A stretch of 64,000 bases of DNA from Micromonospora pallida (lineage in GTDB: Bacteria > Actinomycetota > Actinomycetes > Mycobacteriales > Micromonosporaceae): assembly GCF_900090325.1 (NCBI RefSeq), contig NZ_FMHW01000002.1, positions 1,860,001-1,924,000 on the forward strand, written 5' to 3'. Under the pieces are notes generated by a model. That model did no database searches. It saw nothing but the letters and a program-made list of their open reading frames with translations, and was not told where the DNA came from. A program made the position numbers and the translations under genes. Positions 1 to 64,000 of the stretch are shown here, one piece after another; within the stretch, counting starts at the first letter, position 1; the number at the start of each line of letters is the position of its first letter.

Positions 1-1
1 C

Positions 2-289
2 GCCAAGGTCGCGCTCACCCCGGTCACCCTGGAACAGGACGTCCGGGGCGCGCTGGCCAAGGTCACCCTCGGTGAGGTGGACGCCGCCCTGGTGTACCGC
101 ACCGACGCCCGGAGCACGACCGACGTGCAGGGCATCGAGTTCCCCGAGTCGGCCCACGCGGTCAACGACTACCCGCTGGTCGTACTGCGGGACGCCCCGA
201 ACCCCGACGGCGCCCGGGCCTTCGTCGAGCACGTGCTCTCCGAGCGGGGACGGGCGACGCTCACCGACGCCGGCTTCCAGTCCCCGTAG
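2..289 (+). CDS. modA: Molybdate ABC transporter substrate-binding protein, C-terminal part
   Basis: This is the C-terminal 95 residues of an extracellular solute-binding protein; the 5' end lies outside the window. The visible text (LGEVDAALVYRTDA, then a VLSERGRATLTDAGF end) matches the last lobe of ModA-type molybdate-binding proteins, which capture the oxyanion outside the membrane and deliver it to ModBC. The stop codon is 5 bases before the permease start, and the permease and ATPase follow directly, so this is one transport operon. ModA is assigned mainly from this order. A related oxyanion such as tungstate cannot be excluded. Confidence 0.85.
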   Translation, partial: AKVALTPVTLEQDVRGALAKVTLGEVDAALVYRTDARSTTDVQGIEFPESAHAVNDYPLVVLRDAPNPDGARAFVEHVLSERGRATLTDAGFQSP

Positions 290-294
290 CGTCG

Positions 295-1113
295 ATGGGG
301 TTCCGTGCCGCCGCGGCGACCGTCCGCGGGTCGGACCGGCGGGTGCCGATCACCCTGCTCGTGCCGGCCCTGCTCGGGTTGCTCTTCCTGCTCCTGCCGC
401 TGGTCGGGCTGCTGGTCCGCGCACCCTGGACGGATCTGCCCCGCCGGCTCGCCGACCCGGACGTGCTCACCGCGCTGCGGCTCTCCCTGGTCTCGGCGAC
501 CCTGGCCACCCTGCTCTGTCTCCTGCTCGGGGTGCCGCTGGCCTGGGTGCTCGCCCGGGTCGCGTTTCCCGGCCGGCGGGTGGTCCGCGCCCTGGTCACC
601 GTCCCGTTGGTCCTGCCGCCGGTGGTCGGCGGCGTGGCGCTGCTGCTGGTGTTCGGCCGGCGCGGCCTGCTCGGTGGCTGGCTCGACGCGACGTTCGGGA
701 TCTCGTTGCCGTTCACCACGGCCGGTGTGGTGCTCGCCGAGTCCTTCGTGGCCATGCCCTTCCTGATCATCGCGGTGGAGGGTGCCCTGCGGGGCGCGGA
801 CCGCCGCTACGAGGAGGCCGCCGCGACCCTCGGCGCCGGACGCTGGACCACCTTCACCCACGTCACGCTGCCTCTGGTGGCGCCGGGGGTGACCGCCGGG
901 GCGGTGCTCTGCTGGGCCCGCGCCCTCGGTGAGTTCGGCGCGACGATCACCTTCGCCGGCAACTTTCCCGGCACCACGCAGACCATGCCGCTCGCGGTGT
1001 ACCTGGCGCTGGAGAACGACCTGGAGGCGGCCCTGGTGCTGAGTCTTGTGCTGCTGGCCGTCTCGGTCACCATCCTCGCCGCGCTGCGCGACCGATGGAC
1101 GGCTGGCCCGTGA
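295..1113 (+). CDS. modB: Molybdate ABC transporter permease ModB
   Basis: A 272-residue integral membrane protein with about six hydrophobic segments, starting with one near residues 20-45 (LLVPALLGLLFLLLPLVGLL). The binding-protein-dependent permease loop that contacts the ATPase is visible as EEAAATLGAGRWTTFTHVTL around residues 175-195. Family members form the channel that carries molybdate from ModA across the cytoplasmic membrane. Length is normal for ModB or the related CysT/W family. The ATG follows the modA stop by 5 bases, and the 3' end overlaps modC by 19 bases, implying coupled translation. Confidence 0.9.
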   Translation: MGFRAAAATVRGSDRRVPITLLVPALLGLLFLLLPLVGLLVRAPWTDLPRRLADPDVLTALRLSLVSATLATLLCLLLGVPLAWVLARVAFPGRRVVRALVTVPLVLPPVVGGVALLLVFGRRGLLGGWLDATFGISLPFTTAGVVLAESFVAMPFLIIAVEGALRGADRRYEEAAATLGAGRWTTFTHVTLPLVAPGVTAGAVLCWARALGEFGATITFAGNFPGTTQTMPLAVYLALENDLEAALVLSLVLLAVSVTILAALRDRWTAGP

Positions 1114-2186
1114 CCGCCGCCGTGGGCGGGTTGGACGCGCATCTCGTCGTCGAGCGGGCCACCTTCCGGCTGGACGTCCGGCTGCGGGTCGCCGCCGGGG
1201 AGGTGGTCGCCCTGCTCGGCCCGAACGGGGCCGGCAAAACCACCGCCCTGCGTGCCCTGGCCGGGCTGCAACCGCTCACCGCCGGGCACGTCACTCTCGA
1301 CGGCCGGGACCTCGACCGCCCAGCTGCCCGGTCGTGGACCCCGCCGGAGCGTCGCCGGGTCGGCGTGGTCTTCCAGGACTACCTGCTCTTCCCGCACCTG
1401 AGCGCGGTAGAGAACGTGGCGTTCGGGCCCCGCCGGCAGGGGCTCGACCGGCGGGCCGCCCGTACGCTGGCCCGGGAGTGGCTCACCCGGGTAGGCCTGG
1501 CCGAGCACGCCGTCCGCCGGCCCCGGCAGCTCTCCGGCGGCCAGGCGCAGCGGGTGGCGCTGGCCCGGGCGCTGGCGGTCCGTCCGGCGCTGGTCCTGCT
1601 CGACGAGCCGCTCGCCGCGCTCGACGCCCGGACCCGCCTGGACACCCGCACCGAACTCCACCGGCACCTGGCCGCGCATCCGGGTGCGGCGCTGCTGGTC
1701 ACCCACGACCCGCTGGACGCCCTGGTGCTCGCCGACCGGCTCGTCGTCGTCGAGGCGGGGCGGGTGGTGCAGGAGGGCGACGCGGCCACCGTCACCGCCC
1801 GTCCCCGTACCGACTACGTGGCCCGGCTGGTCGGGCTCAACCTGGACCGTGGCGACGCCGCCGGCCACCGGGTCCGGCTCCGCGACGACCTGACGCTGGA
1901 GGCCGCCGACCGGGTCCGCGGGGAGGCGTTCGTCGCCTTCCCGCCGTCGGCGGTCGCGCTGCATCCCCGCCGGCCACCGGACGGTCCGGCCAACACCTGG
2001 GCGGCCAGCGTCGCCGGGGTCGAGCGGCACGGCGACAACCTGCGGGTACGCCTGGACGGTCCGCTCCCGGTGGCCGCCGACGTCACCCCGGCCACAGCCG
2101 CCCGGTTGCGACTCGTGCCGGGCCAACCGGTCTGGGCCGCCGTGGCGCCCGCGCAGGTGCGCGCCTACCCGGTGGCGGAGGTCTGA
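1095..2186 (+). CDS. modC: Molybdate ABC transporter ATP-binding protein ModC
   Basis: A 363-residue ABC ATPase that powers molybdate import through ModB. Walker A is GPNGAGKTT near residue 42, the signature is LSGGQAQRVALARAL near 145, and Walker B is LVLLDEPLAALD near 165. The last 110 residues after the nucleotide-binding domain read like the C-terminal TOBE-type oxyanion-sensing domain of ModC. The start ATG lies inside the 3' end of modB. No further operon gene follows: the next gene has its own promoter at 2215-2259. Molybdenum could feed the formate dehydrogenase at 51748, but no regulatory link is visible. Confidence 0.9.
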   Translation: MDGWPVTAAVGGLDAHLVVERATFRLDVRLRVAAGEVVALLGPNGAGKTTALRALAGLQPLTAGHVTLDGRDLDRPAARSWTPPERRRVGVVFQDYLLFPHLSAVENVAFGPRRQGLDRRAARTLAREWLTRVGLAEHAVRRPRQLSGGQAQRVALARALAVRPALVLLDEPLAALDARTRLDTRTELHRHLAAHPGAALLVTHDPLDALVLADRLVVVEAGRVVQEGDAATVTARPRTDYVARLVGLNLDRGDAAGHRVRLRDDLTLEAADRVRGEAFVAFPPSAVALHPRRPPDGPANTWAASVAGVERHGDNLRVRLDGPLPVAADVTPATAARLRLVPGQPVWAAVAPAQVRAYPVAEV

Positions 2187-2214
2187 GCGGAGTGGAACCC
2201 TGACGGGGAGTAGC

Positions 2215-2259
2215 GTCAACCTGTGGTTGACTCTGGGCGATCGTCAACCTATGGTTGAC
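2215..2259 (+). promoter_or_regulatory. Promoter covered by two identical 17-bp palindromic operators
   Basis: Two copies of the palindrome GTCAACC-TRT-GGTTGAC lie at 2215-2231 and 2243-2259, 28 bp apart start to start. A good sigma-70-type promoter is embedded in them: TTGACT at 2227-2232, a 17-bp spacer, and TATGGT at 2250-2255. One palindrome therefore covers the -35 and the other the -10. The predicted transcription start is about 2262, which is the ATG itself, and there is no Shine-Dalgarno sequence, so the mRNA should be leaderless. A dimeric repressor is implied. Autoregulation by the downstream HTH protein is inferred. Confidence 0.8.
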
Positions 2260-2261
2260 GC

Positions 2262-2996
2262 ATGATGGATTCCGTTCCGCAGAGCAACCCGGTACGCCTC
2301 GACGACCTGATCGAGGCGATCAAGCGCGTGCACAGTGACGCGCTCGACCAACTCAGCAGCGCGGTGGTCGCCGCCGACCACCTCGGCGAGGTCGCCGACC
2401 ACCTGATCGGCCACTTCGTCGACCAGGCCCGACGCTCCGGAGCCTCCTGGACCGAGATCGGCCGGAGCATCGGAGTCAGCAAGCAGGCCGCCCAGAAGCG
2501 CTTCGTCGCGAAGGGGGGCGAGGCACCGATGGACCCGAGTGAGGGATTCAACCGCTTCACGCCGCGGGCCCGCCACGTGGTGGTGGCCTCGCAGGACGAG
2601 GCCCGTGCTGCGGGTAACCCGCAGATCGGCACGGAACACCTGACCCTGGGGCTGCTCGTCGAGCCGGAGGCCATCGCGGCCAGGGTGATCGTCGGGCAGG
2701 GGGTCACCCTGGAGGCGCTCCGCGAGGCGGTGACCGCGACGTTGCCGGCGGCCGTGCCGGACGTGCCGGGTCTGATCCCCTACAACGCCGAGGGCAAGAA
2801 GGTGCTGGAACTGACCTTCCGGGAGGCGCTGCGGCTGGGCCACAACTACATCGGCACCGAGCACATCCTGCTCGCTCTTCTCGAACAGGAGGACGGCGAC
2901 GGCGTGCTCACCGGCCTCGGCATCACGAAGCCGGCGACGGAGGCCGCCATCGCGGCGGCCATCGACGCCGCCGTCCAGGCCCGTACTGCGGGCTGA
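2262..2996 (+). CDS. Clp_N-domain protein with HTH segment, likely regulator
   Basis: A 244-residue cytoplasmic protein. Residues about 55-85 (SWTEIGRSIGVSKQAAQKRF) read as a sigma-region-4-like helix-turn-helix. The rest carries two Clp N-terminal repeats, each with the hallmark IGTEH (residues about 127 and 197). There is no AAA+ ATPase, so it is not a chaperone subunit. Similar actinobacterial proteins are annotated as Clp amino-terminal domain proteins of unknown role. The gene starts ATGATG directly at the predicted transcription start of a promoter buried in two palindromes. This suggests an autoregulated DNA-binding protein, which is an inference. A GC-rich terminator hairpin follows at 3003. 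Confidence 0.85.
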   Translation: MMDSVPQSNPVRLDDLIEAIKRVHSDALDQLSSAVVAADHLGEVADHLIGHFVDQARRSGASWTEIGRSIGVSKQAAQKRFVAKGGEAPMDPSEGFNRFTPRARHVVVASQDEARAAGNPQIGTEHLTLGLLVEPEAIAARVIVGQGVTLEALREAVTATLPAAVPDVPGLIPYNAEGKKVLELTFREALRLGHNYIGTEHILLALLEQEDGDGVLTGLGITKPATEAAIAAAIDAAVQARTAG

Positions 2997-3002
2997 CCTG
3001 TC

Positions 3003-3036
3003 CCGGGCGCGGGCGTCCGAGGGCGCCCGCGCCCGG
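3003..3036 (+). terminator. Rho-independent-like terminator hairpin
   Basis: A perfect 13-bp stem (3003-3015 with 3024-3036) and an 8-nt loop lie 7 bases after the stop codon of the Clp_N gene. There is no U-tract, as is usual in very high-GC actinomycetes. Confidence 0.65.
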
Positions 3037-3145
3037 TGTCGCGGGTGGCTCATTACCCGCACCCGGCGGCGCGCGGGAGGTAGTCGTCGGGTATCCGTCA
3101 CGCGGATAGTCGCTGTGTGCTACCACCCGATCACGGAGCTAGGAT

Positions 3146-4231
3146 GTGCGGACGTTCCCCCCGGAAGGGTCGTCCCCCTTGCGCCGTGCCGCGATCAGTC
3201 CTCCCTCGGCCCCGAACCCGGGGTGCGTCGCCCTGTTCGGGCCGGCGGGGCCGGGCCGCCTCGTCCGTGCGACGGTCCTCGTCGTGAGCGGCGTCGGCGC
3301 CGCCATGCTGGCCGTGGGCCTCTTCGACGCGCCGGCCCGCGCGGAGACGCGCGGGCCGGCGGTACGCCCCGCTGACCTGGTGGTCCGCCTAGGGCAGCTC
3401 GAACCGGGCGGAGTGTCCACCGCCGCGCGCCGCGAGGCCGCCGCGCCGACCGGTGTCCCGCTGTCGACGCTGCGTCCGGCCCCCGCCGGCCGGAGCCGTC
3501 CCACCCTCGATGCGGACCGCCCGGACGATGTTCGGCCGGTCCTGCGGAAGGCGCCGCCTCGGAGCATCGGGACGCGACCGCCGCCCGCGCCGCTCCGGCC
3601 CGGCGTCGTGCCACGGATCCTGCCGCCACGTTCCGATCCGCTGGGTCCTCCGGCGGTACCCGCCGCCGGGCCGGCGCGGCCGGTCGTACCCACCTCACCG
3701 GTCAGCCTGGATGCGGGTCCGCTACGGTCTCTGCTCGGCCAGGTCGCCGACCTGGCCGGCAGGCTTATCACGTCCATCCTCGCCCGGCCCGATGGCACCA
3801 CCGGCCCGGCGCTCCCGCCGGGCTCGGCCCCGCCGGTGCCGACGCCCGTGCCGTACGAGGAGCCGGACGGGGTGCTGGCGCCGGGTCTGGTGACCACGTC
3901 TCCGACAGTCCACTTTGGAGACACGATCCCGCTGTCCGTCTCCGGTGCCCGATGGGTCCGGTCCGCTGGGCGACACCCGGCCGTTCCCGTCTGTCCGCCT
4001 CCGGTGCCCGCCGGGCCGATCGGGTCCGCCGAGTCGGTTCCTGGCGACGCTTCCGGGATACCCGTCGCACCCGACGACGAGCGGGCCGCCGCCGGCAGCG
4101 GCACCCGGACCGCGGTAGCCCTGCCGCCGACGCCGGCCGGCCCGGTCCGGTGGACCGGTCAAGCCCGTACGGACGTCCCGACGGCCCCGGCCCGGGGGCG
4201 CTCTCCCGCTCCGGCCGCCCGCCCCGGCTGA
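3146..4231 (+). CDS. Secreted or membrane-anchored proline-rich protein, unknown function
   Basis: A 361-residue protein I do not recognise. The GTG start is supported by GGAG seven bases upstream. Residues about 35-62 form a basic then hydrophobic segment (RATVLVVSGVGAAMLAVGLF) followed by DAPARAETRG, which looks like a signal peptide with an Ala-x-Ala cleavage site. The remainder is low-complexity, rich in Pro, Ala, Arg and Gly, with a short more ordered stretch near residue 190 (LDAGPLRSLLGQVADLAGRL). A proline-rich envelope protein is plausible. Codon usage on this strand is cleaner than in the long antisense reading frame. About 200 bases without an evident gene separate it from the next gene. 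Confidence 0.6.
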   Translation: MRTFPPEGSSPLRRAAISPPSAPNPGCVALFGPAGPGRLVRATVLVVSGVGAAMLAVGLFDAPARAETRGPAVRPADLVVRLGQLEPGGVSTAARREAAAPTGVPLSTLRPAPAGRSRPTLDADRPDDVRPVLRKAPPRSIGTRPPPAPLRPGVVPRILPPRSDPLGPPAVPAAGPARPVVPTSPVSLDAGPLRSLLGQVADLAGRLITSILARPDGTTGPALPPGSAPPVPTPVPYEEPDGVLAPGLVTTSPTVHFGDTIPLSVSGARWVRSAGRHPAVPVCPPPVPAGPIGSAESVPGDASGIPVAPDDERAAAGSGTRTAVALPPTPAGPVRWTGQARTDVPTAPARGRSPAPAARPG

Positions 4232-4427
4232 GTGCGGCCTTCCCGTTGTCCGCCCCGAGCTGGTGGAACCGCCCGGGCGACGACGGGGTGCGTGGGCTTT
4301 CCACCTGTCCAGAGCGGACGCGTCGGAACCCGAGGGCTGAATACTTCCGCGTGCGTATCGGCCCCGCCCTCCCATCGGGGAGCCGGCCGGGTGGCCGTCG
4401 CGACGCGTACCCGAGATCGGAGAGTAC

Positions 4428-5045
4428 GTGGTGATTCGCGTTGTGGTGGTTGAGGAGATGGGACTGTTGCGCGGTGCGCTCTGCGCCGTGCTGTCCAAGG
4501 AGGAGGACATGGAGGTCGTCGCGGAGGTTGCGGACGTCCGTGAGGCGCCGGCGGTGGTACGCCGTAACCAGCCCGACGTCGTCGTGCTGGACCTGGTGCC
4601 GGAGTCGCCCGAGTCACCCGGCACGGTCCGGACGATCGAGGAGATCGGCGGTCACGAGCCCCACGCTGCGGTGCTGGCGATGAGCTACCGGTGGAGTCCA
4701 GCCGTACTGGAAGCGGCGGTGTCCGCCGGTGCGCGGGGGTTCATCGGGAAGGACGGGCCGTTGGAGGAGTTCGTCCGGATGATCCGGTCGCTCGCCGCCG
4801 GGGAACGGGTGATCGACCCGACGGCGGCGAGCGCGGTGCTGAGCCCGTCGAGGAGCCCGTTCACCTCCCGTGAGCTGGACGTGCTGCGCGCCGCCGCCGA
4901 AGGGCTGCCGCTCAAGGAGATCGCGCGACGGCTGTTCCTGGCGCACGGGACGGTGCGCAACCACCTGTCGGTGATCCTGCGCAAGACCGGATCCCGCAAC
5001 CGGATGGAGGCGATTCGTCGCGCCCAGCGGGAAGGGTGGCTCTGA
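4428..5045 (+). CDS. Orphan LuxR/NarL-type response regulator, RamR-like
   Basis: A 205-residue cytoplasmic regulator. The N-terminal receiver domain begins VIRVVVVEEMGLLRGAL. It keeps the acidic pair (EE at 9-10), the phospho-acceptor Asp near 55 (VVVLDL) and the conserved Lys (GFIGKDG). The C-terminal LuxR-type HTH (FTSRELDVLRAAAEG, then GTVRNHLS) ends in the GWL typical of the RamR/AmfR group that controls SapB/AmfS operons. There is no histidine kinase next to it. It lies beside a paralogue at 6663 and a SapB-like operon, so control of morphogen production is a reasonable inference. GTG at 4431 is an alternative start. Confidence 0.85.
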   Translation: MVIRVVVVEEMGLLRGALCAVLSKEEDMEVVAEVADVREAPAVVRRNQPDVVVLDLVPESPESPGTVRTIEEIGGHEPHAAVLAMSYRWSPAVLEAAVSAGARGFIGKDGPLEEFVRMIRSLAAGERVIDPTAASAVLSPSRSPFTSRELDVLRAAAEGLPLKEIARRLFLAHGTVRNHLSVILRKTGSRNRMEAIRRAQREGWL

Positions 5046-5054
5046 CCGTACCGG

Positions 5055-5092
5055 CGGCGGGGACGGCGGCGGCGCGCCGGCCGTCCCCGCCG
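5055..5092. terminator. Bidirectional terminator between convergent genes
   Basis: A 13-bp perfect stem (5055-5067 with 5080-5092) fills the 56-base gap between the convergent response regulator and the subtilase. It can terminate transcription from either side. Confidence 0.7.
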
Positions 5093-5101
5093 GGAGACCC
5101 A

Positions 5102-6271
5102 CTACAGGCCGTTGGTGTACAGCATCCGGTTCGGGGTGCCGGCCAGGTTGCCCTGGACGACGCCGCTGGTCGCGGTGGTCAGCAGCCAGTCGTGCAGGGT
5201 GCCCTGCGCGACGTCGCCGTTGACGCTCTTGTAGAGCGCGGCCACCCCGGCGACGTGCGGCGTCGCCATCGAGGTGCCGTTGAATACGGCGGTGCTGTTC
5301 TTCGGCTGGGTCGACAGGATCGACGAGCCCGGCGCGTAGAGGTCGACGCAGGCCCCGGTGGACGAGTAGCTGGCGCGCTCGTCGGTGCTGGTGGAGGCGG
5401 CGACCGCCACCGCGGCGGTCAGCGCCCGGGGCAGCCGGTCGCAGGAGTCGGCACCGGTGTTACCGGCGGAGGTGGCCAGGAACACCCCGGAGTCGATCAT
5501 CGCGGTGAGCGCGTCGGCCATGGTCTGGCTGTACGGCCAGTTCCAGGAGGTGTTGGCCACGGCCGGCTTGACCGCGTTCGCGGTGACCCAGTCCACCCCG
5601 GCGAGCATCGCCGAGGCGGTGCTGCCGCCCTGACAGTTCAGGATCTTCACCGCGTGCAGCCGGACCTGCTTGGCGACGCCGTAGGTCTTGCTGCCGATCG
5701 TGCCCGCCACGTGCGTGCCGTGCCCGTCGCAGTCGATGTTGCGCCGGTCGACGGAGTTGTAGTCGAAGCTGGCGCGGCCCTCGAAGTCGGGGTGGCTCAC
5801 GTCGATGCCGGTGTCCAGCACGTACGCGTGCACGCCGGCGCCGGTGGCCGCAGAGGTGTAGCTGCCCGACAGGGGCAGGGTGCGCTGGTCGACCCGGTCG
5901 ATGCCCCAGGAGGGCGGGTTGCCCTCGGTGGCGTCGGTGACCACCGTGTCCTGCTCGACGGCGAGGACGGCCGGGTTGCGGCGCAGCGTCTGCACCTGGC
6001 CCGGAGTGAGGTCGGCGGCGAAACCGGTGACCGCGCTGTCGTACACGAACCGGGGGCTGGCGGCCAGCGCGCGGGCGAGGCCCCGGGGGTCGGCGTCCGG
6101 TCGCAGCCGGACGATGTAGGCGCCCGGGACGGCCTGGACGCCGGGGGTGGCCTGGACCGCCACCAACGGGGCGAGCGGTCCGGTCGGGGGTGCCGCGGTG
6201 ACCGCCGCCGGTGCGGCGAGCAGGGTGCACCCTGCCACGGCCAGCGACGCCATGAGGAGCTTGGGTTTCAC
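5102..6271 (-). CDS. Secreted subtilisin-family serine protease (S8) with I9 propeptide
   Basis: A 389-residue extracellular protease. The signal peptide is [20 protein letters not shown] followed by an Ala-rich cleavage region. An inhibitor-I9-type propeptide follows ([19 protein letters not shown]). The catalytic triad is visible as Asp in VLDTGID, His in GHGTHVAG and Ser in [11 protein letters not shown], with the oxyanion-hole region NTSWNW. The architecture resembles proteinase K/aqualysin-type subtilases. The chosen GTG at 6271 has GGGAGG four bases upstream; an in-frame ATG at 6283 would place that motif inside the gene. The promoter at 6330-6359 drives it. It lies inside the lanthipeptide region, so a role in leader removal is possible but unproven. 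Confidence 0.9.
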
Positions 6272-6662
6272 ATTGCCTCCCATACGCCCAGCTGTCATCG
6301 AAGGATGGCGATGATCTCCTGGTGTGAGCACGCTAGGACAGGCTGTCGTCCCCGGTCAATGGATCATCCTTCGTTGACTTGGTCACTGGGGGTGTCGACC
6401 GTTCTCCGCCGCGTTGCAACGTCCGCGCAACCGACTTTCGGGTCCGATCGGTCATTGTGGAACTCATCCGACTGGTCGACGCTACCGGCCGAACGTCTGA
6501 TTCTGTATTGTCCATTCGGGATAGGTGGTGATCCGTTCGGGGGAGTCCACCGGTGTTCCGCATACGCCGGCGTTGGTGCGCTGTGCCGTGTCGGCATCAC
6601 ATCGGGTGATGGATCGTTGACCTCCGTGCTTTCCGGTTGGTGTCCAATTCGGGAGGAAATGC
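6272..6662. other. Divergent intergenic region between subtilase and response regulator
   Basis: 391 bases without a credible gene, with visibly lower G+C than its neighbours. It contains the subtilase promoter at 6330-6359. On the plus side, GGGAGG at 6651-6656 is the ribosome site of the next gene. I could not identify a convincing plus-strand -35/-10 pair. Confidence 0.5.
6330..6359 (-). promoter_or_regulatory. Promoter of the subtilase gene
   Basis: On the minus strand TTGACC (6359-6354), an 18-bp spacer and TAGCGT (6335-6330) match the actinobacterial housekeeping consensus, about 50 bases upstream of the GTG start. Confidence 0.65.
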
Positions 6663-7246
6663 GTGATCCGTACGTTGCTCGCCCTCGACGGCACCCTGAT
6701 CCGCGGCGCATTGGCGCTGGTGCTCGCCGCCGAGCAGGACATCAGCGTGGTGGCCGAGGTGGATCGCGGCGACGAGGTCCATTCGATGCTCTGGACGAAG
6801 CTGCCCGACGTGGCGGTGGTCGACCTCGACCTGATCGACAGCGGCGGGGCCGGCACCGTCGGACCGTGCCCGATGCTGGTCCTGGCCGACCGGCGTCGGG
6901 TCCGGGGACTGCACCACGTACTCGTCGGCGGGCGGACGGTCGGCGTTCTCGCCAACGACGTCTCCCCCCGCCGGGTGGTCGACGGCGTGCGTCGGCTCGC
7001 CCGGGGGAGACGGTGGTCGACGCGGAGCTGGTGCTCGCCGCGCTCACCGCCACCAGCCCGTTGACCGGGCGGGAGACCGAGATCCTGGCACTCACCGCGG
7101 CCGGGGCGACGGTCGCGGAGGTCGCCGTTTCGCTGGGCCTCTCCCCGGGGACGGTGCGCAACCACCTCGGCCGGATCACCCGGAAGGCGGGCGCGCGCAC
7201 CCGGGTGGAGGCGGTCCGCGTCGCCCGTGACGCCGGCTGGATCTGA
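6663..7246 (+). pseudogene. RamR-like LuxR response regulator, frameshifted
   Basis: The receiver half (MIRTLLALDGTLIRGAL, with Asp near 53 in VVDLDL) and the LuxR HTH half (TGRETEILALTAAG, GTVRNHLG, ending in GWI) lie in two different frames. The break falls at the G-run 7003-7007. With six Gs instead of five, the frame reads continuously ARGETVVDAE, matching its paralogue at 4428. The defect is thus one missing G, either a homopolymer sequencing error or a genuine or phase-variable mutation. The receiver lacks the second N-terminal acid and the conserved Lys, so phosphorylation-independent function is likely. It lies downstream of, and converges with, the SapB-like operon, where the AmfR/RamR activator would be expected. 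The start has GGGAGG six bases upstream. Confidence 0.8.
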
Positions 7247-7374
7247 CCAGCCCGCACCGCCTGGGGCCTGGAACCGGCCGGTGGCGTTCCCGGCCTGCCC
7301 GGGCCCCGTGCCGGTGACCTGGGCGCTGCGCTCTCCGGTCCGCCCGGTCGGTGCGGGTGAGGCCGGGTGTCGTC

Positions 7375-9180
7375 TCAGGCCGGCCCGGTCCGGGCCGGTG
7401 AGCCGGCCGGCGGGGACGCGGGCGCCCCGTCCCAGTAGCCGACCAGTTCCCGGTAGGTGGCGGAGCGGGCGAGCACCTCCCGGTGGTCGCCGAGCACCGG
7501 CGGGCCGCCGTCCAGGACCAGCACCCGATCGGCCCGTAGCGCGGACGTTATCCGGTGCGCGATCACGATCAACGTGCCGGCCCGGTGGGCGAAGGCCCGT
7601 TCCACCACCGTCTCGGTGGCCGGATCCAGGTGGCAGGTCGCCTCGTCCAGGATGGCCAGCGGGGCGGGCGCCAGCCAGGCCCGTACCGCCGCGATCATCT
7701 GCCGTTCCCCGGCGGAGAGGGCCGTCGGCACCACCGTCGCGGACAGCCCACCCAGCCGGTCCGCCAGTGTCCGGCCCCCCAACGCCTCGAGCGCCGCCAT
7801 GAGGGCCGCGTCGTCCGCGTCGGGGCGCAGGTAGCGCAGATTGGCCGCGAGGGTGCCGCTGAACACGTACGCCTCCTGCGGCACCAGCACCCGCAGCCCG
7901 GCGAGCCGACCGGCGGTGACCGCGCCGACCGGCGTACCGGAGATCTCCACCGCGCCGGACTCCGGTCGGACCAGCCCGGACACCAGGGCGGCCAGGGTGG
8001 ACTTGCCCGCCCCGCTCGGCCCCACCACCGCGAGGTGCTCGCCGGGGGCGAGGGTCAGCGAGAAGTCCGTGAGCACGGGCCGGGCGCGTGGGCCGTACCG
8101 GAAGGTCAGTCGGCGAACCCGCAGCGCCGGGTGGCTGGCGGAGGCGGCTCGCGGCCCCGCGTCGGCTGGTGCCGGGCGTGGGACCCGAGCGTCCGGCGGG
8201 CTGGTCCGCAGGATCCGCTCCAACGTCACCACGTACCGCAGCCCACCACCGCCCACCCCCTGCACCAGGGCGCGCAGGGCCGGTTGCAGCCCGGTCGAGA
8301 CGTAGACCAGCGCGCCGAGCACCGCCCCGGCGGTCACCCCCCGCGCCACCAGCCACGGCGCGGCGAGCACCAGCACCGCCAGCGGCGTCCAGCCACCCAG
8401 GCCGATACTGAGGCTGCGCAGCGCGGTCATCCGGGCGACCGTCCGCTCGGCGTCGGCCTGCGCGGCGATCCGCGTCGCGACCCCGGCGACGACCCGGTCC
8501 TGCGCGCCGCAGGCGAGCACGTCCCGGTGACCGGCCAACGCGGTCCCCGCCGCCTCGCCGAGCGCCTCGCCGGTCCGCACGTACCGGCGCTGGTGGACGA
8601 CCATCGCCGGCAGTCCGGCGACGAACACCGCCAGCCCGGCCAACAGCGGCGCGGCGACCAGAGCCGCGACCAGCGGGGCCAACGCGACCAGCCCGAGCAA
8701 CGCCGAGACAGCGGCGAAGAGGAAGCCGCGCACCACCATCAGCAACCCGCCGAAGGAATCCCGGACCACCTCCACCTGCTGGGTCAGGCGGGCCACCGCC
8801 GCGCTCCCCGGCCCGGTGCCGCTGGTGGTCGCCGCGCGCAGCGCGCCCCGCACCACCCGGTCGGCCAACTCGTCGCGGAACGGCTCGACCACCGCTCCGA
8901 GCGCCCGGTACACCCCGCCGGTGGCCGCCGCGCCCACCAGCACCGCCAGCGCCAGGGCACCGAGCCAGGCCAGGCCGGTGCCGAACCGGTTGGCCAGGAA
9001 ACCCTGGTCCACCGCGCGGGCGACCAGGTAACCGGAGAGCAGGGCCGGCAGCGCCTCGGCGGTCGACCAACCGGCGAGCCGGCCGAGTTCCCGCCGCCGG
9101 GCGCGCAGCGTCCGGCCGGTCTCCGCGAGCACCCCGGCGGGCCGTTGGTCCGGCCCGTCCTCGGTGGGAGAGCCGGTCAC
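7375..9180 (-). CDS. ABC exporter (fused TMD-NBD), SapB/AmfS-type lanthipeptide transporter subunit
   Basis: A 601-residue half-transporter with an N-terminal six-helix exporter domain (about 35-310) and a C-terminal ATPase. Walker A is GPSGAGKST, the signature is LSAGERQM (a deviation from LSGGQ), and Walker B with catalytic Glu is LAILDEATCHLD, followed by an H-loop in VIAHRITS. Its GTG overlaps the stop of the upstream exporter gene by 4 bases, so both subunits are translationally coupled and probably form a heterodimer like RamA/RamB or AmfA/AmfB. It is the last gene of the leftward lanthipeptide operon and would export the modified peptide. Confidence 0.88.
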   Translation of the reverse strand: MTGSPTEDGPDQRPAGVLAETGRTLRARRRELGRLAGWSTAEALPALLSGYLVARAVDQGFLANRFGTGLAWLGALALAVLVGAAATGGVYRALGAVVEPFRDELADRVVRGALRAATTSGTGPGSAAVARLTQQVEVVRDSFGGLLMVVRGFLFAAVSALLGLVALAPLVAALVAAPLLAGLAVFVAGLPAMVVHQRRYVRTGEALGEAAGTALAGHRDVLACGAQDRVVAGVATRIAAQADAERTVARMTALRSLSIGLGGWTPLAVLVLAAPWLVARGVTAGAVLGALVYVSTGLQPALRALVQGVGGGGLRYVVTLERILRTSPPDARVPRPAPADAGPRAASASHPALRVRRLTFRYGPRARPVLTDFSLTLAPGEHLAVVGPSGAGKSTLAALVSGLVRPESGAVEISGTPVGAVTAGRLAGLRVLVPQEAYVFSGTLAANLRYLRPDADDAALMAALEALGGRTLADRLGGLSATVVPTALSAGERQMIAAVRAWLAPAPLAILDEATCHLDPATETVVERAFAHRAGTLIVIAHRITSALRADRVLVLDGGPPVLGDHREVLARSATYRELVGYWDGAPASPPAGSPARTGPA

Positions 9181-10901
9181 GGCGCGCCGTCCCCGGCCTG
9201 GAAGACCGCCCGGTAGGCCGGGTCCGACCAGAGGTGACGGTGCGGGGCGAGCGCCCGCAACCGCCCACCGTCGAGCCAGGCCACCAGGTCGGCCGCCGCC
9301 GCCGTCGCCGTCCGGTGGGTGACCACCAGCCGGGTACGCTCACCGGCCCGTCCGGCGACCGCCCGGGAAACCCGGTGCTCGGTGGCGGTGTCCAGGCTGG
9401 ACGTCGCGTCGTCGAGGACGAGCAGCCGTTCGGCGGCCAACGCGCGGGCCAGTCCCAGCCGTTGCGCCTCGCCGCCGGAGAGCGGCGCCCGGTCCAGCGG
9501 GGTGCGGAAGCCCTCCGGGAGGCGGCTTACACAGTCGTCCACCGCCGCCGCGCGGGTCGCCGCGAGCACCGGGGGAGTGGCCAGGGCGTCCGGTGACGGG
9601 GCCGCCGCAGCGGCGGGCAGCGCCAGCCCGACCGCCTCGTGCACGGTCGCGCCGACCAGGACCGGCCGCTCGAAGGCGTACCCCACCGCGCGGCGCAGCG
9701 CCGCCGGGTCGAGCCGGTGCAGCGGCACCCCGTCGAGCAGCACCTCACCGGCGTCCGGGTCGTACAGCCGGCCGGCCACCGCCGCGAGGGTGGACTTGCC
9801 CGATCCGGATACGCCGACCACGGCGACCGTGCCACCGGCCGGCACGGTCAGGTCGACCCCGGCGAGGATCGGCTGCCCATCGTCGGTGTGGACGGTGACG
9901 CCGCGCAACGTCAACTCGCCCCGCCCCTCGGGCAGGGGCCGGTCACCGGCCGGGGCGGCCGGCAGGTCCAGCGGTTCGGCGAGGCGGCGTGCGCCGGCGC
10001 GGACCCGGACCAGTCGGTTGAGGGCGGCCACCGCCGCGCCGAGTCCCGCGCCGAGGGCCGCGTACCGCACCGCGGCGACCAGTTCGCCGGTCGTGAGCCA
10101 GCCGGCGGTCAGCCCGTACCCGCCGACGGCGATCACGGCCAGGGTCAGTAGCGGTGCCACGGCGGCGGTCCGGGCGCCCGCGCGGGCCAGCAGCTCCCAG
10201 CCGCGCCGGCCGTGTGCGCCGAGTTCGGGCAGCGGTTCGAGGATCCGTTCCCGTTCCCGGTCGACGGTGGCGGCGGCGGCGACGGTGCGCGCCCCGCCCA
10301 GCGACTCGAGCAGCCGGCCGGCGATCGTGCCGAGGATTCGCTGGTAGGCGGTGGTCACCGTGGAGGCGTCGGTGACGAAGGCGCGCAGCAGCACGGCCAG
10401 CAGGAGCAGCCCGGCGAGCAGGGTCAGGCCGAGCACCGGCGCCAGCAGGGTGAGCGCGACCACGCTGCCCAGCGGGGGGATCACCGCCACCGCGCCGAGG
10501 ACCACCGCGTTGCCGGCCTGCCCGGCGTCGGCGGCCTGACCGACCAACCGGGTGACCAGGTCACCCACCGGGTGCCGACGAGCCTGCCGGACGTCCAGGC
10601 GGAACAGGTGGCGCAGCAGGTGGTCGCGGAGTCGGCCGGTGGCCCGGGCCGCGCCGTACCCGGTGGCCAGGTCGCCGAGCGTGTCGGCGACGATCAGCAG
10701 CGCCACCAGCGCGCCGGCGAGCAGCGGCCACCAGCGGGACCCGTCGCCGAGGGCGGCGTCCACCGCGAACCCGAGGGCAGCGGGCAGGAGCAGTTCGGCG
10801 GCCGCGCCGAGCAGGGCGACCCCGGCCAGGGTGATCGTCCACCCGCCGCCGTGCCGCACCGACCGGCGGACCAGTTGGTCCCCGGGTGACCGCGTCCCCA
10901 T
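9177..10901 (-). CDS. ABC exporter (fused TMD-NBD), partner subunit with degenerate catalytic site
   Basis: A 574-residue half-transporter directly downstream of the lanthipeptide precursor. It has six predicted membrane helices in the first 300 residues. Walker A is GVSGSGKST and the signature is LSGGEAQRLGLARAL. Walker B reads LLVLDDATSSLD, where the catalytic Glu is replaced by Asp. The partner at 7375 keeps the Glu. One degenerate and one canonical site is typical of heterodimeric exporters. The start at 10901 is chosen because GGAGGA lies four bases before that ATG; an upstream ATG at 10916 would overlap this site. A hairpin at 10923-10954 separates it from the precursor gene. Confidence 0.88.
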   Translation of the reverse strand: MGTRSPGDQLVRRSVRHGGGWTITLAGVALLGAAAELLLPAALGFAVDAALGDGSRWWPLLAGALVALLIVADTLGDLATGYGAARATGRLRDHLLRHLFRLDVRQARRHPVGDLVTRLVGQAADAGQAGNAVVLGAVAVIPPLGSVVALTLLAPVLGLTLLAGLLLLAVLLRAFVTDASTVTTAYQRILGTIAGRLLESLGGARTVAAAATVDRERERILEPLPELGAHGRRGWELLARAGARTAAVAPLLTLAVIAVGGYGLTAGWLTTGELVAAVRYAALGAGLGAAVAALNRLVRVRAGARRLAEPLDLPAAPAGDRPLPEGRGELTLRGVTVHTDDGQPILAGVDLTVPAGGTVAVVGVSGSGKSTLAAVAGRLYDPDAGEVLLDGVPLHRLDPAALRRAVGYAFERPVLVGATVHEAVGLALPAAAAAPSPDALATPPVLAATRAAAVDDCVSRLPEGFRTPLDRAPLSGGEAQRLGLARALAAERLLVLDDATSSLDTATEHRVSRAVAGRAGERTRLVVTHRTATAAAADLVAWLDGGRLRALAPHRHLWSDPAYRAVFQAGDGAP

Positions 10902-10922
10902 TCGTCCTCCAGACACGCGTGC

Positions 10923-10954
10923 GCCCCGGGCGGGTACGTCTACCCGCCCGGGGC
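10923..10954 (-). terminator. Hairpin between lanthipeptide precursor and transporter genes
   Basis: A perfect 14-bp stem (10923-10936 with 10941-10954) and a 4-nt loop lie 16 bases after the precursor stop and about 20 bases before the exporter start. This placement suggests a partial terminator or mRNA-stabilising structure that keeps precursor transcript in excess over exporter transcript. Confidence 0.7.
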
Positions 10955-10970
10955 TCGCTTGGTGAGTCGA

Positions 10971-11087
10971 TCAGTCGCAGGACGTGACCGACAGCGAGCT
11001 GCCCTCGCAGAGGAGCAGGCTCAGCCCGCTGGCGCCGCCGTGGCCGCCGCCGCCCGTCTCCAGGGCCTGCAGGTCCAGAAGCGTCAT
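10971..11087 (-). CDS. amfS: SapB/AmfS-like class III lanthipeptide precursor
   Basis: A 38-residue peptide. The leader starts MTLLDLQALE, matching the LLDLQ motif shared by RamS/AmfS leaders, which binds the class III synthetase. A Gly-rich linker follows. The core SGLSLLLCEGSSLSVTSCD contains two Ser-x2-Ser-x3-Cys units (Ser20/Ser23/Cys27 and Ser30/Ser33/Cys37), the substrate pattern for labionin or lanthionine rings, and resembles SapB. The ATG overlaps the synthetase stop (ATGA), and a very strong AGGAGGTGATT ribosome site lies just inside the synthetase end. SapB-like peptides act as extracellular surfactants for aerial growth. Too short for usual gene finders. Confidence 0.93.
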   Translation of the reverse strand: MTLLDLQALETGGGGHGGASGLSLLLCEGSSLSVTSCD

Positions 11088-13732
11088 GTCAAATCACCTC
11101 CTCCCGTGGTGTCGGTCGTCAGGCTCGCCCCGTGGTGGGGGAGTTCGGGTGCGCCGGCCAGCGGCGCGAGGAAGGGCAGCGTCAGCGGTTCGTGGTGCCG
11201 CGCCGCGCCCAGTGCGAAGAGCACACCGGCGGTGCCGGTGCCGAGGTCCATCGAGAGCCGCAGCAGCTTCTCGCCGGGGAAGGCCGTCCCGCCGCCGTAC
11301 GGCATCGCGTGCCACGCCAGCCGCCGAAGCTGCGCGTCGAGGTCCGACCGCTGCTCGGGCGTCCGGACGGTGGCCGCGAGGTAGGCGATGATCCCGGCCC
11401 GGCCGGCGAAGAGGCCGGTCTGGGCGTACATCGGGGATCGGGCCGCCTGGTAGGCCGCAGCGCTCGCCCGGGCGAACCCGTCGTCGGGGCGGTGGGCGAG
11501 GTACTGGTCGAGGGCCAGTCCCACACCGACGCCGCCCTGCCCGAGGTAGGGCATGGTCCGCCAGCCCTCGTTGACCTCGAGAGCGCCGTTCGGGCGCACC
11601 ACGCACCGACGCAGGTCCTGACGCAGTGCCGTGGCGGCGTGCTCCAGCAGCGTCGCGTCCCCGGTCAGCTCGTACAGGCGCACCAGCATCAGCGCCGGTC
11701 CGCTCCGGCCGCGCAGCAACCCGGCGTACGGGTGTGAACCCCCGCTGATGTCCGGCCCGGGGTCGTCGGCGAGCCGGTCGACCACCCGTTCGGCGGCCCG
11801 CCACGCGGCGTCGCGCAGCGCCGACTCCCCGGTGCGTCCGGCCAGGTCGGCCAGGTTGAGCGCCACTCCCGACAGACCGCTGAGCAGGCTGTGGTCCAGC
11901 CGGTCCCAGGACTCCCGGAGACAGATCTCGATCACGTCCAGCGCGTCCTGCCGGCGGTCCAGCCGCTCCAGCGCGTACGCGACCCCGTGTAGCCCGTCGT
12001 AGAAGCCCAGCCGGGTCCCCGGGAGCGGGTTCGTCGCCCGTCGGACAAGCCACTCCTCGTGTTCCGGCCGGCGGTCCGCCCCGGTCTGTGCCAGGGCGTA
12101 CAGCACCCCGGCCGCGCCGTGGGCGAGGTTGAGCCCGCCGCTGCGGAACTGCTCGATGTCACCCGGGAAGAGCCGGTCGTCACGGTCGGGGGTGGCGCTG
12201 GCGAGGATCGCCCTGGCGAGGCTGTCCCGGACGGTCGGCCAGTCGTCGGCGGCGAAGTCCGGCCCTGACAGGGCGGTCGGTGCGGAGCCCGTACCGGATC
12301 CACCCGTCGTGGCGGACCCGCCGTTCTCCGTAGCGGCGGTGATCTCGGCGACCGCCGGGTCGAGGAAGGACCGGGGGACCGGGAAGTTCTCCGCGATGAC
12401 GTCGGCCAGGTGCGCGGCCTTCGCCGGGGAGAGCCGGATCAGTTGGGTCAACGGGAGGAACAGCGCCAGGCGGAGGCAGGCCAGGGCGTACCGGTCGGCG
12501 GCCTGGCCCCGGATGTGGCGGGGCGCGGCGAAGCCCTGGTTACGCAGGCCCGGCCGGTGGTTGTCGTCCCCAGCAACGGCGACCTCGAAGTCGACCAGCG
12601 TGATCCGGTCGTCCGGCCGCACCATGATGTTGGACATGTGCAGGTCCCCGTAGACCACGCCCCGGTCGTGGATGGCCCGCACCGCCGTCTCGACCTGGGT
12701 GTAGACGTCCCGCGCCCACCGGGTGTACGCGGCCAGGTCCTCCTCGGTGACCTCGGCGACGACCATCGGGTGCCGGTTGGCCAGCACGTTGTTCAGCGAG
12801 CGTCCCTCGATGAACTCCAGCGCCAGGAACCGATGGTCACCGAGGGTGAACTCGTCGTGCAGCCGGGGCACCTGCGGCAGGTCGGCGAGCCGGCGCAGCA
12901 TCGCCGCCTCCCGCTCCAACCGGGTGACCGCGTCGACGCCGTCGGAGTCCAGGCCGGCCAGGGGACGGGCCTCCTTCAGCACCACCTCTGCGTCGTCGCG
13001 GGTGTCCCGCCCCACGTAGATGCCGCCACCGTTGGAGAAGTGGATGACCTTCTCGATCCGGTACGGCACCTCGTTCGTGCTGGTCGCGTTCCGGGCCGCC
13101 AGGTGCGGGGCGAGGAAGTCGGGCAGGGTCACCCAGGACGGCACGTGGAAGACCGGATCGCGCCGGTCCGGCACCAGCGTGCCGCTGTCGTCGGCGATCG
13201 CCGGCACGGTCTGCCCGTCCGGGGTGACGCAGTAGCGGGCGGCGAAGCCGCCGTAGCGGACGTACACCGGCCCGGCGGCGTAGCGCAGGTCGCTGAGGAT
13301 GTACGGGCCGGCCTCGCCGACGAGCAGCTCGTCCAGCTCCTTGCAGGTCAGTTCCAGTTCCGCCTCGTCGCGCGGGTAGATGGTGACGAACTTGCCGCTC
13401 CCGGCGCGGTGGGCGTACTTGGAGTTGCGCAGCAGCACGATGCGCGGGCTGCGGAGGAACTTGAACGCCAGACCGCGCGGTACGCAGTACGACCAGACCG
13501 CGTCGAGCACACGCTCGGCGTTGTCGACACCGGCCGAGACGTGGATCTTCCAGCCCTGCTGGGGCAGCGAGCCGCCCTCCGGGGCGTAGTTCATCCAGTC
13601 GCTGGTCTCGTCGGTCGCCCAGCCGGCCGGGGCGGGACGCCCGGTGACGAAGGTGTGCCCGTCGGTGGCATTGCCGAGGGAGTCGTAGAACAACCGGTCC
13701 GTCACGCAGAAGCTGTCGTAACGCTCGTCCAC
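11084..13732 (-). CDS. amfT: Class III lanthionine synthetase (RamC/AmfT type)
   Basis: An 882-residue trifunctional enzyme that dehydrates Ser/Thr and forms the rings of the precursor encoded immediately downstream. The N-terminal about 200 residues correspond to the lyase domain. The central kinase-like domain shows a Gly-rich loop (GGGIYVGRD), a Lys (VVLKEARP), the catalytic loop GVVYGDLHMSNIMV and DFE in place of DFG. The C-terminal third is LanC-like (LAHGAAGVLYAL, LSGLSGVALNL, GLFAGRAGIIAY), and I see no CHG zinc-ligand motif, as in class III cyclases. GTG at 13732 is preferred because GGAAGGAGG lies just upstream; an ATG at 13750 is possible. It is first in the amfT-S-exporter operon. 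Confidence 0.93.
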   Translation of the reverse strand: MDERYDSFCVTDRLFYDSLGNATDGHTFVTGRPAPAGWATDETSDWMNYAPEGGSLPQQGWKIHVSAGVDNAERVLDAVWSYCVPRGLAFKFLRSPRIVLLRNSKYAHRAGSGKFVTIYPRDEAELELTCKELDELLVGEAGPYILSDLRYAAGPVYVRYGGFAARYCVTPDGQTVPAIADDSGTLVPDRRDPVFHVPSWVTLPDFLAPHLAARNATSTNEVPYRIEKVIHFSNGGGIYVGRDTRDDAEVVLKEARPLAGLDSDGVDAVTRLEREAAMLRRLADLPQVPRLHDEFTLGDHRFLALEFIEGRSLNNVLANRHPMVVAEVTEEDLAAYTRWARDVYTQVETAVRAIHDRGVVYGDLHMSNIMVRPDDRITLVDFEVAVAGDDNHRPGLRNQGFAAPRHIRGQAADRYALACLRLALFLPLTQLIRLSPAKAAHLADVIAENFPVPRSFLDPAVAEITAATENGGSATTGGSGTGSAPTALSGPDFAADDWPTVRDSLARAILASATPDRDDRLFPGDIEQFRSGGLNLAHGAAGVLYALAQTGADRRPEHEEWLVRRATNPLPGTRLGFYDGLHGVAYALERLDRRQDALDVIEICLRESWDRLDHSLLSGLSGVALNLADLAGRTGESALRDAAWRAAERVVDRLADDPGPDISGGSHPYAGLLRGRSGPALMLVRLYELTGDATLLEHAATALRQDLRRCVVRPNGALEVNEGWRTMPYLGQGGVGVGLALDQYLAHRPDDGFARASAAAYQAARSPMYAQTGLFAGRAGIIAYLAATVRTPEQRSDLDAQLRRLAWHAMPYGGGTAFPGEKLLRLSMDLGTGTAGVLFALGAARHHEPLTLPFLAPLAGAPELPHHGASLTTDTTGGGDLT

Positions 13733-13928
13733 CGTCTGACCTCCTTCCATGTCCCGGGCCGGTCCTCGTTCCCGGCGATGCATCGAGTCTCGTGGACGGG
13801 ACAGTGTCGGCTCCAGTGCGCTTAGTCACGACGGCGAATGCGCTGCGCACGGGTACTCATGACAAAAGTCAGCCCGCAGCCGTGCGGGCATCCAGAAACC
13901 GCCCGTCGAACGGCGTGGAGACAGACCG

Positions 13929-13961
13929 AGCCGCCCGGCGCGAACGCCGGGGCGGCTCGGG
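13929..13961 (-). terminator. Terminator downstream of kynureninase
   Basis: An inverted repeat of about 13 bp with one bulged base (left arm from 13929, right arm to 13961) lies 22 bases after the kynU stop. The rest of the 250-base gap to the lanthionine synthetase (13733-13928) should hold that operon's promoter, but I could not pick a convincing -35/-10 pair. Confidence 0.6.
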
Positions 13962-13982
13962 TGGCGAGGGTGTCCGCGCAGG

Positions 13983-15245
13983 TCAGGTGACCCGCAGGGT
14001 CTCCACTGGAAGCTGTTCGTGGACGCCGCGCGCCACCAGGTCGCGCAGCCGCGCCAGGCCGTCCCAGACATCGACGTAGCGGGTGTACAGGGGAGCGGGG
14101 CCGAGCCGCAGGCGGTCGGGCACCCGGAAGTCGCCCACCACCCTGGCCTCGCTGATCAGGGCACGGGAGATCCGCAGCGCGTCCGGGTGGGCCAGGCAGA
14201 TGTGGCTGCCCCGACGGTGCGGGTCGCGCGGCGAGGCCAGCGTGAAACCGAGCGGGGTGAGCCAGGCGTCCGCGAGGTCGACCATCAGCTCGCCGAGGCC
14301 GACGCCCTTGGCGCGCAGCCGGTCGATGCCGGCCTCGGCGAGCACGTCCAGCGCCGGGTCGAGGGCGGCCAGCGACAGGATCGGCGGGGTGCCGACCAGG
14401 AACCGGTCGATGTCCGGGGCGGGGTCGTACTCCGGTCCCATCCGGAACTGGTCGCGTTGGCCGAACCAACCCCAGATCGGCTGACGCAGCCGGGCCTGCA
14501 ACTCCTGTCGGACGTAGAGGAAGGCCGGGGCGCCCGGCCCGCCGTTGAGGTACTTGTAGGTGCAGCCGACGGCGAGGTCCGCGCCGGAGGCGGTCAGCTC
14601 CACCGGCACCGACCCGGCGGCGTGCGACAGGTCCCACAACACGTACGCCCCGACCTCGCGGGCCGCCGCGTTCACCGCGGCCAGGTCGAGCAGGGTGCCC
14701 GAGCGGTACGCGACCGCCGAGAGCACCACCAGCGCCACCTGGTCGTCCAGGGCCTGTCGCACGTCGGTCGGGGTGAGCCCCTCGTCCAGATCCGAGGCGA
14801 GGGTCCGCACGGTGAGCCCCCGCTGGGCGGCGAGCCCCTGGAGCAGGTACCGGTCGGTGGGGAACTCCTCCGCGTCGACCAGGATGGTGCGCCGGCCGGG
14901 ATTGGCGTCCAGCGCGGCGGCGGCCAGCTTGTAGAGGTTGACCGAGGTGGAGTCGGAGACCACCACCTCACCGGGGCGCGCGCCGAGCACGTGCGCGGCC
15001 AGCCGGTCCCCGAGCCGCCGGCCCCAGTCGATCCAGGTCGACCAGGAGCGGACCAGCTCCGTACCCCAGTCCTGCCGGACCAGCCTCGCCAGTGCGTCCG
15101 GCGTCGCCGCCGGCAGCCGGCCCAGCGAGTTGCCGTCGAGGTAGATCAACTCCGGGTCGGCGATCACGAAGCGGTCGCGCAGCCCGGCCAGGGGGTCGGC
15201 GACGTCCCGTTCCTCGGCCGCCCGACGGGAAAGGTCACCGCGCAT
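13983..15245 (-). CDS. kynU: Kynureninase
   Basis: A 420-residue PLP enzyme that hydrolyses L-kynurenine or 3-hydroxykynurenine to (3-hydroxy)anthranilate and alanine in tryptophan degradation. Family marks are YLDGNSLGRLP near residue 35, the SDSTSVNLYK phosphate-binding region, the DLSHAAG segment with the PLP-binding Asp, and the Schiff-base Lys in CTYKYLNGGPGAPAF near 230. Length is normal. AAGGAG lies seven bases before the ATG. No tryptophan dioxygenase or formamidase gene is adjacent, so it may serve general catabolism or supply anthranilate for a pathway elsewhere. Nothing links it to the neighbouring lanthipeptide operon. Confidence 0.93.
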   Translation of the reverse strand: MRGDLSRRAAEERDVADPLAGLRDRFVIADPELIYLDGNSLGRLPAATPDALARLVRQDWGTELVRSWSTWIDWGRRLGDRLAAHVLGARPGEVVVSDSTSVNLYKLAAAALDANPGRRTILVDAEEFPTDRYLLQGLAAQRGLTVRTLASDLDEGLTPTDVRQALDDQVALVVLSAVAYRSGTLLDLAAVNAAAREVGAYVLWDLSHAAGSVPVELTASGADLAVGCTYKYLNGGPGAPAFLYVRQELQARLRQPIWGWFGQRDQFRMGPEYDPAPDIDRFLVGTPPILSLAALDPALDVLAEAGIDRLRAKGVGLGELMVDLADAWLTPLGFTLASPRDPHRRGSHICLAHPDALRISRALISEARVVGDFRVPDRLRLGPAPLYTRYVDVWDGLARLRDLVARGVHEQLPVETLRVT

Positions 15246-15440
15246 CGTCCGCTCCTTTCGTCCGCGCCCATGAGCGGGGCCAACTTAACCATCGACCGGC
15301 GCGTCCGTCGAGGTCGCCGCCTCCCACGACCGGGCCGCGGGAGGTGATCGACAGGCGCGCCGGTCCCCGGCGACCCGGTTGCGGGGCAGCCGGCGGATTA
15401 CCGCCCGCCGGCCAGCGCCGCGCCGGTAACGTGCGGGGCT

Positions 15441-16745
15441 GTGACCGTGTCGGTACGGCGGGGCGTGATGGCCGTCGCCGGGGCTCTCGCCCTCGGCGTC
15501 GCCTCGGTGGTTCCCGTGCCGGCCACCGGCTCGGTCCCCGCGCGAACGGCCGCCGTCCGCGACGTCGCCGGGCGAATTCCGGTCGGGGCCGTCGCCCCGG
15601 AGCCGTCCGCCGCCGAGGTGCCCTGTCCGACACCGCCCGCTCCGGGGGTGTCCAGCCCGCCCCGGCCCGTACCGCCACCGGTCGGGCCGGCCGAGCGGGC
15701 CGTGGGCGGAGCGGCACTGGCCACGGCCGGGCTGGTCGTACCGCCCGGGACGCCGGCGCCACCGGCGCTGACCGCCACCTCCTGGCTGGTGGCGGACCTG
15801 GACACCGGTGCGGTGCTCGGTGGGTGCGGCCCGCACGAACCGGGCACCCCGGCCAGCGTGCAGAAGCTGCTGCTCGCGGCCACGATGCTGCCCGCCCTCG
15901 ACCCGCGTCAGATGGTCACCGTGACGGACGCCGACATGGACTTCGAGCCGGGTAGCTCCGCCGTCGGGTTGGTCGAGGACGGCCGGTACTCGGTGGAGTT
16001 GCTCTGGCTCGGGCTGCTGCTCGTGTCCGGTAACGACGCCGCCAACGTGCTCGCCCGGCTGGGCGGTGGCGCCGAGGGCGCGGCCGGCGGGGTCCGGGCG
16101 ATGAACGAGCAGGCCCGTCGGCTCGGGGCGTACCAGACCCACGCGGTGACCCCGTCCGGCCTGGACGGTCCCGGTCAGTTCACCAGCGCGTACGACCTGG
16201 CGCTGATCGCCCGGGCCTGCTTCGCCGATCCGGCGTTCCGGCGGTACGCGCTCACCGACCTCGCCCAGGTCCCGGCGCAGGGGAGTCGCGCGCGGGGTTT
16301 CCCGATCAAGAACGAGAACTCGCTGGTGGGCCAGTACCCCGGGGCGCTCGGCGGCAAGACCGGCTTCACCGACCTGGCCCGGCACACCTACGTCGGCGCG
16401 GCCGAGCGGGACGGTCGCCGGCTGGTCGTGACGCTGCTCGGCGCCGAGTCCTGGCCGCTGCGCGGCTGGCAGCAGGGGGCCGCGCTGCTCGACTGGGGTT
16501 TCTCGCTGCCCCGGGACGCCACTGTCGGCCGGCTGGTCGAACCGGGCGAGCCGATGCCCGGCAGCACGCCGACCGGCGTCCCGGCCACCGCCGCGACCGT
16601 GGTCGCCGTCCCCCACACGGCGGGGTCGGGTGGCTCCCGGTGGCCGGGCGCGGCGGGTGGCGGCCTGCTCCTGGTCGGGACGGCCCTGACCGTCGTGCTG
16701 CTGCGCCGCCGACGCGGTGGTGACCAGACGCCCGCCGACGGCTGA
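15441..16745 (+). CDS. D-alanyl-D-alanine carboxypeptidase (penicillin-binding protein, S11)
   Basis: A 434-residue cell-wall enzyme that trims the terminal D-Ala from peptidoglycan stem peptides. It has an N-terminal signal segment (GVMAVAGALALGVASVV), a Pro-rich linker to about residue 105, and the S11 catalytic motifs SVQK, SGN (LLVSGNDAAN) and KTG (GGKTGFT). A C-terminal membrane anchor (GGGLLLVGTALTVVLLRRRR) follows a long tether. It therefore acts outside the membrane. A TAACGT hexamer eight bases before the GTG and the lack of a ribosome site hint at a leaderless transcript. The gene stands alone between kynU and the BON gene. Confidence 0.9.
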   Translation: MTVSVRRGVMAVAGALALGVASVVPVPATGSVPARTAAVRDVAGRIPVGAVAPEPSAAEVPCPTPPAPGVSSPPRPVPPPVGPAERAVGGAALATAGLVVPPGTPAPPALTATSWLVADLDTGAVLGGCGPHEPGTPASVQKLLLAATMLPALDPRQMVTVTDADMDFEPGSSAVGLVEDGRYSVELLWLGLLLVSGNDAANVLARLGGGAEGAAGGVRAMNEQARRLGAYQTHAVTPSGLDGPGQFTSAYDLALIARACFADPAFRRYALTDLAQVPAQGSRARGFPIKNENSLVGQYPGALGGKTGFTDLARHTYVGAAERDGRRLVVTLLGAESWPLRGWQQGAALLDWGFSLPRDATVGRLVEPGEPMPGSTPTGVPATAATVVAVPHTAGSGGSRWPGAAGGGLLLVGTALTVVLLRRRRGGDQTPADG

Positions 16746-16811
16746 CCTTCCCGGGGCCGGTCGACGCCGTGGTCCGGTGAGCGTCGTGGCCCGCTCAGCA
16801 CGGTGGCCCGG

Positions 16812-17111
16812 TCAGCGCCGTGGTCGCTGCCGGTTGGCGACCCGGAGGGCGTTGCACACGTCGGCCACGCCGGGCATGCCCCAGGCCAGTTCCCCGGCGG
16901 TGAGCCGGACGTCGGGGGTGTCCACGGTGCCGTCGAGGATCACCACCCGGTTCTGCACCTCGACGGTGATCCGCTGGCGGCGGGTGAGCTGGTTGCCGTC
17001 AAGCCGTCGGGCCACCCCGGCGGCGATCCGGATCTCGTCGTCGGTCGGCGGCGTCGGGGACGACTCGAACGGGCCGGGGTTCTCGTCGGGTGGCGGCCAG
17101 GGCGGGATCAC
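16812..17111 (-). CDS. BON-domain protein
   Basis: A 99-residue protein with a single BON domain (about 25-92: DEIRIAAGVARRL, VEVQNRVVILDGTVDTPDV, GVADVCNALRV). BON domains bind lipids or envelope components in other proteins. Here there is no signal peptide or membrane segment, so it is probably cytoplasmic. AAGGAG lies six bases before the GTG start. It is followed within 65 bases by the convergent carboxypeptidase gene and preceded by the STAS gene on the same strand. Role unknown. Confidence 0.8.
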   Translation of the reverse strand: MIPPWPPPDENPGPFESSPTPPTDDEIRIAAGVARRLDGNQLTRRQRITVEVQNRVVILDGTVDTPDVRLTAGELAWGMPGVADVCNALRVANRQRPRR

Positions 17112-17159
17112 GGCGACTCCTTGCCGGGTGGGGTGGACGTGGTGTCGGCGGGGACGGGG

Positions 17160-17747
17160 TCAGGGCTGCCCGCACGGTGCCGCTGTCCGCCCGGTGGGGG
17201 CGGCCGGTCTGCTGCCGGCCAAGTGCGCCACGGCCTCCTCCCGGCTGGCGAAGGTCGGGATGACGGTGTCCAGTCGCATGGTCCGCAGGACGGCGCGGAC
17301 GAACGCCGACGGAGCGGCGAGACAGAGCGTGGCCTGCCGCTCGCGGGCCTCCCGCTGTGCCCGGACCAGCAGGCCCAGGCCGGCGGAGTCGATCAGGTGC
17401 ACCCGGCTGAGGTCCACCACCACGTCGCCGCCCATGTCGGCGGCGTGACGCAGAGCGGCGCGGAGGGTGTCGCCGGTGTCCAGGTCGACGTCACCGGTCG
17501 ACGTGACGACCGTGACGTCCTCGACGTGGTCGATGCCCAGGACACCGCCCGGCCCGTGGGCGTCGCAGGCCGCCCGCTCGTCCCCTTCAGGCAGCAGGCT
17601 GCAGTGCGGGCAGCGGTGCGGCCCGGAGGCGAAGGGTGAGCCGCTCCAGCCGAGGTCGGTCACCAGCGTCCAGACGACCTCGGCGTCGGGCAGCACGCAG
17701 GCAAGTCCGGTGGCGGACTCGCCACAGCTGTCGCAGATCAGGGTCAT
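17160..17747 (-). CDS. STAS-domain protein with N-terminal Cys-rich segment (anti-sigma-antagonist-like)
   Basis: A 195-residue protein. Residues about 1-55 contain paired cysteines (ICDSCG and HRCPHC) suggestive of a small zinc-binding module. Residues about 75-175 form a STAS domain with the hallmark VDLSRVHLIDSAGLGLLV, where the Ser after Asp is the usual phosphorylation site of anti-anti-sigma factors. Such proteins release sigma factors from anti-sigma kinases. No kinase or sigma gene is adjacent. The ATG at 17747 is chosen because homology-like sequence begins there; upstream in-frame codons look non-coding. It is co-directional with the BON gene, 48 bases apart. Confidence 0.8.
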   Translation of the reverse strand: MTLICDSCGESATGLACVLPDAEVVWTLVTDLGWSGSPFASGPHRCPHCSLLPEGDERAACDAHGPGGVLGIDHVEDVTVVTSTGDVDLDTGDTLRAALRHAADMGGDVVVDLSRVHLIDSAGLGLLVRAQREARERQATLCLAAPSAFVRAVLRTMRLDTVIPTFASREEAVAHLAGSRPAAPTGRTAAPCGQP

Positions 17748-18148
17748 CAACCGGTCCTCGGGCACGACGGTCAACCTGCTTCTCCTCCGGGTCGGGGGTC
17801 GGGGTACCGACGGGTTGCCGGCTGACCGGCGTTCCCGGCCGTGGAGCGGAGGCCGTCGGCCCGTCCGGGTGACGGTTCTGCCGGTGGCGTGCCGGGTGAC
17901 GGTCCCCGCGCTGTCGCCACCCACGCCGGTGGCGCCGCTGGGCTTCCAGCCTGCCGCCGGCGCTTGGCGGCCACCGCGCGGATCCATGACAGTCTCGTGA
18001 CGATCCACCCGTCGCCGGGCGGGGCCGGCCGCTCGTCTCTATTGACATGTGTCACTGCCGTGGCAGGATTGCAGATCAACGCCGAGGATGCTCCACCACG
18101 CAGGGAAAACCCGACGGTCCGGCAAAAAGGCGGGGGGACGTTGTGCAG
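17748..18148. other. Intergenic region ahead of the TnpB element
   Basis: About 400 bases with no credible gene. It contains a perfect plus-strand -35 (TTGACA, 18042-18047) with CAGGAT 16 bases further on (18064-18069). This weak promoter candidate points towards the element and the E1 operon. An A-run at 18125-18128 lies near the element end. I see no other structure. Confidence 0.45.
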
Positions 18149-18177
18149 TTGACATCCTCCCGCCCTAAAGGGCGGGG
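18149..18177 (-). mobile_element. Right end of IS200/IS605-type TnpB element with hairpin, 3' end of the guide (omega) RNA scaffold
   Basis: On the minus strand, 11 bases after the tnpB stop, a short stem (GGGCGGG pairing with CCCGCCC, TTTA loop in this orientation) is followed by AGGATGTCAA ending at 18149. This CCCGCCC-hairpin-AGGATGTCAA layout is the usual right end of IS605-group TnpB elements. In characterised TnpB systems the tnpB 3' end plus the right end is transcribed as omega RNA, with the guide taken from the flank. Here the guide would start at about 18148 (CTGCACAACGTCCC on the minus strand). The left end is not resolved, and no tnpA is present. Confidence 0.75.
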
Positions 18178-18187
18178 ATTCCCTGGG

Positions 18188-19363
18188 TCACCCCGAGGGT
18201 TTCCTGCTTCGTCGCCGACTGCCCCGTTCGGGAGTGTCCCGTTGAGGTCTTACACCTGCTCCACAGGCTGTCACCGCCAGCCCGGCGGCCAGGATGTTGC
18301 GGGCCGCGTTCACGTCGCGGTCGTGGGTGGTGCCGCACCGGCACGTCCACGTCCGCACGCTCAACGGCATGGTCTCCGCGACAACTCCGCACGCGGAGCA
18401 GGTCTTGGAGGATGGGTACCAGCGGTCGATCACGACCAGGTCCCGGCCGTACCAGGCGCACTTGTACGTCAGCAGGTCGCGGAACTGCCGCCAGGCCGCG
18501 TCGGAGATGGCCCTGGCGAGCGAGTGATTCTTGACCATGTTGCGGACGGCCAGGTCCTCGATCACGAGCGTTTGGTTGTCGCGCACGAGTCGAGTGGTCA
18601 GCTTGTGCAGGTGGTCACGCCGCCGGTCGGCGATGCGGGCGTAGATCCGGGCGACCTTCACTCGGGCCTTGGCGCGGTTTGCCGAGCCCTTCTCTTTACG
18701 AGCCAGCGCCCGCTGAGCCTTGGCGAGGTGGGCGCGGTCGGCGCGTTCGTGCCGCGGGTTGGGGATCTTCTCCCCGGTCGACAGGGTCAGCAACGAGTCC
18801 AGGCCGGCGTCGACACCAACCGCCACAGTCGTGGCGGGTGCGAGGGTGATGGTGTCCTCGCACAGCAGGGACACGAACCAGCGGCCCGCGCTGTCACGGG
18901 ACACCGTCACCGTGGATGGGGATACACCATCAGGGAGCGGCCTGGACCAGACGATGTCCAACGGCTCGGCGAGCTTCGCCAAGGTCAGCCGACCGTCGCG
19001 GTAGCGGAACGCCCTGGAGGTGAACTCCGCCGACGCCCGGGACCGGCGCTTGGACTTGAACCGCGGGTAGTGGGCACGCTTGTCCCAGAATGCGACGAAC
19101 CCGGCCTGCAGGTGCCGCAGCGTCTGCTGCAACGGCACGCTGGACACCTCGTTGAGGAACGCCAACTCCTCGGTCTTCTTCCACGCGGTCAACATCGCCG
19201 AGGTATCGCTGTAGCTGACCCGCTCCTGCCGCTGCTGCCACGCCTCGATACGAGCGGCCAAGGCCAGATTGTAGACCTTACGGACACACCCGAACGTCCG
19301 GTTCAGCAGACCGGCCTGCTCAGGGGTCGGGTAGAAGCGGAACTTGTACGCCCGCTTCACCAC
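18188..19363 (-). CDS. tnpB: TnpB, RNA-guided endonuclease of an IS200/IS605-family element
   Basis: A 391-residue TnpB with an intact active site. The N-terminal region is KRAYKFRFYPTPEQAGLL. RuvC-I Asp is in VGVDAGLDSLLTL, RuvC-II Glu is in LVIEDLAVRNM, then comes a four-cysteine zinc finger (CSACG and CRCGTTHDRD) containing RuvC-III Asp, ending NAARNILAAG. Characterised relatives cut DNA next to a short target-adjacent motif using omega RNA derived from the element end. The start is uncertain: GTG codons at 19363 and 19360 precede KRAYKF, and the frame is open to 19408. No Y1 transposase TnpA is nearby, so it would need one in trans to move. Confidence 0.93.
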   Translation of the reverse strand: MVKRAYKFRFYPTPEQAGLLNRTFGCVRKVYNLALAARIEAWQQRQERVSYSDTSAMLTAWKKTEELAFLNEVSSVPLQQTLRHLQAGFVAFWDKRAHYPRFKSKRRSRASAEFTSRAFRYRDGRLTLAKLAEPLDIVWSRPLPDGVSPSTVTVSRDSAGRWFVSLLCEDTITLAPATTVAVGVDAGLDSLLTLSTGEKIPNPRHERADRAHLAKAQRALARKEKGSANRAKARVKVARIYARIADRRRDHLHKLTTRLVRDNQTLVIEDLAVRNMVKNHSLARAISDAAWRQFRDLLTYKCAWYGRDLVVIDRWYPSSKTCSACGVVAETMPLSVRTWTCRCGTTHDRDVNAARNILAAGLAVTACGAGVRPQRDTPERGSRRRSRKPSG

Positions 19364-19486
19364 CCTGCCCACCGTCCACACGCTAGCGAAGTAAGCGGTG
19401 GCGCTCACGGTGACACGCGGGCGAACGCCGGTCCACCCTGGCGGCGGACCGACTGTCCCTGTCCTGCCCCGCAGGAGTTCCGTTTC

Positions 19487-19507
19487 CTCCCCGGCCTGAA
19501 CGCCGGA
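19487..19507 (-). repeat. Second right-end-like hairpin upstream of tnpB
   Basis: On the minus strand CTCCGGCGTTCAGGCCGGGG followed by AGGAAACGG closely resembles the right-end hairpin consensus of actinomycete TnpB elements. It lies about 125 bases upstream of the tnpB start and just before the E1-alpha ribosome site. It may be part of the element's left end or a remnant of a second related element. Confidence 0.4.
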
Positions 19508-19530
19508 GTATCCACGGAAGGAAGCTGTTG

Positions 19531-20484
19531 ATGACAGCGGCGTATCGGACGATGCTGCGGATCCGGGTCCTCGAGGAGCGGATCATCGAGTCCGCCAACC
19601 GGGGCGAGGTCGTGGGGTTCGTGCACCCGTACACCGGCCAGGAGGCGGTCGCGGTCGGTGTGCTCGCGGCCCGCCGGCCGGACGAGTGGGTGGTCAGCTT
19701 CTACCGCTGCCACGGGCACGCCGTGGCGGCCGGCCTTCCCCTCGACGGGATCGTCCGGGAGATCCTCGGCCGCTCCGGCGGCCTCTGCGGGGGCAAGGGC
19801 GGCTCCATGCACCTGGCCGACCGGAACCGGCACTTCCTCGGCGCCAGTTCGATCGTCGGCAGCCAGCTTTCCATCGCCGCCGGCGTGGCCCTGGCGGAGA
19901 AGACCACCGCCGAGGGGCGGGCCACCGTCGTCTTCTGCGGCGACGGCGCGCTCGGCACCGGCGTCAGCTTCGAGACCCTCACCATCGCGGCCACCCTCGG
20001 CCTGCCCCTCGTCCTGGTCTGCGAGGACAACGGCTGGCAGGACCAGACCCGCAGCGAACTGGTCCGGCATCGGACCACGACGGAACTCGTGGCGGGACTC
20101 GGCATCGACCACCTCGAGGTCGACGGCAACGACGTCGAGGCGGTCCACCGGGCCGCCGGGGAGCTGCTGGCCCGGTGCCGACGTGACCGCCGTCCCCAGG
20201 TGCTGGTGGCCCACACCTACCTGCGTCACTACCACGCGCAGGTTGGCGGGGCCCGGCCCGCCGAGTACCGGCCGGCGGACGAGGTCGCCTACTGGCGGGC
20301 ACACGACCCGCTCGACATCGCCGCCGCCCGAGCCGGCCTGGGCGACGACTGGCGAACCGCGCGGTACGCCGAGACGGTCCAGGAGATCGACGAGGTCTTC
20401 ACCGCCGCCCTGGCTGCCCCACTGCCGGACCCGGCCACGGCCGGCGGCAACGTCACCACCGAGCCGGTGGCGGTGACCCGGTGA
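19531..20484 (+). CDS. TPP-dependent 2-oxo acid dehydrogenase E1 alpha-like subunit
   Basis: A 317-residue subunit of a thiamine-diphosphate enzyme. The TPP/Mg motif is visible as GDGALGTGVSFETLTIAATL through CEDNGW (about residues 130-165). It also has the RCHGHAVAAG region and GGKGGSMHL, which place it in the E1 alpha family that decarboxylates 2-oxo acids. Its beta partner overlaps by 4 bases (GTGA), but no E2 lipoyl acyltransferase or E3 is nearby, so it is unlikely to be a classical dehydrogenase complex. It may be an acyloin or carboligase-type enzyme in secondary metabolism. GGAAGGAAG lies six bases before the ATG. A TnpB element sits immediately upstream. Confidence 0.85.
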   Translation: MTAAYRTMLRIRVLEERIIESANRGEVVGFVHPYTGQEAVAVGVLAARRPDEWVVSFYRCHGHAVAAGLPLDGIVREILGRSGGLCGGKGGSMHLADRNRHFLGASSIVGSQLSIAAGVALAEKTTAEGRATVVFCGDGALGTGVSFETLTIAATLGLPLVLVCEDNGWQDQTRSELVRHRTTTELVAGLGIDHLEVDGNDVEAVHRAAGELLARCRRDRRPQVLVAHTYLRHYHAQVGGARPAEYRPADEVAYWRAHDPLDIAAARAGLGDDWRTARYAETVQEIDEVFTAALAAPLPDPATAGGNVTTEPVAVTR

Positions 20485-21467
20485 CCCGGCGGCATCCGGT
20501 GGGCTCGGCCGTACGGGCGGCGCTGACCGAGCAGCCCGACCTGCACATGTTCTGCACCTACCAACAGCCTGACCTGATCGAGCTGTTCGGGGCCGACCGG
20601 ATGGTCCGGCTGCCGATCGCGGAGAACGCGATGGTCGGGATGGCCGTCGGCATGGCGCTGGTCGGGCGACGGGTCCTGGTGAGCATCGCCCGGGTCGCCT
20701 TCCTCTTCACCGCCTTCGACCCCCTGGTCAACCAGGCCACCAAGTGGCGGTACATGTCCGACGGGCAGTTCTCCGTGCCGCTGGTGATCCGGGGGCTGAC
20801 CCGGGGCGACGAGCACCTCGGCGCCCAGCACGAGCACAGCGCCCACTCGATGCTCAGCCAGATCCCCGGCCTGGTGGTCGCTGTGCCGAGTTCACCGAAC
20901 GCGGCGGCCGGGCTGCTCGCCACCGCGCTGCGGCATCCCGACCCGGTGGTGGTGCTCGAGTCGCCCCGGCTCTACACGCCGGACTGGGCGGACCTGCCCG
21001 AACCGGAGGCCACCCCGGCCCCGCTGCCGTTCGGGGTGGCCGGCCGGGCCCTGGCCGGCCGGGACCTGACCCTGGTGGGCATCGGCAACACCGTGGCCCT
21101 CTGCCTGCGCGCCGCCCGCCGGCTCGCCGACCACGGACTGCGCTGCCAGGTGGTCGACCTGCGTACCGCCGCCCCGTTGGACCGCGACGGCACCGCCGAG
21201 CTGGTGACCGGTCCGGTGGTGCTGGTGGACGAGGAGCCGCGCGCGTCCTCCCTCCTGTGTGACCTCGGCCTGCACCTGGTCCAGGTGGGGGCGGTCGAGC
21301 CGGACCGCCTGGCGTTCGTGTGCGGCGCGCCGGTGCCCGCGCCCGCGAGCCCGGTGCTGCTGGCGCCCCTGCTGCCCACGGTCGACGACGTGACGGAGGC
21401 GGCCCTCGCCCTCGTCCGGCGGCGGTACCCGGAGGCCGGGCGGACGCCCGTCGCCGGCTCGCACTGA
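20481..21467 (+). CDS. TPP-dependent 2-oxo acid dehydrogenase E1 beta-like subunit
   Basis: A 328-residue E1 beta/transketolase C-terminal type subunit that would complete the active site of the alpha subunit encoded just upstream. The pyrimidine-binding half shows RLPIAENAMVGMAVGMAL with the conserved Glu that activates TPP, and GAQHEHSAHSML. The C-terminal transketolase domain includes DLTLVGIGNTV and DLRTAAPLDRDG. The GTG overlaps the alpha stop by 4 bases. The class III aminotransferase follows 56 bases later, so the operon probably makes a keto product that is then aminated. This is an inference from gene order. Confidence 0.85.
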   Translation: MTRRHPVGSAVRAALTEQPDLHMFCTYQQPDLIELFGADRMVRLPIAENAMVGMAVGMALVGRRVLVSIARVAFLFTAFDPLVNQATKWRYMSDGQFSVPLVIRGLTRGDEHLGAQHEHSAHSMLSQIPGLVVAVPSSPNAAAGLLATALRHPDPVVVLESPRLYTPDWADLPEPEATPAPLPFGVAGRALAGRDLTLVGIGNTVALCLRAARRLADHGLRCQVVDLRTAAPLDRDGTAELVTGPVVLVDEEPRASSLLCDLGLHLVQVGAVEPDRLAFVCGAPVPAPASPVLLAPLLPTVDDVTEAALALVRRRYPEAGRTPVAGSH

Positions 21468-21523
21468 CCGGCGTCGACCGTACGGCGCCCCACCGGGGGC
21501 GGCACCAACTGGGAGGGAATCAG

Positions 21524-22810
21524 ATGACTTCGGAATTTCCCGCGGACTACGCGGTGTGGCACGGCCTGTCGCCGATGACGGACTTCTTCCGGGACGCGGA
21601 CCCGGGCCAGTTCCTGGTGTCGGGATCGGGCAACCACGTCACCGACGCGGCCGGGCGTCGCTACCTGGACGCCCGTTCGTCCATGTGGAACCTGACGCTG
21701 GGCCATTCCTGCGACCCGGTGAAGGAGGCGATGCGCCGGCAACTGGACACGCTCCCCTCGGGCACCGTGATGCGGTACGAGCATCCCCCGGTGGTGGCCG
21801 TCGAGTACGCCGCCCGCCTGGCCGCCCTGATGCCGGCGCCGCTGCGGCACGTCCGGTTCGGCAACACCGGCAGTCAGATGACCGAGGCCGCGGCGATGCT
21901 CTCCCGCTTCCACCGTCGGATGACCGGGCAGCCCGACCGGCGGCACGTCATCGCCGTGCACAACGGCTACCACGGCACCGGTCCGCTGGCCACCGCGTTG
22001 ACCGGTGAGCCGATCCTGCACGAGTGGTCCGCCCCGCTGGACGGGTACGTCCGCCACGTCACGGCGCCGACGCTGCCGGAGGTCCTCGCGCTGGTCGAGG
22101 AGATCGGCGTGGAGCAGGTCACCGCCGTCCTGGTGGAGCCGGTGCTCGGCAGCGCCATCGGCGCGGTCTCTTTGCCGTTCCTGGAGTCGTTGGTCACCGA
22201 GTGCCGGGCGCGGGACATCCACGTCATCGTGGACGAGGTGACCACCGGCGCCGGCCGGACCGGGACCATGACGGTGAGCGAACGTCTGCCGGTCGCCCCC
22301 GACATGGTGGTGCTCGGCAAGGGACTGAGCGCCGGGTACTTCCCGCTGGCCGCGCTCGTGGTGGCCACGCCGATCTTCGACGCGCTCGCCGACCCGCCCC
22401 TGCGGCTGGGCTTCCCGAACGGCTCCACCACCGACGGGCACCCGCTCGGGATGGCCGCCGGGCTCGCCGTCCTGGACGTGCTCAGCGCCGACGGGTTCCT
22501 GGCGGAGGTCCGGGAGACCGGCCGGCACCTGGTCGAACTGCTCACCGGCCTGGCCGGCGAGCCGGGGGCGGGTTCGGTCGACGGTGAGGGGATGATGCTC
22601 GCGCTGGGACTCGTCCACGACGACGGCTCCCCCTGGTCGGTCCGGGAGGTGAACCGGTTCCGGCTGACCTGCCGCGACCACGGCCTGCTGACCAGCTACG
22701 CGGCGGGGTTCCTGCCGCTGATGCCGCCGTTGACGCTGTCCCGCGCCGAGTGCGCGGAACTGGTCGACCGCCTCCGGGCCGCGCTGCGCGCCCACAAGGT
22801 CGACAACTGA
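21524..22810 (+). CDS. Class III PLP-dependent aminotransferase
   Basis: A 428-residue fold-type I aminotransferase. The PLP Asp is in VIVDEVTTGAGRTG, the Schiff-base Lys is in VVLGKGLSAGYFPLAA (about residue 268), and the substrate/PLP region HNGYHGTG precedes them. Class III members transfer amino groups to ketones or terminal aldehydes (omega-transaminases, DAPA, GABA types); the substrate here is unknown. GGGAGGG lies six bases before the ATG. It is the last gene of the E1 alpha/beta operon and ends just before a palindromic repeat that also terminates the opposing exporter gene. Confidence 0.9.
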   Translation: MTSEFPADYAVWHGLSPMTDFFRDADPGQFLVSGSGNHVTDAAGRRYLDARSSMWNLTLGHSCDPVKEAMRRQLDTLPSGTVMRYEHPPVVAVEYAARLAALMPAPLRHVRFGNTGSQMTEAAAMLSRFHRRMTGQPDRRHVIAVHNGYHGTGPLATALTGEPILHEWSAPLDGYVRHVTAPTLPEVLALVEEIGVEQVTAVLVEPVLGSAIGAVSLPFLESLVTECRARDIHVIVDEVTTGAGRTGTMTVSERLPVAPDMVVLGKGLSAGYFPLAALVVATPIFDALADPPLRLGFPNGSTTDGHPLGMAAGLAVLDVLSADGFLAEVRETGRHLVELLTGLAGEPGAGSVDGEGMMLALGLVHDDGSPWSVREVNRFRLTCRDHGLLTSYAAGFLPLMPPLTLSRAECAELVDRLRAALRAHKVDN

Positions 22811-22838
22811 CGCGTACCGGTGACGGCCCGGGCCACCA

Positions 22839-22914
22839 TGATCGACTCCGTTTCGGCGAAGTGGGGCTGTCCAGAAAACCGGAGGCCCCCGTTTCGGCGG
22901 TACGGAGTCGATCA
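22839..22914. repeat. Palindromic dispersed repeat acting as bidirectional terminator
   Basis: The 12-bp arm TGATCGACTCCG (22839-22850) is inverted perfectly at 22903-22914. Between them is CGTTTCGGCGAAGTGGGGCT, which is nearly identical to sequence at 44401-44432 (CGTTTCGGCGATGTGGCGCT). The right arm contains the stop codon of the minus-strand MFS gene. This is a member of a dispersed repeat family that here separates convergent genes. Confidence 0.7.
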
Positions 22915-24263
22915 GGCCCGGTCGCCCGCCGGCTCCCCGGCCGGGCTGGCGGCGGGGTCGTCCGTGTCGGTCCGGTGCCGGATCCGGCCGGTGACCGTGG
23001 CCGTGCCGGCGAGGGCGAGCAGGGCGAAGCCGGTGAGGGTTCCCGGCAGCCCCCAGAGGCCGGCGGTCACGCCACCGACCAGCGCCCCCACCGGTACGGC
23101 CAGGATGGACACCGTCCGGCTGAACGCGATGACCCGTCCGAGCCGCTCGGTCGGCACCAGCCGCTGCTGGAGGGTGGCCGACGCCACCGACCAGACCGTG
23201 GCGCAGTACCCGAAGATCAACTCGTAGACGACGAAGAGCAGCAGCGGGGCGGCCAGCGACGCGGCCGGGATGAGCAGCAGCGAGCCGGCCGCGACCGGAG
23301 CGAACAGGGCGATCGACCGGTGCAGGCCGAGCCGGCCGACCACCCGACGGGCGGTGGCCACGGCGGTCAGCGCCGCCGCGCTGTTCACCCCCCACAAGGC
23401 CCCGACCTCGAACGGACTCAGCTCCAGCGTCCGGTACGCGTACAGGGTGTACAGGGCGCCGAGGCCGGCCCCGCCGATGTTCAGCGCGGCGGTGGCGAGG
23501 GCGAGCCGGCCCAGCAGCGGGACCTCCCGGAAGGTGCCCAGACCCTCCCGCAACGAGGCCCGCAGGTCCCTCGCCGACCGGCGCAGCGCCTCCCGGCGGG
23601 GCACCGGGGCGGTGACCGCTGGCCGTTCGGGGCCTGGCGACCTGCCCCGCGTAGCCGGCTGAAGGCGACGGCCGAGACGAGATAGCTGACCGTGTCGACG
23701 GCGATGGCCAGCGCCGCACCGAGCGCCTGCACGAGCAGTCCGCCGATGGCCGGCCCGGCGATCTGGCCGGTCGCCCGGGCCCCGGCGAGGGCGGCGTTCG
23801 CGCCGACCAGCCGGTCCGCCGGCACGAGCCGGGGCAGCACCGCGTTGATCGAGATGTCGGTGACCCCGGCCAGGATGCCGGAGCACGCCGCGACCACCAC
23901 CAGGTACGGCAGGCTGAGCACGTCGAGCAGGTACATCGCCGGCACCGAGGCGACCACGAGCGCGTGCAGCAGGTCGTTGGCGATCAGCAGTCGGCGGGGT
24001 GAGCGGACGTTGTCGATGAGGACGCCGACCAGCGGTGCGGTGAACCCCCGGGCGCCGTACTCCAGGGCGAAGATCAGTGCCGCCGCGACCGGCCCGGCGT
24101 CCAGCAGCAGCACGGCCAGGGTGGGTAGCGCCAGCGCGGTGACGTGGGTGCCGGTGAGGCTGATGAGCTGCGCCACCACCAGCGGACGAAGCGCGGACCG
24201 GTCGGGGGAGGGGGCCGTTGACACGGGGCACACCGGACCTCCCGAGGTGGTGGACCCGGTCAC
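22912..24263 (-). pseudogene. MFS exporter, frameshifted
   Basis: A major-facilitator transporter split between two frames. The N-terminal six-helix half begins at the GTG at 24263, which overlaps the P450 stop by 4 bases (RPLVVAQLISLTGTHVTALA, then DNVRSPRRLLIANDLLHA) and reads into AVAFSRLRG. The C-terminal half continues in another frame from ALRRSARDLRASLREGLGTF to the end. The switch falls at the run 23645-23648. Adding one G on the coding strand restores one continuous frame of about 450 residues. It is either a homopolymer sequencing error or inactivation. Position in the radical SAM/P450 operon suggests export of the product. Confidence 0.8.
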
Positions 24264-25459
24264 CAGGTGACCGGCAGCTCGCGGGGTCCACGCAGGACGG
24301 TGCCGGCCTTCCAGGACACGCTACCGGGCGGCACGGCCAACCTGAGGGTCGGCACCCGTTCCCGCAGGGCGGCCAGCGCCTCGTGTAGCTCCATCGTGGC
24401 GAGTCGGGCGCCCAGGCAGCGGTGCGGTCCCCAACCGAAGGCCAGGTGGGGTTCTGGGTCCCGGTCCAGCCGGAAGGTGTCGGCCTCCGGGAACGCCTCC
24501 TCGTCCCGGTTGCCCGAGATGGTGGAGACGAAGACCGCCTCGCCCGCGCGGACGGTCACCCCGTCGAACTCGACGTCCTCGAGCGCTACCCGGGACAGCC
24601 CGGTGCCGCCGTTGAGGGGCACGAACCGCAGTAGCTCCTCGACCGTGGTGGCCATCCGGTCCGGCTCGGTGACCAGGTCCTCCCAGAGCCCGGGACGGGT
24701 CAGCAGCAGGTACGTCGAGCTGGCGATGTGGCTGGCGGTGGTCTCGAACCCGGCGGCCAGCAGGGTCACCCCGAAGGCGAGCAACTCCTGCTCCGTCAGG
24801 CGACTGCCATCGTCGCGGGCCGAGACCAGGGCGCTGAGCAGATCGTCGGTCGGCTGCTCACGGCGCTGCCGGATGAGGTCCCGCAGGTAGGCCTCCAGCG
24901 CGTCGACCACCGCCCGGAACTCCTCCGCCGTGATCTTCCGCAGCGCGAGCAGGGACTCGGTCCACCGGCGGAACTCGGTCTGGTCGGCGAGCGGCACACC
25001 CAGCGTCCGACAGATCACGGTCATCGGCAGCGGCAGCGCGAGGGCCTGCGTCAGGTCCGTCGGCGGCCCCTGCCGGAGCATGTCGTCGATCAGTCCGTGG
25101 GCCACCTCGCGCACGTACGGCCGTAGCCCGTCGATGCGCCGTTCGGTGAACGCCACCGCCACCAGCCGGCGCAGCCGTCCGTGTTCCGGCCGGTCGACGT
25201 CCATGATGGTGCTGACGAAGGGCGGGTCCGGGGTCTGCCGGGGCACGTCCGGCGCCATCGCCGCCGCCCGGCTGAACCGGGGGTCCGTCATCACCTTGCG
25301 GACGTCGCGGTAGCCGGTGGCCAGCCACGCCTCGCCGGCGTACGGCAGCCGGACCCGGATCAGCGTGCCGCCGCGCCGCGCCGCGTCGAGCTGGGGACTG
25401 AGGCCCAGCTCGGCGTAGTCGAGGAACGGATAGTCGGGCGTCTGGTCGGTGGGACGCAC
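24260..25459 (-). CDS. Cytochrome P450
   Basis: A 399-residue soluble bacterial P450. The oxygen-binding I-helix reads AAGFETTASH, the K-helix ExxR is EELLRF, and the haem loop FGWGPHRCLGARLA places the axial Cys at 348. It should hydroxylate or cross-link a substrate with electrons from ferredoxins encoded elsewhere. The I-helix has Glu-Thr-Thr after Gly-Phe, normal for activity. The GTG start has AAGGAG eight bases upstream. It follows the radical SAM maturase and its partner protein on the same strand and overlaps the exporter start. Tailoring of a ribosomal peptide is therefore the favoured but unproven role. Confidence 0.92.
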   Translation of the reverse strand: MRPTDQTPDYPFLDYAELGLSPQLDAARRGGTLIRVRLPYAGEAWLATGYRDVRKVMTDPRFSRAAAMAPDVPRQTPDPPFVSTIMDVDRPEHGRLRRLVAVAFTERRIDGLRPYVREVAHGLIDDMLRQGPPTDLTQALALPLPMTVICRTLGVPLADQTEFRRWTESLLALRKITAEEFRAVVDALEAYLRDLIRQRREQPTDDLLSALVSARDDGSRLTEQELLAFGVTLLAAGFETTASHIASSTYLLLTRPGLWEDLVTEPDRMATTVEELLRFVPLNGGTGLSRVALEDVEFDGVTVRAGEAVFVSTISGNRDEEAFPEADTFRLDRDPEPHLAFGWGPHRCLGARLATMELHEALAALRERVPTLRLAVPPGSVSWKAGTVLRGPRELPVTW

Positions 25460-25555
25460 CGGGCTGCTCCTTCCGGTTCGCGTGGCATCCGGGTCAACGC
25501 CGTCACGCCCGGTCCGTCAGGTGCCGGACGCGGGTCGGCGGGACGCGGCGGGCGG

Positions 25556-26137
25556 TCAGATGGCCAGGTACGGCACCGGCCAGTGGCGCAGCCGGTAGGG
25601 CAGGACCAACAGCCGTTGCCCGGCCCGGAGCAGCAGCCCCGCCTCGGCAACGGTGTCGACCAGGTCCTGGGCGTCCGGGGCCAGCTCGGCCAGGGTGCGC
25701 GCCTCGGCCATGGCGAGGAAGTGGTCGGCGCCCTCGTCGATGGTGAGCCGGGCGTCCTCGCTCTCCGGCCGGACGTCCTTGATCGAGACGAAGCCGGGAC
25801 CGCGCCGGTAGAAGAAACTGCCGTACCGGTATCCGGCGGTCCACGCCGTGGCGTGGGCGGCGCTGTCCGCGTCCACCCCGCCGGAGGGGGCCACCAGGTG
25901 CACGTGGGTGTGCAGCGGGAAGCACGGCAGGCCGGCGAGCCGCCAGCGCAGCCGTACCGCGTGGCTGGTGACGTCGCGCAGGTAGCGCAGCAGCTCCAGG
26001 TCCTCGGCCGGGGAGCGGCCGAAGTGGAGCACGGTGTCCGCGTCCACCGTGCGGTAGGTGAGCTCCGGCGTGATCGGCGGGAGGTCCAGGGCCGTGACCG
26101 CGTCGGTGTCGGGCGGGTTCGTCGTCGGCATGGTCAT
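25556..26137 (-). CDS. Small partner protein of the radical SAM RiPP maturase (DUF5825-like)
   Basis: A 193-residue protein with no recognisable catalytic motif. I recall similar proteins being listed as DUF5825 next to RiPP radical SAM methyltransferases, but I cannot verify this. Visible features are LPPITPELTYRTVDADTVLH, a HTHVHLVAPSGG segment and a predicted beta-rich middle ending FYRRGPGFVSIKDVR. Its ATG overlaps the radical SAM stop (ATGA), implying tight co-translation. A substrate-recognition or chaperone role, for example an RRE-like leader binder, is an inference. Structure prediction would show whether a winged-helix RRE fold is present. Confidence 0.75.
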   Translation of the reverse strand: MTMPTTNPPDTDAVTALDLPPITPELTYRTVDADTVLHFGRSPAEDLELLRYLRDVTSHAVRLRWRLAGLPCFPLHTHVHLVAPSGGVDADSAAHATAWTAGYRYGSFFYRRGPGFVSIKDVRPESEDARLTIDEGADHFLAMAEARTLAELAPDAQDLVDTVAEAGLLLRAGQRLLVLPYRLRHWPVPYLAI

Positions 26138-27978
26138 CCCACCTTGATCGGAATGGCGTTGGTGGCGAGGCCGATCCACTGTCCGTTCTCGACGAAGACC
26201 AGGCCCTGCGCGGCGAATCCGGACAGGATCTCGCGCACCTCCGCCTGGTCGACGGCGAAGCCGGCGGTGGTGACCTCCCGGTGCAGCGCGGGCAGGGTCC
26301 GGCCGGGCTCGGCCGCCCGGTACACCGCCCGGTGCAGCGGGTCGGTGACCCGGTGGTCGGTGACCGGCCACCCCACCCGGCGGTCCTCGAAGACAGTCGC
26401 GTCCGGTTCCTCGATCCGGACCAGCGTGCTGTCCGGATATCCGGCGTTCCACGCGTCCAGCAGGTCCCGCAGGCGCTTCGCCTCGCCCTCGGAGATGCCG
26501 GCCGGGTCGGTGTCGAAGAGGTAGACCATGTCGTGCACGTCCGCCTCGGGCAGGGCGTACACGTGCCGGTACGCCTGCGCGGTGCGTCGGTTCGGGAAGC
26601 CCAGCGCGGGATTCTCGAAGTAGGGGCTGAACCGCTCCAGCAGGATCCGGGACGCCCCGGCCGGCGGTTGCAGGTGCATCAGCGCCGGGATCTGGCGCAG
26701 CACCGGCTCGTAGTCCTCGACGCGCTCCTCCGGGAAGCCGTAGAGCCAGTTCCAGGTGACGGTAAGGCCGGCGGACTCGCAGTCGCGCAGGGTGCGGACG
26801 TTGCGTGTCCCGGCCACGCCCTTGTCCATGATCTTGAGGACCGGAGACACCAGGCTCTCGATACCGGGCTGGACGTGACTGACCCGGGCGGCCCGGAAGG
26901 TCTCGATCTCGGCCGGCTTCAGGTTGGACTTCACCTCGTAGTGCAGCCGCAGGTCCCAGTCGAGTTCGGTCAGCCGGGGCAGCACGGTGGTGAAGAAGCT
27001 GTTCGCGATGATGTTGTCGACCATGATCAGGTCGAGGGTGTGGTGCCGGCGGGTCAGCTCGCCGATCTCCTGGATCACCGCATCCGGGTCCTTGGCCCGG
27101 AAGGCCATCAGCGTGCCGTTGAGTCCGCAGAAGGTGCAGTGGTGCTTCTCACCCCACCAGCAGCCCCGGGCGGTCTCCAGCACGAGCTTCGGCTCGATGT
27201 GGGCGTTGACCGGGGAGACCTCCATCCGGGTGAACCAGTCGTCGAAGTCGGGGACGGGCACCTGCGCCATCGGCAGCGGCGACGCTTGCGGGTTCTGGTG
27301 CGCCACCCCGGCGTCGTCGCGCCAGCACAGTCCGGGCACGGTGCGCAGGGTGTCCGGCGTGGCGCCGTCGGCGAGGACGCGCAGCAGCGCCGGAAACGTC
27401 TTCTCTCCCTCGCCCCGCAGCACGAGGTCGACGAAGGGGTAGTTGCGGTGCAGCGCCACGCCCATCGGCCCGTCGCAGTTGCCGCCGCCGAAGATGATCG
27501 TCACGTCCGGTCGGCGGGCCTTGATCCGCTGCGCCACGGCCAGGCTCGGCACGTTCTGCATGAAGGTGGTGCTGAAACCGACCACCCGGGGGTGTCGCGC
27601 CAGCACCTCGTCGGTCACCAGCTCGACGAAGTCGTCGGCGTGCTCCCGCATCCGGCTCACCGGTCCGACGTCCAGGCCCCGTTCCGCCGCGTACGCCCGC
27701 AGCGTCTCCACCCCGAAGTCGGGATCGTCGTGCAGGGCGCCGGTGAAGACCCAGTCGCCCAGCCCGTCGAAGAGGCCCTCCTCGGCGACCGCCGTGTACT
27801 CCCGGGGGCCCAGCTCCTCGCCGGTGCGGGTCATCAGGAACTCCGCCCAGCGGAGGTTCGCGTGGTACGTCTCCGGGGTGGGCAGGCCGGCCCGGGTCAC
27901 CGCGGCGCGGAGCAGGCCGAGCGGCAGCGAGGGTGACTCCAGGGACTGCCACGGCATCGCGACGAGGCAAACGGACAC
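26134..27978 (-). CDS. B12-binding-type radical SAM enzyme, RiPP maturation family
   Basis: A 614-residue enzyme. The N-terminal about 230 residues look like a cobalamin-binding domain (VVGFSTTFMQNVPSLA, IIFGGGNCDGPMG, RGEGEKTFPALL). The radical SAM cluster motif is GCWWGEKHHCTFCGLNG with Cys273, Cys281 and Cys284. This CWWG...HCTFCG signature is that of the family annotated as ribosomal peptide maturation radical SAM protein 1, thought to C-methylate or otherwise modify precursor peptides. The GTG has AAAGGAG eight bases upstream. It follows two short precursor genes by 69 bases and a hairpin, and overlaps the partner gene. Its presence defines this locus as a RiPP cluster. Confidence 0.92.
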   Translation of the reverse strand: MSVCLVAMPWQSLESPSLPLGLLRAAVTRAGLPTPETYHANLRWAEFLMTRTGEELGPREYTAVAEEGLFDGLGDWVFTGALHDDPDFGVETLRAYAAERGLDVGPVSRMREHADDFVELVTDEVLARHPRVVGFSTTFMQNVPSLAVAQRIKARRPDVTIIFGGGNCDGPMGVALHRNYPFVDLVLRGEGEKTFPALLRVLADGATPDTLRTVPGLCWRDDAGVAHQNPQASPLPMAQVPVPDFDDWFTRMEVSPVNAHIEPKLVLETARGCWWGEKHHCTFCGLNGTLMAFRAKDPDAVIQEIGELTRRHHTLDLIMVDNIIANSFFTTVLPRLTELDWDLRLHYEVKSNLKPAEIETFRAARVSHVQPGIESLVSPVLKIMDKGVAGTRNVRTLRDCESAGLTVTWNWLYGFPEERVEDYEPVLRQIPALMHLQPPAGASRILLERFSPYFENPALGFPNRRTAQAYRHVYALPEADVHDMVYLFDTDPAGISEGEAKRLRDLLDAWNAGYPDSTLVRIEEPDATVFEDRRVGWPVTDHRVTDPLHRAVYRAAEPGRTLPALHREVTTAGFAVDQAEVREILSGFAAQGLVFVENGQWIGLATNAIPIKVG

Positions 27979-28011
27979 GTCATCGTCTCCTTTCTCGGGC
28001 CGGTCCGGGTG

Positions 28012-28041
28012 GGCCCGGGTGGGCCGGCTTCCACCCGGGCC
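28012..28041 (-). terminator. Hairpin directly after RiPP precursor 1
   Basis: A perfect 11-bp stem (28012-28022 with 28031-28041) and an 8-nt loop lie 6 bases downstream of the precursor stop and about 35 bases before the radical SAM start. It probably attenuates transcription into the enzyme genes or protects the precursor mRNA. Confidence 0.65.
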
Positions 28042-28047
28042 ACTCGG

Positions 28048-28137
28048 TCACTTCTGGGTCTGGGGCCGGTTCAGCGGCACCAGGTACTTGCAGACGCCGT
28101 GGGTCGGCGCCTTCACCTTGACGACAGTGATCTTCAT
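28048..28137 (-). CDS. RiPP precursor peptide 1 (29 residues)
   Basis: A 29-residue peptide beginning MKITVVKVKAPTHGV, then Cys16, Lys, Tyr18, Leu and a Pro/Asn/Gln-rich tail ending in Lys. An ideal ribosome site (AGGAGGTGATT) lies five bases before the ATG, stronger than at most neighbours. The next upstream gene encodes a paralogue with the same first ten residues and the same Thr-His-Gly-Val. Conservation of the N-terminus with divergence afterwards is the leader/core pattern of RiPP precursors. The sites of modification are unknown; Cys16, Tyr18 and the conserved THGV are candidates. Missed by length-limited gene finding. Confidence 0.85.
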   Translation of the reverse strand: MKITVVKVKAPTHGVCKYLVPLNRPQTQK

Positions 28138-28172
28138 CGGAATCACCTCCTCTCCCTGGGACGACAGCAACA

Positions 28173-28277
28173 TCAGCGGGCGGTGGGGGCCGGACGGGCC
28201 CCGTCCCGCCGCGCGAGAACGCAGTGCTGGGAGACGCCGTGGGTCGACGCCTTCACCTTGACGACGGTGATCTTCAT
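28173..28277 (-). CDS. RiPP precursor peptide 2 (34 residues)
   Basis: A 34-residue paralogue of precursor 1, starting MKITVVKVKASTHGV, then Ser16, Gln, His18, Cys19 and an Arg/Ala/Pro-rich tail ending in Arg. GGGAGGTGATC lies just upstream of the ATG. It lies 5 bases after the di-iron protein gene and 35 bases before precursor 1. Thirteen of the first fifteen residues being alternating charged/hydrophobic suggests a beta-strand leader that could pair with a recognition domain. Relative to precursor 1 the Cys has moved by three positions, so the two products should differ. Confidence 0.85.
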   Translation of the reverse strand: MKITVVKVKASTHGVSQHCVLARRDGARPAPTAR

Positions 28278-28282
28278 TCGGA

Positions 28283-29041
28283 TCACCTCCCTTCCTGGAA
28301 ATCGATGTGGATGCCGGCGGCGGCGAGCCGGGCCCGGTGCCGCCGGTGGAACCAGGCCTGAACGCTCGCGGGCTCCCGGCCGGTGTGGGTGGCCAGGGCG
28401 ACCGCGACCTCGTTCAGGCCGGTCAGTCCGATGCCGATGTCGTGCCACTCCTGGGCGTGTTCCGCCCACTCCTCGCGTCCCCGGGGGGTGCGGGTCTCCC
28501 GGGCCAGGAAGTTCAGGCCGATCGCGATGTGTCGGATCTCGTCGCGGCGGACGTGGTGGTACAGCCGTCCCAGCGGGTCGCCGGCGAAGACCTCGCCGAG
28601 CAGGATGAACTCGTCGGCCGCCAGCCCTTCCAGCATGGTGTGCACCAGCGCCCGACCCATGTACGGCAGGCTGGTCAGCCCGTCGTCGAGGGGCTGCATC
28701 GTCTCCTGGGCGTCGGCCGGCTCACCGCCGACCAGCTTGGCGTACCGGTAGAAGGCGTCGGCGTGCCGGGCCTCGTCGGCGGTGGCGAGGGCCAGACTGA
28801 ACCGCAGCGGCGCGTCCTCGGTCTCGACGGCGAGCGTCGCGGCGGCCACCAGCCCGGCCTGTTCGGCGTAGTAGCCGGCGGAGGCCACCCGCCAGGCGCG
28901 CTCGGCGCGTTCCGGGTCGTTGCTGAACTGTCCCTCCTGGAGCACGTCCTCGATCCGCCAGGGGGTCCGGTCCCGGGTGACCTGGAAGATCCGGTACGCC
29001 ACCTCGTCGGCGTCGAGGTCGTCCGGTCGTAGCAGGGTCAT
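28283..29041 (-). CDS. Ferritin-like di-iron protein, probable tailoring oxygenase
   Basis: A 252-residue helical protein with the ligand set of a non-haem di-iron centre: Glu60 (YYAEQ), Glu90-x-x-His93 (ADEARHAD), Glu144 (AADEF) and Glu168-x-x-His171 (RDEIRHIA). Spacing is like ribonucleotide-reductase R2-like or AurF-like oxygenases, not storage ferritin. It is the first gene of the leftward RiPP operon and ends 5 bases before precursor 2, so O2-dependent modification of the peptide is the leading hypothesis. The ATG at 29041 is chosen because GGAGG precedes it by five bases. No pathway is known to me for this combination. Confidence 0.85.
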   Translation of the reverse strand: MTLLRPDDLDADEVAYRIFQVTRDRTPWRIEDVLQEGQFSNDPERAERAWRVASAGYYAEQAGLVAAATLAVETEDAPLRFSLALATADEARHADAFYRYAKLVGGEPADAQETMQPLDDGLTSLPYMGRALVHTMLEGLAADEFILLGEVFAGDPLGRLYHHVRRDEIRHIAIGLNFLARETRTPRGREEWAEHAQEWHDIGIGLTGLNEVAVALATHTGREPASVQAWFHRRHRARLAAAGIHIDFQEGR

Positions 29042-29404
29042 GAGCGCCTCCGTGCGGTGCCGGCCGGATCGTGCGGACCGGCGGCCGGTTGCGACGTCCT
29101 GCCGGAGAGCTTCATCGCAAGTCGGGGGCGGGGGCAGGGTAGCCGGCCACCCATATTCCGGCCCCTCCCGCCGAGCGGGTGTCCGGCCGGGTACCGCGGT
29201 CGGGTGACCGGACGGCAGGGCACCGGAACCCCTGCTGGTCGGCGTCCCGGTGGTGCTCCGTCCGGTGCGTCCGGCAGGGTGAACAAACTGGGTGGCGACC
29301 ACGCAAGGTCAGTGTGTGGACACGGTGGGTGGGTGGTCGACTGGGTGGGCGCAAGCCGCGCATGCCCGTGGACCCACGCCAAAATGATTGATATTTTTCT
29401 ATCC
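29042..29404. other. Divergent control region between RiPP operon and LAL regulator
   Basis: 363 bases with no credible gene. It must carry the promoter of the leftward RiPP operon; a TACCCT on the minus strand near 29139 is the best -10 guess, without a clear -35. The right end is strikingly A/T-rich and contains the regulator promoter at 29369-29397. No strong palindrome operator was seen. Confidence 0.5.
29369..29397 (+). promoter_or_regulatory. Promoter of the LAL regulator, leaderless
   Basis: TGGACC (29369-29374), a 17-bp spacer and TATTTT (29392-29397) are followed 7 bases later by the ATG at 29405, with no ribosome site. The A/T-rich stretch is unusual for this genome. Confidence 0.55.
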
Positions 29405-32332
29405 ATGCCGGTGGGGGTGACGCGACTGGTGGGCCGCACCGACGAGCTGCGCACCCTGGCCAGGACCCTGACCGCCACCCGCGACGGCGGTGGCCGCGCG
29501 GTGTTCCTGGTCGGCGAACCGGGAATCGGCAAGTCCCGGTTGGTCGCCGCGGTCCGGGACCTCGCCGTGGCCGGCGCGACGAGAGTGCTGCACGGCCGGT
29601 CCGCCGTGGTCGGTCAGGCCATCCCGTTGCGACCGCTGCGCGCGGCACTGCTCTCGGTGGCCGGTGACCTGCCGCCGGCCGACCTCACCGCGCTGGGACC
29701 GTACCGGCCCGCGTTGGCCCGGCTGGTGCCGGACTGGGGCGCTCCGCCCGTCGCCGACCAGCCCCGGGAGCCACCCGACCACGACCTGCTGGTGCTCGCC
29801 GAGGGGGTGCTCCGGCTCACCGGGCTGGCCGGTGGCGGCCGGGACTGCCTCCTCGTCCTGGAGGACCTGCACGGCGCCGACGACGCGACCCTGGCCGTGC
29901 TGGACTACCTCGTCGACAACGTCGACCGGCAGCCGACCACCCTGCTCGGCACCCTCCGCGCCGAGCCCGGGCCGGCACTGGACCTGGTCCGCGCGGCGGC
30001 CCGGCGGGGCGTCTGCCGCCTCGTCGAACTCGGCCGGCTCGGTCCGGACGACCTACGCCAGCTGGCCGGCGCCCACCTGGACACCCACCCCGACGAACTG
30101 CCGCAGCCCGCGATCGACCTGCTCTGGGCGGGCAGCGGCGGCAATCCGGGCATCGCCGAGGACGCCCTCGGTGAACTGGTCGACGTCGGCCTGCTGCGGC
30201 CCACCCCCGCCGGGTGGCGGATGGCGCGCGAACGCGCCGACGCGCCGGCGGCCCTGCCGATCCTGACCCGCCCGGTCGACCACCTCGACCCGCGTCGACG
30301 GGAACTGCTGCTGCTGGGGGCGACCCTGGGCCCGGCCTTCCCGCTCGTCGTGCTGCGCCAGGCCATCGGCCGGCCGGACCGGGAACTCCACGATGACCTG
30401 GCCGACGCGACGGTCGCCCGGTTCGTCCGACCGGACGGCCCGACAGCGGACCGGTACCGCTTCGCCCACCCGGTGCTCGGTGCGGCGCTGCTCGCCCGGC
30501 TCGATCCGGCCGAGCGACGTGGCCTCGCCCGACGGGTCGCTGAGGCGGTGGCGACCGCCCACCCGGACCTACCTGGTCCGCACTGCCGGACCGCCGCCGA
30601 CCTGTGGCTCCGGGCCGGCGAACCGGCCACCGCAGGCCGGCTCCTCGCCGAGGCGGGTCGCCGTGCCGTCGACCGGGGCGCCGCCGAGGAAGCGGTCGAC
30701 CTGCTCGAACGGGCCGTCGAGCTGCTCGCCGACGCCGACGCGGCCCGCCGGGGCGCCGTGCTGGAGACCCTGGTCCACGCGCTGACCGAGGCCGGGGCTG
30801 TCGACCGCGCACTCGGTCACGCCGCCGCGCTGGACGAGCTCGCCGACCGGCTCGAACCGGGGCGCCGGGCACGCCTGCACACCGCGCTCGCCTGGGCGGC
30901 GACCACCGCCGGTCTGACCGGTGACGCCCGGCGTCACGTCGAACTGGCCCGTACGCTGCTCGGGCCCGAGGCCGCCGAGCGGGACGCCGCCCCGGTCGAC
31001 GTCGTGGCCGCCCACCTCGCGAACCGGTCCGACCGGTCGGAGGAGACCGTCGGCGTCGAGGCCGCCGCCCGCCGGGCCGAGCGGGTGGGGCGCACCGCCG
31101 GACTGCCGGCCGTCGCCTGGCGGGCCGGCCTGCTGCTCGGCGAACTGGCCCGCCCCCGGGACCCGGCCGAGGCCACCGCCCACCTGAACCAGGCCTGGTC
31201 GGTCGCGGTGCGGCAGCACGTCCCGCTCTGGGAGATGCATTCCCTGGTGCGGCTCGGTGACGACGACGCGTTGCGCACCGGCGACCTCGACCGGCTGGAA
31301 CGGGCCCACCGGAGCGCGGCCCGCGCCGGTGCCGTGCACGCCCGCCACGAGGCGGAGACGCGACTTGCCCTGCATGCCCTCCTCCAGGGGCGGTTCGCCG
31401 CCGCCGACCTGCTCACCGAGCGGATGCTCGCCGCCGGCACCCGCCGCCGGCTGCCGCGCGCCGCCCGGTACGCCCTGCTGCTCCGCGCCACCGCCGCCGC
31501 GCACCAGGGCCGCCACCGCGCGATGACCGACGCGTTGCTCGGGTTCCGCCGGCACGGCGGCGACGCCGCCCGGTACGCCCCCTGGATCCACGGGCTGGCC
31601 CGGGTCTTCGCCGCCCTGCTGCGCGAGGACCGGCCCCGGGCGCTGCACGAGTCGCAGCGCGCCGCCCGGACCGACCGGGACCATCCGACGGTCTGCCCGC
31701 TCGCCGGCCGGCACGGCCTGGACCTGCTGCTGACGGCGGTGAGCGGAGCTGACACGGCCCCGTCCGCTGGACCGGACCCGACCGGCCGGCTGCGGTGGAA
31801 CCAGCAGTTCCGGCTCTTCGCCCGGGCGGTGTGGCACGGCCGGGCCGGGCGCGGGGACGAGGCGACGGAGGCGGTGCGCGAGGCGGTGCGGGCCGCCGCG
31901 CCGTACCCGGTGGCCCGGCACGTCGGCCTCCGCCTGGTCGGCGAGGCCGCCCTGACCGACGGCTGGGGTGAGCCGGTCGAGTGGCTGCGCACCGCCGAGG
32001 AGCACTTCCACCGCACCGGCGTGCCGGCCGTCGCCGCCGCCTGTCGGAGCCTGCTGCGCCGCGCCGGCGACCGCCCTCTCCAGCGTCGGGCCGGGGCCGA
32101 GGACATCCCCGTCGGGCTGCGCGCCACCGGAGTCACCCCCCGGGAGTACGAGGTGCTTCTCCTGCTGGCCGGTCGGCTCAGCAACCGGGAGATCGCCGAC
32201 CGGTTGCACCTGTCCGCCCGCACGGTGGAGAAGCACGTGGCGAGCCTGATCGCCAAGACCGGTCAGCCGGACCGGATCGCGGTGGGTCGGCTCGCCCCGA
32301 CCGGAGCCCCACCGGGCGCCGCACAGGTGTAG
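29405..32332 (+). CDS. Large ATP-binding LuxR-family (LAL) transcriptional regulator
   Basis: A 975-residue regulator. The N-terminal AAA-like domain carries Walker A GEPGIGKS at 37-44 and Walker B LLVLEDLHGADD. A long alpha-helical TPR-like middle follows, then a C-terminal LuxR HTH (VTPREYEVLLLLAGRLSNRE, then LSARTVEKHVASLIAK). LAL proteins usually activate sugar or antibiotic gene clusters. It is divergent from the RiPP operon and is the only regulator near it, so pathway-specific control is a fair inference. The start is at ATG 29405 (MPVGVTRLVGR). ATG 29384 is also in frame, but it would fall inside the promoter. Confidence 0.88.
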   Translation: MPVGVTRLVGRTDELRTLARTLTATRDGGGRAVFLVGEPGIGKSRLVAAVRDLAVAGATRVLHGRSAVVGQAIPLRPLRAALLSVAGDLPPADLTALGPYRPALARLVPDWGAPPVADQPREPPDHDLLVLAEGVLRLTGLAGGGRDCLLVLEDLHGADDATLAVLDYLVDNVDRQPTTLLGTLRAEPGPALDLVRAAARRGVCRLVELGRLGPDDLRQLAGAHLDTHPDELPQPAIDLLWAGSGGNPGIAEDALGELVDVGLLRPTPAGWRMARERADAPAALPILTRPVDHLDPRRRELLLLGATLGPAFPLVVLRQAIGRPDRELHDDLADATVARFVRPDGPTADRYRFAHPVLGAALLARLDPAERRGLARRVAEAVATAHPDLPGPHCRTAADLWLRAGEPATAGRLLAEAGRRAVDRGAAEEAVDLLERAVELLADADAARRGAVLETLVHALTEAGAVDRALGHAAALDELADRLEPGRRARLHTALAWAATTAGLTGDARRHVELARTLLGPEAAERDAAPVDVVAAHLANRSDRSEETVGVEAAARRAERVGRTAGLPAVAWRAGLLLGELARPRDPAEATAHLNQAWSVAVRQHVPLWEMHSLVRLGDDDALRTGDLDRLERAHRSAARAGAVHARHEAETRLALHALLQGRFAAADLLTERMLAAGTRRRLPRAARYALLLRATAAAHQGRHRAMTDALLGFRRHGGDAARYAPWIHGLARVFAALLREDRPRALHESQRAARTDRDHPTVCPLAGRHGLDLLLTAVSGADTAPSAGPDPTGRLRWNQQFRLFARAVWHGRAGRGDEATEAVREAVRAAAPYPVARHVGLRLVGEAALTDGWGEPVEWLRTAEEHFHRTGVPAVAAACRSLLRRAGDRPLQRRAGAEDIPVGLRATGVTPREYEVLLLLAGRLSNREIADRLHLSARTVEKHVASLIAKTGQPDRIAVGRLAPTGAPPGAAQV

Positions 32333-32359
32333 CCCGCGTCCGGAGGGGTAGCCCGGGGC

Positions 32360-33778
32360 GTGGAACTGGTGGAGGAGTCGCCGTACCGGTTCCGGATCGA
32401 CCAGCACGGTGCGATGCGGGTGCCCGGGGTGGTCTTCGCCGCGCGGGCGCTCCTGCCCGACCTGGGCGAGGACCGGTCGCTGGAGCAGGTGGCGAACGTC
32501 GCCACCCTGCCCGGCATCGTCGGCGCCGCCTACGCCATGCCCGACGTGCACTGGGGCTACGGCTTCCCGATCGGGGGCGTCGCCGCCACCGACGTGGCCG
32601 CCGGCGGAGTGGTCTCCCCGGGCGGGGTGGGCTTCGACATCTCCTGCGGGGTACGGCTGCTCGCCGCCGACCTCTCCCGCGACGACTTTCCCCGGCTGCG
32701 GGACGCCCTGCTGGACGGCCTGGACACGGCGATCCCCCGGGGCATGGGCCGGGGCGCGGTGTGGCACCTCGCCGACCGCGCCGAACTGGACGCCGTGCTG
32801 CGCGGCGGTTCCCGGTACGCCGTCGAGCGGGGCCACGGCGTCGGGGCCGACCTGGACCGCTGCGAGGACGGCGGCGCGGTCGACGACGCCGACCCGGCCC
32901 AGGTCAGCGACCGGGCGGTGCAGCGGGGACAGGGGCAGGTGGGCAGCCTCGGCTCCGGCAACCACTTCCTCGAGGTGCAGGCCGTCGACGAGGTGTACGA
33001 CGAGCCGGTGGCCACGGCCTTCGGGCTGCGGGCCGGACAGGTCTGCGTGATGGTGCACAGCGGCTCACGGGGGCTGGGTCACCAGGTCTGCACCGACCAC
33101 GTCCGGGCGATGGAACGGGTCATGCCCCGCTACGGCATCGAGGTGCCGGACCGGCAGTTGGCCTGCGCCCCGGTCGACTCCCCGGCGGGTCGGGCGTACC
33201 TGGGCGCGATGGCCGCCGCCGCCAACTACGCCCGGGCGAACCGGCAACTGCTCGCCGAGGCCGCCCGCCGCGTCTTCGCCCGGGTCGCCGGCGCCCGCCT
33301 CGACCTGGTCTACGACGTGTCGCACAACCTCGCCAAGATCGAGACTCATCCGGTCGACGGGGCGACCCGCCGGGTCTGCGTGCACCGGAAGGGGGCCACC
33401 CGGGCGTTTCCCCCGGGGCACCCCGACCTCCCCGCCGACCTGCGCCCGGTGGGGCAGCCGGTGCTGATCCCCGGCTCGATGGGGACCTCCTCGTACGTGC
33501 TGACCGGGGTGGCCGGCGCACCGGCGTTCGCCTCCACCTGCCACGGCGCGGGTCGGGTCCGCAGCCGGAAGGAGGCCACCCGGACCGTCCGGGGACAGGA
33601 CCTGCGCCACGAGTTGGCGGCCCGGGGCGTCGCGGTGCGGGGCGCGTCCTGGCGGGGGCTGGCCGAGGAGATGCCGGAGGCGTACAAGGACGTCACGGCG
33701 GTGGTCGCCGCGGCCGAGGGCGCTGGACTGTGCCGTCGGGTGGCCCGGCTGGTGCCGCTCGGCGTGGTCAAGGGCTGA
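32360..33778 (+). CDS. rtcB: RtcB-type RNA ligase
   Basis: A 472-residue GTP- and Mn-dependent 3'-phosphate/5'-hydroxyl RNA ligase. Conserved features are [15 protein letters not shown], the metal-binding Cys in [23 protein letters not shown], the HSGSRGLGH loop, and the guanylylated His in STCHGAGR (about residue 395). Relatives ligate tRNA halves or repair broken RNAs. A GTG start 27 bases after the LAL stop is used; GGAGGGG lies 13 bases upstream, which is longer than optimal. The convergent gene beyond encodes archease, the known activator of RtcB, so the pair probably works together. Confidence 0.93.
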
Positions 33779-33836
33779 GTCGCCCGCCGCCACCCCGGCA
33801 ACCGGCCGGCGGGCGCGGGCCGGGCCACCCGGCAGG

Positions 33837-34265
33837 TCAGACGTCCAGGGTCACCGCGCAGGACCAGCCCGTCGCGTCCCGGCCGAACCGCAGGCCGTGC
33901 AGGGCCACCGCCTTCGGCACCGCGCCGACCGCCTCCACCGCGTCCGTGCCGGTCGTGCGCCACCGCACCCGCAGGCCACCGTCGGAGGTGCCGGTCACCT
34001 CGGTCGCCACCGGCAGCGTCCCCTCGGTCTCCAACCGGAAGACCACCTCGTCGAGGACGGCCACCAGCAGGTCCTCGTCGCGGCCCGCCGGCACGTCGAA
34101 CCCGGCTGTCCCGGTCGGCGTGAGCCCGCCGGTGTCGGCGAAACTCGCCACCACGGCGGTCACCGCCTCGGCCAGGCACTCCGCCCGGCTCGGCGCCCAC
34201 GCCTCCACCCGGACGTCGGCGGTGTGCGGCACCCGCCGGTGTCCCCGCGCCGGTCGTCGGTCCAT
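33837..34265 (-). CDS. Archease, RtcB activator
   Basis: A 142-residue archease. Family signs are HTADVRVEAWAPSRAECLAE near the start, the internal Asp/Glu-rich segment ending in LVAVLDEVVFRLE, and the C-terminal AVALHGLRFGRD with a final Asp (VTLDV) that binds metal. Archeases let RtcB turn over many times by helping GTP transfer. The gene converges on rtcB with 58 bases between stops. CATGAT six bases before the ATG and no ribosome site suggest a leaderless mRNA. Confidence 0.88.
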   Translation of the reverse strand: MDRRPARGHRRVPHTADVRVEAWAPSRAECLAEAVTAVVASFADTGGLTPTGTAGFDVPAGRDEDLLVAVLDEVVFRLETEGTLPVATEVTGTSDGGLRVRWRTTGTDAVEAVGAVPKAVALHGLRFGRDATGWSCAVTLDV

Positions 34266-34364
34266 GCCCCGATCATGCCCGCTCGCCCGCCCCGCGTGGC
34301 CCACTCGCCCGTACCGCCGGAGAGGCCGGCACCCGCCGGTACGCCGGCTCCGGGCGGAGCCGCG

Positions 34365-34370
34365 TACGGT
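34365..34370 (+). promoter_or_regulatory. Leaderless -10 element
   Basis: TACGGT lies six bases before the GTG start at 34377 and there is no Shine-Dalgarno sequence. No clear -35 is visible. Confidence 0.4.
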
Positions 34371-34376
34371 GCGCGG

Positions 34377-34982
34377 GTGCGGATCATCAAGTTCACCCAC
34401 GCCTGCGTCCGTATCGAGCACGAGGGGCGGGTGCTGGTCCTCGACCCGGGCACCTGGAGCGAACCGCGAGCCCTGGCCGGCGCGGACGCCGTCCTGGTCA
34501 CCCACGAGCACACCGACCACGTCGACGTGTTGCGCCTGCTCGGGCTGGGCGTCCCGGTGTACCTGCCGGCGGAGGCCCGACTGGACGGCCTCGCCGCGCT
34601 GCCGGTGACCCGGGTCCGTGCCGGGGAACGTTTCACCGCCGCCGGCTTCACCGTGCGCGCCGTCGGCGGCCGGCACGCCACCATCCACGACGGACAACCC
34701 GACTGCGCCAACCTCGGCTACCTCGTCGACGACCGCCTCTACCACCCCGGCGACTCGCTGCACCGGCCGGACGCCCCGGTGGAGACCCTGCTCGTGCCGG
34801 CGCAGGCGTCCTGGCTGAAACTGACCGAGGCGATCGACTTCGCCCGCGCGGTGGACCCGGCGCGGGTCTTCCCGATCCACGACGCCCAGCTCAACGAGCG
34901 CGGCATGGCCAGCGTCAACGGTTGGTTCGGCGAGGCCCTGGGCGGACGCTACCGCTACCTCGCACCCGGCGAGACCGCCTGA
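34377..34982 (+). CDS. Metallo-beta-lactamase-fold hydrolase
   Basis: A 201-residue protein of the UlaG-like metallo-beta-lactamase fold. It begins RIIKFTHACVRIEHEG. The metal motif is LVTHEHTDHVD, with further ligands in GGRHATIH and YHPGDSLH, and a final His in FPIHDAQLNE. Such proteins hydrolyse phosphodiesters, lactones or similar bonds; the substrate is unknown. The GTG at 34377 fits the family's usual RIxKFTHA start. It is co-directional with the next operon but 115 bases away, with a separate promoter between. Confidence 0.85.
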   Translation: MRIIKFTHACVRIEHEGRVLVLDPGTWSEPRALAGADAVLVTHEHTDHVDVLRLLGLGVPVYLPAEARLDGLAALPVTRVRAGERFTAAGFTVRAVGGRHATIHDGQPDCANLGYLVDDRLYHPGDSLHRPDAPVETLLVPAQASWLKLTEAIDFARAVDPARVFPIHDAQLNERGMASVNGWFGEALGGRYRYLAPGETA

Positions 34983-35013
34983 CCGTGCGGTGACCGGGCC
35001 CGCTGGCCCGGCG

Positions 35014-35043
35014 TTGACCCGGCCCGCCCCCGCTGACTACTGT
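35014..35043 (+). promoter_or_regulatory. Promoter of the monooxygenase/SDR/hydrolase operon
   Basis: TTGACC (35014-35019), an 18-bp spacer and TACTGT (35038-35043) lie 54 bases before the ATG at 35098. Confidence 0.6.
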
Positions 35044-35097
35044 CCGGTAGTGCCGGTCCGTGGGTCGGCGGTCACGCGGCGTGAGAACGGAGCGGGC

Positions 35098-36585
35098 ATG
35101 GCAGTGGACCACGTCGACGTGCTCATCGTCGGTGCCGGTCTCTCCGGGATCGGCGCCGCCTGCCACCTGCGTCGTGCCTTCCCCGCCAGGACCATGGCGA
35201 TCCTCGAGGGTCGGGACGCCATCGGCGGCACCTGGGACCTCTTCCGCTATCCGGGCGTCCGGTCCGACTCCGACATGTTCACCCTCGGCTACTCGTTCCG
35301 TCCCTGGGCCGCCCCGAAGGCCATCGCCGACGGTGCGTCGATCCGCCGCTACGTCCGGGAGACCGCCGAGGAGTACGGCGTCGACGCGCTGATCCGGTTC
35401 CGGCACCGGGTGGTGGCCGCCGAGTGGTCGAGCGCCGACGCCCGCTGGACGGTCCGCGCGCAGCGGACCGACACCGCCGAGACGGTGACGTTCACCTGCG
35501 GCTTTCTCTACGTCTGCACCGGCTACTACCGCTACGACGAGGGCTGGAGCCCGCGCTTCCCGGGGGCCGACCGGTTCGCCGGCCGGATCGTGCACCCCCA
35601 GCACTGGCCCGACGACCTCGACCACACCGGGCGTCGGGTGGTGGTGATCGGCAGCGGCGCGACCGCGGTCACCCTCGTGCCGGCGCTGGCCGACCGGGCC
35701 GCCCACGTCACCATGCTGCAACGCTCACCCGGTTACGTGGTCTCCCTGCCGTCCCGGGACCGGCTCGCCGACGCGCTGCGCCGCCGGCTGCCCGCCCACC
35801 TTGCCCACACGCTGGTGCGCGGGAAGAACGTCCTGGTCACCATGGCGATGTTCCAGTTCAGCCGCCGCGCTCCCCGGCTGGCCCGGTCCCTGCTGCGGCG
35901 CGGCGTGCGCCGGCAGCTACCCGCCGACTACGACGTCGACCGGCACTTCTCACCCCGGTACGACCCCTGGGACCAGCGGCTCTGCGTGGTCCCCGACGGC
36001 GACCTGTTCGCCGCCGTCCGGCAGGGGCGGGCCGAGGTGGTCACCGACACCGTCGAGACCTTCACCGAGACGGGCATCCGGCTGACCTCCGGGCGGGACC
36101 TGCCCGCCGACGTGATCGTCACCGCCACCGGCCTGAACCTGCTCGCCCTCGGGGGCATCGAGCTGACCGTCGACGGCGACCGGGTCGACCCGGCCCGCAC
36201 CGTCGCCTACAAGGGCATGATGCTCTCCGGCGTGCCGAACCTCGCGATGACCCTCGGCTACACGAACGCCTCGTGGACCCTGCGGGCCGACCTCGTCGCC
36301 GGGTACGTCTGCCGGCTGCTGCGCCACCTGGACCGGCACGGCCACCAGATCTGCACCCCGCTCGCCCCGGACACCGACCGGCTGGCCCCGATCATCGACC
36401 TGCGCGCCGGCTACGTGCTGCGCAGCGTCGACGCGCTGCCCAAGCAGGGCCCGACCGCGCCCTGGCGGCTGCGCCAGAACTATCCCCGGGACGCGCTGAC
36501 GATGCGACACGGCCCGGTCGACGACGGCGTACGGTTCTCCCGGGCCGCCTCTCCTCTCCCCGCGAACGGAGCGTCCCGTGCGTGA
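35098..36585 (+). CDS. Flavin-containing (Baeyer-Villiger type) monooxygenase
   Basis: A 495-residue FAD/NADPH enzyme. The FAD motif is GAGLSGIGAA (about 12-21). It also has FRYPGVRSDSDMFTLGYSF, the FATGYY-like YVCTGYYRYDEG, and the NADPH motif VIGSGATAVT near 186. These match class B monooxygenases that insert oxygen next to ketones or oxidise heteroatoms. GGAG lies five bases before the ATG. The 3' end overlaps the SDR gene by 8 bases, and an alpha/beta hydrolase follows. This order resembles the mymA operon of Mycobacterium tuberculosis, where similar enzymes act on envelope lipids. Confidence 0.9.
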   Translation: MAVDHVDVLIVGAGLSGIGAACHLRRAFPARTMAILEGRDAIGGTWDLFRYPGVRSDSDMFTLGYSFRPWAAPKAIADGASIRRYVRETAEEYGVDALIRFRHRVVAAEWSSADARWTVRAQRTDTAETVTFTCGFLYVCTGYYRYDEGWSPRFPGADRFAGRIVHPQHWPDDLDHTGRRVVVIGSGATAVTLVPALADRAAHVTMLQRSPGYVVSLPSRDRLADALRRRLPAHLAHTLVRGKNVLVTMAMFQFSRRAPRLARSLLRRGVRRQLPADYDVDRHFSPRYDPWDQRLCVVPDGDLFAAVRQGRAEVVTDTVETFTETGIRLTSGRDLPADVIVTATGLNLLALGGIELTVDGDRVDPARTVAYKGMMLSGVPNLAMTLGYTNASWTLRADLVAGYVCRLLRHLDRHGHQICTPLAPDTDRLAPIIDLRAGYVLRSVDALPKQGPTAPWRLRQNYPRDALTMRHGPVDDGVRFSRAASPLPANGASRA

Positions 36586-37432
36586 CCTCGTCTACCCCGA
36601 CGGCACCGCCGTGCTCACCGGCGCGGCCAGCGGCATCGGCGAGGCGCTGGCCCACGGCCTGGCCCGCCGGGGCAGCCACCTGGTCCTGCTCGACCGGGAC
36701 GCCGAGCGACTCGACGCGGTCGTCGCCGCGCTGCGGGCCGCGCACCCCGGCCGGCGGGTCGACAGCCACCTCGTCGACCTGGCCGACGCCGAGGCCACCG
36801 CGCGGGTCGTCGAGGCGGTACGCGCCGCGCACCCACGTATCCGGCTGGTGGTCAACAACGCCGGGGTCGCCCTGGGTGGCCGGTTCGACCAGGTCACCCT
36901 CGAGGAGTTCGGCTGGGTCGTCGACATCAACTTCCGCGCCGTGGTGCAGGTGACCCACGCGTTGCTCCCCGCGCTCAAGGCCGAACCCGGCTCGCACCTG
37001 GTCAACGTCTCCAGCCTCTTCGGCCTGATCGCCCCGCCGGGCCAGGCCGCCTACGCGGCCAGCAAGTTCGCCGTCCGGGGGTTCACCGAGGCGCTGCGGC
37101 ACGAACTCGCCGCCGACGGTGTCGGGGTCACCTGCGTACACCCGGGCGGCATCCGCACCCGCATTGCCCAGAGCGCCCGGGTGGGCAGCGGCGTCGACCC
37201 CGACGAGTACGAGACCAGCCGCCGTAAGTTCGAGAAGCTGCTCACCATCGACCCGGCCCGCGCCGCCGACACCATCCTCGACGGCGTACGTCGCCGCCGG
37301 GGCAGGGTGCTGATCGGCTGGTCGGCCACCCTGCCCGACCTGGTCGCCCGGCTGCTGCCCGGCTCGTACGGCCGGCTGCTCGCCCTCGGCGCCCGGCGCC
37401 GGCCCGCCGTCTCCCCACAGGAGGGGATGTGA
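36578..37432 (+). CDS. Short-chain dehydrogenase/reductase
   Basis: A 284-residue NAD(P)-dependent oxidoreductase of the classical SDR family. The nucleotide motif is TGAASGIG near residue 15, then NNAG (VVNNAGVALGG), the catalytic Ser in NVSSLFG, and Tyr-x3-Lys in AYAASKFAVRG. The C-terminal tail of about 40 residues (GVRRRRGRVLIGW then LVARLLPG) resembles SDRs that associate with lipid substrates. Second gene of a three-gene operon: it overlaps the monooxygenase by 8 bases and the hydrolase by 4, so the three enzymes probably act in sequence on an alcohol or ketone. Confidence 0.9.
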   Translation: MRDLVYPDGTAVLTGAASGIGEALAHGLARRGSHLVLLDRDAERLDAVVAALRAAHPGRRVDSHLVDLADAEATARVVEAVRAAHPRIRLVVNNAGVALGGRFDQVTLEEFGWVVDINFRAVVQVTHALLPALKAEPGSHLVNVSSLFGLIAPPGQAAYAASKFAVRGFTEALRHELAADGVGVTCVHPGGIRTRIAQSARVGSGVDPDEYETSRRKFEKLLTIDPARAADTILDGVRRRRGRVLIGWSATLPDLVARLLPGSYGRLLALGARRRPAVSPQEGM

Positions 37433-38262
37433 CCGCCACCTGGCTCACCGTCAACGGCCGCCGGGTCCGCTACCGGGTCGACGGGGACGGACCGCCGGTG
37501 CTCCTGCTGCACGGCCTCGGCCGCAGCCTGGAGGACTGGACCGAACAGCACGACCTGCTGCGTGACCGGTTCCGGGTGTACTCCCTCGACCTGCCCGGCT
37601 CCGGCCGTAGCGCGCCACTGGACGTTCCGCACACCCTGCCCGCGCTCGCCGACGCGGTGGCCCGGTTCTGCGACGAGGTCGGGATCACCGCCCCGGCGCA
37701 TGTCGCCGGCAACTCCCTCGGCGGGGCCGTCGCCATGCAACTCGCCGTCCGTCACCCGGCCCGGGTGGCGAGCCTGGTGCTGGTCAACAGCGCCGGCTTC
37801 GGCCGGGAGGTGACCCCCGCGCTGCGGATCCTGGCGATCCGGCCGCTCGCGCGGATCCTGCTGCGACCCAGCCGGTTCGCCGCCCGCCGGACCACCCGGT
37901 CGGTGTTCCACGACCCCGCGCTCGTCACCGAGGCCCGGATCGCGCACGCCCTCGCCCTGGCCCGCGAACCGCACGCGGCCCGGGTGATGCTGGAGACCCT
38001 GCGCGACCTCGGCGGCCTGCGCGGCGTCCACCCGCAGTGGCGGACCGCCCTGCTCGACGCGGTGGCCGCGCTGCCGGTGCCTGTCCTGGTCACCTGGGGC
38101 GACCACGATCTGATCCTCCCGGCCAGCCACCTCGCGGCGGCCCGTACCCGGCTGCCGCACGCCCGTACCCACCTCTTCGCCGGCTGCGGCCACCTGCCGC
38201 AGGTGGAGCACGCCGAGAAGTTCAGCCAACTGGTCACCGACTTCTGGGCCACTCCGGGCTGA
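37429..38262 (+). CDS. Alpha/beta-fold hydrolase
   Basis: A 277-residue hydrolase. The oxyanion region is VLLLHGLGRSLEDW, the nucleophile Ser is in HVAGNSLGGAVA (about residue 96), the acid is in WGDHDLILP and the His is in GCGHLPQVEHAE, giving a complete catalytic triad. The substrate is probably an ester or lactone such as the Baeyer-Villiger product of the first operon gene; this is inferred. The GTG overlaps the SDR stop by 4 bases. No membrane segment or signal peptide. Confidence 0.9.
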   Translation: MTATWLTVNGRRVRYRVDGDGPPVLLLHGLGRSLEDWTEQHDLLRDRFRVYSLDLPGSGRSAPLDVPHTLPALADAVARFCDEVGITAPAHVAGNSLGGAVAMQLAVRHPARVASLVLVNSAGFGREVTPALRILAIRPLARILLRPSRFAARRTTRSVFHDPALVTEARIAHALALAREPHAARVMLETLRDLGGLRGVHPQWRTALLDAVAALPVPVLVTWGDHDLILPASHLAAARTRLPHARTHLFAGCGHLPQVEHAEKFSQLVTDFWATPG

Positions 38263-38424
38263 CCGACGGCGGGACGCCCCACGGCCGGCCGGTGCCCAGA
38301 CTCCGCCGGCCGGGAGACTGTCCCCGCTGCTGGGACCAGGGCGGTGCGACCGGAGTAGGTTGCGAGGTGAACATGATCGACGGACCCGTGGCGCGGCGGC
38401 GCGGCGGAGAACGAGGGGGAAAGC

Positions 38425-39510
38425 GTGAGCCAGGAAGTCCGGGGAGTGATCTCCCGGCGCAAGGGAGCACCGGTCGAGGTCGCCACGATCGTGCTGCCGG
38501 ATCCGGGGCCGGGCGAGGCCATCGTCCGCGTGCAGTCCTGCGGGGTGTGCCACACCGACCTGCACTACCGGGAGGGCGGCATCAGCGACGACTATCCGTT
38601 CCTGCTCGGCCACGAGGCCGCCGGCATCGTCGAACAGGTGGGGGAGGGGGTCACCGGGGTCGCCCCGGGTGACTTCGTGGTGCTCAACTGGCGGGCGGTC
38701 TGCGGTGACTGCCGCGCCTGTCGCCGAGGCCGGCCGTGGTACTGCTTCAACACCCACAACGCCGCCCAGAAGATGACCCTGACCGACGGCACGGAACTCA
38801 GCCCGGCGCTGGGTATCGGCGCGTTCGCCGAGAAGACGCTGGTCCACGCCGGGCAGTGCACCAAGGTCGACCCGGCGGCCCGGCCCGCCGCCGTGGGCCT
38901 GCTCGGCTGCGGCGTCATGGCCGGGCTCGGCGCGGCCATGAACACCGGTGGTGTCGGCCGGGGCGACTCGGTGGCGGTGATCGGCTGCGGCGGCGTCGGG
39001 GACGCCGCGATCGCCGGGGCCACGCTGGCCGGCGCGACCACGATCATCGCGGTCGACCGGGACCCCCGTAAGCTCGACTGGGCCCGCAAGTTCGGCGCCA
39101 CGCACACCGTCGACGCCACCGCCGAGGACGCCGTCGAGGCGATCCGGGCCGCGACCGGTGGCTTCGGCGCGGACGTGGTGATCGACGCCGTCGGCCGCCC
39201 GGAGACCTGGAAGCAGGCCTTCTACGCCCGCGACCTCGCCGGCACGGTCGTGCTGGTCGGGGTGCCCACTCCCGAGATGACCGTCGACCTGCCGCTGCTG
39301 GACGTCTTCGGCCGGGGCGGGGCGCTCAAGTCGAGCTGGTACGGCGACTGCCTGCCCAGCCGGGACTTCCCGCTGCTGACCGAGCTCTACCTACAGGGGC
39401 GGCTCGACCTCGACGCCTTCGTCACCGAGGAGATCGGCCTGGACCAGGTCGAGGACGCCTTCGGTCGGATGCACGCGGGCGACGTGCTCCGCTCAGTGGT
39501 GGTCTTCTGA
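38425..39510 (+). CDS. S-(hydroxymethyl)mycothiol dehydrogenase
   Basis: A 361-residue zinc-dependent, class III-like alcohol dehydrogenase. The catalytic zinc ligands are in [15 protein letters not shown] and GHEAAG, the structural zinc cysteines in [15 protein letters not shown], and the NAD motif is GCGGVGDAA. The sequence type ([28 protein letters not shown]) is that of mycothiol-dependent formaldehyde dehydrogenases (MscR/AdhE2), which oxidise the formaldehyde-mycothiol adduct to S-formylmycothiol. GAGGGGGAA precedes the GTG. The stop overlaps the start of a metallo-beta-lactamase-fold gene by one base, the usual partner. This marks the host as a mycothiol producer. Confidence 0.92.
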
Positions 39511-40139
39511 TGCCGGCGCGGGTGGACCACGCCGTCACCAGCGGCACCTTCTCCCTCGACGGCCAGACCTTCGACGTGGACAACAACGTCTGGGTCATCG
39601 GTGACGACAGCGAGTGCGTCGTCCTCGACGCCCCGCACGACGTCGAGGCGATCCTGCGGACCGTCGCCGGGCGGCGGGTCCGGGCGATCCTCGCCACGCA
39701 CGCCCACGACGACCACGTCCGGGTGGCTCCGGAGCTGAGCCGGGCCACCGGCGCGCCGGTGCTGCTGCACCCCGCCGACCGGGTGCTCTGGGACATGGTC
39801 CACCCGGACGTGCCGCCCGGCGGCGAGCTGCGCGACGGCGACACGATCGAGGTCGCCGGCACCGCCCTGCACGTGCTGCACACCCCCGGACACAGCCCGG
39901 GCGCGTGCAGCTTCCACGCACCCCAGCTCACCGCGGTCTTCACCGGCGACACCCTGTTCGCCGGCGGACCGGGTGCGACCGGTCGCTCGTACAGCGACTT
40001 CGGCACGATCATCGAGTCCATCCGGGAGCGGTTGCTGACCCTGCCGCCGGAGACGGCCGTGCACACCGGGCACGGCGACAGCACCAGCATCGGCACCGAG
40101 GCCCCGCACCTGGACGAGTGGATCGCCCGGGGCCACTGA
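39510..40139 (+). CDS. Metallo-beta-lactamase-fold hydrolase of the mycothiol formaldehyde pathway
   Basis: A 209-residue glyoxalase II-like protein. The metal motif HAHDDH is in ILATHAHDDHVRVAPE, with further ligands in HTPGHSPGAC, FTGDTLF and a final His in HTGHGDST. Its ATG overlaps the dehydrogenase stop by one base (TGATG), the arrangement usual for this pair in actinomycetes. By gene context it would hydrolyse S-formylmycothiol to formate and mycothiol. Formate could then be used by the selenocysteine formate dehydrogenase at 51748. The specific substrate is inferred from position. Confidence 0.87.
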   Translation: MPARVDHAVTSGTFSLDGQTFDVDNNVWVIGDDSECVVLDAPHDVEAILRTVAGRRVRAILATHAHDDHVRVAPELSRATGAPVLLHPADRVLWDMVHPDVPPGGELRDGDTIEVAGTALHVLHTPGHSPGACSFHAPQLTAVFTGDTLFAGGPGATGRSYSDFGTIIESIRERLLTLPPETAVHTGHGDSTSIGTEAPHLDEWIARGH

Positions 40140-40252
40140 CCCCATGTCGGTGGCAGGGGCCCGGTCACCCGGAGAGGGTGGCCCGGCCCCGGCCACCACC
40201 CCACCCAGCTGTCATCCGCATCGCCCGACCCGAGCCGTCGGGCTGCCACGCG

Positions 40253-40352
40253 GTCACCCGACCGGCCGCGCTGCCACCCGTGTCACCAGGCCCGACCGGC
40301 TGCACTGCTGCCCGCGTCACCCGGCCCGACCGGCTGCGGTGTCACCCCGCCA
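40253..40352 (+). repeat. Imperfect GTCACC...GACCGGCTGC repeat in a 291-base gap
   Basis: About three imperfect units built on GTCACCCGGCCCGACCGGCT (starting near 40253, 40282 and 40316) fill the gap between the hydrolase and the DUF3626-like gene. No gene is supported here. Confidence 0.4.
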
Positions 40353-40417
40353 GCCCACCACGGCAGGACCGGCGGCGGCACCGAGAAACCGGCGGGCGGC
40401 ACGGGCCGGTCGTCGCG

Positions 40418-40423
40418 CATACT
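40418..40423 (+). promoter_or_regulatory. Leaderless -10 element
   Basis: CATACT lies seven bases before the ATG at 40431, with no ribosome site. The -35 is unclear. Confidence 0.4.
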
Positions 40424-40430
40424 CCCCGGC

Positions 40431-41555
40431 ATGGATGCGTCCTCCCAGATGGCCGAGGCACCCACCGGTCCGGCGCTGACCCGTGCGCAACGCGCGGCAC
40501 TGGCGCACGTCCGTGCGGTCGCCCGCCGCGGCCGGCTCGCCGCGCTCGCGTCGATCACCGCCACGCTGGCCGGCTGCGGCGTCCTCCACGACCCGGCCCA
40601 GGTGACCGGTGCGATCGCCACCGGCGGTCGACTGACCCTGAACTTCCACCCCGACCGGCTGCTGGCCGACGGTCGGACCGTGGCCGTCGCACTGGCCGAG
40701 GAGGGCGTCTACCGCAGCCAGTTCGAGACCGGCATCTCCAACGGTGGGCTGTTCGCGTACCCGGGCGGCGAGCGGGACCGCTGGGAGGAGGTGCTCTTCG
40801 GTGGCGCGTACCAGGCCGCCGGGGTACGCCTCGCCGAGCGGCCGGTGTACGGCGGCCTCGACCTGCTCGGGCATCCCGAGGGCACCTGTCCCCGCTTCGG
40901 CTCCTGCCACCTGCGGCTGCGTCCCACGGTGCTGGCCCGGGCCACCCTCTGCTTCGGGGACAGCCACCTCGGCCCGACGGTGGTGGGCACCACGGACGTC
41001 TTCGAGCCGATGCTCGCCGCGATGCTCCGCGCCACCCAGGAGGTGGGAACCTGTCTCGGCGTCCCCGGGCTGGACGCTGCCACCCTGGTCCGGACCCTGC
41101 TCGCCCGCCGGCACGGGGCCGGTTGGACGGCGGGCGAGCCGACCCGGTCCCTCGACGACTACGTCGAGGCGCAGGTCCACGGCGGCGTCCGGTTGGGCCG
41201 CGACGTGGAGGCGCTGGTGGCCGACCCGTCCTTCCGGGGCACCGCATGCGGGGCGGTGCTGGCGGATCTCGCCCGCCGCTACGGGTTCCCCCTGTACTGG
41301 CACCACGGCTTCGCCCTGCCCGTCGACCGGGTCGACCCGGAGTTCCGGGGGCCGGCGATCCCACCGCTGGCCGCCCGGGTGCTGGCCGAGTTCGGCCGGC
41401 CGGGCGCGCGCATCGACGCCGCGCTGATCGGGCGGGCCGCCGCCTCGCTGGTCACCGAACCCGCCCGGTGGGCCGACCGGGGCCCGGCGGCGGACACCCG
41501 CCAGCATCTCAAGCAGCTCTGGCACGTCCTCGTCCGGTACGGCGAGGCGTTCTGA
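40431..41555 (+). CDS. DUF3626-like protein of unknown function
   Basis: A 374-residue cytoplasmic protein. I recall the pattern LTLNFHPDR, SQFETGISNGG, WEEVLFGGAYQ and RFGSCHLRL as typical of a conserved bacterial family labelled DUF3626, though I cannot check it. His, Asp, Glu and Cys residues in these blocks could form a catalytic or metal site. No signal peptide. The gene stands alone. It has a leaderless-type -10 and its 3' end is partly duplicated just downstream (41593-41629). Confidence 0.75.
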   Translation: MDASSQMAEAPTGPALTRAQRAALAHVRAVARRGRLAALASITATLAGCGVLHDPAQVTGAIATGGRLTLNFHPDRLLADGRTVAVALAEEGVYRSQFETGISNGGLFAYPGGERDRWEEVLFGGAYQAAGVRLAERPVYGGLDLLGHPEGTCPRFGSCHLRLRPTVLARATLCFGDSHLGPTVVGTTDVFEPMLAAMLRATQEVGTCLGVPGLDAATLVRTLLARRHGAGWTAGEPTRSLDDYVEAQVHGGVRLGRDVEALVADPSFRGTACGAVLADLARRYGFPLYWHHGFALPVDRVDPEFRGPAIPPLAARVLAEFGRPGARIDAALIGRAAASLVTEPARWADRGPAADTRQHLKQLWHVLVRYGEAF

Positions 41556-41629
41556 CCGGTCCGGCTCGTAGGCCTACTGGCCGGTCTGGCTTGTCCGGTA
41601 CGGCGAGGCCCACTGACCGGTCTGGCCCG
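41532..41629 (+). repeat. Partial duplication of the 3' end of the preceding gene
   Basis: GTCCGGTACGGCGAGGC and the following CTGACCGGTCYGGC occur at 41532 and again at 41593, 61 bases apart, with a third partial copy (GGCCGGTCTGGCTTG) between. It looks like a short tandem duplication spanning the stop codon. Confidence 0.5.
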
Positions 41630-41824
41630 GTGTCGGGGAGGTTGTCGGTTTTGCCGGCTGTGAGCCGCTCTGCTGCGACTGTGATCGGCCGCGCACCCCG
41701 CCGGGCCGGCGACATTTCCGGAATGCCCGACAGGGCAACCTGGTTGTGTACCCCGTACCTTCGGAGTCAAAACCCCGGCCGGTACAGCAGCGACCCCCGT
41801 CCACCGATCGAAAGGGCAACCATC

Positions 41825-42565
41825 GTGAAGTCGCACTTCACTCGATGGCTCCCCGCCATCGCGAAGACCTCGTACCGCAGGACCGCCCTCAGCGTCGCCG
41901 GGGTGGCCGCGCTGGGTGCCCTGGCGGCCAGCCCGGCCGTGCACGCCAACCCGCTCGCCGGCGAGCCGCACCCCGACGCGGTGGCCGCGATCGACCTGGC
42001 CACCGGCAAGAACCGCGCCCCGAATGACAAGGCCGACACCACCGGGGCCGACAGTGCTCAGGCCGATTCTGCCGAGGCGCCCCCCTCGGACACCGGGACG
42101 GACTCGGACACCCGGACCGAGCAGCCCACCACCGACCGGCTCGTCCCGTACGGCACGCAGGGCGCCCAGTCCCGCGTCCCGCTCGACGACGCGCAACTGG
42201 CCAACGCCAAGGCCATCGTCAAGGCGGCCAAGAAGACCGGCGTCGGTGAACGGGGTGCCGTGATCGGCGTGGCCACCGCGCTGCAGGAGTCCAAGCTCTA
42301 CAACCTGGGCCACCTCGGCGCGGTCAACGACCACGACTCCGAGGGCCTGTTCCAGCAGCGCCCGTCGAGCGGTTGGGGCACGTCCGAGCAGGTCACCAAC
42401 CCCGACTACGCATCGAGCGCGTTCTTCCGGGCGCTCAAGAACGTCCCCGGTTGGCAGGGCGCCCCGCTGACCGTGGCCGCGCAGAACGTGCAGGTCTCGG
42501 CCTACCCGTTCGCGTACGCGCAGTGGGAGGAGCAGGCCGCGGAGATCGTCCAGCAGGTGTGGTGA
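41825..42565 (+). CDS. Secreted lysozyme-like/transglycosylase-like protein
   Basis: A 246-residue exported protein. It has an N-terminal basic/hydrophobic signal (RRTALSVAGVAALGALAASP, cleaved near HAN), then an Asp/Glu/Thr-rich linker of about 80 residues. The conserved C-terminal domain contains GTQGAQSRVPLDDAQL, GVATALQESKLYNLGHLG and NDHDSEGLFQQRPSSGWG. The Glu in LQES and the following QRPSSGWG look like a goose-lysozyme-type active region, but catalytic function is unproven. The paralogue at 45181 shares the whole C-terminal domain. The start GTG follows a short GAAAGGG. A strong terminator follows. Confidence 0.8.
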   Translation: MKSHFTRWLPAIAKTSYRRTALSVAGVAALGALAASPAVHANPLAGEPHPDAVAAIDLATGKNRAPNDKADTTGADSAQADSAEAPPSDTGTDSDTRTEQPTTDRLVPYGTQGAQSRVPLDDAQLANAKAIVKAAKKTGVGERGAVIGVATALQESKLYNLGHLGAVNDHDSEGLFQQRPSSGWGTSEQVTNPDYASSAFFRALKNVPGWQGAPLTVAAQNVQVSAYPFAYAQWEEQAAEIVQQVW

Positions 42566-42580
42566 CCCCAGCCACCCCCG

Positions 42581-42619
42581 GTCCGGCCGGGCCCCGACAC
42601 CATCGGGGCCCGGCCGGAC
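42581..42619. terminator. Strong bidirectional terminator
   Basis: A perfect 17-bp stem (42581-42597 with 42603-42619) and a 5-nt loop lie between the convergent lysozyme-like gene and phoD. Confidence 0.8.
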
Positions 42620-42633
42620 GCGTTTCGGGGGCG

Positions 42634-44262
42634 TCAGGGCAGCGGGCCGTACTCCTGGCGCAGCCGCGCCGACCCGGTCGCCACCGACCAGCCGGCCACC
42701 CACGCGCTGCCGCTGGTGGGGCTGGTCCGCTCGGTCAGGTGGTACCAGTCCATCCGGCAGTGCTGCGGGGTCACCTCCAGTACGCCGTAACCGTGGCCGT
42801 CCAGCTCCGTCCACCGCACGTGCGGGTTGGTCGAGCGGATCAGCGACGCCCCGAACGTGCTCAGCGTGTTGTTCGGCGGCAGACCCAGGAAGTCGTTCAG
42901 GTTGTCGCTGGTCACCGAGGGGACCACGAACTCGACGGCGGTCGGCCCGGAGATGATGGTCGACCGGGTGGTCACCTCGTTCGCCCACGACATGTGGATG
43001 TCGCCGGTGAGGAAGACGACGTCCCGGGTCCGGGTCGCCCGCAGGTGGTCGACCAGCTCGTTGCGGTCGGCGTTGTAGCCGTCCCACTGGTCCGGGTTGA
43101 GCACCGCGCCGTTCTCCGGAATGCCGAGCAGCTCCCGCAGCGGGCCGAGCAGCCAGGCCGGCAGCGCGCCCAGGTCGAGCCGCGCCATCATCACCGGATT
43201 GCCGACCAGCTTCCATCGGGCCGTCGACCCGGCCAGGCCCGCCGTGAGCCAGGACATCTGGGCGTCCCCGGTGATCGTGCGGGCCGGGTCGTCCACCGCC
43301 GTGCCGGAGGCCTGCCGCGACCGGTACGACCGCAGGTCCAGCATGGACAGCTCGGCGAGCTGCCCGAACCGCAGCCGGCGGTGGATGGTCCCGTTCGCGC
43401 CGGCCCGCACCGGCATCCACTCGAAGTACGCCTGCCGCGCGGCGGCCAGCCGGGCCGCGTAGTCGCCCTCCGTGCCCGGGGTGTGGTTCTCCGCCCCGCC
43501 CGACCACTGGTCGTTGGCGACCTCGTGGTCGTCCCAGGTGATCACCCAGGGCAGTGCGGCGTGCAGCGCCTGGAGATCCGGATCGGTCTTGTAGTGGGCG
43601 TGCCGGATCCGGTAGTCGGCGAGGCTGAGCGTCTCGTGCGCCGGCTGCACCGCCCGGACCACCTGACCGCCCGCGTCGAACTGGCCGGTGCCGTACTCGT
43701 ACAGGTAGTCGCCGAGGTGGACGACGAGGTGCAGGTCGCCGCGCGCGGCCAGGTGCCGGTACGCGGAGAACCACCCGGCCTCCCAGTTGGCGCAGGAGAC
43801 CACCCCCAGCCGTAGCCGGTCCACGGCCGCGTCCACCGGCGGTGCGGTCATCGTCCGGCCGACGGTCGACCAGGTGCCGGCGTACCCGAAGCGGTACCAG
43901 TACGTGGTCGCCGGAGCCAGGCCGGTCACCTCCACCTTGACCGTGTGGTCCTGCCCCGGCCCGGTCGGTGTCGTCCCCTCGGCGGCGACCGTCCGGAAGT
44001 CCGGGTCGGTGGCGACCTGCCAGGACACCTGCACGTCCGGCCCCTTGCCCGAACCGGGCAGGGCGTCGTCGGTCGGGGTCAGCCGGGTCCAGAGCAGGAT
44101 GCCGTCGGGCAGCGGGTCACCGGAGGCGACCCCGTGCCGGAAGGCGCCGGCGGCCGCGTGGGCGGGGAGGGTCGCGGCCAGCACCGCCCCGGCGAGGACG
44201 GCGGTCCCGGTGCCGGCACCGGCGACGCGGAGGAGCGTACGACGGTCGAGGGGGTTCATCAT
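42634..44262 (-). CDS. phoD: Alkaline phosphatase D (PhoD-like), Tat-exported
   Basis: A 542-residue secreted phosphodiesterase/phosphatase. The twin-arginine signal is in DRRTLLRVAGAGTGTAVLAG, cleaved near AHAAAG. An N-terminal Ig-like domain (about 40-135) precedes the PhoD catalytic domain with SCANWEAGWFSAYRHLA, HLGDYLYEYG, WVITWDDHEVANDQ and TGDIHMSW, which carry the Fe/Ca ligands. Such enzymes release phosphate from extracellular esters, typically when phosphate is scarce. I see no clear PHO box. The start is ATGATG; either codon could be used. It lies between the two lysozyme-like paralogues. Confidence 0.92.
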   Translation of the reverse strand: MMNPLDRRTLLRVAGAGTGTAVLAGAVLAATLPAHAAAGAFRHGVASGDPLPDGILLWTRLTPTDDALPGSGKGPDVQVSWQVATDPDFRTVAAEGTTPTGPGQDHTVKVEVTGLAPATTYWYRFGYAGTWSTVGRTMTAPPVDAAVDRLRLGVVSCANWEAGWFSAYRHLAARGDLHLVVHLGDYLYEYGTGQFDAGGQVVRAVQPAHETLSLADYRIRHAHYKTDPDLQALHAALPWVITWDDHEVANDQWSGGAENHTPGTEGDYAARLAAARQAYFEWMPVRAGANGTIHRRLRFGQLAELSMLDLRSYRSRQASGTAVDDPARTITGDAQMSWLTAGLAGSTARWKLVGNPVMMARLDLGALPAWLLGPLRELLGIPENGAVLNPDQWDGYNADRNELVDHLRATRTRDVVFLTGDIHMSWANEVTTRSTIISGPTAVEFVVPSVTSDNLNDFLGLPPNNTLSTFGASLIRSTNPHVRWTELDGHGYGVLEVTPQHCRMDWYHLTERTSPTSGSAWVAGWSVATGSARLRQEYGPLP

Positions 44263-44400
44263 GCTCTATGTCCTACTGGTCACCCCACGACTCCGCTGCC
44301 CCTGGAGTCGAAGTTCGTCTATTTTCTGACGGCGGTTCCTGTTTGTGTGGTCTGGCACGGGCTGCCCACCCGCCCCGCGCCCCCACCCGTCCCCGGGCCG

Positions 44401-44660
44401 TGATCGACTCCGTTTCGGCGATGTGGCGCTGTCACGGACGCCCGAGACCGTCGTTTGGGCGATATGGCGTCGGTCAGGTCCCGGGGAGGCTGTCTGGCAT
44501 CGCGTGTCCGGGTCCGCCCCGGCGGCTCCGGATCGCCGGTGTCCGCCATCGTTTCGGCGATGTGGCGCTGTCCAGGACGCCCGAGACCGCTGTTTCGGCG
44601 TAATGGAGACGCCGTAGGCCGCCGTTGCGGCGTGATGGAGTCGCTCAGACCCGGGGGAGC
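44401..44660 (+). repeat. Two tandem-like members of the dispersed CGTTTCGGCG palindromic repeat family
   Basis: Copy 1 (44401-44471) begins TGATCGACTCCGTTTCGGCG, as does the repeat at 22839. Copy 2 (from 44547) shares TTTCGGCGATGTGGCGCTGT and ACGCCCGAGACCG with copy 1. It ends near GGAGTCGCTCA, a variant of the inverted arm. No coding potential is apparent. Confidence 0.65.
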
Positions 44661-44682
44661 TGCCCGACGGGGCTGCGCAACC

Positions 44683-45041
44683 CCGGAATGCCGGCCGGGC
44701 GGGGGTCGTTACACCCTCCGGACGGCCGAGGAGGCAAGCGAGCGCGGCCGTCTCGGCTTGCTGACCGACTCGGGTTTTGCGGCATGTTGGGGTGTCCGAT
44801 CGTCCGGAAGCCCCCACATGCCGTATGCCGGGTTGATCATGGCATTCGCCGACGACCGACGCCGACGCCGACGCCGACTGGTAGGCCCGGCAAGCCCGCC
44901 CCCGCCCCGGGTGGTCGGGTGGAATGCCGGCGGGCCGGGGGTCGTTACATCCTCCGGACGACCGAGGTAGCAGGCCCCGCACCCCCCACCCCCTCGGGTG
45001 GTGGTCGGGTGGAATGCCGGCGGGCTGGCGGTCGTTACATC
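44683..45041 (+). repeat. Three copies of a GGAATGCCGGC...GTCGTTACA repeat
   Basis: Units at 44683-44737, 44911-44973 and 45001-45041 share GGAATGCCGG followed by GGGGGTCGTTACAYCCTCCG (third copy cut short). The second and third units also share GTGGTCGGGT at their left ends and are spaced 90 bp. Confidence 0.6.
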
Positions 45042-45126
45042 TGGACCCGGCGTGGTGAGCCCCGCTCCCCGCCGCACCCCCCCTTTGATCTTTCCCCTCT
45101 TTTCTTTTGGGCGCCGGACGGTGCTC

Positions 45127-45156
45127 GCACACCCCCTGCCCCCTGGCGGGGTGTGC
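45127..45156 (+). promoter_or_regulatory. Leader hairpin upstream of secreted lysozyme-like gene
   Basis: A 9-bp perfect stem (GCACACCCC with GGGGTGTGC) and a 12-nt loop end 24 bases before the ATG, leaving GGAG at 45169-45172 free. It could stabilise or regulate the leader. It does not match a riboswitch that I recognise. Confidence 0.4.
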
Positions 45157-45180
45157 CGACCCCCGAATGGAGTAACCCTC

Positions 45181-45777
45181 ATGGCTACGAAGCTGCTGCG
45201 TAAGACTGTTCTCGGTGTTGCTGGTCTGGCCTTCGCCGGTGGTGTCATCGGCGGTCCGGTCGGCACCGTCCTCGACACCACTGCCGCCCACGCCGCCACC
45301 CCGGCCGCCGCTGTGGTGCAGGCCGACAAGCCGGACACCAGCAAGCTGATCCCGCATGGTGTGCAGGGCGCGCAGTCGCGGATCCCGCTCAACACCGAGC
45401 AGACCGACAACGCGAAGGCGATCATCAAGGCCACGAAGAAGACCGGCATGAACGAGCGGGCCGCCGTGGTGGCCATCGCCACGAGCCTGCAGGAGTCGAA
45501 GCTGGAGAACCTGGGCCACCTGGGTGACCGCAACGACCACGACTCGCAGGGCCTGTTCCAGCAGCGTCCCTCGAGTGGGTGGGGCACGGTGGAGCAGATC
45601 ACCGACCCCGAATACTCGACCACCGCGTTCCTCAACGGCCTGAAGGGTGTGGACGGCTGGGAGGACATGCCGCTCACCCAGGCCGCCCAGACGGTGCAGG
45701 TGTCGGCGTACCCGGACCACTACGCCCAGTGGGAAACCCAGGCCGCTGACCTCGTCGCCCAGCACTGGAACAGCTGA
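45181..45777 (+). CDS. Secreted lysozyme-like/transglycosylase-like protein, paralogue
   Basis: A 198-residue exported protein. The signal peptide is RKTVLGVAGLAFAGGVIGG and cleavage is near AAHAAT. The C-terminal domain repeats the blocks of the 41825 protein: GVQGAQSRIPLNTEQ, AIATSLQESKLENLGHLG and NDHDSQGLFQQRPSSGWG. The acidic linker of the first copy is missing. Both are probably cell-wall-acting, but catalysis is unproven. GGAG precedes the ATG by eight bases. The long repeat-bearing leader and a strong terminator at 45797 make it a single-gene unit. Confidence 0.8.
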   Translation: MATKLLRKTVLGVAGLAFAGGVIGGPVGTVLDTTAAHAATPAAAVVQADKPDTSKLIPHGVQGAQSRIPLNTEQTDNAKAIIKATKKTGMNERAAVVAIATSLQESKLENLGHLGDRNDHDSQGLFQQRPSSGWGTVEQITDPEYSTTAFLNGLKGVDGWEDMPLTQAAQTVQVSAYPDHYAQWETQAADLVAQHWNS

Positions 45778-45796
45778 CACACGGCAACAACGCTGA

Positions 45797-45831
45797 TGGG
45801 CCGGCACCCCGAACCCCGGGGTGCCGGCCCA
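45797..45831. terminator. Strong bidirectional terminator
   Basis: A perfect 15-bp stem (45797-45811 with 45817-45831) and a 5-nt loop lie between the convergent lysozyme-like gene and the MFS gene. Confidence 0.8.
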
Positions 45832-45856
45832 CACGCGTACCCAGGTCGGTGCGGGG

Positions 45857-47302
45857 TCAGGGGCGTCGGCGGATGTCGAACAGGGCCGCGACGAGGGCCA
45901 GGGCGATGACGCCGATCGCGAGCAGCAGCGCGTCCCGGAACGCCAGCGACCACTGCCCACGGCTGCTCGACAACGCTGAGAAGAAGACGGAACCGACCGC
46001 GGCGATGCCGGCCGCCGAGCCGAGCCGCTGCCCGGTCTGGAGCATGCCGGCCGCGCTGCCCGCCTGTGGTACCGGCACCTCGGCGAGGGTGAGGGTCTGA
46101 TTCGGCGTGATCACCAACCCACTGCCCAGGCCGGCGACGAGCAGCGGCAGGGCCATCACCAGGGGCACCGGCGCATCCGGAGTCAACCGGAGGACGAGCA
46201 CCACCGTGCCCAGCCCCACGACGACGGTGACCAGGCCGACGGCGACCAGCGGCCGTCCGTACCGGTTGACCACCCGGCCGCCGAACGCGGACGCGGCGGC
46301 CGATCCCAACGCGAACGGGGTGATGGCCAGACCGGCCAGCAGCGCGGAGTAGCCCAGCCCGTTCTGCAGGAAGAGCGTGAAGACGAAGAACAACGCGGTG
46401 AATCCGCCGAAGTAGACCAGCGCGATCACCGACCCGAGCAGGTACGACCGCCGTCGGAACAATCCCAGGTCGAAAAGGGGCTCGCCGCGCCGGGCGTACC
46501 AGTGCTCCCAGAAGCCGAACGCGGTCAGCGTCCCCAGCCCGGCGGCCACGAGCAGCCAGCGACCCGCGCCGTGCCACTGTTCCCGCTGCACCAGCGGCAG
46601 CAGCACCAGGACGACTCCGACGCCGAGCAGCAGCACGCCCACCGGGTCCAGCCGTCGGGGTCCGGCGCGTTTCCGACGTGCCGGAGCGGGCAGCAACCGC
46701 CACCCCAGCACCACTGCGGCGACACCGACCGGCACGTTGACGAAGAAGACCCACCGCCAGCCGTGCTCCTCGCCCCCGATCGCGATGAGCAGCCCGCCCA
46801 GCAGCGGACCGATCGCGGTGGAGATCCCGATCGTCGCGCCGAGCAGACCGAACGGCCGCCCCCGCTCGGGACCGTGGAACAGCTCCTGGATCAGCCCGGT
46901 GACCTGAGGGTTGACCAGACCGGCGGCAGCGCCCTGGAGGAGCCGGGCGGCGATCAGCCAGGTGGGTGAGGCGGCGAGCCCGGCCAGGGCGCTGGTCAGC
47001 GTGAACAGGGCGATCCCGACGACGAACGCGGTGCGCCGACCCCGGGCGTCCCCCAGCCGGCCGGCGGGCACCAGGACCAGCCCGAAGGTCAGCGCGTACC
47101 CGGAGAGGACCCACTGGAGGTCAGCGGGGCTCGCCCCGAGCGCCCGGTCGATCGACGGTACGGCGACGTTGACGATGCTGACGTCGAGCAGGGTCATGAA
47201 GGCCGCGACCAGCCCGACGGCGAGGGCCTGCCAGCGACGCCGGTCGCTGCCGCGTTCCGCCGTCCCGGACCGGCTCACGCCGGATGCCGTCGGATCATGC
47301 AC
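45857..47302 (-). CDS. MFS drug exporter, DHA2 (14-helix) family
   Basis: A 481-residue membrane protein with about 14 hydrophobic helices. Motif C-like and DHA2 signatures are visible: LLDVSIVNVAVPSIDRAL in helix 1, the GRLGDARGRR loop between helices 2 and 3, and RLLQGAAAGLVNPQ. Relatives export drugs and secondary metabolites using the proton gradient. The GTG start has no clear ribosome site. The gene stands alone, next to a small winged-helix-type protein on the same strand, which could be a regulator but is separated by 84 bases and lies upstream. The substrate is unknown. Confidence 0.9.
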   Translation of the reverse strand: MHDPTASGVSRSGTAERGSDRRRWQALAVGLVAAFMTLLDVSIVNVAVPSIDRALGASPADLQWVLSGYALTFGLVLVPAGRLGDARGRRTAFVVGIALFTLTSALAGLAASPTWLIAARLLQGAAAGLVNPQVTGLIQELFHGPERGRPFGLLGATIGISTAIGPLLGGLLIAIGGEEHGWRWVFFVNVPVGVAAVVLGWRLLPAPARRKRAGPRRLDPVGVLLLGVGVVLVLLPLVQREQWHGAGRWLLVAAGLGTLTAFGFWEHWYARRGEPLFDLGLFRRRSYLLGSVIALVYFGGFTALFFVFTLFLQNGLGYSALLAGLAITPFALGSAAASAFGGRVVNRYGRPLVAVGLVTVVVGLGTVVLVLRLTPDAPVPLVMALPLLVAGLGSGLVITPNQTLTLAEVPVPQAGSAAGMLQTGQRLGSAAGIAAVGSVFFSALSSSRGQWSLAFRDALLLAIGVIALALVAALFDIRRRP

Positions 47303-47386
47303 CTCGGACCGCTACCCGGCACCGCAGCCGGCAAACGGCCGGCTCCGGCAGGCCGGCAGCACCAACAACCGGCACCACCCGACCGG

Positions 47387-47623
47387 TCACGCCATCTGCC
47401 GGGCGCACCAGCGCGGACCGAAGTCCAGCCCGGCCATCGGGGAGTCCTCCCGGTGCAGCAGGTTCTTCTCCGACAGCATCCGCAGGGGCGCGGCGATCTC
47501 CTCCTCGGTCAGCCCGGACTCCTCGGCGATCACCCCCGGGTACGGCACCTGCCCGCGCGCCTCCAGCGCGTAGACCGCCTCGTAGACCCGTTCCTCCAAC
47601 TCCGAGAGCGGAACCTGCTGCAT
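47387..47623 (-). CDS. Small winged-helix-like protein
   Basis: A 78-residue protein: LSELEERVYEAVYALEARGQ, then VIAEESGLTEEEIAAPLRML (recognition-helix-like), and a basic/aromatic tail. The order fits a single winged-helix DNA-binding fold, but small size and lack of a partner domain leave function open. GGAGGACGTC before the ATG gives a good ribosome site and fixes the start. It is divergent from the geranylgeranyl-reductase-like gene, with 134 bases between starts, and may regulate either neighbour. Confidence 0.75.
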   Translation of the reverse strand: MQQVPLSELEERVYEAVYALEARGQVPYPGVIAEESGLTEEEIAAPLRMLSEKNLLHREDSPMAGLDFGPRWCARQMA

Positions 47624-47744
47624 GACGTCCTCCTTCGACGGCCGTCTCCGTGCGCGGGTGTGCGCAGGGCCGCTTACCCTCGGTGGCGGCAATGATGCCC
47701 GCCCGGCCGGACGCTCCGCCGCGTCCAGTGGGGCAGGAGTGGCC

Positions 47745-47750
47745 TAGGCT
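47745..47750 (+). promoter_or_regulatory. Leaderless -10 element
   Basis: TAGGCT lies seven bases before the GTG at 47758, with no ribosome site; the -35 is unclear. Confidence 0.4.
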
Positions 47751-47757
47751 GCCTGAC

Positions 47758-48906
47758 GTGAGGGTCTGGGACTGTGCTGTCATCGGGGCCGGCCCGGCCG
47801 GTCTCTCCGCCGCGTACGCCGCCGCCCGGGCCGGTGCCCGGACCCTCGTGCTGGAGCGGGCCGCCCACCCCCGCTACAAGACCTGCGGCGGGGGACTGAT
47901 CGGCACCTCGCTTGCCGCCGTCGCCGGGCGGATCGAGGTGCCCGCCGACGACCGTGTCGACCGGATCACCTTCACCCGCGACGGCCGTCGGGAGTTCACC
48001 CGCCGGCACGCCGCGCCGCTGGTGACGATGGTCCGCCGGGAGGAGTTCGACCGGCGACTGCGGGACGCCGCCGTCGGGGCCGGCGCCGAACTGCGCGAGC
48101 GTGCCCCGGTCCGGGCCGTGGAGCAGGACGCCGACCAGGTGCGCATCCGCCTGGCCGACGGGGACACCGTCACCGCCCGGGTCGTCGTCGGGGCCGACGG
48201 CTCCTCCGGCGTCACCGCCCGCCACGTCGGCGTCCGCCACCAGCAGGTCGACCTGGGGTTGGAACTGGAACTGCCAGTGCCGGAAGACGAGCAGGCGCGC
48301 TGGCGGGGACGGGTGCTGCTGGACTGGGGACCGATTCCCGGCTCGTACGCCTGGGTCTTCCCGAAGGGCGACCGGCTCACCGTCGGCGTGATCGCCGCGC
48401 GGGGTGAGGGGGAGCGGACCCGCGCCTACCTGCGGGCCTTCGTCGACCGGCTGGGGTTGACCGGCCTGGAGCCGGCGCACGACTCCGGACACCTCACCCG
48501 CTGCCGTGCCGACGACTCGCCGCTGTGCCGGGGCCGCGTGCTGGTCGCCGGGGACGCCGCCGGCCTGCTCGAACCGTGGAGCCGGGAGGGAATCAGCTAC
48601 GCGCTGCGCTCCGGTGCCCTGGCCGGCGCGGCGGTGGCCGCCGGTGACCTCGACGGGTACGCCCGCGCCGTGCACGCCGAGCTGGTGCCGTCGATGCGCG
48701 CTGGGCACCGGCTGCTGGACGTCTTCTCCCGCCGTCCCGAGGTGTTCCACGCCCTGCTGGCCACCCCGCCGGGCTGGCGGATGTTCGTCCGCTTCTGCCA
48801 GGGCCGGACCAGCTTCGACGAGACGCTGAACCGGGCCCCGGTGCGGGCCGCGCTGGCCCTGCTGGACCGGCTCCCGGCGGCCCGGTCACCGGTGCGTGTC
48901 GGGTAG
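47758..48906 (+). CDS. Geranylgeranyl-reductase-family FAD oxidoreductase
   Basis: A 382-residue flavoprotein. The FAD motif is GAGPAGLSAAYAAARAGA near residue 8, followed by the family marker HPRYKTCGGGL, then the DG-type motif GADGSSGVTARH and the second FAD contact GDAAGLLEPWSREGISYAL. This family reduces prenyl chains or acts as a halogenase- or hydroxylase-like enzyme. In actinomycetes it is often a menaquinone or polyprenyl reductase. No prenyl pathway gene is adjacent, so the substrate is unknown. The GTG at 47758 fits the first beta strand (VRVWDCAVIGAG) and a leaderless promoter. Confidence 0.87.
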   Translation: MRVWDCAVIGAGPAGLSAAYAAARAGARTLVLERAAHPRYKTCGGGLIGTSLAAVAGRIEVPADDRVDRITFTRDGRREFTRRHAAPLVTMVRREEFDRRLRDAAVGAGAELRERAPVRAVEQDADQVRIRLADGDTVTARVVVGADGSSGVTARHVGVRHQQVDLGLELELPVPEDEQARWRGRVLLDWGPIPGSYAWVFPKGDRLTVGVIAARGEGERTRAYLRAFVDRLGLTGLEPAHDSGHLTRCRADDSPLCRGRVLVAGDAAGLLEPWSREGISYALRSGALAGAAVAAGDLDGYARAVHAELVPSMRAGHRLLDVFSRRPEVFHALLATPPGWRMFVRFCQGRTSFDETLNRAPVRAALALLDRLPAARSPVRVG

Positions 48907-48956
48907 CACGCCGAATTCCGGTGGGCGTGCGGTCGCCCGGCTGGGACGCTGTGCAC

Positions 48957-49388
48957 GTGACCGCCGTCCGCACTGTGGTCCTGGTGGGTTTGTTCTCCGC
49001 CAAGGACCGTGACTACCAGGCTCACCTCGAGGCCGTGGAGGCGCGGGTGACGGCGCTGGGCGGGCAGGTCCTGGAGCGGTTCGCGCAACGCAGAGGCGTC
49101 TCCGACGGCGGCGTCCGGTTGATGACGGCCCCACTCTCGCGGCGGTTCCTCGTCGGCCGGGGAAAGCTGGCGGAGATCGCCACCACCTGTTCGAGCCGGG
49201 ACGTCGACGCCGTCGTGTTCGTCAACGACCTGAACGACTACCAGCGCCGATGGCTGTCGACCCGGCTCGAGCGTCCGGTCCTCACCCGGGCCGACCTCGA
49301 CCAGCCGGTGCAGAGCCTGGCCGCCCTGACCCGATCCCAGCCGCGCGCTCGCCGGAGAACCACCCACCGTCGGTCGTCCAGCTGCTGA
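48957..49388 (+). CDS. Stand-alone HflX N-terminal-domain-like protein
   Basis: A 143-residue protein resembling only the N-terminal nucleotide-binding-like domain of HflX GTPases: VVLVGLFSAKDRDYQAHLEA, RRFLVGRGKLAEIA (the conserved G-x-GK pattern) and VVFVNDLNDYQRRWLSTRL. The coiled linker and G domain of HflX are absent, and the downstream DNA does not encode them in any frame I could read. It is therefore either a truncated paralogue or a genuine small protein. The last 20 residues are basic and look unconserved. The GTG start is 50 bases after the previous gene. Confidence 0.65.
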   Translation: MTAVRTVVLVGLFSAKDRDYQAHLEAVEARVTALGGQVLERFAQRRGVSDGGVRLMTAPLSRRFLVGRGKLAEIATTCSSRDVDAVVFVNDLNDYQRRWLSTRLERPVLTRADLDQPVQSLAALTRSQPRARRRTTHRRSSSC

Positions 49389-49524
49389 CCCGAGCTGAGC
49401 CAGCACCGGTCCACCGCCGGGTACCGCTTGCGCCCGTCCTATCGGGACATCCGTCTCGTTTCCGCGCGTCGCCGTCGGGTACGGCAGGGACGACCCGCCG
49501 GTGACGCGTACGAGGAGACAAGTG

Positions 49525-50421
49525 GTGAGCGAGGACCAGTACACCCAGCAGGACCCGACCCAGCAGTATGCGCAGGACCAGCCGCAACAGCAGCAGTCCC
49601 CGCCAGGCACGACGCGGGGAATGCGGCCCCGGCCCGACCACGGTGAGGAGTCGTACCGGGGCAGTGGCCGGCTCGAGGGCAAGCGGGCGCTGATCACCGG
49701 CGGTGACTCGGGTATCGGCCGGGCGGTCGCCATCGCCTTCGCTCGGGAGGGCGCCGACGTGCTGATCTCCTACCTGGGCGAGGAGGAGGACGCGGACGCC
49801 CGGGACACCGTCCGGCTGGTCGAGGAGGCCGGGCGTCGCGGCGTCGCGGTCCGGGGTGACATCGCCGACGAGAGCAACTGCCAGTCGTTGGTTGACCGGA
49901 CCCTGAGCGACCTCGGTGGGCTCGACATCCTGGTGAACAACGCCGCCTACCAGATGGCCCAGGACAAGGGCATCGCCGGGATCAGCAGCGAACAGTTCGA
50001 CCGGGTGCTCAAGACCAACCTGTACGCGATGTTCTGGCTCTGCAAGGCCGCCGTCCCGCACCTGCCGGAGGGCGGGGCGATCATCAACACGTCCTCGATC
50101 CAGGCGTACCAGCCGTCGCCCCAACTGCTGGACTACGCGACGACCAAGGCGGGTATCGCCAACTTCACCAAGGCGCTCGCCGAGGACCTCGCCGACCAGG
50201 GGATCCGGGTGAACGCGGTGGCCCCCGGCCCGGTGTGGACCCCGCTGATCCCGGCGACCATGCCGGAGAAGAAGGTCGAGTCGTTCGGCGAGGACACTCC
50301 GCTCGGCCGGGCCGGCCAGCCCGCCGAGCTGGCCCCGGCGTACGTCTTCTTCGCCTCCCAGGAGTCGAGCTTCATCACCGGCGAGGTGCTCGGCGTCACC
50401 GGCGGCAAGCCGATCAGCTGA
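49525..50421 (+). CDS. SDR-family oxidoreductase with Gln-rich N-terminal extension
   Basis: A 298-residue classical SDR. After an N-terminal Gln/Pro-rich extension of about 50 residues comes the NAD(P) motif TGGDSGIGRAVA, then the NNAAYQ motif, the catalytic Ser in NTSSIQAY and Tyr-x3-Lys in YATTKAGIAN. The extension plus YRGSGRLEGKRALITGGDSG places it with the stress-related YhdF/YdaD-like group often found in Gram-positives. GAGGAG lies seven bases before the GTG chosen; GTG codons at 49501 and 49522 are alternatives. It stands alone, ended by a hairpin at 50451. Confidence 0.9.
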   Translation: MSEDQYTQQDPTQQYAQDQPQQQQSPPGTTRGMRPRPDHGEESYRGSGRLEGKRALITGGDSGIGRAVAIAFAREGADVLISYLGEEEDADARDTVRLVEEAGRRGVAVRGDIADESNCQSLVDRTLSDLGGLDILVNNAAYQMAQDKGIAGISSEQFDRVLKTNLYAMFWLCKAAVPHLPEGGAIINTSSIQAYQPSPQLLDYATTKAGIANFTKALAEDLADQGIRVNAVAPGPVWTPLIPATMPEKKVESFGEDTPLGRAGQPAELAPAYVFFASQESSFITGEVLGVTGGKPIS

Positions 50422-50450
50422 CGACCGGTGGCCCGGCCGGCACCGGAGTC

Positions 50451-50482
50451 GCCACCCGGCGGACCGGCGTCCGTCGGGTGGC
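50451..50482. terminator. Bidirectional terminator
   Basis: A 14-bp stem with one G-T pair (50451-50464 with 50469-50482) and a 4-nt loop lie between the convergent SDR and nucleotidyltransferase genes. Confidence 0.65.
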
Positions 50483-50491
50483 TGGGCGAAC

Positions 50492-51151
50492 TCAGCGCGG
50501 CCAGCCGGCGAGCCGTTCCCGCAGCCGGCGGACCTGCTCGGCGTCCAGACCGTACCGGGCGAACCGGCGCTCGGGCAGTCGGTCCAGGTAGCGGCCGGCG
50601 GCGGCCACGTCCGCCGGGTCCAACGCCGGGTCGAGCTGCCGGGCCAACGCCAGCAGTTCCGGCACCGGGTAGTGGTCCAGCGCGGCGGCCACGTCGATGT
50701 AGTCGCGTACCTCCCGGCGGTTGACCAGGGCCGCCGTCTTGCTCGCCACCAGGTCGCGGACGTCCATCACCGGTCCCAGGTCCATCACCACCGGGCTGCG
50801 GTACCTGTCGAGGCGGGCCAGGGTCAGCCGGAGCTGCCGGTCGCCCCGGGTCACCACGAAGTCCTTCAGGTCCTGGTCGAAGCCGGCGAACAGGTCGGCC
50901 AGCTCACTGTCCGGGTCGGCGTCGGCGACCTCGAAACCGGCCCGTTCCAGGGCGGTCCGTACCTCCACCGCCGCCGCGGCCGCCGCGCCCTCGACGTCGG
51001 CGAACAGGTCGACGTCCTCGGTGGGGCGGGTGACCAGGCCGTGGGCCGCCCAGGCGACGCCGCCGCCGAGCACGAACCGGTGCGGACCGGCCGCGGCGAG
51101 GGCCACCCGGGCGACCTCGCGGTAGAACTCGTTGAGGTGGGTGGTGCTCAC
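50492..51151 (-). CDS. Nucleotidyltransferase-fold protein (AbiEii-like)
   Basis: A 219-residue protein with the nucleotidyltransferase pattern FVLGGGVAWAAHG followed by TEDVDLFAD, where the two Asp residues would bind metal. Later segments DFVVTRGD and VMDVRDLVASKTAALVNRREVRD match AbiEii/MNT-like proteins. Such proteins include the toxin of the AbiE type IV toxin-antitoxin/phage-abortive systems and related housekeeping transferases. The GTG at 51151 overlaps the stop of the upstream small gene by 4 bases (GTGA), so the two are coupled, as in antitoxin-toxin pairs. Toxin function is inferred. Confidence 0.75.
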   Translation of the reverse strand: MSTTHLNEFYREVARVALAAAGPHRFVLGGGVAWAAHGLVTRPTEDVDLFADVEGAAAAAAVEVRTALERAGFEVADADPDSELADLFAGFDQDLKDFVVTRGDRQLRLTLARLDRYRSPVVMDLGPVMDVRDLVASKTAALVNRREVRDYIDVAAALDHYPVPELLALARQLDPALDPADVAAAGRYLDRLPERRFARYGLDAEQVRRLRERLAGWPR

Positions 51152-51489
51152 GCGGTACGCAGACAGCGGTGCCGGCTCTCCCACGCCTGCCGTACCCCCC
51201 GGGGGAGGTTCAGCCGCCGCCAGACCAGGCGCAGGGTCCGTCCGTTGATCAGTTGCCGGAGGTCCTCGCAGCGGGTGGTCTCGCGCAGGACGTTCTCGTA
51301 CATCCAGAGCAGGTCGTCCGGGTCACCGAGGTCGAAGGTGCGCTCGGTGCTCCACATCAGCCGTATCGGCAGTTCGACCAGACCGTACTGCGGGCCGGTC
51401 AGCTCGGCGAGGGTGCGCGCGACCACCGCCGGGCGTCCCGGGCGGGCCAGGAACGCCACGCCGGCCGCGGTGGGGGAAAGGCCCTGCAT
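51148..51489 (-). CDS. Small partner of the nucleotidyltransferase (possible antitoxin), unknown
   Basis: A 113-residue protein I do not recognise. It is mainly helical, with FDLGDPDDLLWMYENVLRET and an Arg/Trp-rich C-terminus (LRLVWRRLNLPRGVRQAWES). Position directly upstream of, and overlapping, an AbiEii-like transferase suggests a cognate regulatory partner, but I see no clear helix-turn-helix as in AbiEi. TACCCT six bases before the ATG and no ribosome site suggest a leaderless transcript. It is divergent from the formate dehydrogenase operon. Confidence 0.65.
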   Translation of the reverse strand: MQGLSPTAAGVAFLARPGRPAVVARTLAELTGPQYGLVELPIRLMWSTERTFDLGDPDDLLWMYENVLRETTRCEDLRQLINGRTLRLVWRRLNLPRGVRQAWESRHRCLRTA

Positions 51490-51625
51490 GCAGTCAGGGT
51501 AACTCCCCAGGCGGGCACGCCGGGCCGTCCTCCGGCCGCGCCCCAATAAAGCCTATCTTCCTAGGATGCCCAAGGGAGTGGGTGGTCACCCACCGGGAGA
51601 AGATCCACCGACTCGGGTCGCGACC

Positions 51626-51698
51626 GGCTGTGGTGGTTGCAGGGGACCCTTCCTCATCAAAAAGCGGTAGGAAGGGTCCCCTGCAACCACTACAGCCG
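51626..51698. repeat. Very long perfect hairpin upstream of formate dehydrogenase
   Basis: The arms 51633-51654 and 51669-51690 are perfectly complementary over 22 bp, and pairing continues with one G-T pair to about 29 bp (51626-51698), around a 14-nt loop. It lies 50 bases before the fdhA start. It may be a terminator for transcription entering the operon, a regulatory RNA structure or a dispersed palindromic element. Confidence 0.7.
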
Positions 51699-51747
51699 CG
51701 GGCTGGCCTAAGGTCGACGGGGAGAGGCGCGGAGGGAGGTGCCGGCG

Positions 51748-54700
51748 GTGGGACTGCGGACTTTCCTCGAGGGTTGGCCGGTCTACCGGCAGCTCACCGG
51801 CACGGATCCGCTCGGCCGGGGACCTGCGGCGCAGTCCGCCCGGTCGCGGGCGCTCACCCCACGCACCGAGACTGCCGACCGGGTCGCCCGGTCGGTGTGT
51901 CCGTACTGCGCGGTGGGCTGCGGGCAGCGGGTCTTCGTCACCGACGGGCAGGTCACCCAGATCGAGGGGGACCCGGACAGCCCGATCTCCCGGGGGCGGC
52001 TCTGCCCGAAGGGTTCGGCCAGCAAGTCCCTGGTGACCAGCCCGCTGCGGCAGACCACGGTCCGGTACCGGCGGCCGTACGCCACCGAGTGGGAGGACCT
52101 GGACCTCGACACCGCGCTGGACATGATCGCTGACCGGATCCTCGCCGCGCGGGACGCCACCTGGGAGGACGTCGACGCCGAGGGGCGTCCGCTGAACCGG
52201 ACGCTGGGCATCTCCAGTCTGGGCGGGGCGACGCTGGACAACGAGGAGAACTACCTCATCCGGAAGTTGTTCACCGCGTTGGGCGCGTTGCAGATCGAGA
52301 ACCAGGCGCGGATTTGACACTCCGCCACCGTCCCCGGTCTGGGGACCAGCTTCGGTCGCGGTGGTGCGACGGACTTCCAACAGAACGTCGCCAACGCTGA
52401 CGTCATCGTCATCCAGGGCTCGAACATGGCCGAGGCCCATCCGGTGGGCTTCCAGTGGGTGATGGAGGCGAAGCGGCGCGGCGCCAAGGTGTTCCACGTC
52501 GATCCCCGGTTCACCCGGACCAGCGCGGTCGCCGACACGTACCTGCCGATCCGGGCGGGCACCGACATCGCCCTGCTTGGTGGGGTGGTGCGGTACATCC
52601 TGGAGAACGAGTTGGACTTCCGGGAGTACGTGCTGGCGTACACCAACGCGGCGACGATCGTCAGCGAGGACTTCGTCGACACCGAGGACGGCGACGGGCT
52701 CTTCTCCGGGTTCGACCCGGAGACCAACAGCTACGTGGAGGACAGCTGGCAGTACGCCGGGCACGAGCGCGACTCCGGCAGCGGCCTGACCGCGCGGGAT
52801 CGGGACAGCGCGGCCGGCCTGGCGCACGAGTCGCACGGCGCGCCGGTGCCCGGCGAGGTCCGACGGGACGACACGTTGCGGCATCCGCGCTGCGTGTACC
52901 AGATCCTCAAGCGGCACTTCGCCCGGTACACCCCGGAGATGGTGGAGCGGGTCTGCGGCATCCCGCAGGAGAAGTTCCTCGAGTTGGCCCGGGCGTGGAC
53001 GGAGAACTCGGGTCGGGAGCGGACCGGCTGTCTGATCTATTCGGTGGGGTGGACGCAGCACAGCGTGGGGGTGCAGTACATCCGGACCGGGGCGATCATC
53101 CAGTTGTTGCTGGGCAACGTGGGGCGTCCCGGTGGGGGGATCCTGGCGCTGCGGGGGCACGCGAGCATCCAGGGGTCGACGGACATCCCGACGCTGTTCA
53201 ACCTGCTGCCGGGTTACCTGCCGATGCCCCGGTACGACGCGCACGTGACGTTCGACGACTGGGTGGGCAGCATCGCGCATCCCCGGCAGAAGGGGTTCTG
53301 GGGTAACGCGCGGGCGTACGCGGCGAGTCTGTTGAAGGCGTACTGGGGGGACGCGGCGACGCCGGAGAACGACTTCTGTTACGGGTACCTGCCCCGGCTG
53401 ACCGGGGACCACGGGACGTACCAGCAGGTGTTGAACATGATCGACGGGAAGGTGAAGGGTTACTTCCTGTTGGGTCAGAACCCGGCGGTGGGCTCGGCGC
53501 ACGGCCGCGCACAGCGGTTGGGCATGGCGAACCTGGACTGGCTGGTGGTCCGCGACCTGTTCATGATCGAGAGTGCGACGTTCTGGCGGAACTCTCCGGA
53601 GGTGGAGACCGGCGAGATCGTGCCGGAGGAGTGCCGGACGGAGGTGTTCTTCCTGCCGGCCGCCTCACACGTGGAGAAGGAGGGCACCTTCACCCAGACG
53701 CAGCGGTTGTTGCAGTGGCGGGAGAAGGCGGTGGACCCGCCGGGCGACTGCCGGTCGGAGTTGTGGTTCTTCTATCACCTGGGGCGGCGGCTACGGGAGA
53801 AGCTGGCCGGCTCGACGCTGCCCCGGGACCGGGCGCTGCTGGATCTGACCTGGGACTACCCGACGCACGGTCCGGACGCGGAGCCGAGCGCGGAGGCGGT
53901 GCTGCGGGAGATCAACGGCTTCGAGGTGGGGTCGGGTCGGTTGTTGTCGTCGTTCGTGGAGGCGGCCGACGACGGGTCGACGGCGATCGGGTGCTGGATC
54001 TACAGCGGGGTGTTCGCCGACGGGGTGAACCAGGCGGCGCGGCGGCGGTCGCGACACGAGCAGGACTGGGTGGCGGCCGAGTGGGGTTGGGCGTGGCCGG
54101 CGAACCGGCGGACGCTCTACAACCGGGCGTCGGCGGATCCGGACGGCCGGCCGTGGAGTGAGCGGAAGAAGTACGTCTGGTGGGACGCCGACGCCGGGGA
54201 GTGGACGGGTTACGACGTGCCGGACTTCGAGCGGACGAAGCCGCCGTCGTACCGGCCGCCGGAGGGGGCGACCGGGCTGGCGGGCCTGGCCGGCGACGAC
54301 GCGTTCGTGATGCAGGGTGACGGCAAGGGCTGGTTGTACGCGCCGACGGGGGTGCTGGACGGGCCGTTGCCGACGCACTACGAGCCGGCGGAGTCGCCGG
54401 TGCGGAACCCGTTGTACGGGCAGCAGACGAACCCGACGCGGAAGGTGTACGAGCACCCGGTGAACTCGGTGAACCCGTCCCCGCCGCAGGCCCACGCCGA
54501 GGTGTTCCCGTACGTGTTCACGGTCAGCCGGTTGACGGAGCACCACACGGCGGGTGGGATGAGCCGGACGGTGCGGCCGTTGGCGGAGTTGCAGCCGGAG
54601 ATGTTCGTGGAGGTGTCGCCGGAGTTGGCGGCCGAGCGGGAGCTGACCCACCTGGGGTGGGCGCACCTGGTCTCGGGGCGGGCGGTGATCGAGGCGCGGG

Positions 54701-55020
54701 TGCTGGTGACGGATCGGTTGATCCCGTTGCGGGTGGCGGACCGGGTGGTGCACCAGGTGTGGTTGCCGTACCACTTCGGCACGGAGGGCCTGGTGACGGG
54801 TGATTCGGCGAACGACCTGTTCGGGATCACGTTGGACCCGAACGTGCTGATCCAGGAGAGCAAGGTCGGTACGTGTGACGTGCGGGCGGGCCGCCGGCCG
54901 AGGGGCACGGCGCTGCGGGACCTGCTGGCGGAGTACCAGCGGCGGGCGGGGTTGACGCCGGGCGCGGGTGGTCGACAGGGCGCGCCCGATGCCTCGTCCG
55001 GTCCCGGACAGGGAGAGTGA
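51748..55020 (+). CDS. fdhA: Selenocysteine-containing formate dehydrogenase, catalytic (alpha) subunit
   Basis: One gene read through an in-frame TGA (52315-52317) as selenocysteine, residue 190, giving about 1,090 residues. Evidence: the sequence before (ENQARI) and after (HSATVPGLGTSFGRGG) the TGA matches Sec formate dehydrogenases, and a GGUCU-loop hairpin follows. The N-terminal [4Fe-4S] motif is CPYCAVGC with a fourth Cys near 86 (GRLCPKG). Molybdopterin-binding domains follow to the C-terminus. It oxidises formate to CO2 at a Mo/W bis-MGD centre. GTG 51748 has GGAGGGAGG seven bases upstream. It forms an operon with Fe-S and NrfD-type subunits, and selC, selA and selB follow. Confidence 0.95.
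52318..52372 (+). promoter_or_regulatory. Bacterial SECIS element of fdhA
   Basis: Immediately 3' of the UGA, an apical hairpin TCCCC-GGTCT-GGGGA (52331-52345) presents a GGUCU loop, the loop recognised by SelB in the E. coli fdhF/fdnG SECIS. A lower helix (CCACCG 52325-52330 with CGGTGG 52359-52364) can form below. The loop is 18-22 nt after the UGA, close to the E. coli spacing. Confidence 0.85.
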
Positions 55021-55022
55021 TC

Positions 55023-55931
55023 GTGGACGCCAACAGCCTCTTCGGGCCGCTGGATCCGGCGCCGGACGCGGGTTGGTCGGACGCTCCGCCCCGGATGGGG
55101 TTCTTCACCGACACCAGCGTGTGTATCGGGTGTAAGGCGTGCGAGGTGGCCTGCAAGGAGTGGAACGGGGTGCCCGGGTCGGGCCTGGACCTGCTGGGCA
55201 TGTCGTACGACAACACCGGGGCGTTGACGGCGAACTCGTGGCGGCACGTGGCGTTCGTGGAGCAGCCGCGCCGGGTCGGGCCGGGACCGGCGGCGGGTCC
55301 GCAGTTCCTGGGGATGCCCGGGTCGCAGCCGCCGGGGCGGACCGGTGACGTGAGCGGGCGGTCGGATCTGCGCTGGCTGATGATGTCGGACGTGTGTAAG
55401 CACTGCACCCACGCGGCCTGTCTGGACGTGTGCCCGACCGGGTCGTTGTTCCGGACGGAGTTCGGGACGGTGGTGGTGCAGGAGGACATCTGCAACGGCT
55501 GCGGGTACTGCGTCCCGGCGTGTCCGTACGGGGTGATCGATCAGCGTCAGGGTGACGGCCGGGCGTGGAAGTGCACGTTGTGTTACGACCGGATCGGCGC
55601 GGGCTCGACGCCGGCGTGTGCGCAAGCGTGTCCGACGGAGTCGATCCAGTACGGGCCGTTGGCGGAGCTGCGGGAGCGGGCGGCGGAGCGGGTGGCGGTG
55701 CTGCACGAGCGGGGAGTGCCGGAGGCCCGGTTGTACGGGCACGACCCGGACGACGGGGTGGGCGGGGACGGTGCGTTCTTCCTGTTGCTGGACGAGCCGG
55801 AGGTGTACGGTCTGCCGCCGGACCCGGTGGTGACGACGCGGGACCTGCCCCGGATGTGGCGACGGGCGGGGGTGGCGGCGTTGGCGATGGCGGCGGCGGT
55901 GGTGGCGGCGTTCGCCGGTGGCCGGTCGTGA
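55023..55931 (+). CDS. fdhB: Formate dehydrogenase iron-sulfur (beta) subunit
   Basis: A 302-residue ferredoxin-type electron-transfer subunit. Four [4Fe-4S] cysteine clusters are visible: CIGCKACEVACKEW, CKHCTHAACLDVCPTG, CNGCGYCVPACPYG and CTLCYDRIGAG with a final CAQACPTE. The C-terminal hydrophobic segment (VAALAMAAAVVAAFAGG) would anchor it next to the membrane, as in FdnH/FdoH-type subunits. GGGAGA lies six bases before the GTG at 55023; a GTG at 55017 overlaps the fdhA stop and is an alternative. The stop overlaps the next gene by 4 bases. It passes electrons from the catalytic to the membrane subunit. Confidence 0.92.
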   Translation: MDANSLFGPLDPAPDAGWSDAPPRMGFFTDTSVCIGCKACEVACKEWNGVPGSGLDLLGMSYDNTGALTANSWRHVAFVEQPRRVGPGPAAGPQFLGMPGSQPPGRTGDVSGRSDLRWLMMSDVCKHCTHAACLDVCPTGSLFRTEFGTVVVQEDICNGCGYCVPACPYGVIDQRQGDGRAWKCTLCYDRIGAGSTPACAQACPTESIQYGPLAELRERAAERVAVLHERGVPEARLYGHDPDDGVGGDGAFFLLLDEPEVYGLPPDPVVTTRDLPRMWRRAGVAALAMAAAVVAAFAGGRS

Positions 55932-57091
55932 CCGGGGACGGGCGGCCGGTCGGAGAACTGTTCCGGCGGTTCCGGGAGCGGTTGGCGGCTGCGGACACCG
56001 GCGACGGGCAGCGGTTGGCGGCTGGCGAGGATGCCGCCGGGAAGCGGCTGGCGACTGCGGAGGGCGCTGGCGGCGCGCGGGCAGGCGCCGGGGCAGGAGG
56101 CGACCGGGCGTCGAGGGCGGGGCGTCGGGGACGGCGGGGTGGTGAGGAGCTGGCGGTGCCGCCGGTGGAGTTCACCTCGTACTACGGTCGGCCGATCGTG
56201 AAGCCGCCGGTATGGAAGTGGGACATTCCGGCGTACCTGTTCACCGGTGGGTTGGCGGCGGGGTCGTCGTTGCTGGCGGTGGGCGGCCAGGTGACGGGTC
56301 GGCCGGCGTTGCGGCGGGCGGGCCGGCTGGCCGCGTTGGGCGCGGTGGGGGCGAGCGCGGTCTTCCTGGTCCACGACCTGGGTCGGCCGGCGCGGTTCCA
56401 CCACATGCTGCGGGTGGCGAAGCTGACCTCGCCGATGTCGGTGGGGACGTGGATCCTGACGGTGTTCGGGCCGGCGGCCGGGGTGGCGGCGGTGGCGGAG
56501 GCCGCGCCGTGGCTGCCGGAGCGGGGTGTGCCGGGGCTGGCGCGTCGGGTGTTGCCGCCGGTGGGGCGGGGCGCCGGATGGGTCGCGGCGGTGACCGCAC
56601 CGGCGTTGGCGACGTACACCGGGGTGCTGTTGGCGGACACGGCGGTGCCGTCGTGGCACGAGGCGTACCCGGAGCTGCCGGTGGTCTTCGCGGGCAGCGC
56701 GCTGGCCAGCGGCGCGGGGGTGGGCCTGCTGGCCGCCCCGGTGCGGCAGGCGGGGCCGGCGCGGCGGCTGGCGGTGGCGGGTGCGGCGGTGGAGTTGGCC
56801 GCCGTGCACCGGGTGGAGACGCGGCTGGGGCTGCTGAGCGAGCCGTACCGGGTGGGTCGGGCGGGCCGGTTGCTGCGGGCGGCTCGGTTGTTGACGGCGG
56901 CCGGGGCGGTGGGTGCGCTGGTGGGCCGGCGGAGTCGGGTGGTGTCGGCGGTGGCGGGGGCGGCGTTGCTGGCGGGGTCGGTGGCGACCCGGTTCGGGAT
57001 CTTCCACGGTGGGGTGGCGTCGGCCCGGGACCCGAAGTACACGGTGGTGCCGCAGCGGGAGCGGCTGGACCGGCGGACGGCCGACGGATAG
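55928..57091 (+). CDS. NrfD-type membrane subunit of formate dehydrogenase
   Basis: A 387-residue integral membrane protein of the NrfD/PsrC family. The first about 85 residues are polar and low-complexity, including [17 protein letters not shown]. Then come about eight to nine hydrophobic helices ([50 protein letters not shown]). LGRP and SPMSVGTW are typical NrfD marks. It would transfer electrons to menaquinone. The GTG overlaps the fdhB stop by 4 bases. Using NrfD in place of a cytochrome b gamma subunit is known in some formate dehydrogenases. tRNA-Sec starts 64 bases downstream. Confidence 0.9.
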
Positions 57092-57154
57092 GCGCCGCGC
57101 ACGACCGGAGCCTCGGCCGCGTGGTCGGCCGGGCGTTGTGGTTTAGTGCCGGGT

Positions 57155-57250
57155 GGAGGCGTTCAGGTGGCTGGTGCCCCTCCCGGTCTTCAAAACCGGT
57201 GTGGCCCGGGATCCGGGTCAGGCGGGTTCGATTCCCGTCCGTCTCCGCCA
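57155..57250 (+). tRNA. selC: tRNA-Sec (anticodon UCA)
   Basis: A 96-nt tRNA with an encoded CCA end. The anticodon stem-loop (CCGGT-CTTCAAA-ACCGG) shows UCA, which decodes UGA. The acceptor arm GGAGGCG pairs with the 3' CGTCTCC region (one G-T pair), the variable arm is long (GGCCCGGGATCCGGGTC), and the T arm is GCGGG-TTCGATT-CCCGT. The extended variable arm and long acceptor/T helix are selenocysteine-specific. It is charged with Ser, which SelA converts to Sec, and delivered to the ribosome by SelB, both encoded directly downstream. Confidence 0.95.
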
Positions 57251-57266
57251 GCTTCTCACGGGTCGG

Positions 57267-58568
57267 GTGGTGGGTGTGGGGGCGGTTGATCCGCGGCGTC
57301 GGGTGCCGCGTACGGATGTGGTGCTGGCGGATCCCCGGGTGGCCGCGGCGGTCGACGTGTGGGGCCGGGAGCGGGTCAAGGCGGCGGTGGTCGGTGCGCA
57401 GCGGCGGGCCCGGGCCGGGGAGATCGACCCGGCGGAGGTGCCGGCGGCGGCGGTGGCGTCGTTGCCGGCCGGGCTGCCACGGCAGGTGGTGAACGCGACC
57501 GGGGTGGTGCTGCACACGAACCTGGGCCGGGCGGCGCTGGGTGCCCCGGCGGTCGAAGCGGTGGTGGCCGCGGCCGGGCACACGGACGTGGAGCTGGACC
57601 TGCGGACGGGCCGGCGGGCGCGGCGGGGCCGGGACGCGCTGGAGACGTTGGCGGCGGCGGTGCCGGCGGCCGGCGCGGTGCACGTGGTGAACAACGGGGC
57701 GGCGGCGCTGGTCCTGGCCGCCACGGCGTTGGCGGCCGGCCGGGAGATCGTGGTCAGCCGGGGTGAGCTGGTAGAGATTGGCGATGGGTTCCGGTTGCCG
57801 GATCTGCTGGTGAGCACGGGGGCGCGGCTGCGGGAGGTGGGCACCACCAACCGGACGTCGGTGGCGGACTACGCGGCGGCGGTGGGCCCGCAGACGGGTT
57901 TCGTGTTGAAGGTGCACCCGTCGAACTTTGTGGTGTCGGGATTCACCGCGTCGGTGCCGGTGGCGGATCTGGCGCCCTTGGGGGTGCCGGTGGTGGTGGA
58001 CATCGGGTCGGGGTTGTTGGCACCGGATCCGGTGCTGCCGGCGGAGCCGGACGCGGCGAGCGCGTTGCGGGCGGGGGCGGCGCTGGTCACGGCCAGCGGG
58101 GACAAGCTGCTCGGCGGCCCGCAGGCGGGGTTGTTGCTGGGCTCGGCCGAGGTGGTGGAGCGGCTGCGGCGGCATCCGCTGGCGCGGGCGTTGCGGGTGG
58201 ACAAGCTGACGTTGGCGGCGCTGGCGGCGACGCTGCGGGACCCGGCGACCCCGACCCGGCAGGCGCTGCGGGCGGACCCGGCGCGGCTGCGGGCGCGGGC
58301 GGGCCGGCTGCGGGACCGGCTGGTGGCCGACGGGTGCCCGGCCGAGGTGGAGGAGTGCGGGTCGGTGGTCGGCGGGGGCGGTGCGCCGGGGGTGGAGCTG
58401 CCGTCGTGGGCGGTGGCGCTGCCGGAGCGGTTCGCGGAGCCGCTGCGGGTGGGTGACCCGCCGGTGCTGGGTCGGGTGGTACGGGGGCGGCTGCTGCTGG
58501 ACCTGCGGTGCGTGCCGGAGGCGACGGACGACACGCTCCGGGACGCGGTGACCCGGGTGGCCGGCTGA
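57267..58568 (+). CDS. selA: L-seryl-tRNA(Sec) selenium transferase
   Basis: A 433-residue PLP enzyme that converts Ser-tRNA(Sec) to Sec-tRNA(Sec) with selenophosphate. Family marks are [65 protein letters not shown] and the Schiff-base Lys in [14 protein letters not shown] (about 285). GTG codons at 57267, 57270 and 57276 are all possible starts, with no clear ribosome site; it begins 17 bases after tRNA-Sec, so it may be on a processed transcript. selB begins one base after its stop. The SelD selenophosphate synthetase gene is not in the window. Confidence 0.93.
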
Positions 58569-58569
58569 C

Positions 58570-60330
58570 ATGTGGGTGGTGGCGACCGCCGGGCATGTCG
58601 ACCACGGCAAGTCGACGCTGGTGCGGGCGTTGACGGGGATGGAACCGGACCGCTGGGCCGAGGAGCGGCGCCGGGGCATGACCATCGACCTGGGTTTCGC
58701 GTGGACGGCGTTGCCGTCGGGGACGACCGTGGCGTTCGTGGACGTGCCGGGGCACGAGCGGTTCGTGCCGAACATGCTGGCCGGGGTGGGGCCGGTCCCG
58801 GCGGCGCTGCTGGTGGTGGCGGCGGACGAGGGGTGGATGCCGCAGTCGGCGGAGCACCTGGCCGCGTTGGACGCCCTCGGGGTGGCGTACGGGCTGGTGG
58901 CGGTGACCCGGGCGGACCTGGCCGATCCGGGGCCGGTGGCGGCGCGGGCCCGGGCGGAGGTGGCCGGCACGTCGTTGGGGGCGGTGGAGGTGGTGCCGGT
59001 CAGCGCGGTGACCGGGGCGGGCCTGCCGGAGCTGCGGGCGGCGTTGGACCGGTTGGGGGCGCGGCTGCCGACGCCGGTGGTCGACGCGCCGGTGCGGCTG
59101 TGGGTGGACCGGTGTTTCACCGTGCGGGGCAGCGGCACCGTGGTCACCGGCACGCTGCGGGCGGGACGGCTGCGGGTCGGCGACGAGCTGGCGGTGGCCG
59201 CCGACGGCAGCCGGGTGCGGGTGCGGGGTCTGCACCGCCTGGGGGTGGCCCGGGACGAGGTGTCGGCGGTGTCGCGGGTGGCGGTGAACCTGCGCGGGGT
59301 GGCCCGGGAGCGGATGGCCCGGGGCGACGCGCTGGTGACGCCGGACCGGTTCGGCCGTACCGAGCTGGTGGACGTGCGGATCTCCGGTGCGCCGGTGGCG
59401 GACCTGCCGGCGTCGGTGATGCTGCACGTCGGGTCGGCGGCGGTGCCGGTGCGGGTGCGGCCGTTGGGCGCCGACACCGCCCGGCTGCGGTTGGCCCGGC
59501 CGTTGCCGCTGCTGGTGGGGGACCGGGCGGTGCTGCGGGATCCGGGGCGGCGGCTGGTGGCCGGTGGGGTGACGGTGCTGGACGTGGCGCCGCCGCCGTT
59601 GGCCCGCCGGGGCGCGGCGGCGGCCCGGGCGGGGGTGCTGGTCGCTCTGGACGGTCGGGCCGATCCGGCGGGGGAGGTACGGCGTCGGGGGCTGGTGCGG
59701 GCCGGGGACCTGGCCCGGATGGGGGTGCCGCCGGTGACGGTCGCGCCGGTTGCCGGCGACTGGCTGGCCGACCCGGAGCACTGGGCCCGGCTGGGCGCGC
59801 GGCTGGCCGCGGAGGTGTCCCGGTACGCGGCGGAGCATCCGCTGGAGTCGGGTGTGCCGGTGGAGGTGCTACGCCGCCGGTTGGGGTTGCCGGAGCGGTC
59901 GTTGGTGGAGGCGCTGGTGCGGGCTCCGCTGCGGGTGCACGCGGGCCGGGTCGGGGCGGGTCCGGTGTCGGCCCTGCCGGAGCGGGTGGCGCGGGCGGTG
60001 GACCGGCTGGGGGTGGAGTTGCGGTCGCGGCCGTTCCGGGCGCCGGAGGCCGACCGGCTCGTGGAGTTGGGGTTGGGGCCCCGGGAGATCGGCGCGGCGG
60101 TGCGGGCGGGGGCGCTGCTGCGGTTGGCGGGCTCCGTGGTGTTGCTGCCAGGGGCGGTGGAGCAGGCGGCGCGGGTGCTGGCCGGGTTGCCGCAGCCGTT
60201 CACGCTCAGCGCGGCCCGGCAGGCGTTGGACACCACCCGTCGGGTGGCGGTGCCGCTGCTGGAGTTGCTGGACGCCCGGGGGGTGACCCGCCGGTTGCCG
60301 GGGGACACGCGGACGGTGCTGTCGCGCTGA
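58570..60330 (+). CDS. selB: Selenocysteine-specific elongation factor
   Basis: A 586-residue GTPase that carries Sec-tRNA(Sec) to UGA codons followed by a SECIS. G-domain motifs are [10 protein letters not shown] (G1), [10 protein letters not shown] (switch I), [13 protein letters not shown] (G3) and TRADL (G4). EF-Tu-like domains follow, and the C-terminal about 200 residues form the winged-helix repeats that bind the SECIS loop. Start ATG 58570 is one base after the selA stop. Length matches typical bacterial SelB. Along with selA, it shows G-rich third codon positions (GTG, CTG, GCG), unlike genes earlier in the window. Confidence 0.95.
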
Positions 60331-60393
60331 TCCGTCCGGTCGGTTGGCCGGTTCGCCGGGTCCGGTGGCGGGCGTGGTGGTTACGGTGGGCGC

Positions 60394-60591
60394 ATGGACC
60401 CTTCCGCGGTCTGGCGGGACCGGCTGCACCGGTGGCGGATCGAGGCGTACCAGGCTCCTGACCTGCGCTTCGCGATCGTCGCGACGAACGGGACGACGGA
60501 GTCCGCACCGGTGTGGCTGTTCGGGATGCCGGCGTTGGCCCGCTGGTTGATGACGCACTCGATCGAGCTGGGTGACCTGGAGCGGGACTGA
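60394..60591 (+). CDS. Small conserved-looking protein, unknown
   Basis: A 65-residue acidic/basic protein (DPSAVWRDRLHRWRIEAYQA, then PVWLFGMPALARWLMTH, ending DLERD). No known domain. TACGGT lies six bases before the ATG and there is no ribosome site, so a leaderless mRNA is likely. Composition and codon use fit a real gene, and it fills the gap between selB and the CNNM protein without overlap. Confidence 0.65.
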   Translation: MDPSAVWRDRLHRWRIEAYQAPDLRFAIVATNGTTESAPVWLFGMPALARWLMTHSIELGDLERD

Positions 60592-60610
60592 CCGGCTGCG
60601 GAGGTTGCGG

Positions 60611-61984
60611 GTGGGGGGTCTGCTGGGACAGGTGGCGCTGGTGGTGGTGCTGGTGCTGGTCAACGCCGCGTTGGCGGGCAGCGAGATGGCGCTGGTGTCG
60701 TTGCGGGAGGGCCAGCTACGGCGACTGGCGCAGAGCGGCGGCCGGGGAGCCCGGCTGGTCCGGCTGGCCCGGGATCCCAACCGGTACCTGGCGACCGTCC
60801 AGTTGGGCATCACCCTGGCGGGTTTCCTGGCGTCGGCGGCGACGGCGGTGTCGTTGGCGCGTCCCCTGGTGGGGCCCCTGGGGTTTCTGGGGGAGGCGGC
60901 CGGGCCGGCGGCGGTGATCGTGGTGACCGTGGTGTTGACGTTCGTCACGCTGGTGGTCGGCGAGCTGGCGCCGAAGCGGCTGGCGATGCAGCGGGCGGAG
61001 CGGTGGGGGTTGCGTGGCGCGGCTCCGTTGGCGGCGGTGGCGTGGGTGGCGCGCCCGGCGGTGTGGTTGTTGAGCGTGACCACCGACGCGCTGGTGCGGG
61101 TCGCCGGCGGGAACCCGCAGGCCGGACGGGAGGAGGTGACCGAGGAGGAGCTGCGGGAACTGCTGGCCGGCCAGCGGGGGCTGTCGGCGCAGCAGCGGGA
61201 GATCCTCACCGGCGCGTTCGACATCGCCGGTCGTACCGTGCGGGAGGTGCTGGTGGCCCGGCGGGACGTGACGGCGTTGCCGGGGCACCTGTCGCCGGCG
61301 GAGGGGATGCGCCGGCTGGCGGAGACCGGCCGGTCGCGGGCCCCGGTGACCGGTGACGGCGGCCTGGACGACGTGGCCGGGGTGGTGCACATCCGCGACC
61401 TGGTGGGGGCGGGCGCGTCGACGGTGGCCGGTCGGGCCCGACCGGCGCTGCTGCTGCCCGGCTCGGTGGCGGTGTCGGAGGCGATGCGGCGGCTGCGGGT
61501 GGAGCGGGAGCGGTTGGCGCTGGTCGTCGACGAGCGGGGCGGTGTCGACGGAATCGTCACCATGGAGGACCTGCTGGAGGAGGTCGTCGGCGAGCTGTAC
61601 GACGAGACGGACCGGGACGTCCGGGCGGTGGTGCGGGAGCCGGACGGGGCGCTGCTGCTGCCGGGCGACTTCCCGCTGCATGACCTGCCGGACGTGGGGG
61701 TGCGGGTGGGGCTGGCGCTGTCCGGGCAGTACACGACGGTGGCGGGTCTGGTCCTGGCTGGTCTGGGGCAGGTGCCACGCGGGCCGGGGGAGACGGTGTG
61801 CCTGCCGGGACTGACGCTGGAGGTGGTGCGGGTGGTCGACCGGGCGATCCGTGCGGTGCGGGTGCGGCCGGCGGACGTGGCGGCGGGCTGCCCGGGCGAC
61901 ACCGACGCGTCCCGGGCGGTGACCCGCCGGGCGCGGCGGAAGCCGGCGTCACCCCGTGGGCCGACCCGCCACCCGGATGGGTGA
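60611..61984 (+). CDS. CNNM/CorC-family transporter-like protein with CBS domains
   Basis: A 457-residue membrane protein. The N-terminal DUF21 (CNNM) region of about 190 residues has four hydrophobic segments, NAALAGSEMALVSLREGQLR and VVGELAPKRLAMQRAE. A CBS pair follows (VTEEELRELLAG, VHIRDLVGAG, GGVDGIVTMEDLLEEVVG) and a CorC/HlyC C-terminal domain (TTVAGLVLAGLGQVP). Related proteins take part in Mg/Co efflux. GGAGG lies six bases before the GTG at 60611; an upstream ATG at 60572 would overlap the previous gene. No functional link to the Sec cassette. Confidence 0.88.
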   Translation: MGGLLGQVALVVVLVLVNAALAGSEMALVSLREGQLRRLAQSGGRGARLVRLARDPNRYLATVQLGITLAGFLASAATAVSLARPLVGPLGFLGEAAGPAAVIVVTVVLTFVTLVVGELAPKRLAMQRAERWGLRGAAPLAAVAWVARPAVWLLSVTTDALVRVAGGNPQAGREEVTEEELRELLAGQRGLSAQQREILTGAFDIAGRTVREVLVARRDVTALPGHLSPAEGMRRLAETGRSRAPVTGDGGLDDVAGVVHIRDLVGAGASTVAGRARPALLLPGSVAVSEAMRRLRVERERLALVVDERGGVDGIVTMEDLLEEVVGELYDETDRDVRAVVREPDGALLLPGDFPLHDLPDVGVRVGLALSGQYTTVAGLVLAGLGQVPRGPGETVCLPGLTLEVVRVVDRAIRAVRVRPADVAAGCPGDTDASRAVTRRARRKPASPRGPTRHPDG

Positions 61985-62035
61985 CCATCACCGATACACC
62001 CCTTTTGCGGGATTTTGGGGCTTAATGTCGATGGG

Positions 62036-62221
62036 GTGAAGGACCGAGGACTACGCACGTTCGTCACCGTGCTGACCGGCCTGGTGGTGCTCTACTTCGG
62101 CAGCGCCGGGCGGGACCCGGGCGCGGAGGGTCGGGTCTCGAACGGGGTGATCGTCATGGCGCTGGCGGCCGCGCTGCTGGTGTGGCACCTGACCAGACCT
62201 GGCGGCTCCGCGGCCAAGTGA
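62036..62221 (+). CDS. Small two-helix membrane protein
   Basis: A 61-residue protein with two hydrophobic segments (TFVTVLTGLVVLYFGSA and VIVMALAAALLVWHLT) joined by a short polar loop. Function unknown. TAATGT seven bases before the GTG and no ribosome site suggest a leaderless mRNA; an alternative start upstream at 62015 (TTG) is less likely. It lies 51 bases after the CNNM gene. Confidence 0.6.
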   Translation: MKDRGLRTFVTVLTGLVVLYFGSAGRDPGAEGRVSNGVIVMALAAALLVWHLTRPGGSAAK

Positions 62222-62234
62222 GCCGCGCGGCGAG

Positions 62235-62891
62235 TCAGCGGCCGCCGGTGGCCGTCCGGGTCACCTCGGCGGCGGACTCCTCGCCGAGGGCGACCCGCAC
62301 CAGCGCCGAGGTGAGCCGGCCGACGTCGGCCGGCCCGACCAGCGCCGCAAGGTCCGCCGCCGACTGAGGCAGGCCCAGCCGGGCCGCGCCGGCCAGGGCC
62401 CGTCGGTCGGCGAACGGTCGGATGTCCGGCCACACCGTCTGCACCTCGCGCAGGAAGATGTCCGCGCCGGTGGGGCCGATTCCCGGGAACGCGGTGAGCA
62501 GCCGCCGCAGCCCGGCCAGGTCACCGTGCGCGGCGGTGTGCAGCCGCCGCAGGTCCCCCCGCCACCGGTCCAGGCACAGCCGGGCCCCGGTGCCGAGCAT
62601 CGTGGCGGTCCGCTCGTCGTAGCGGCGGTAGTGGCCGCGTCCCAACGCGTCGACCCGGTCCTGCCAGGCGGCGGCCTCCATCCGCTGCGGGGTCCGCCAC
62701 CCGGCGGCGAACAGTTCCCCGGCGGCGGCCACCGCCACCCGCGCGCGGATCCGGGTACTCAGCAGGGTGGCCAGCACCAGCAGTTGGTACAGGGCGGCGG
62801 GCCGGTCGGCCAGGCGGATCCCGGCCTCTTCGGCGTAGGTGTGGGGCTGGCAGCGCAGCAGGGCTCGCGCCACCGCGCGTTCGTCGCTCAC
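62235..62891 (-). CDS. HhH-GPD (endonuclease III-like) protein without iron-sulfur cluster
   Basis: A 218-residue protein with the helix-hairpin-helix FPGIGPTGADIFLREV and a following Asp (RPFADRR) at the place of the catalytic Asp of the endonuclease III superfamily. The usual catalytic Lys after the hairpin is replaced by Thr, and the C-terminal Cys cluster is missing. It is thus either a monofunctional glycosylase or a degenerate DNA-binding relative. GTG start. It is convergent with the small membrane protein gene, with only 13 bases between stops. Confidence 0.75.
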   Translation of the reverse strand: MSDERAVARALLRCQPHTYAEEAGIRLADRPAALYQLLVLATLLSTRIRARVAVAAAGELFAAGWRTPQRMEAAAWQDRVDALGRGHYRRYDERTATMLGTGARLCLDRWRGDLRRLHTAAHGDLAGLRRLLTAFPGIGPTGADIFLREVQTVWPDIRPFADRRALAGAARLGLPQSAADLAALVGPADVGRLTSALVRVALGEESAAEVTRTATGGR

Positions 62892-62940
62892 CGGTGGGGT
62901 CTACCCGGAGCGCGGCCGATCACCCCCGCCAGGCTGGGTT

Positions 62941-63080
62941 CAGGGCCAGCTGGTGTCGCTGGGCCGCCCTGGGCCGGCTGGTGTCGCTGGGCCGCCCTGG
63001 GCCGGCTGGTCGCGCCGGGCCGCCCTGGGCCGGCTGGACTCGCCGGGCCGTTCTGGGCCGGCTGGTCGCGCCGGGCCGCA
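62941..63080 (+). repeat. 28-bp tandem repeat, five units
   Basis: Five units of 28 bp (62941, 62969, 62997, 63025, 63053) follow the pattern CTGGGCCGGCTGG-TCGC-GGGCCGCC with few differences. Because 28 is not a multiple of three, the array is unlikely to be coding. It fills the gap between the HhH gene and the small protein at 63155. Confidence 0.8.
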
Positions 63081-63154
63081 TGGGCCCGCCGGGCCCGGGT
63101 AACCGGTGGCCGGCGGCGTACCCCGCCGCGCACCACCGACGGAAGGAGACATCC

Positions 63155-63358
63155 GTGTCGAATCCACAACAGCCGGAGCTGCGGCGCAACGCCCGTAACG
63201 ACGCGGTGCAGGACGCCAAGGGACCCGGTGCGAACGGCCATCCGCTCGGCGGGTCCCGCACCGGCGACCGGGGCCGCCCGGTGCCACGCGGGCAGACCTC
63301 GCCGTACGGGCCGTCCGGTGAGTCGGTGGCCGAGGACGACAGCGACCGCCGGCGCTAA
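63155..63358 (+). CDS. Small hydrophilic protein, unknown
   Basis: A 67-residue, highly polar, probably disordered protein rich in Arg, Asp, Gly and Pro (SNPQQPELRRNARNDAVQDA and PVPRGQTSPYGPSGES). GGAAGGAGA eight bases before the GTG gives a good ribosome site. It overlaps the end of the opposing membrane protein gene by 4 bases at the stops. No homologous domain recognised. Confidence 0.7.
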   Translation: MSNPQQPELRRNARNDAVQDAKGPGANGHPLGGSRTGDRGRPVPRGQTSPYGPSGESVAEDDSDRRR

Positions 63359-63819
63359 CCCCGGCGGGGCGGCCGCAGCCGGTACCAGGTGGCGGCGGCC
63401 GCCACCCCGTACGCCAGGTGCGGCACCAGGTCGCTCAGCCAGTCCGTGCGGCTCCACCGGCGCGGGTCGGTCACCCCCAGGGCAGTCATCGTCCCGTCGG
63501 ACAGCGCCATCACGCCCGCGCCGAGCAGCGTCACCGCCACCGTCGGCGCGATCCGACGTCGCCGGGCGAGCATCGCAAACGCCGCGCCGGCGCCGACGCC
63601 CAGCCCGTACCCGAGCAGCGCGCCCAGGCCGGCGCGGCGGTTGGGTGCCCGGCCGTCCGCCCCGAGGTCGACGTGCGCGACCCCGGCCAGCCGGTCGACG
63701 GTGTCGTCCGGGGTGCTGCTGGCCGGCCGCCCCCGCACCACCATGTCCAGGTAGCTGACCGTGTTGAGCGCGGCCGTGCCGGCCGCGCCCGCGATCATCC
63801 CGTCAACCATGGCGGTCAT
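63355..63819 (-). CDS. Small membrane protein, unknown
   Basis: A 154-residue protein with about four hydrophobic segments (MIAGAAGTAALNTVSYL, LLGYGLGVGAGAAFAMLA, TVAVTLLGAGVMAL and VPHLAYGVAAAATWYRL). Similar small membrane proteins of unknown role are frequent in actinomycetes. The ATG overlaps the stop of the upstream gene (ATGA), so the two form an operon entering from beyond the window edge. Confidence 0.75.
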   Translation of the reverse strand: MTAMVDGMIAGAAGTAALNTVSYLDMVVRGRPASSTPDDTVDRLAGVAHVDLGADGRAPNRRAGLGALLGYGLGVGAGAAFAMLARRRRIAPTVAVTLLGAGVMALSDGTMTALGVTDPRRWSRTDWLSDLVPHLAYGVAAAATWYRLRPPRRG

Positions 63820-64000
63820 CTCGGGTCACCCGGCTCCCGTTCGGCCTTCGGGCCGAAGGTCCGTTCGCCGCGTACCACGCCCCGCTGTCCCCGGTCCTCC
63901 TGCAGGATCCGGTTGGCGACCTCGTTGGCCTCGTCGTCGGCGGCCCGCCCGGAATCCTCGACCAGCTTGCGCAGTCGGGCCCGTTCCTTGTCGTACGCGT
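63816..64000 (-). CDS. Partial hydrophilic protein, 5' end outside window
   Basis: The last about 60 residues of a gene that runs off the right edge. They are highly charged and helical (YDKERARLRKLVEDSGRAAD, then NRILQEDRGQRG) and end TFGPKAEREPGDPR. Its TGA overlaps the ATG of the membrane protein gene. No function can be assigned from this fragment. Confidence 0.6.
   Translation of the reverse strand, partial: AYDKERARLRKLVEDSGRAADDEANEVANRILQEDRGQRGVVRGERTFGPKAEREPGDPR

Follow-up and report, generated by a model that had tools for sequence, protein, structure and literature searches.

A locus in Micromonospora pallida is a RiPP-type biosynthetic cluster in which a short precursor peptide bearing a GxC[KR]Y motif is conserved with an R2-like di-iron protein, a B12-type radical SAM (rSAM) enzyme and, in nearly all loci with the motif, a ThDP-dependent E1 pair. 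Computation established this gene set, its conservation, the association of motif, di-iron gene and E1 pair, and a set of invariant residues at the putative iron ligands. We consider the whole best explained by methylation, di-iron oxidation, an E1 acyl step and transamination acting on a RiPP precursor, a reading to which we give a probability of roughly 60%. In keeping with the original prediction that no characterised product was known, we found no description of the product of such a cluster in the literature searched, and we judge it to be a RiPP group without a described product in that literature.

The window, as we call the whole stretch analysed, spans 64,000 nt (assembly GCF_900090325.1, contig NZ_FMHW01000002.1, positions 1,860,001-1,924,000, forward strand), and coordinates are numbered from its first base (Table 1). 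The predicted leftward operon was confirmed in position for the di-iron gene, the 34- and 29-aa peptides with strong ribosome sites, the rSAM gene, its partner and the P450, and all of these and the MFS gene lie on the minus strand. The ribosome sites are GGGAGGTGAT for A1, GGAGGTGAT for A2 and CWWGEKHHCTFCG for the rSAM gene, while the ATG of the DUF5825 gene overlaps the rSAM stop. An MFS exporter gene is present as predicted, but its two parts fall in different frames here, whereas L112, the nearest relative, has both in a single open frame of 486 codons; the split may reflect either a frameshift or a sequence error. The cluster also extends beyond the genes first claimed, since E1-alpha, E1-beta and the aminotransferase (19528-22810) had been missed. 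Among loci with wide flanks, the divergent regulator accompanies the cluster in L112-L114 only.

Table 1. Features of the cluster and its surroundings in the window
Feature	Length (aa)	Position	Strand	Remarks
ThDP-dependent E1 component, alpha subunit		19528..20484	+	PF00676
ThDP-dependent E1 component, beta subunit		20481..21467	+	PF02779/PF02780
Class-III (omega-type) aminotransferase		21536..22810	+	PF00202; start approximate
MFS transporter		about 22912..24263	-	Frame interrupted in assembly; N-terminal piece MFS_1
Cytochrome P450	399	24260..25459	-	Optional member; PF00067; heme motif FGWGPHRCLG
DUF5825 partner protein	193	25556..26137	-	PF19142
B12-binding radical SAM enzyme	614	26134..27978	-	TIGR03975; PF02310 + PF04055
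Peptide A2, main precursor	29	28048..28137	-	Putative leader MKITVVKVKA; core region THGVCKY
Peptide A1	34	28173..28277	-	Paralogous to A2; THGVSQHC, motif altered
R2-like/ferritin-like di-iron protein	252	28283..29041	-	Six invariant putative ligands; weak R2-type profile matches
Divergent AAA/LuxR regulator		29057..32332	+	PF13191 + GerE; start uncertain

We compared 114 rSAM loci, with the window locus among the 16 that carry the motif. Repeats or shorter copies of retained loci were dropped before counting (L001, L002, L004 and L081-L093, L083 and L084 being distant rSAM matches from the genome of the window itself), as were L107, a repeat of L121, and L173, which has no rSAM. L047 and L119, identical in sequence, were both retained, so the tree holds 113 different rSAM rows. 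Since 18 of the 114 loci comprise less than 6 kb of DNA, and L030 and L054 have less than 1 kb upstream, the absence of far genes carries little weight at short loci.

A2-like GxC[KR]Y peptides lie upstream of the rSAM gene in 15 other loci. The original prediction had staked its claim on conservation of the peptides beside homologous rSAM genes, and both leader region and peptide are indeed conserved there in other genomes. Codon changes in A2, given as silent/replacing, number 2/0 between the window and L112, 2/0 with L113 and 3/1 with L114; other precursor pairs gave 1/0 (L167 versus L168), 3/0 (L167 versus L169) and 2/1 (L115 versus L117), and more distant pairs gave 5/4 (L166 versus L170) and 4/5 (L166 versus L167). 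Given its relatives in 15 loci and the mostly silent changes among close relatives, the 29-aa peptide is more than a chance reading frame, and it is under selection. For the 34-aa A1 a relative was seen only in L112, from which it differs by 1 silent and 8 replacing codon changes; it is therefore the weaker claim, a fast-changing peptide. Thus, both predicted paralogous precursors are present, although not as equal partners. The precursors comprise 22-34 residues, with an N-terminal half of the form M-x-I-K/T-x-V followed by the GxC[KR]Y half; the leader half resembles the MEIKKVVVREE... peptides of di-iron-free Streptomyces loci, a likeness that does not extend to the GxC[KR]Y half. A ribosomal precursor is thus conserved alongside modifying enzymes, as defines a RiPP.

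The motif and the di-iron gene were found together in 16 loci, the di-iron gene by itself in 2 (the divergent L008 and L039), the motif by itself in 0 and neither in 96, and these counts did not change when the start and ribosome-site filter on peptides was dropped. No GxC[KR]Y peptide was seen in the other 98 rSAM loci, in a set where 18 of 114 loci are shorter than 6 kb. On the tree, both motif and di-iron gene are missing from L003, and likewise from a group of 9 rows that sits within the same clade. The E1-alpha/beta pair accompanies 15/16 motif loci and is found near 0/98 of the others, and an aminotransferase is present in 13/16. Of 160 Micromonospora genomes, 7 encode a close relative of this aminotransferase, and every one of the 7 also carries the cluster (hypergeometric 1.7e-11, a value that ignores shared descent). 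The E1 pair and, usually, the class-III aminotransferase therefore travel with the cluster and belong to it. The motif reads CKY in 14 loci, 13 of them with an aminotransferase at the locus (the exception is L114), and CRY in two, both without one; we considered lysine as the aminotransferase substrate on this basis and set the idea aside, since the tracking is only loose and the independent cases too few. The predicted P450 is present in the window, but it is an optional member found in 7/16 motif loci, and for this reason we also rejected P450 cross-linking of the biarylitide kind as the defining chemistry.

E1-alpha carries the ThDP motif GDG...N in 15/15 aligned loci. Both subunits nonetheless score below the cut-offs of the pyruvate dehydrogenase (PDH) E1 models (alpha, 237.9 versus 393.85 bits; beta, 168 versus 321 bits), and we noticed no E2 or E3 gene beside the pair. 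The E1 and aminotransferase genes could serve another small molecule. One alternative is that they make an unrelated or separately attached unit, the peptide carrying only C-methyl and di-iron/P450 modifications. Consistent with this, these genes sit in a separate transcription unit in all E1-bearing motif loci but one (14 of 15), and L172 has the motif peptide and di-iron gene with no E1 or aminotransferase gene within 18 kb. However, in the remaining locus, L176, which has no aminotransferase, the genes for E1-alpha, E1-beta, di-iron protein, peptide, rSAM, DUF5825 and MFS all run in one direction, with the end of E1-beta 3 bases from the di-iron start, and this arrangement, together with the 15/16 co-occurrence, leads us to regard a separate unit as unlikely.

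A second alternative, which we find a little harder still to credit, is that the peptide serves as a scaffold: one of its residues would be rebuilt there and afterwards leave as a small molecule, in the manner of the pearlin/3-thia-amino-acid pathways (PMC9303977). This would account for enzymes of small-molecule type (E1-alpha/beta and aminotransferase) being conserved with a peptide, and it is consistent with the variable tail after GxC[KR]Y, which is just 4 residues long in L118. Against it, the motif is internal to the peptide rather than terminal in 16/16 loci, and we noticed no peptide aminoacyl-tRNA ligase gene.

The di-iron protein had no Pfam match at 0.01, only weaker ones, and it scored 16.6 bits against a cut-off of 194 with the NCBIfam model of the R2-like ligand-binding oxidase. 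NF006200 was matched by 40 of 49 family members at E <= 0.1. The family's sequence profile weakly matched the PDB chains 6i90 (E 5e-4) and 7qbk (E 7e-4), the top row being an uninformative de novo helix bundle. Six residues (E60, E90xxH93, E138 and E168xxH171) are invariant in 49/49 aligned homologues and, judged by motif, are the putative di-iron ligands of an R2-like ExxH set.

The rSAM enzyme is B12-type as predicted, belonging to TIGR03975 (RiPP maturation rSAM C-methyltransferase; 572.7 bits, cut-off 281.85) and containing a B12-binding domain (PF02310; 37.5 bits, cut-off 32.1); the CX7CX2C cluster motif is present in 114/114 homologues compared. Its predicted 193-residue partner is there and coupled to it, and can now be identified as DUF5825 (PF19142; 82.2 bits, cut-off 25). 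A DUF5825 protein and a homologous B12-rSAM are reported (PMC12257519) to C-methylate clavusporins, and an enzyme pair of this sort was therefore already known. SPASM-type and MNIO-type assignments were both set aside, as no such domain was matched by Pfam among the genes scanned.

We propose that the rSAM/DUF5825 pair would recognise the N-terminal leader half of the precursor and, like the pair reported for clavusporins, C-methylate the core. C-methylation, a prediction from family membership, is the best-supported step because the pair belongs to that reported kind. The co-inherited di-iron protein may then oxidise the Cys, Lys/Arg or Tyr of the GxC[KR]Y region. E1-alpha/beta might ligate a two-carbon acyl unit onto a carbonyl generated on the peptide or prepare a small acyl or acyloin unit for the peptide, after which the aminotransferase could convert a carbonyl to an amine or, conversely, turn an amine, for instance a Lys side chain, into an aldehyde. 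The P450 would provide optional tailoring and the MFS protein export, and the leader would be removed by an enzyme outside the conserved gene set, as no leader protease was identified with the cluster. We infer the oxidation site, acyl ligation, transamination and outside leader removal. The cluster may make the heavily oxidised, possibly C-methylated product originally envisaged; the RiPP interpretation stands, but with the P450 optional, the E1 pair and aminotransferase added and the peptides unequal. The specific combination of di-iron oxidation on GxC[KR]Y, E1-catalysed C-C bond formation (acyl or acyloin), transamination and B12-radical C-methylation is a tentative proposal that we think has a modest chance of being right in full. 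We found no described case of ThDP carboligation on a ribosomal peptide in the literature searched.

Should the di-iron protein and the ThDP pair indeed work on the peptide, RiPP chemistry would gain two enzyme types, in a cluster that unites them with a B12-rSAM and a DUF5825 protein, a type of pairing for which methylation of unreactive peptide carbons has been reported. It would also offer a compact test system, with a 22-34 residue substrate, few genes and many homologous loci, and the pairing of motif and di-iron gene indicates which residues to look at first.

Among known systems, the clavusporin-type pathway (Zhang et al. 2025, as described in citing papers) shares a TIGR03975 rSAM directly followed by DUF5825, a tiny upstream precursor and an MFS gene, whereas the window cluster has another leader and core and adds the di-iron protein, E1-alpha/beta, aminotransferase and optional P450. 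The Streptomyces clavuligerus locus, which from the name and its peptidase probably makes clavusporins, encodes a DUF5825 27% identical to that of the window, and its precursor MQKDVIHNDPLAGDEENRKPSVGITITVPFRNAEDADED shares no motif with A2 by eye. It is very improbable that the cluster here makes a C-methylated surfactant peptide of the clavusporin kind and that its further genes are accessory: the window rSAM shares 44% identity with the S. clavuligerus enzyme adjoining DUF5825, but the core lacks that peptide's alternating hydrophobic stretch (SVGITITVPF), and the S9 peptidase (prolyl oligopeptidase, PF00326) of that locus was found neither in the cluster genes scanned nor in the 8 neighbours scanned. 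Daptide clusters also contain a class-III aminotransferase, but the oxidative decarboxylase, DUF-RRE protein and methyltransferase described in PMC10036551 were not identified in the window cluster, and the window aminotransferase, whose best NCBIfam match is the daptide model, is not a member (252 bits, cut-off 450). The aminopyruvatide (apy) cluster similarly combines a B12-rSAM, a P450 and a short peptide, yet the ApyD and ApyO models were matched only weakly (81 versus 750 and 79 versus 525 bits), so that the window proteins are not members, and there was no MNIO match among the genes scanned. AviB1/AviB2 likewise form an E1-alpha/beta pair within a natural-product cluster, and PDH-like pairs of this kind have been proposed (PMC4425429) to attach two-carbon units in avilamycin and paulomycin sugars; this likeness is one of gene type rather than of aligned sequence, and no sugar pathway was identified in the window cluster. 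Finally, the di-iron protein shares two ExxH motifs and two further invariant Glu residues with the R2-like ligand-binding oxidase/ribonucleotide reductase R2 superfamily, but at about 250 aa it represents a separate family linked to peptide genes.

The cluster is a real, conserved RiPP-type locus with an unusual enzyme set. The original prediction had described an operon, lying mostly at window positions 24260 to 29041 (minus strand), that encodes a di-iron protein, two short peptides, a B12 radical SAM enzyme (rSAM) with a partner protein, a P450 and an MFS exporter, and we found each of these genes and both peptides where they had been placed. The rSAM belongs to TIGR03975 (572.7 bits against a cut-off of 281.85), with both its B12 and radical SAM domains matched, and the partner protein belongs to DUF5825 (82.2 bits against a cut-off of 25). 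Clear Pfam matches were also obtained for the P450, for the ThDP-dependent pair E1-alpha and E1-beta, and for the class-III aminotransferase. The only PDH-independent match of the rSAM among PDB sequences at E <= 0.001 was TokK, a B12 radical SAM methylase. The MFS frame (about 22912-24263, minus strand) is broken in the window assembly but unbroken in L112, the nearest relative of the window locus, and the break is either a frameshift or a sequence error.

We compared 114 rSAM loci for the precursor motif GxC[KR]Y, carried by the 29-residue peptide A2, and for the other genes. In these loci, which represent 113 different sequences related by descent, we counted 16 loci with both motif and di-iron gene, 96 with neither, none with the motif alone and two with the di-iron gene alone, and the numbers were unchanged when the start and ribosome-site filter was dropped; the two with the di-iron gene alone, L008 from Streptomyces and L039 from Pyxidicoccus, are both divergent. 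The E1-alpha/beta pair was present in 15 of the 16 motif loci versus 0 of the 98 others, while the aminotransferase occurred in 13 of the 16 and the P450 in 7. In a quickly built tree of the rSAM sequences, presence of the di-iron gene required 5 changes, at least 4 of them forced, compared with a mean of 17.1 when labels were shuffled. Within a 26-row clade of this tree, the motif and the di-iron gene are missing together from L003 and from a group of nine; some placements in the tree are uncertain owing to long branches. Two relatives of the di-iron protein at 35% or less, L173 and L179, had no rSAM match within the stretch of locus searched.

Of the loci used, 80 came from genome contigs (the best 80 of 524 confirmed). 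A second source was a set of 160 Micromonospora genomes, 23 of which carried an rSAM at E <= 1e-100, in eight cases with an identity of at least 62%. Searches with the di-iron protein, also used here, returned 6 matches at 1e-15 in 201 relatives, 16 at 1e-20 in 354 genomes of the family, and 3 close matches in 397 genomes of the order, the rest there being remote (1e-8 to 1e-12). In 394 genomes of the class, the only match was the organism's own genome, and 327 genomes of the family to which genome G216 belongs gave 2 matches. The genome under study also holds a second TIGR03975 locus (L174, G000:C2:2129320-2131113), with a peptide beginning MKRRIVRNDPISTGERDRGAVIVKMLLDL, a DUF5825 gene, a P450 and an MFS-like gene; no di-iron gene was found at this locus.

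The complete set of di-iron gene, GxCKY peptide, rSAM, DUF5825, MFS, E1-alpha and E1-beta is present in 14 Micromonosporaceae loci including that of the window, and 13 of these also carry the aminotransferase. E1 and aminotransferase proteins are 58-93% identical among the Micromonosporaceae loci with the set. Gene order differs from locus to locus: the E1-alpha/beta and aminotransferase genes are convergent in the window group and in line with the MFS gene in the others, and in L176 the E1-alpha/beta genes directly precede the di-iron gene.

The di-iron protein of the window had no Pfam match at 0.01. With a cut-off of E <= 0.001, 5505 candidates yielded a family of 98 proteins, whose weakest member scored 1e-38; one of the 98 has a precomputed Pfam domain, EncFtn-like. 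Across 49 aligned members, E60, E90, H93, E138, E168 and H171 are invariant. Pfam searches of these 49 gave weak matches only, most commonly to DUF455 (30 members, best 3.4e-5) and also to EncFtn-like (14 members, best 2.7e-4), and the NCBIfam R2lox model NF006200 matched 40 of them at E <= 0.1 (best 2.7e-12). When the family profile was compared with PDB sequences, R2-type chains scored 5e-4 to 5e-3, ranking below an uninformative designed helix bundle.

Peptides of the A2 type share M-x-I-[KT]-x-V followed by G, C, [KR] and Y, while the 34-residue A1 retains THGV but not CKY. Streptomyces loci of the L010-L043 type contain recurrent MEIKKVVVREE...EKRPTR peptides upstream of a TIGR03975 rSAM, with DUF5825 and without a di-iron gene; these are another precursor family, resembling A2-type peptides in the first half only. 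That the first half alone is common to the di-iron-free loci fits a possible division of labor in which rSAM/DUF5825 would read the leader and the di-iron enzyme would read the core.

The window also carries other loci. The RamC-type synthetase, its small ORF and the ABC transporter form a SapB-like lanthipeptide locus, and tRNA-Sec, SelA and the TGA-spanning molybdopterin oxidoreductase are probably a selenocysteine formate dehydrogenase set.

Features of other loci in the window
Feature	Position	Strand	Remark
ABC transporter	9177-10916	-	
Small ORF MTLLDLQALETGGGGHGGASGLSLLLCEGSSLSVTSCD	11087-10971	-	strong ribosome site; just after RamC-type synthetase
RamC-type class III lanthipeptide synthetase	11084-13783	-	
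RtcB ligase	32360-33778	+	
Archease	33837-34880	-	neighbor of RtcB ligase
Molybdopterin oxidoreductase	52426-55020	+	frame runs on upstream past in-frame TGA at 52315
SelA	57153-58568	+	
tRNA-Sec	57155-57250	+	

No paper on the cluster was found in the literature searched, from which most subscription papers were missing. Methylation is the best-founded step of the pathway; we infer the other steps, all of which can be tested. Carboligation by E1-like enzymes is supported by PMC4425429 and PMC7696235, and the aminotransferase of daptides is described in PMC10036551. According to PMC12257519, clavusporins are C-methylated by a B12-rSAM/DUF5825 pair, and YHxYxY clusters also hold such a pair. 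The prolyl oligopeptidase MpcP is named for clavusporins in PMC12951456. Since a plasmid locus of S. clavuligerus has a peptidase of this prolyl oligopeptidase type beside its rSAM, DUF5825 and MFS genes, that locus appears to be clavusporin-like.
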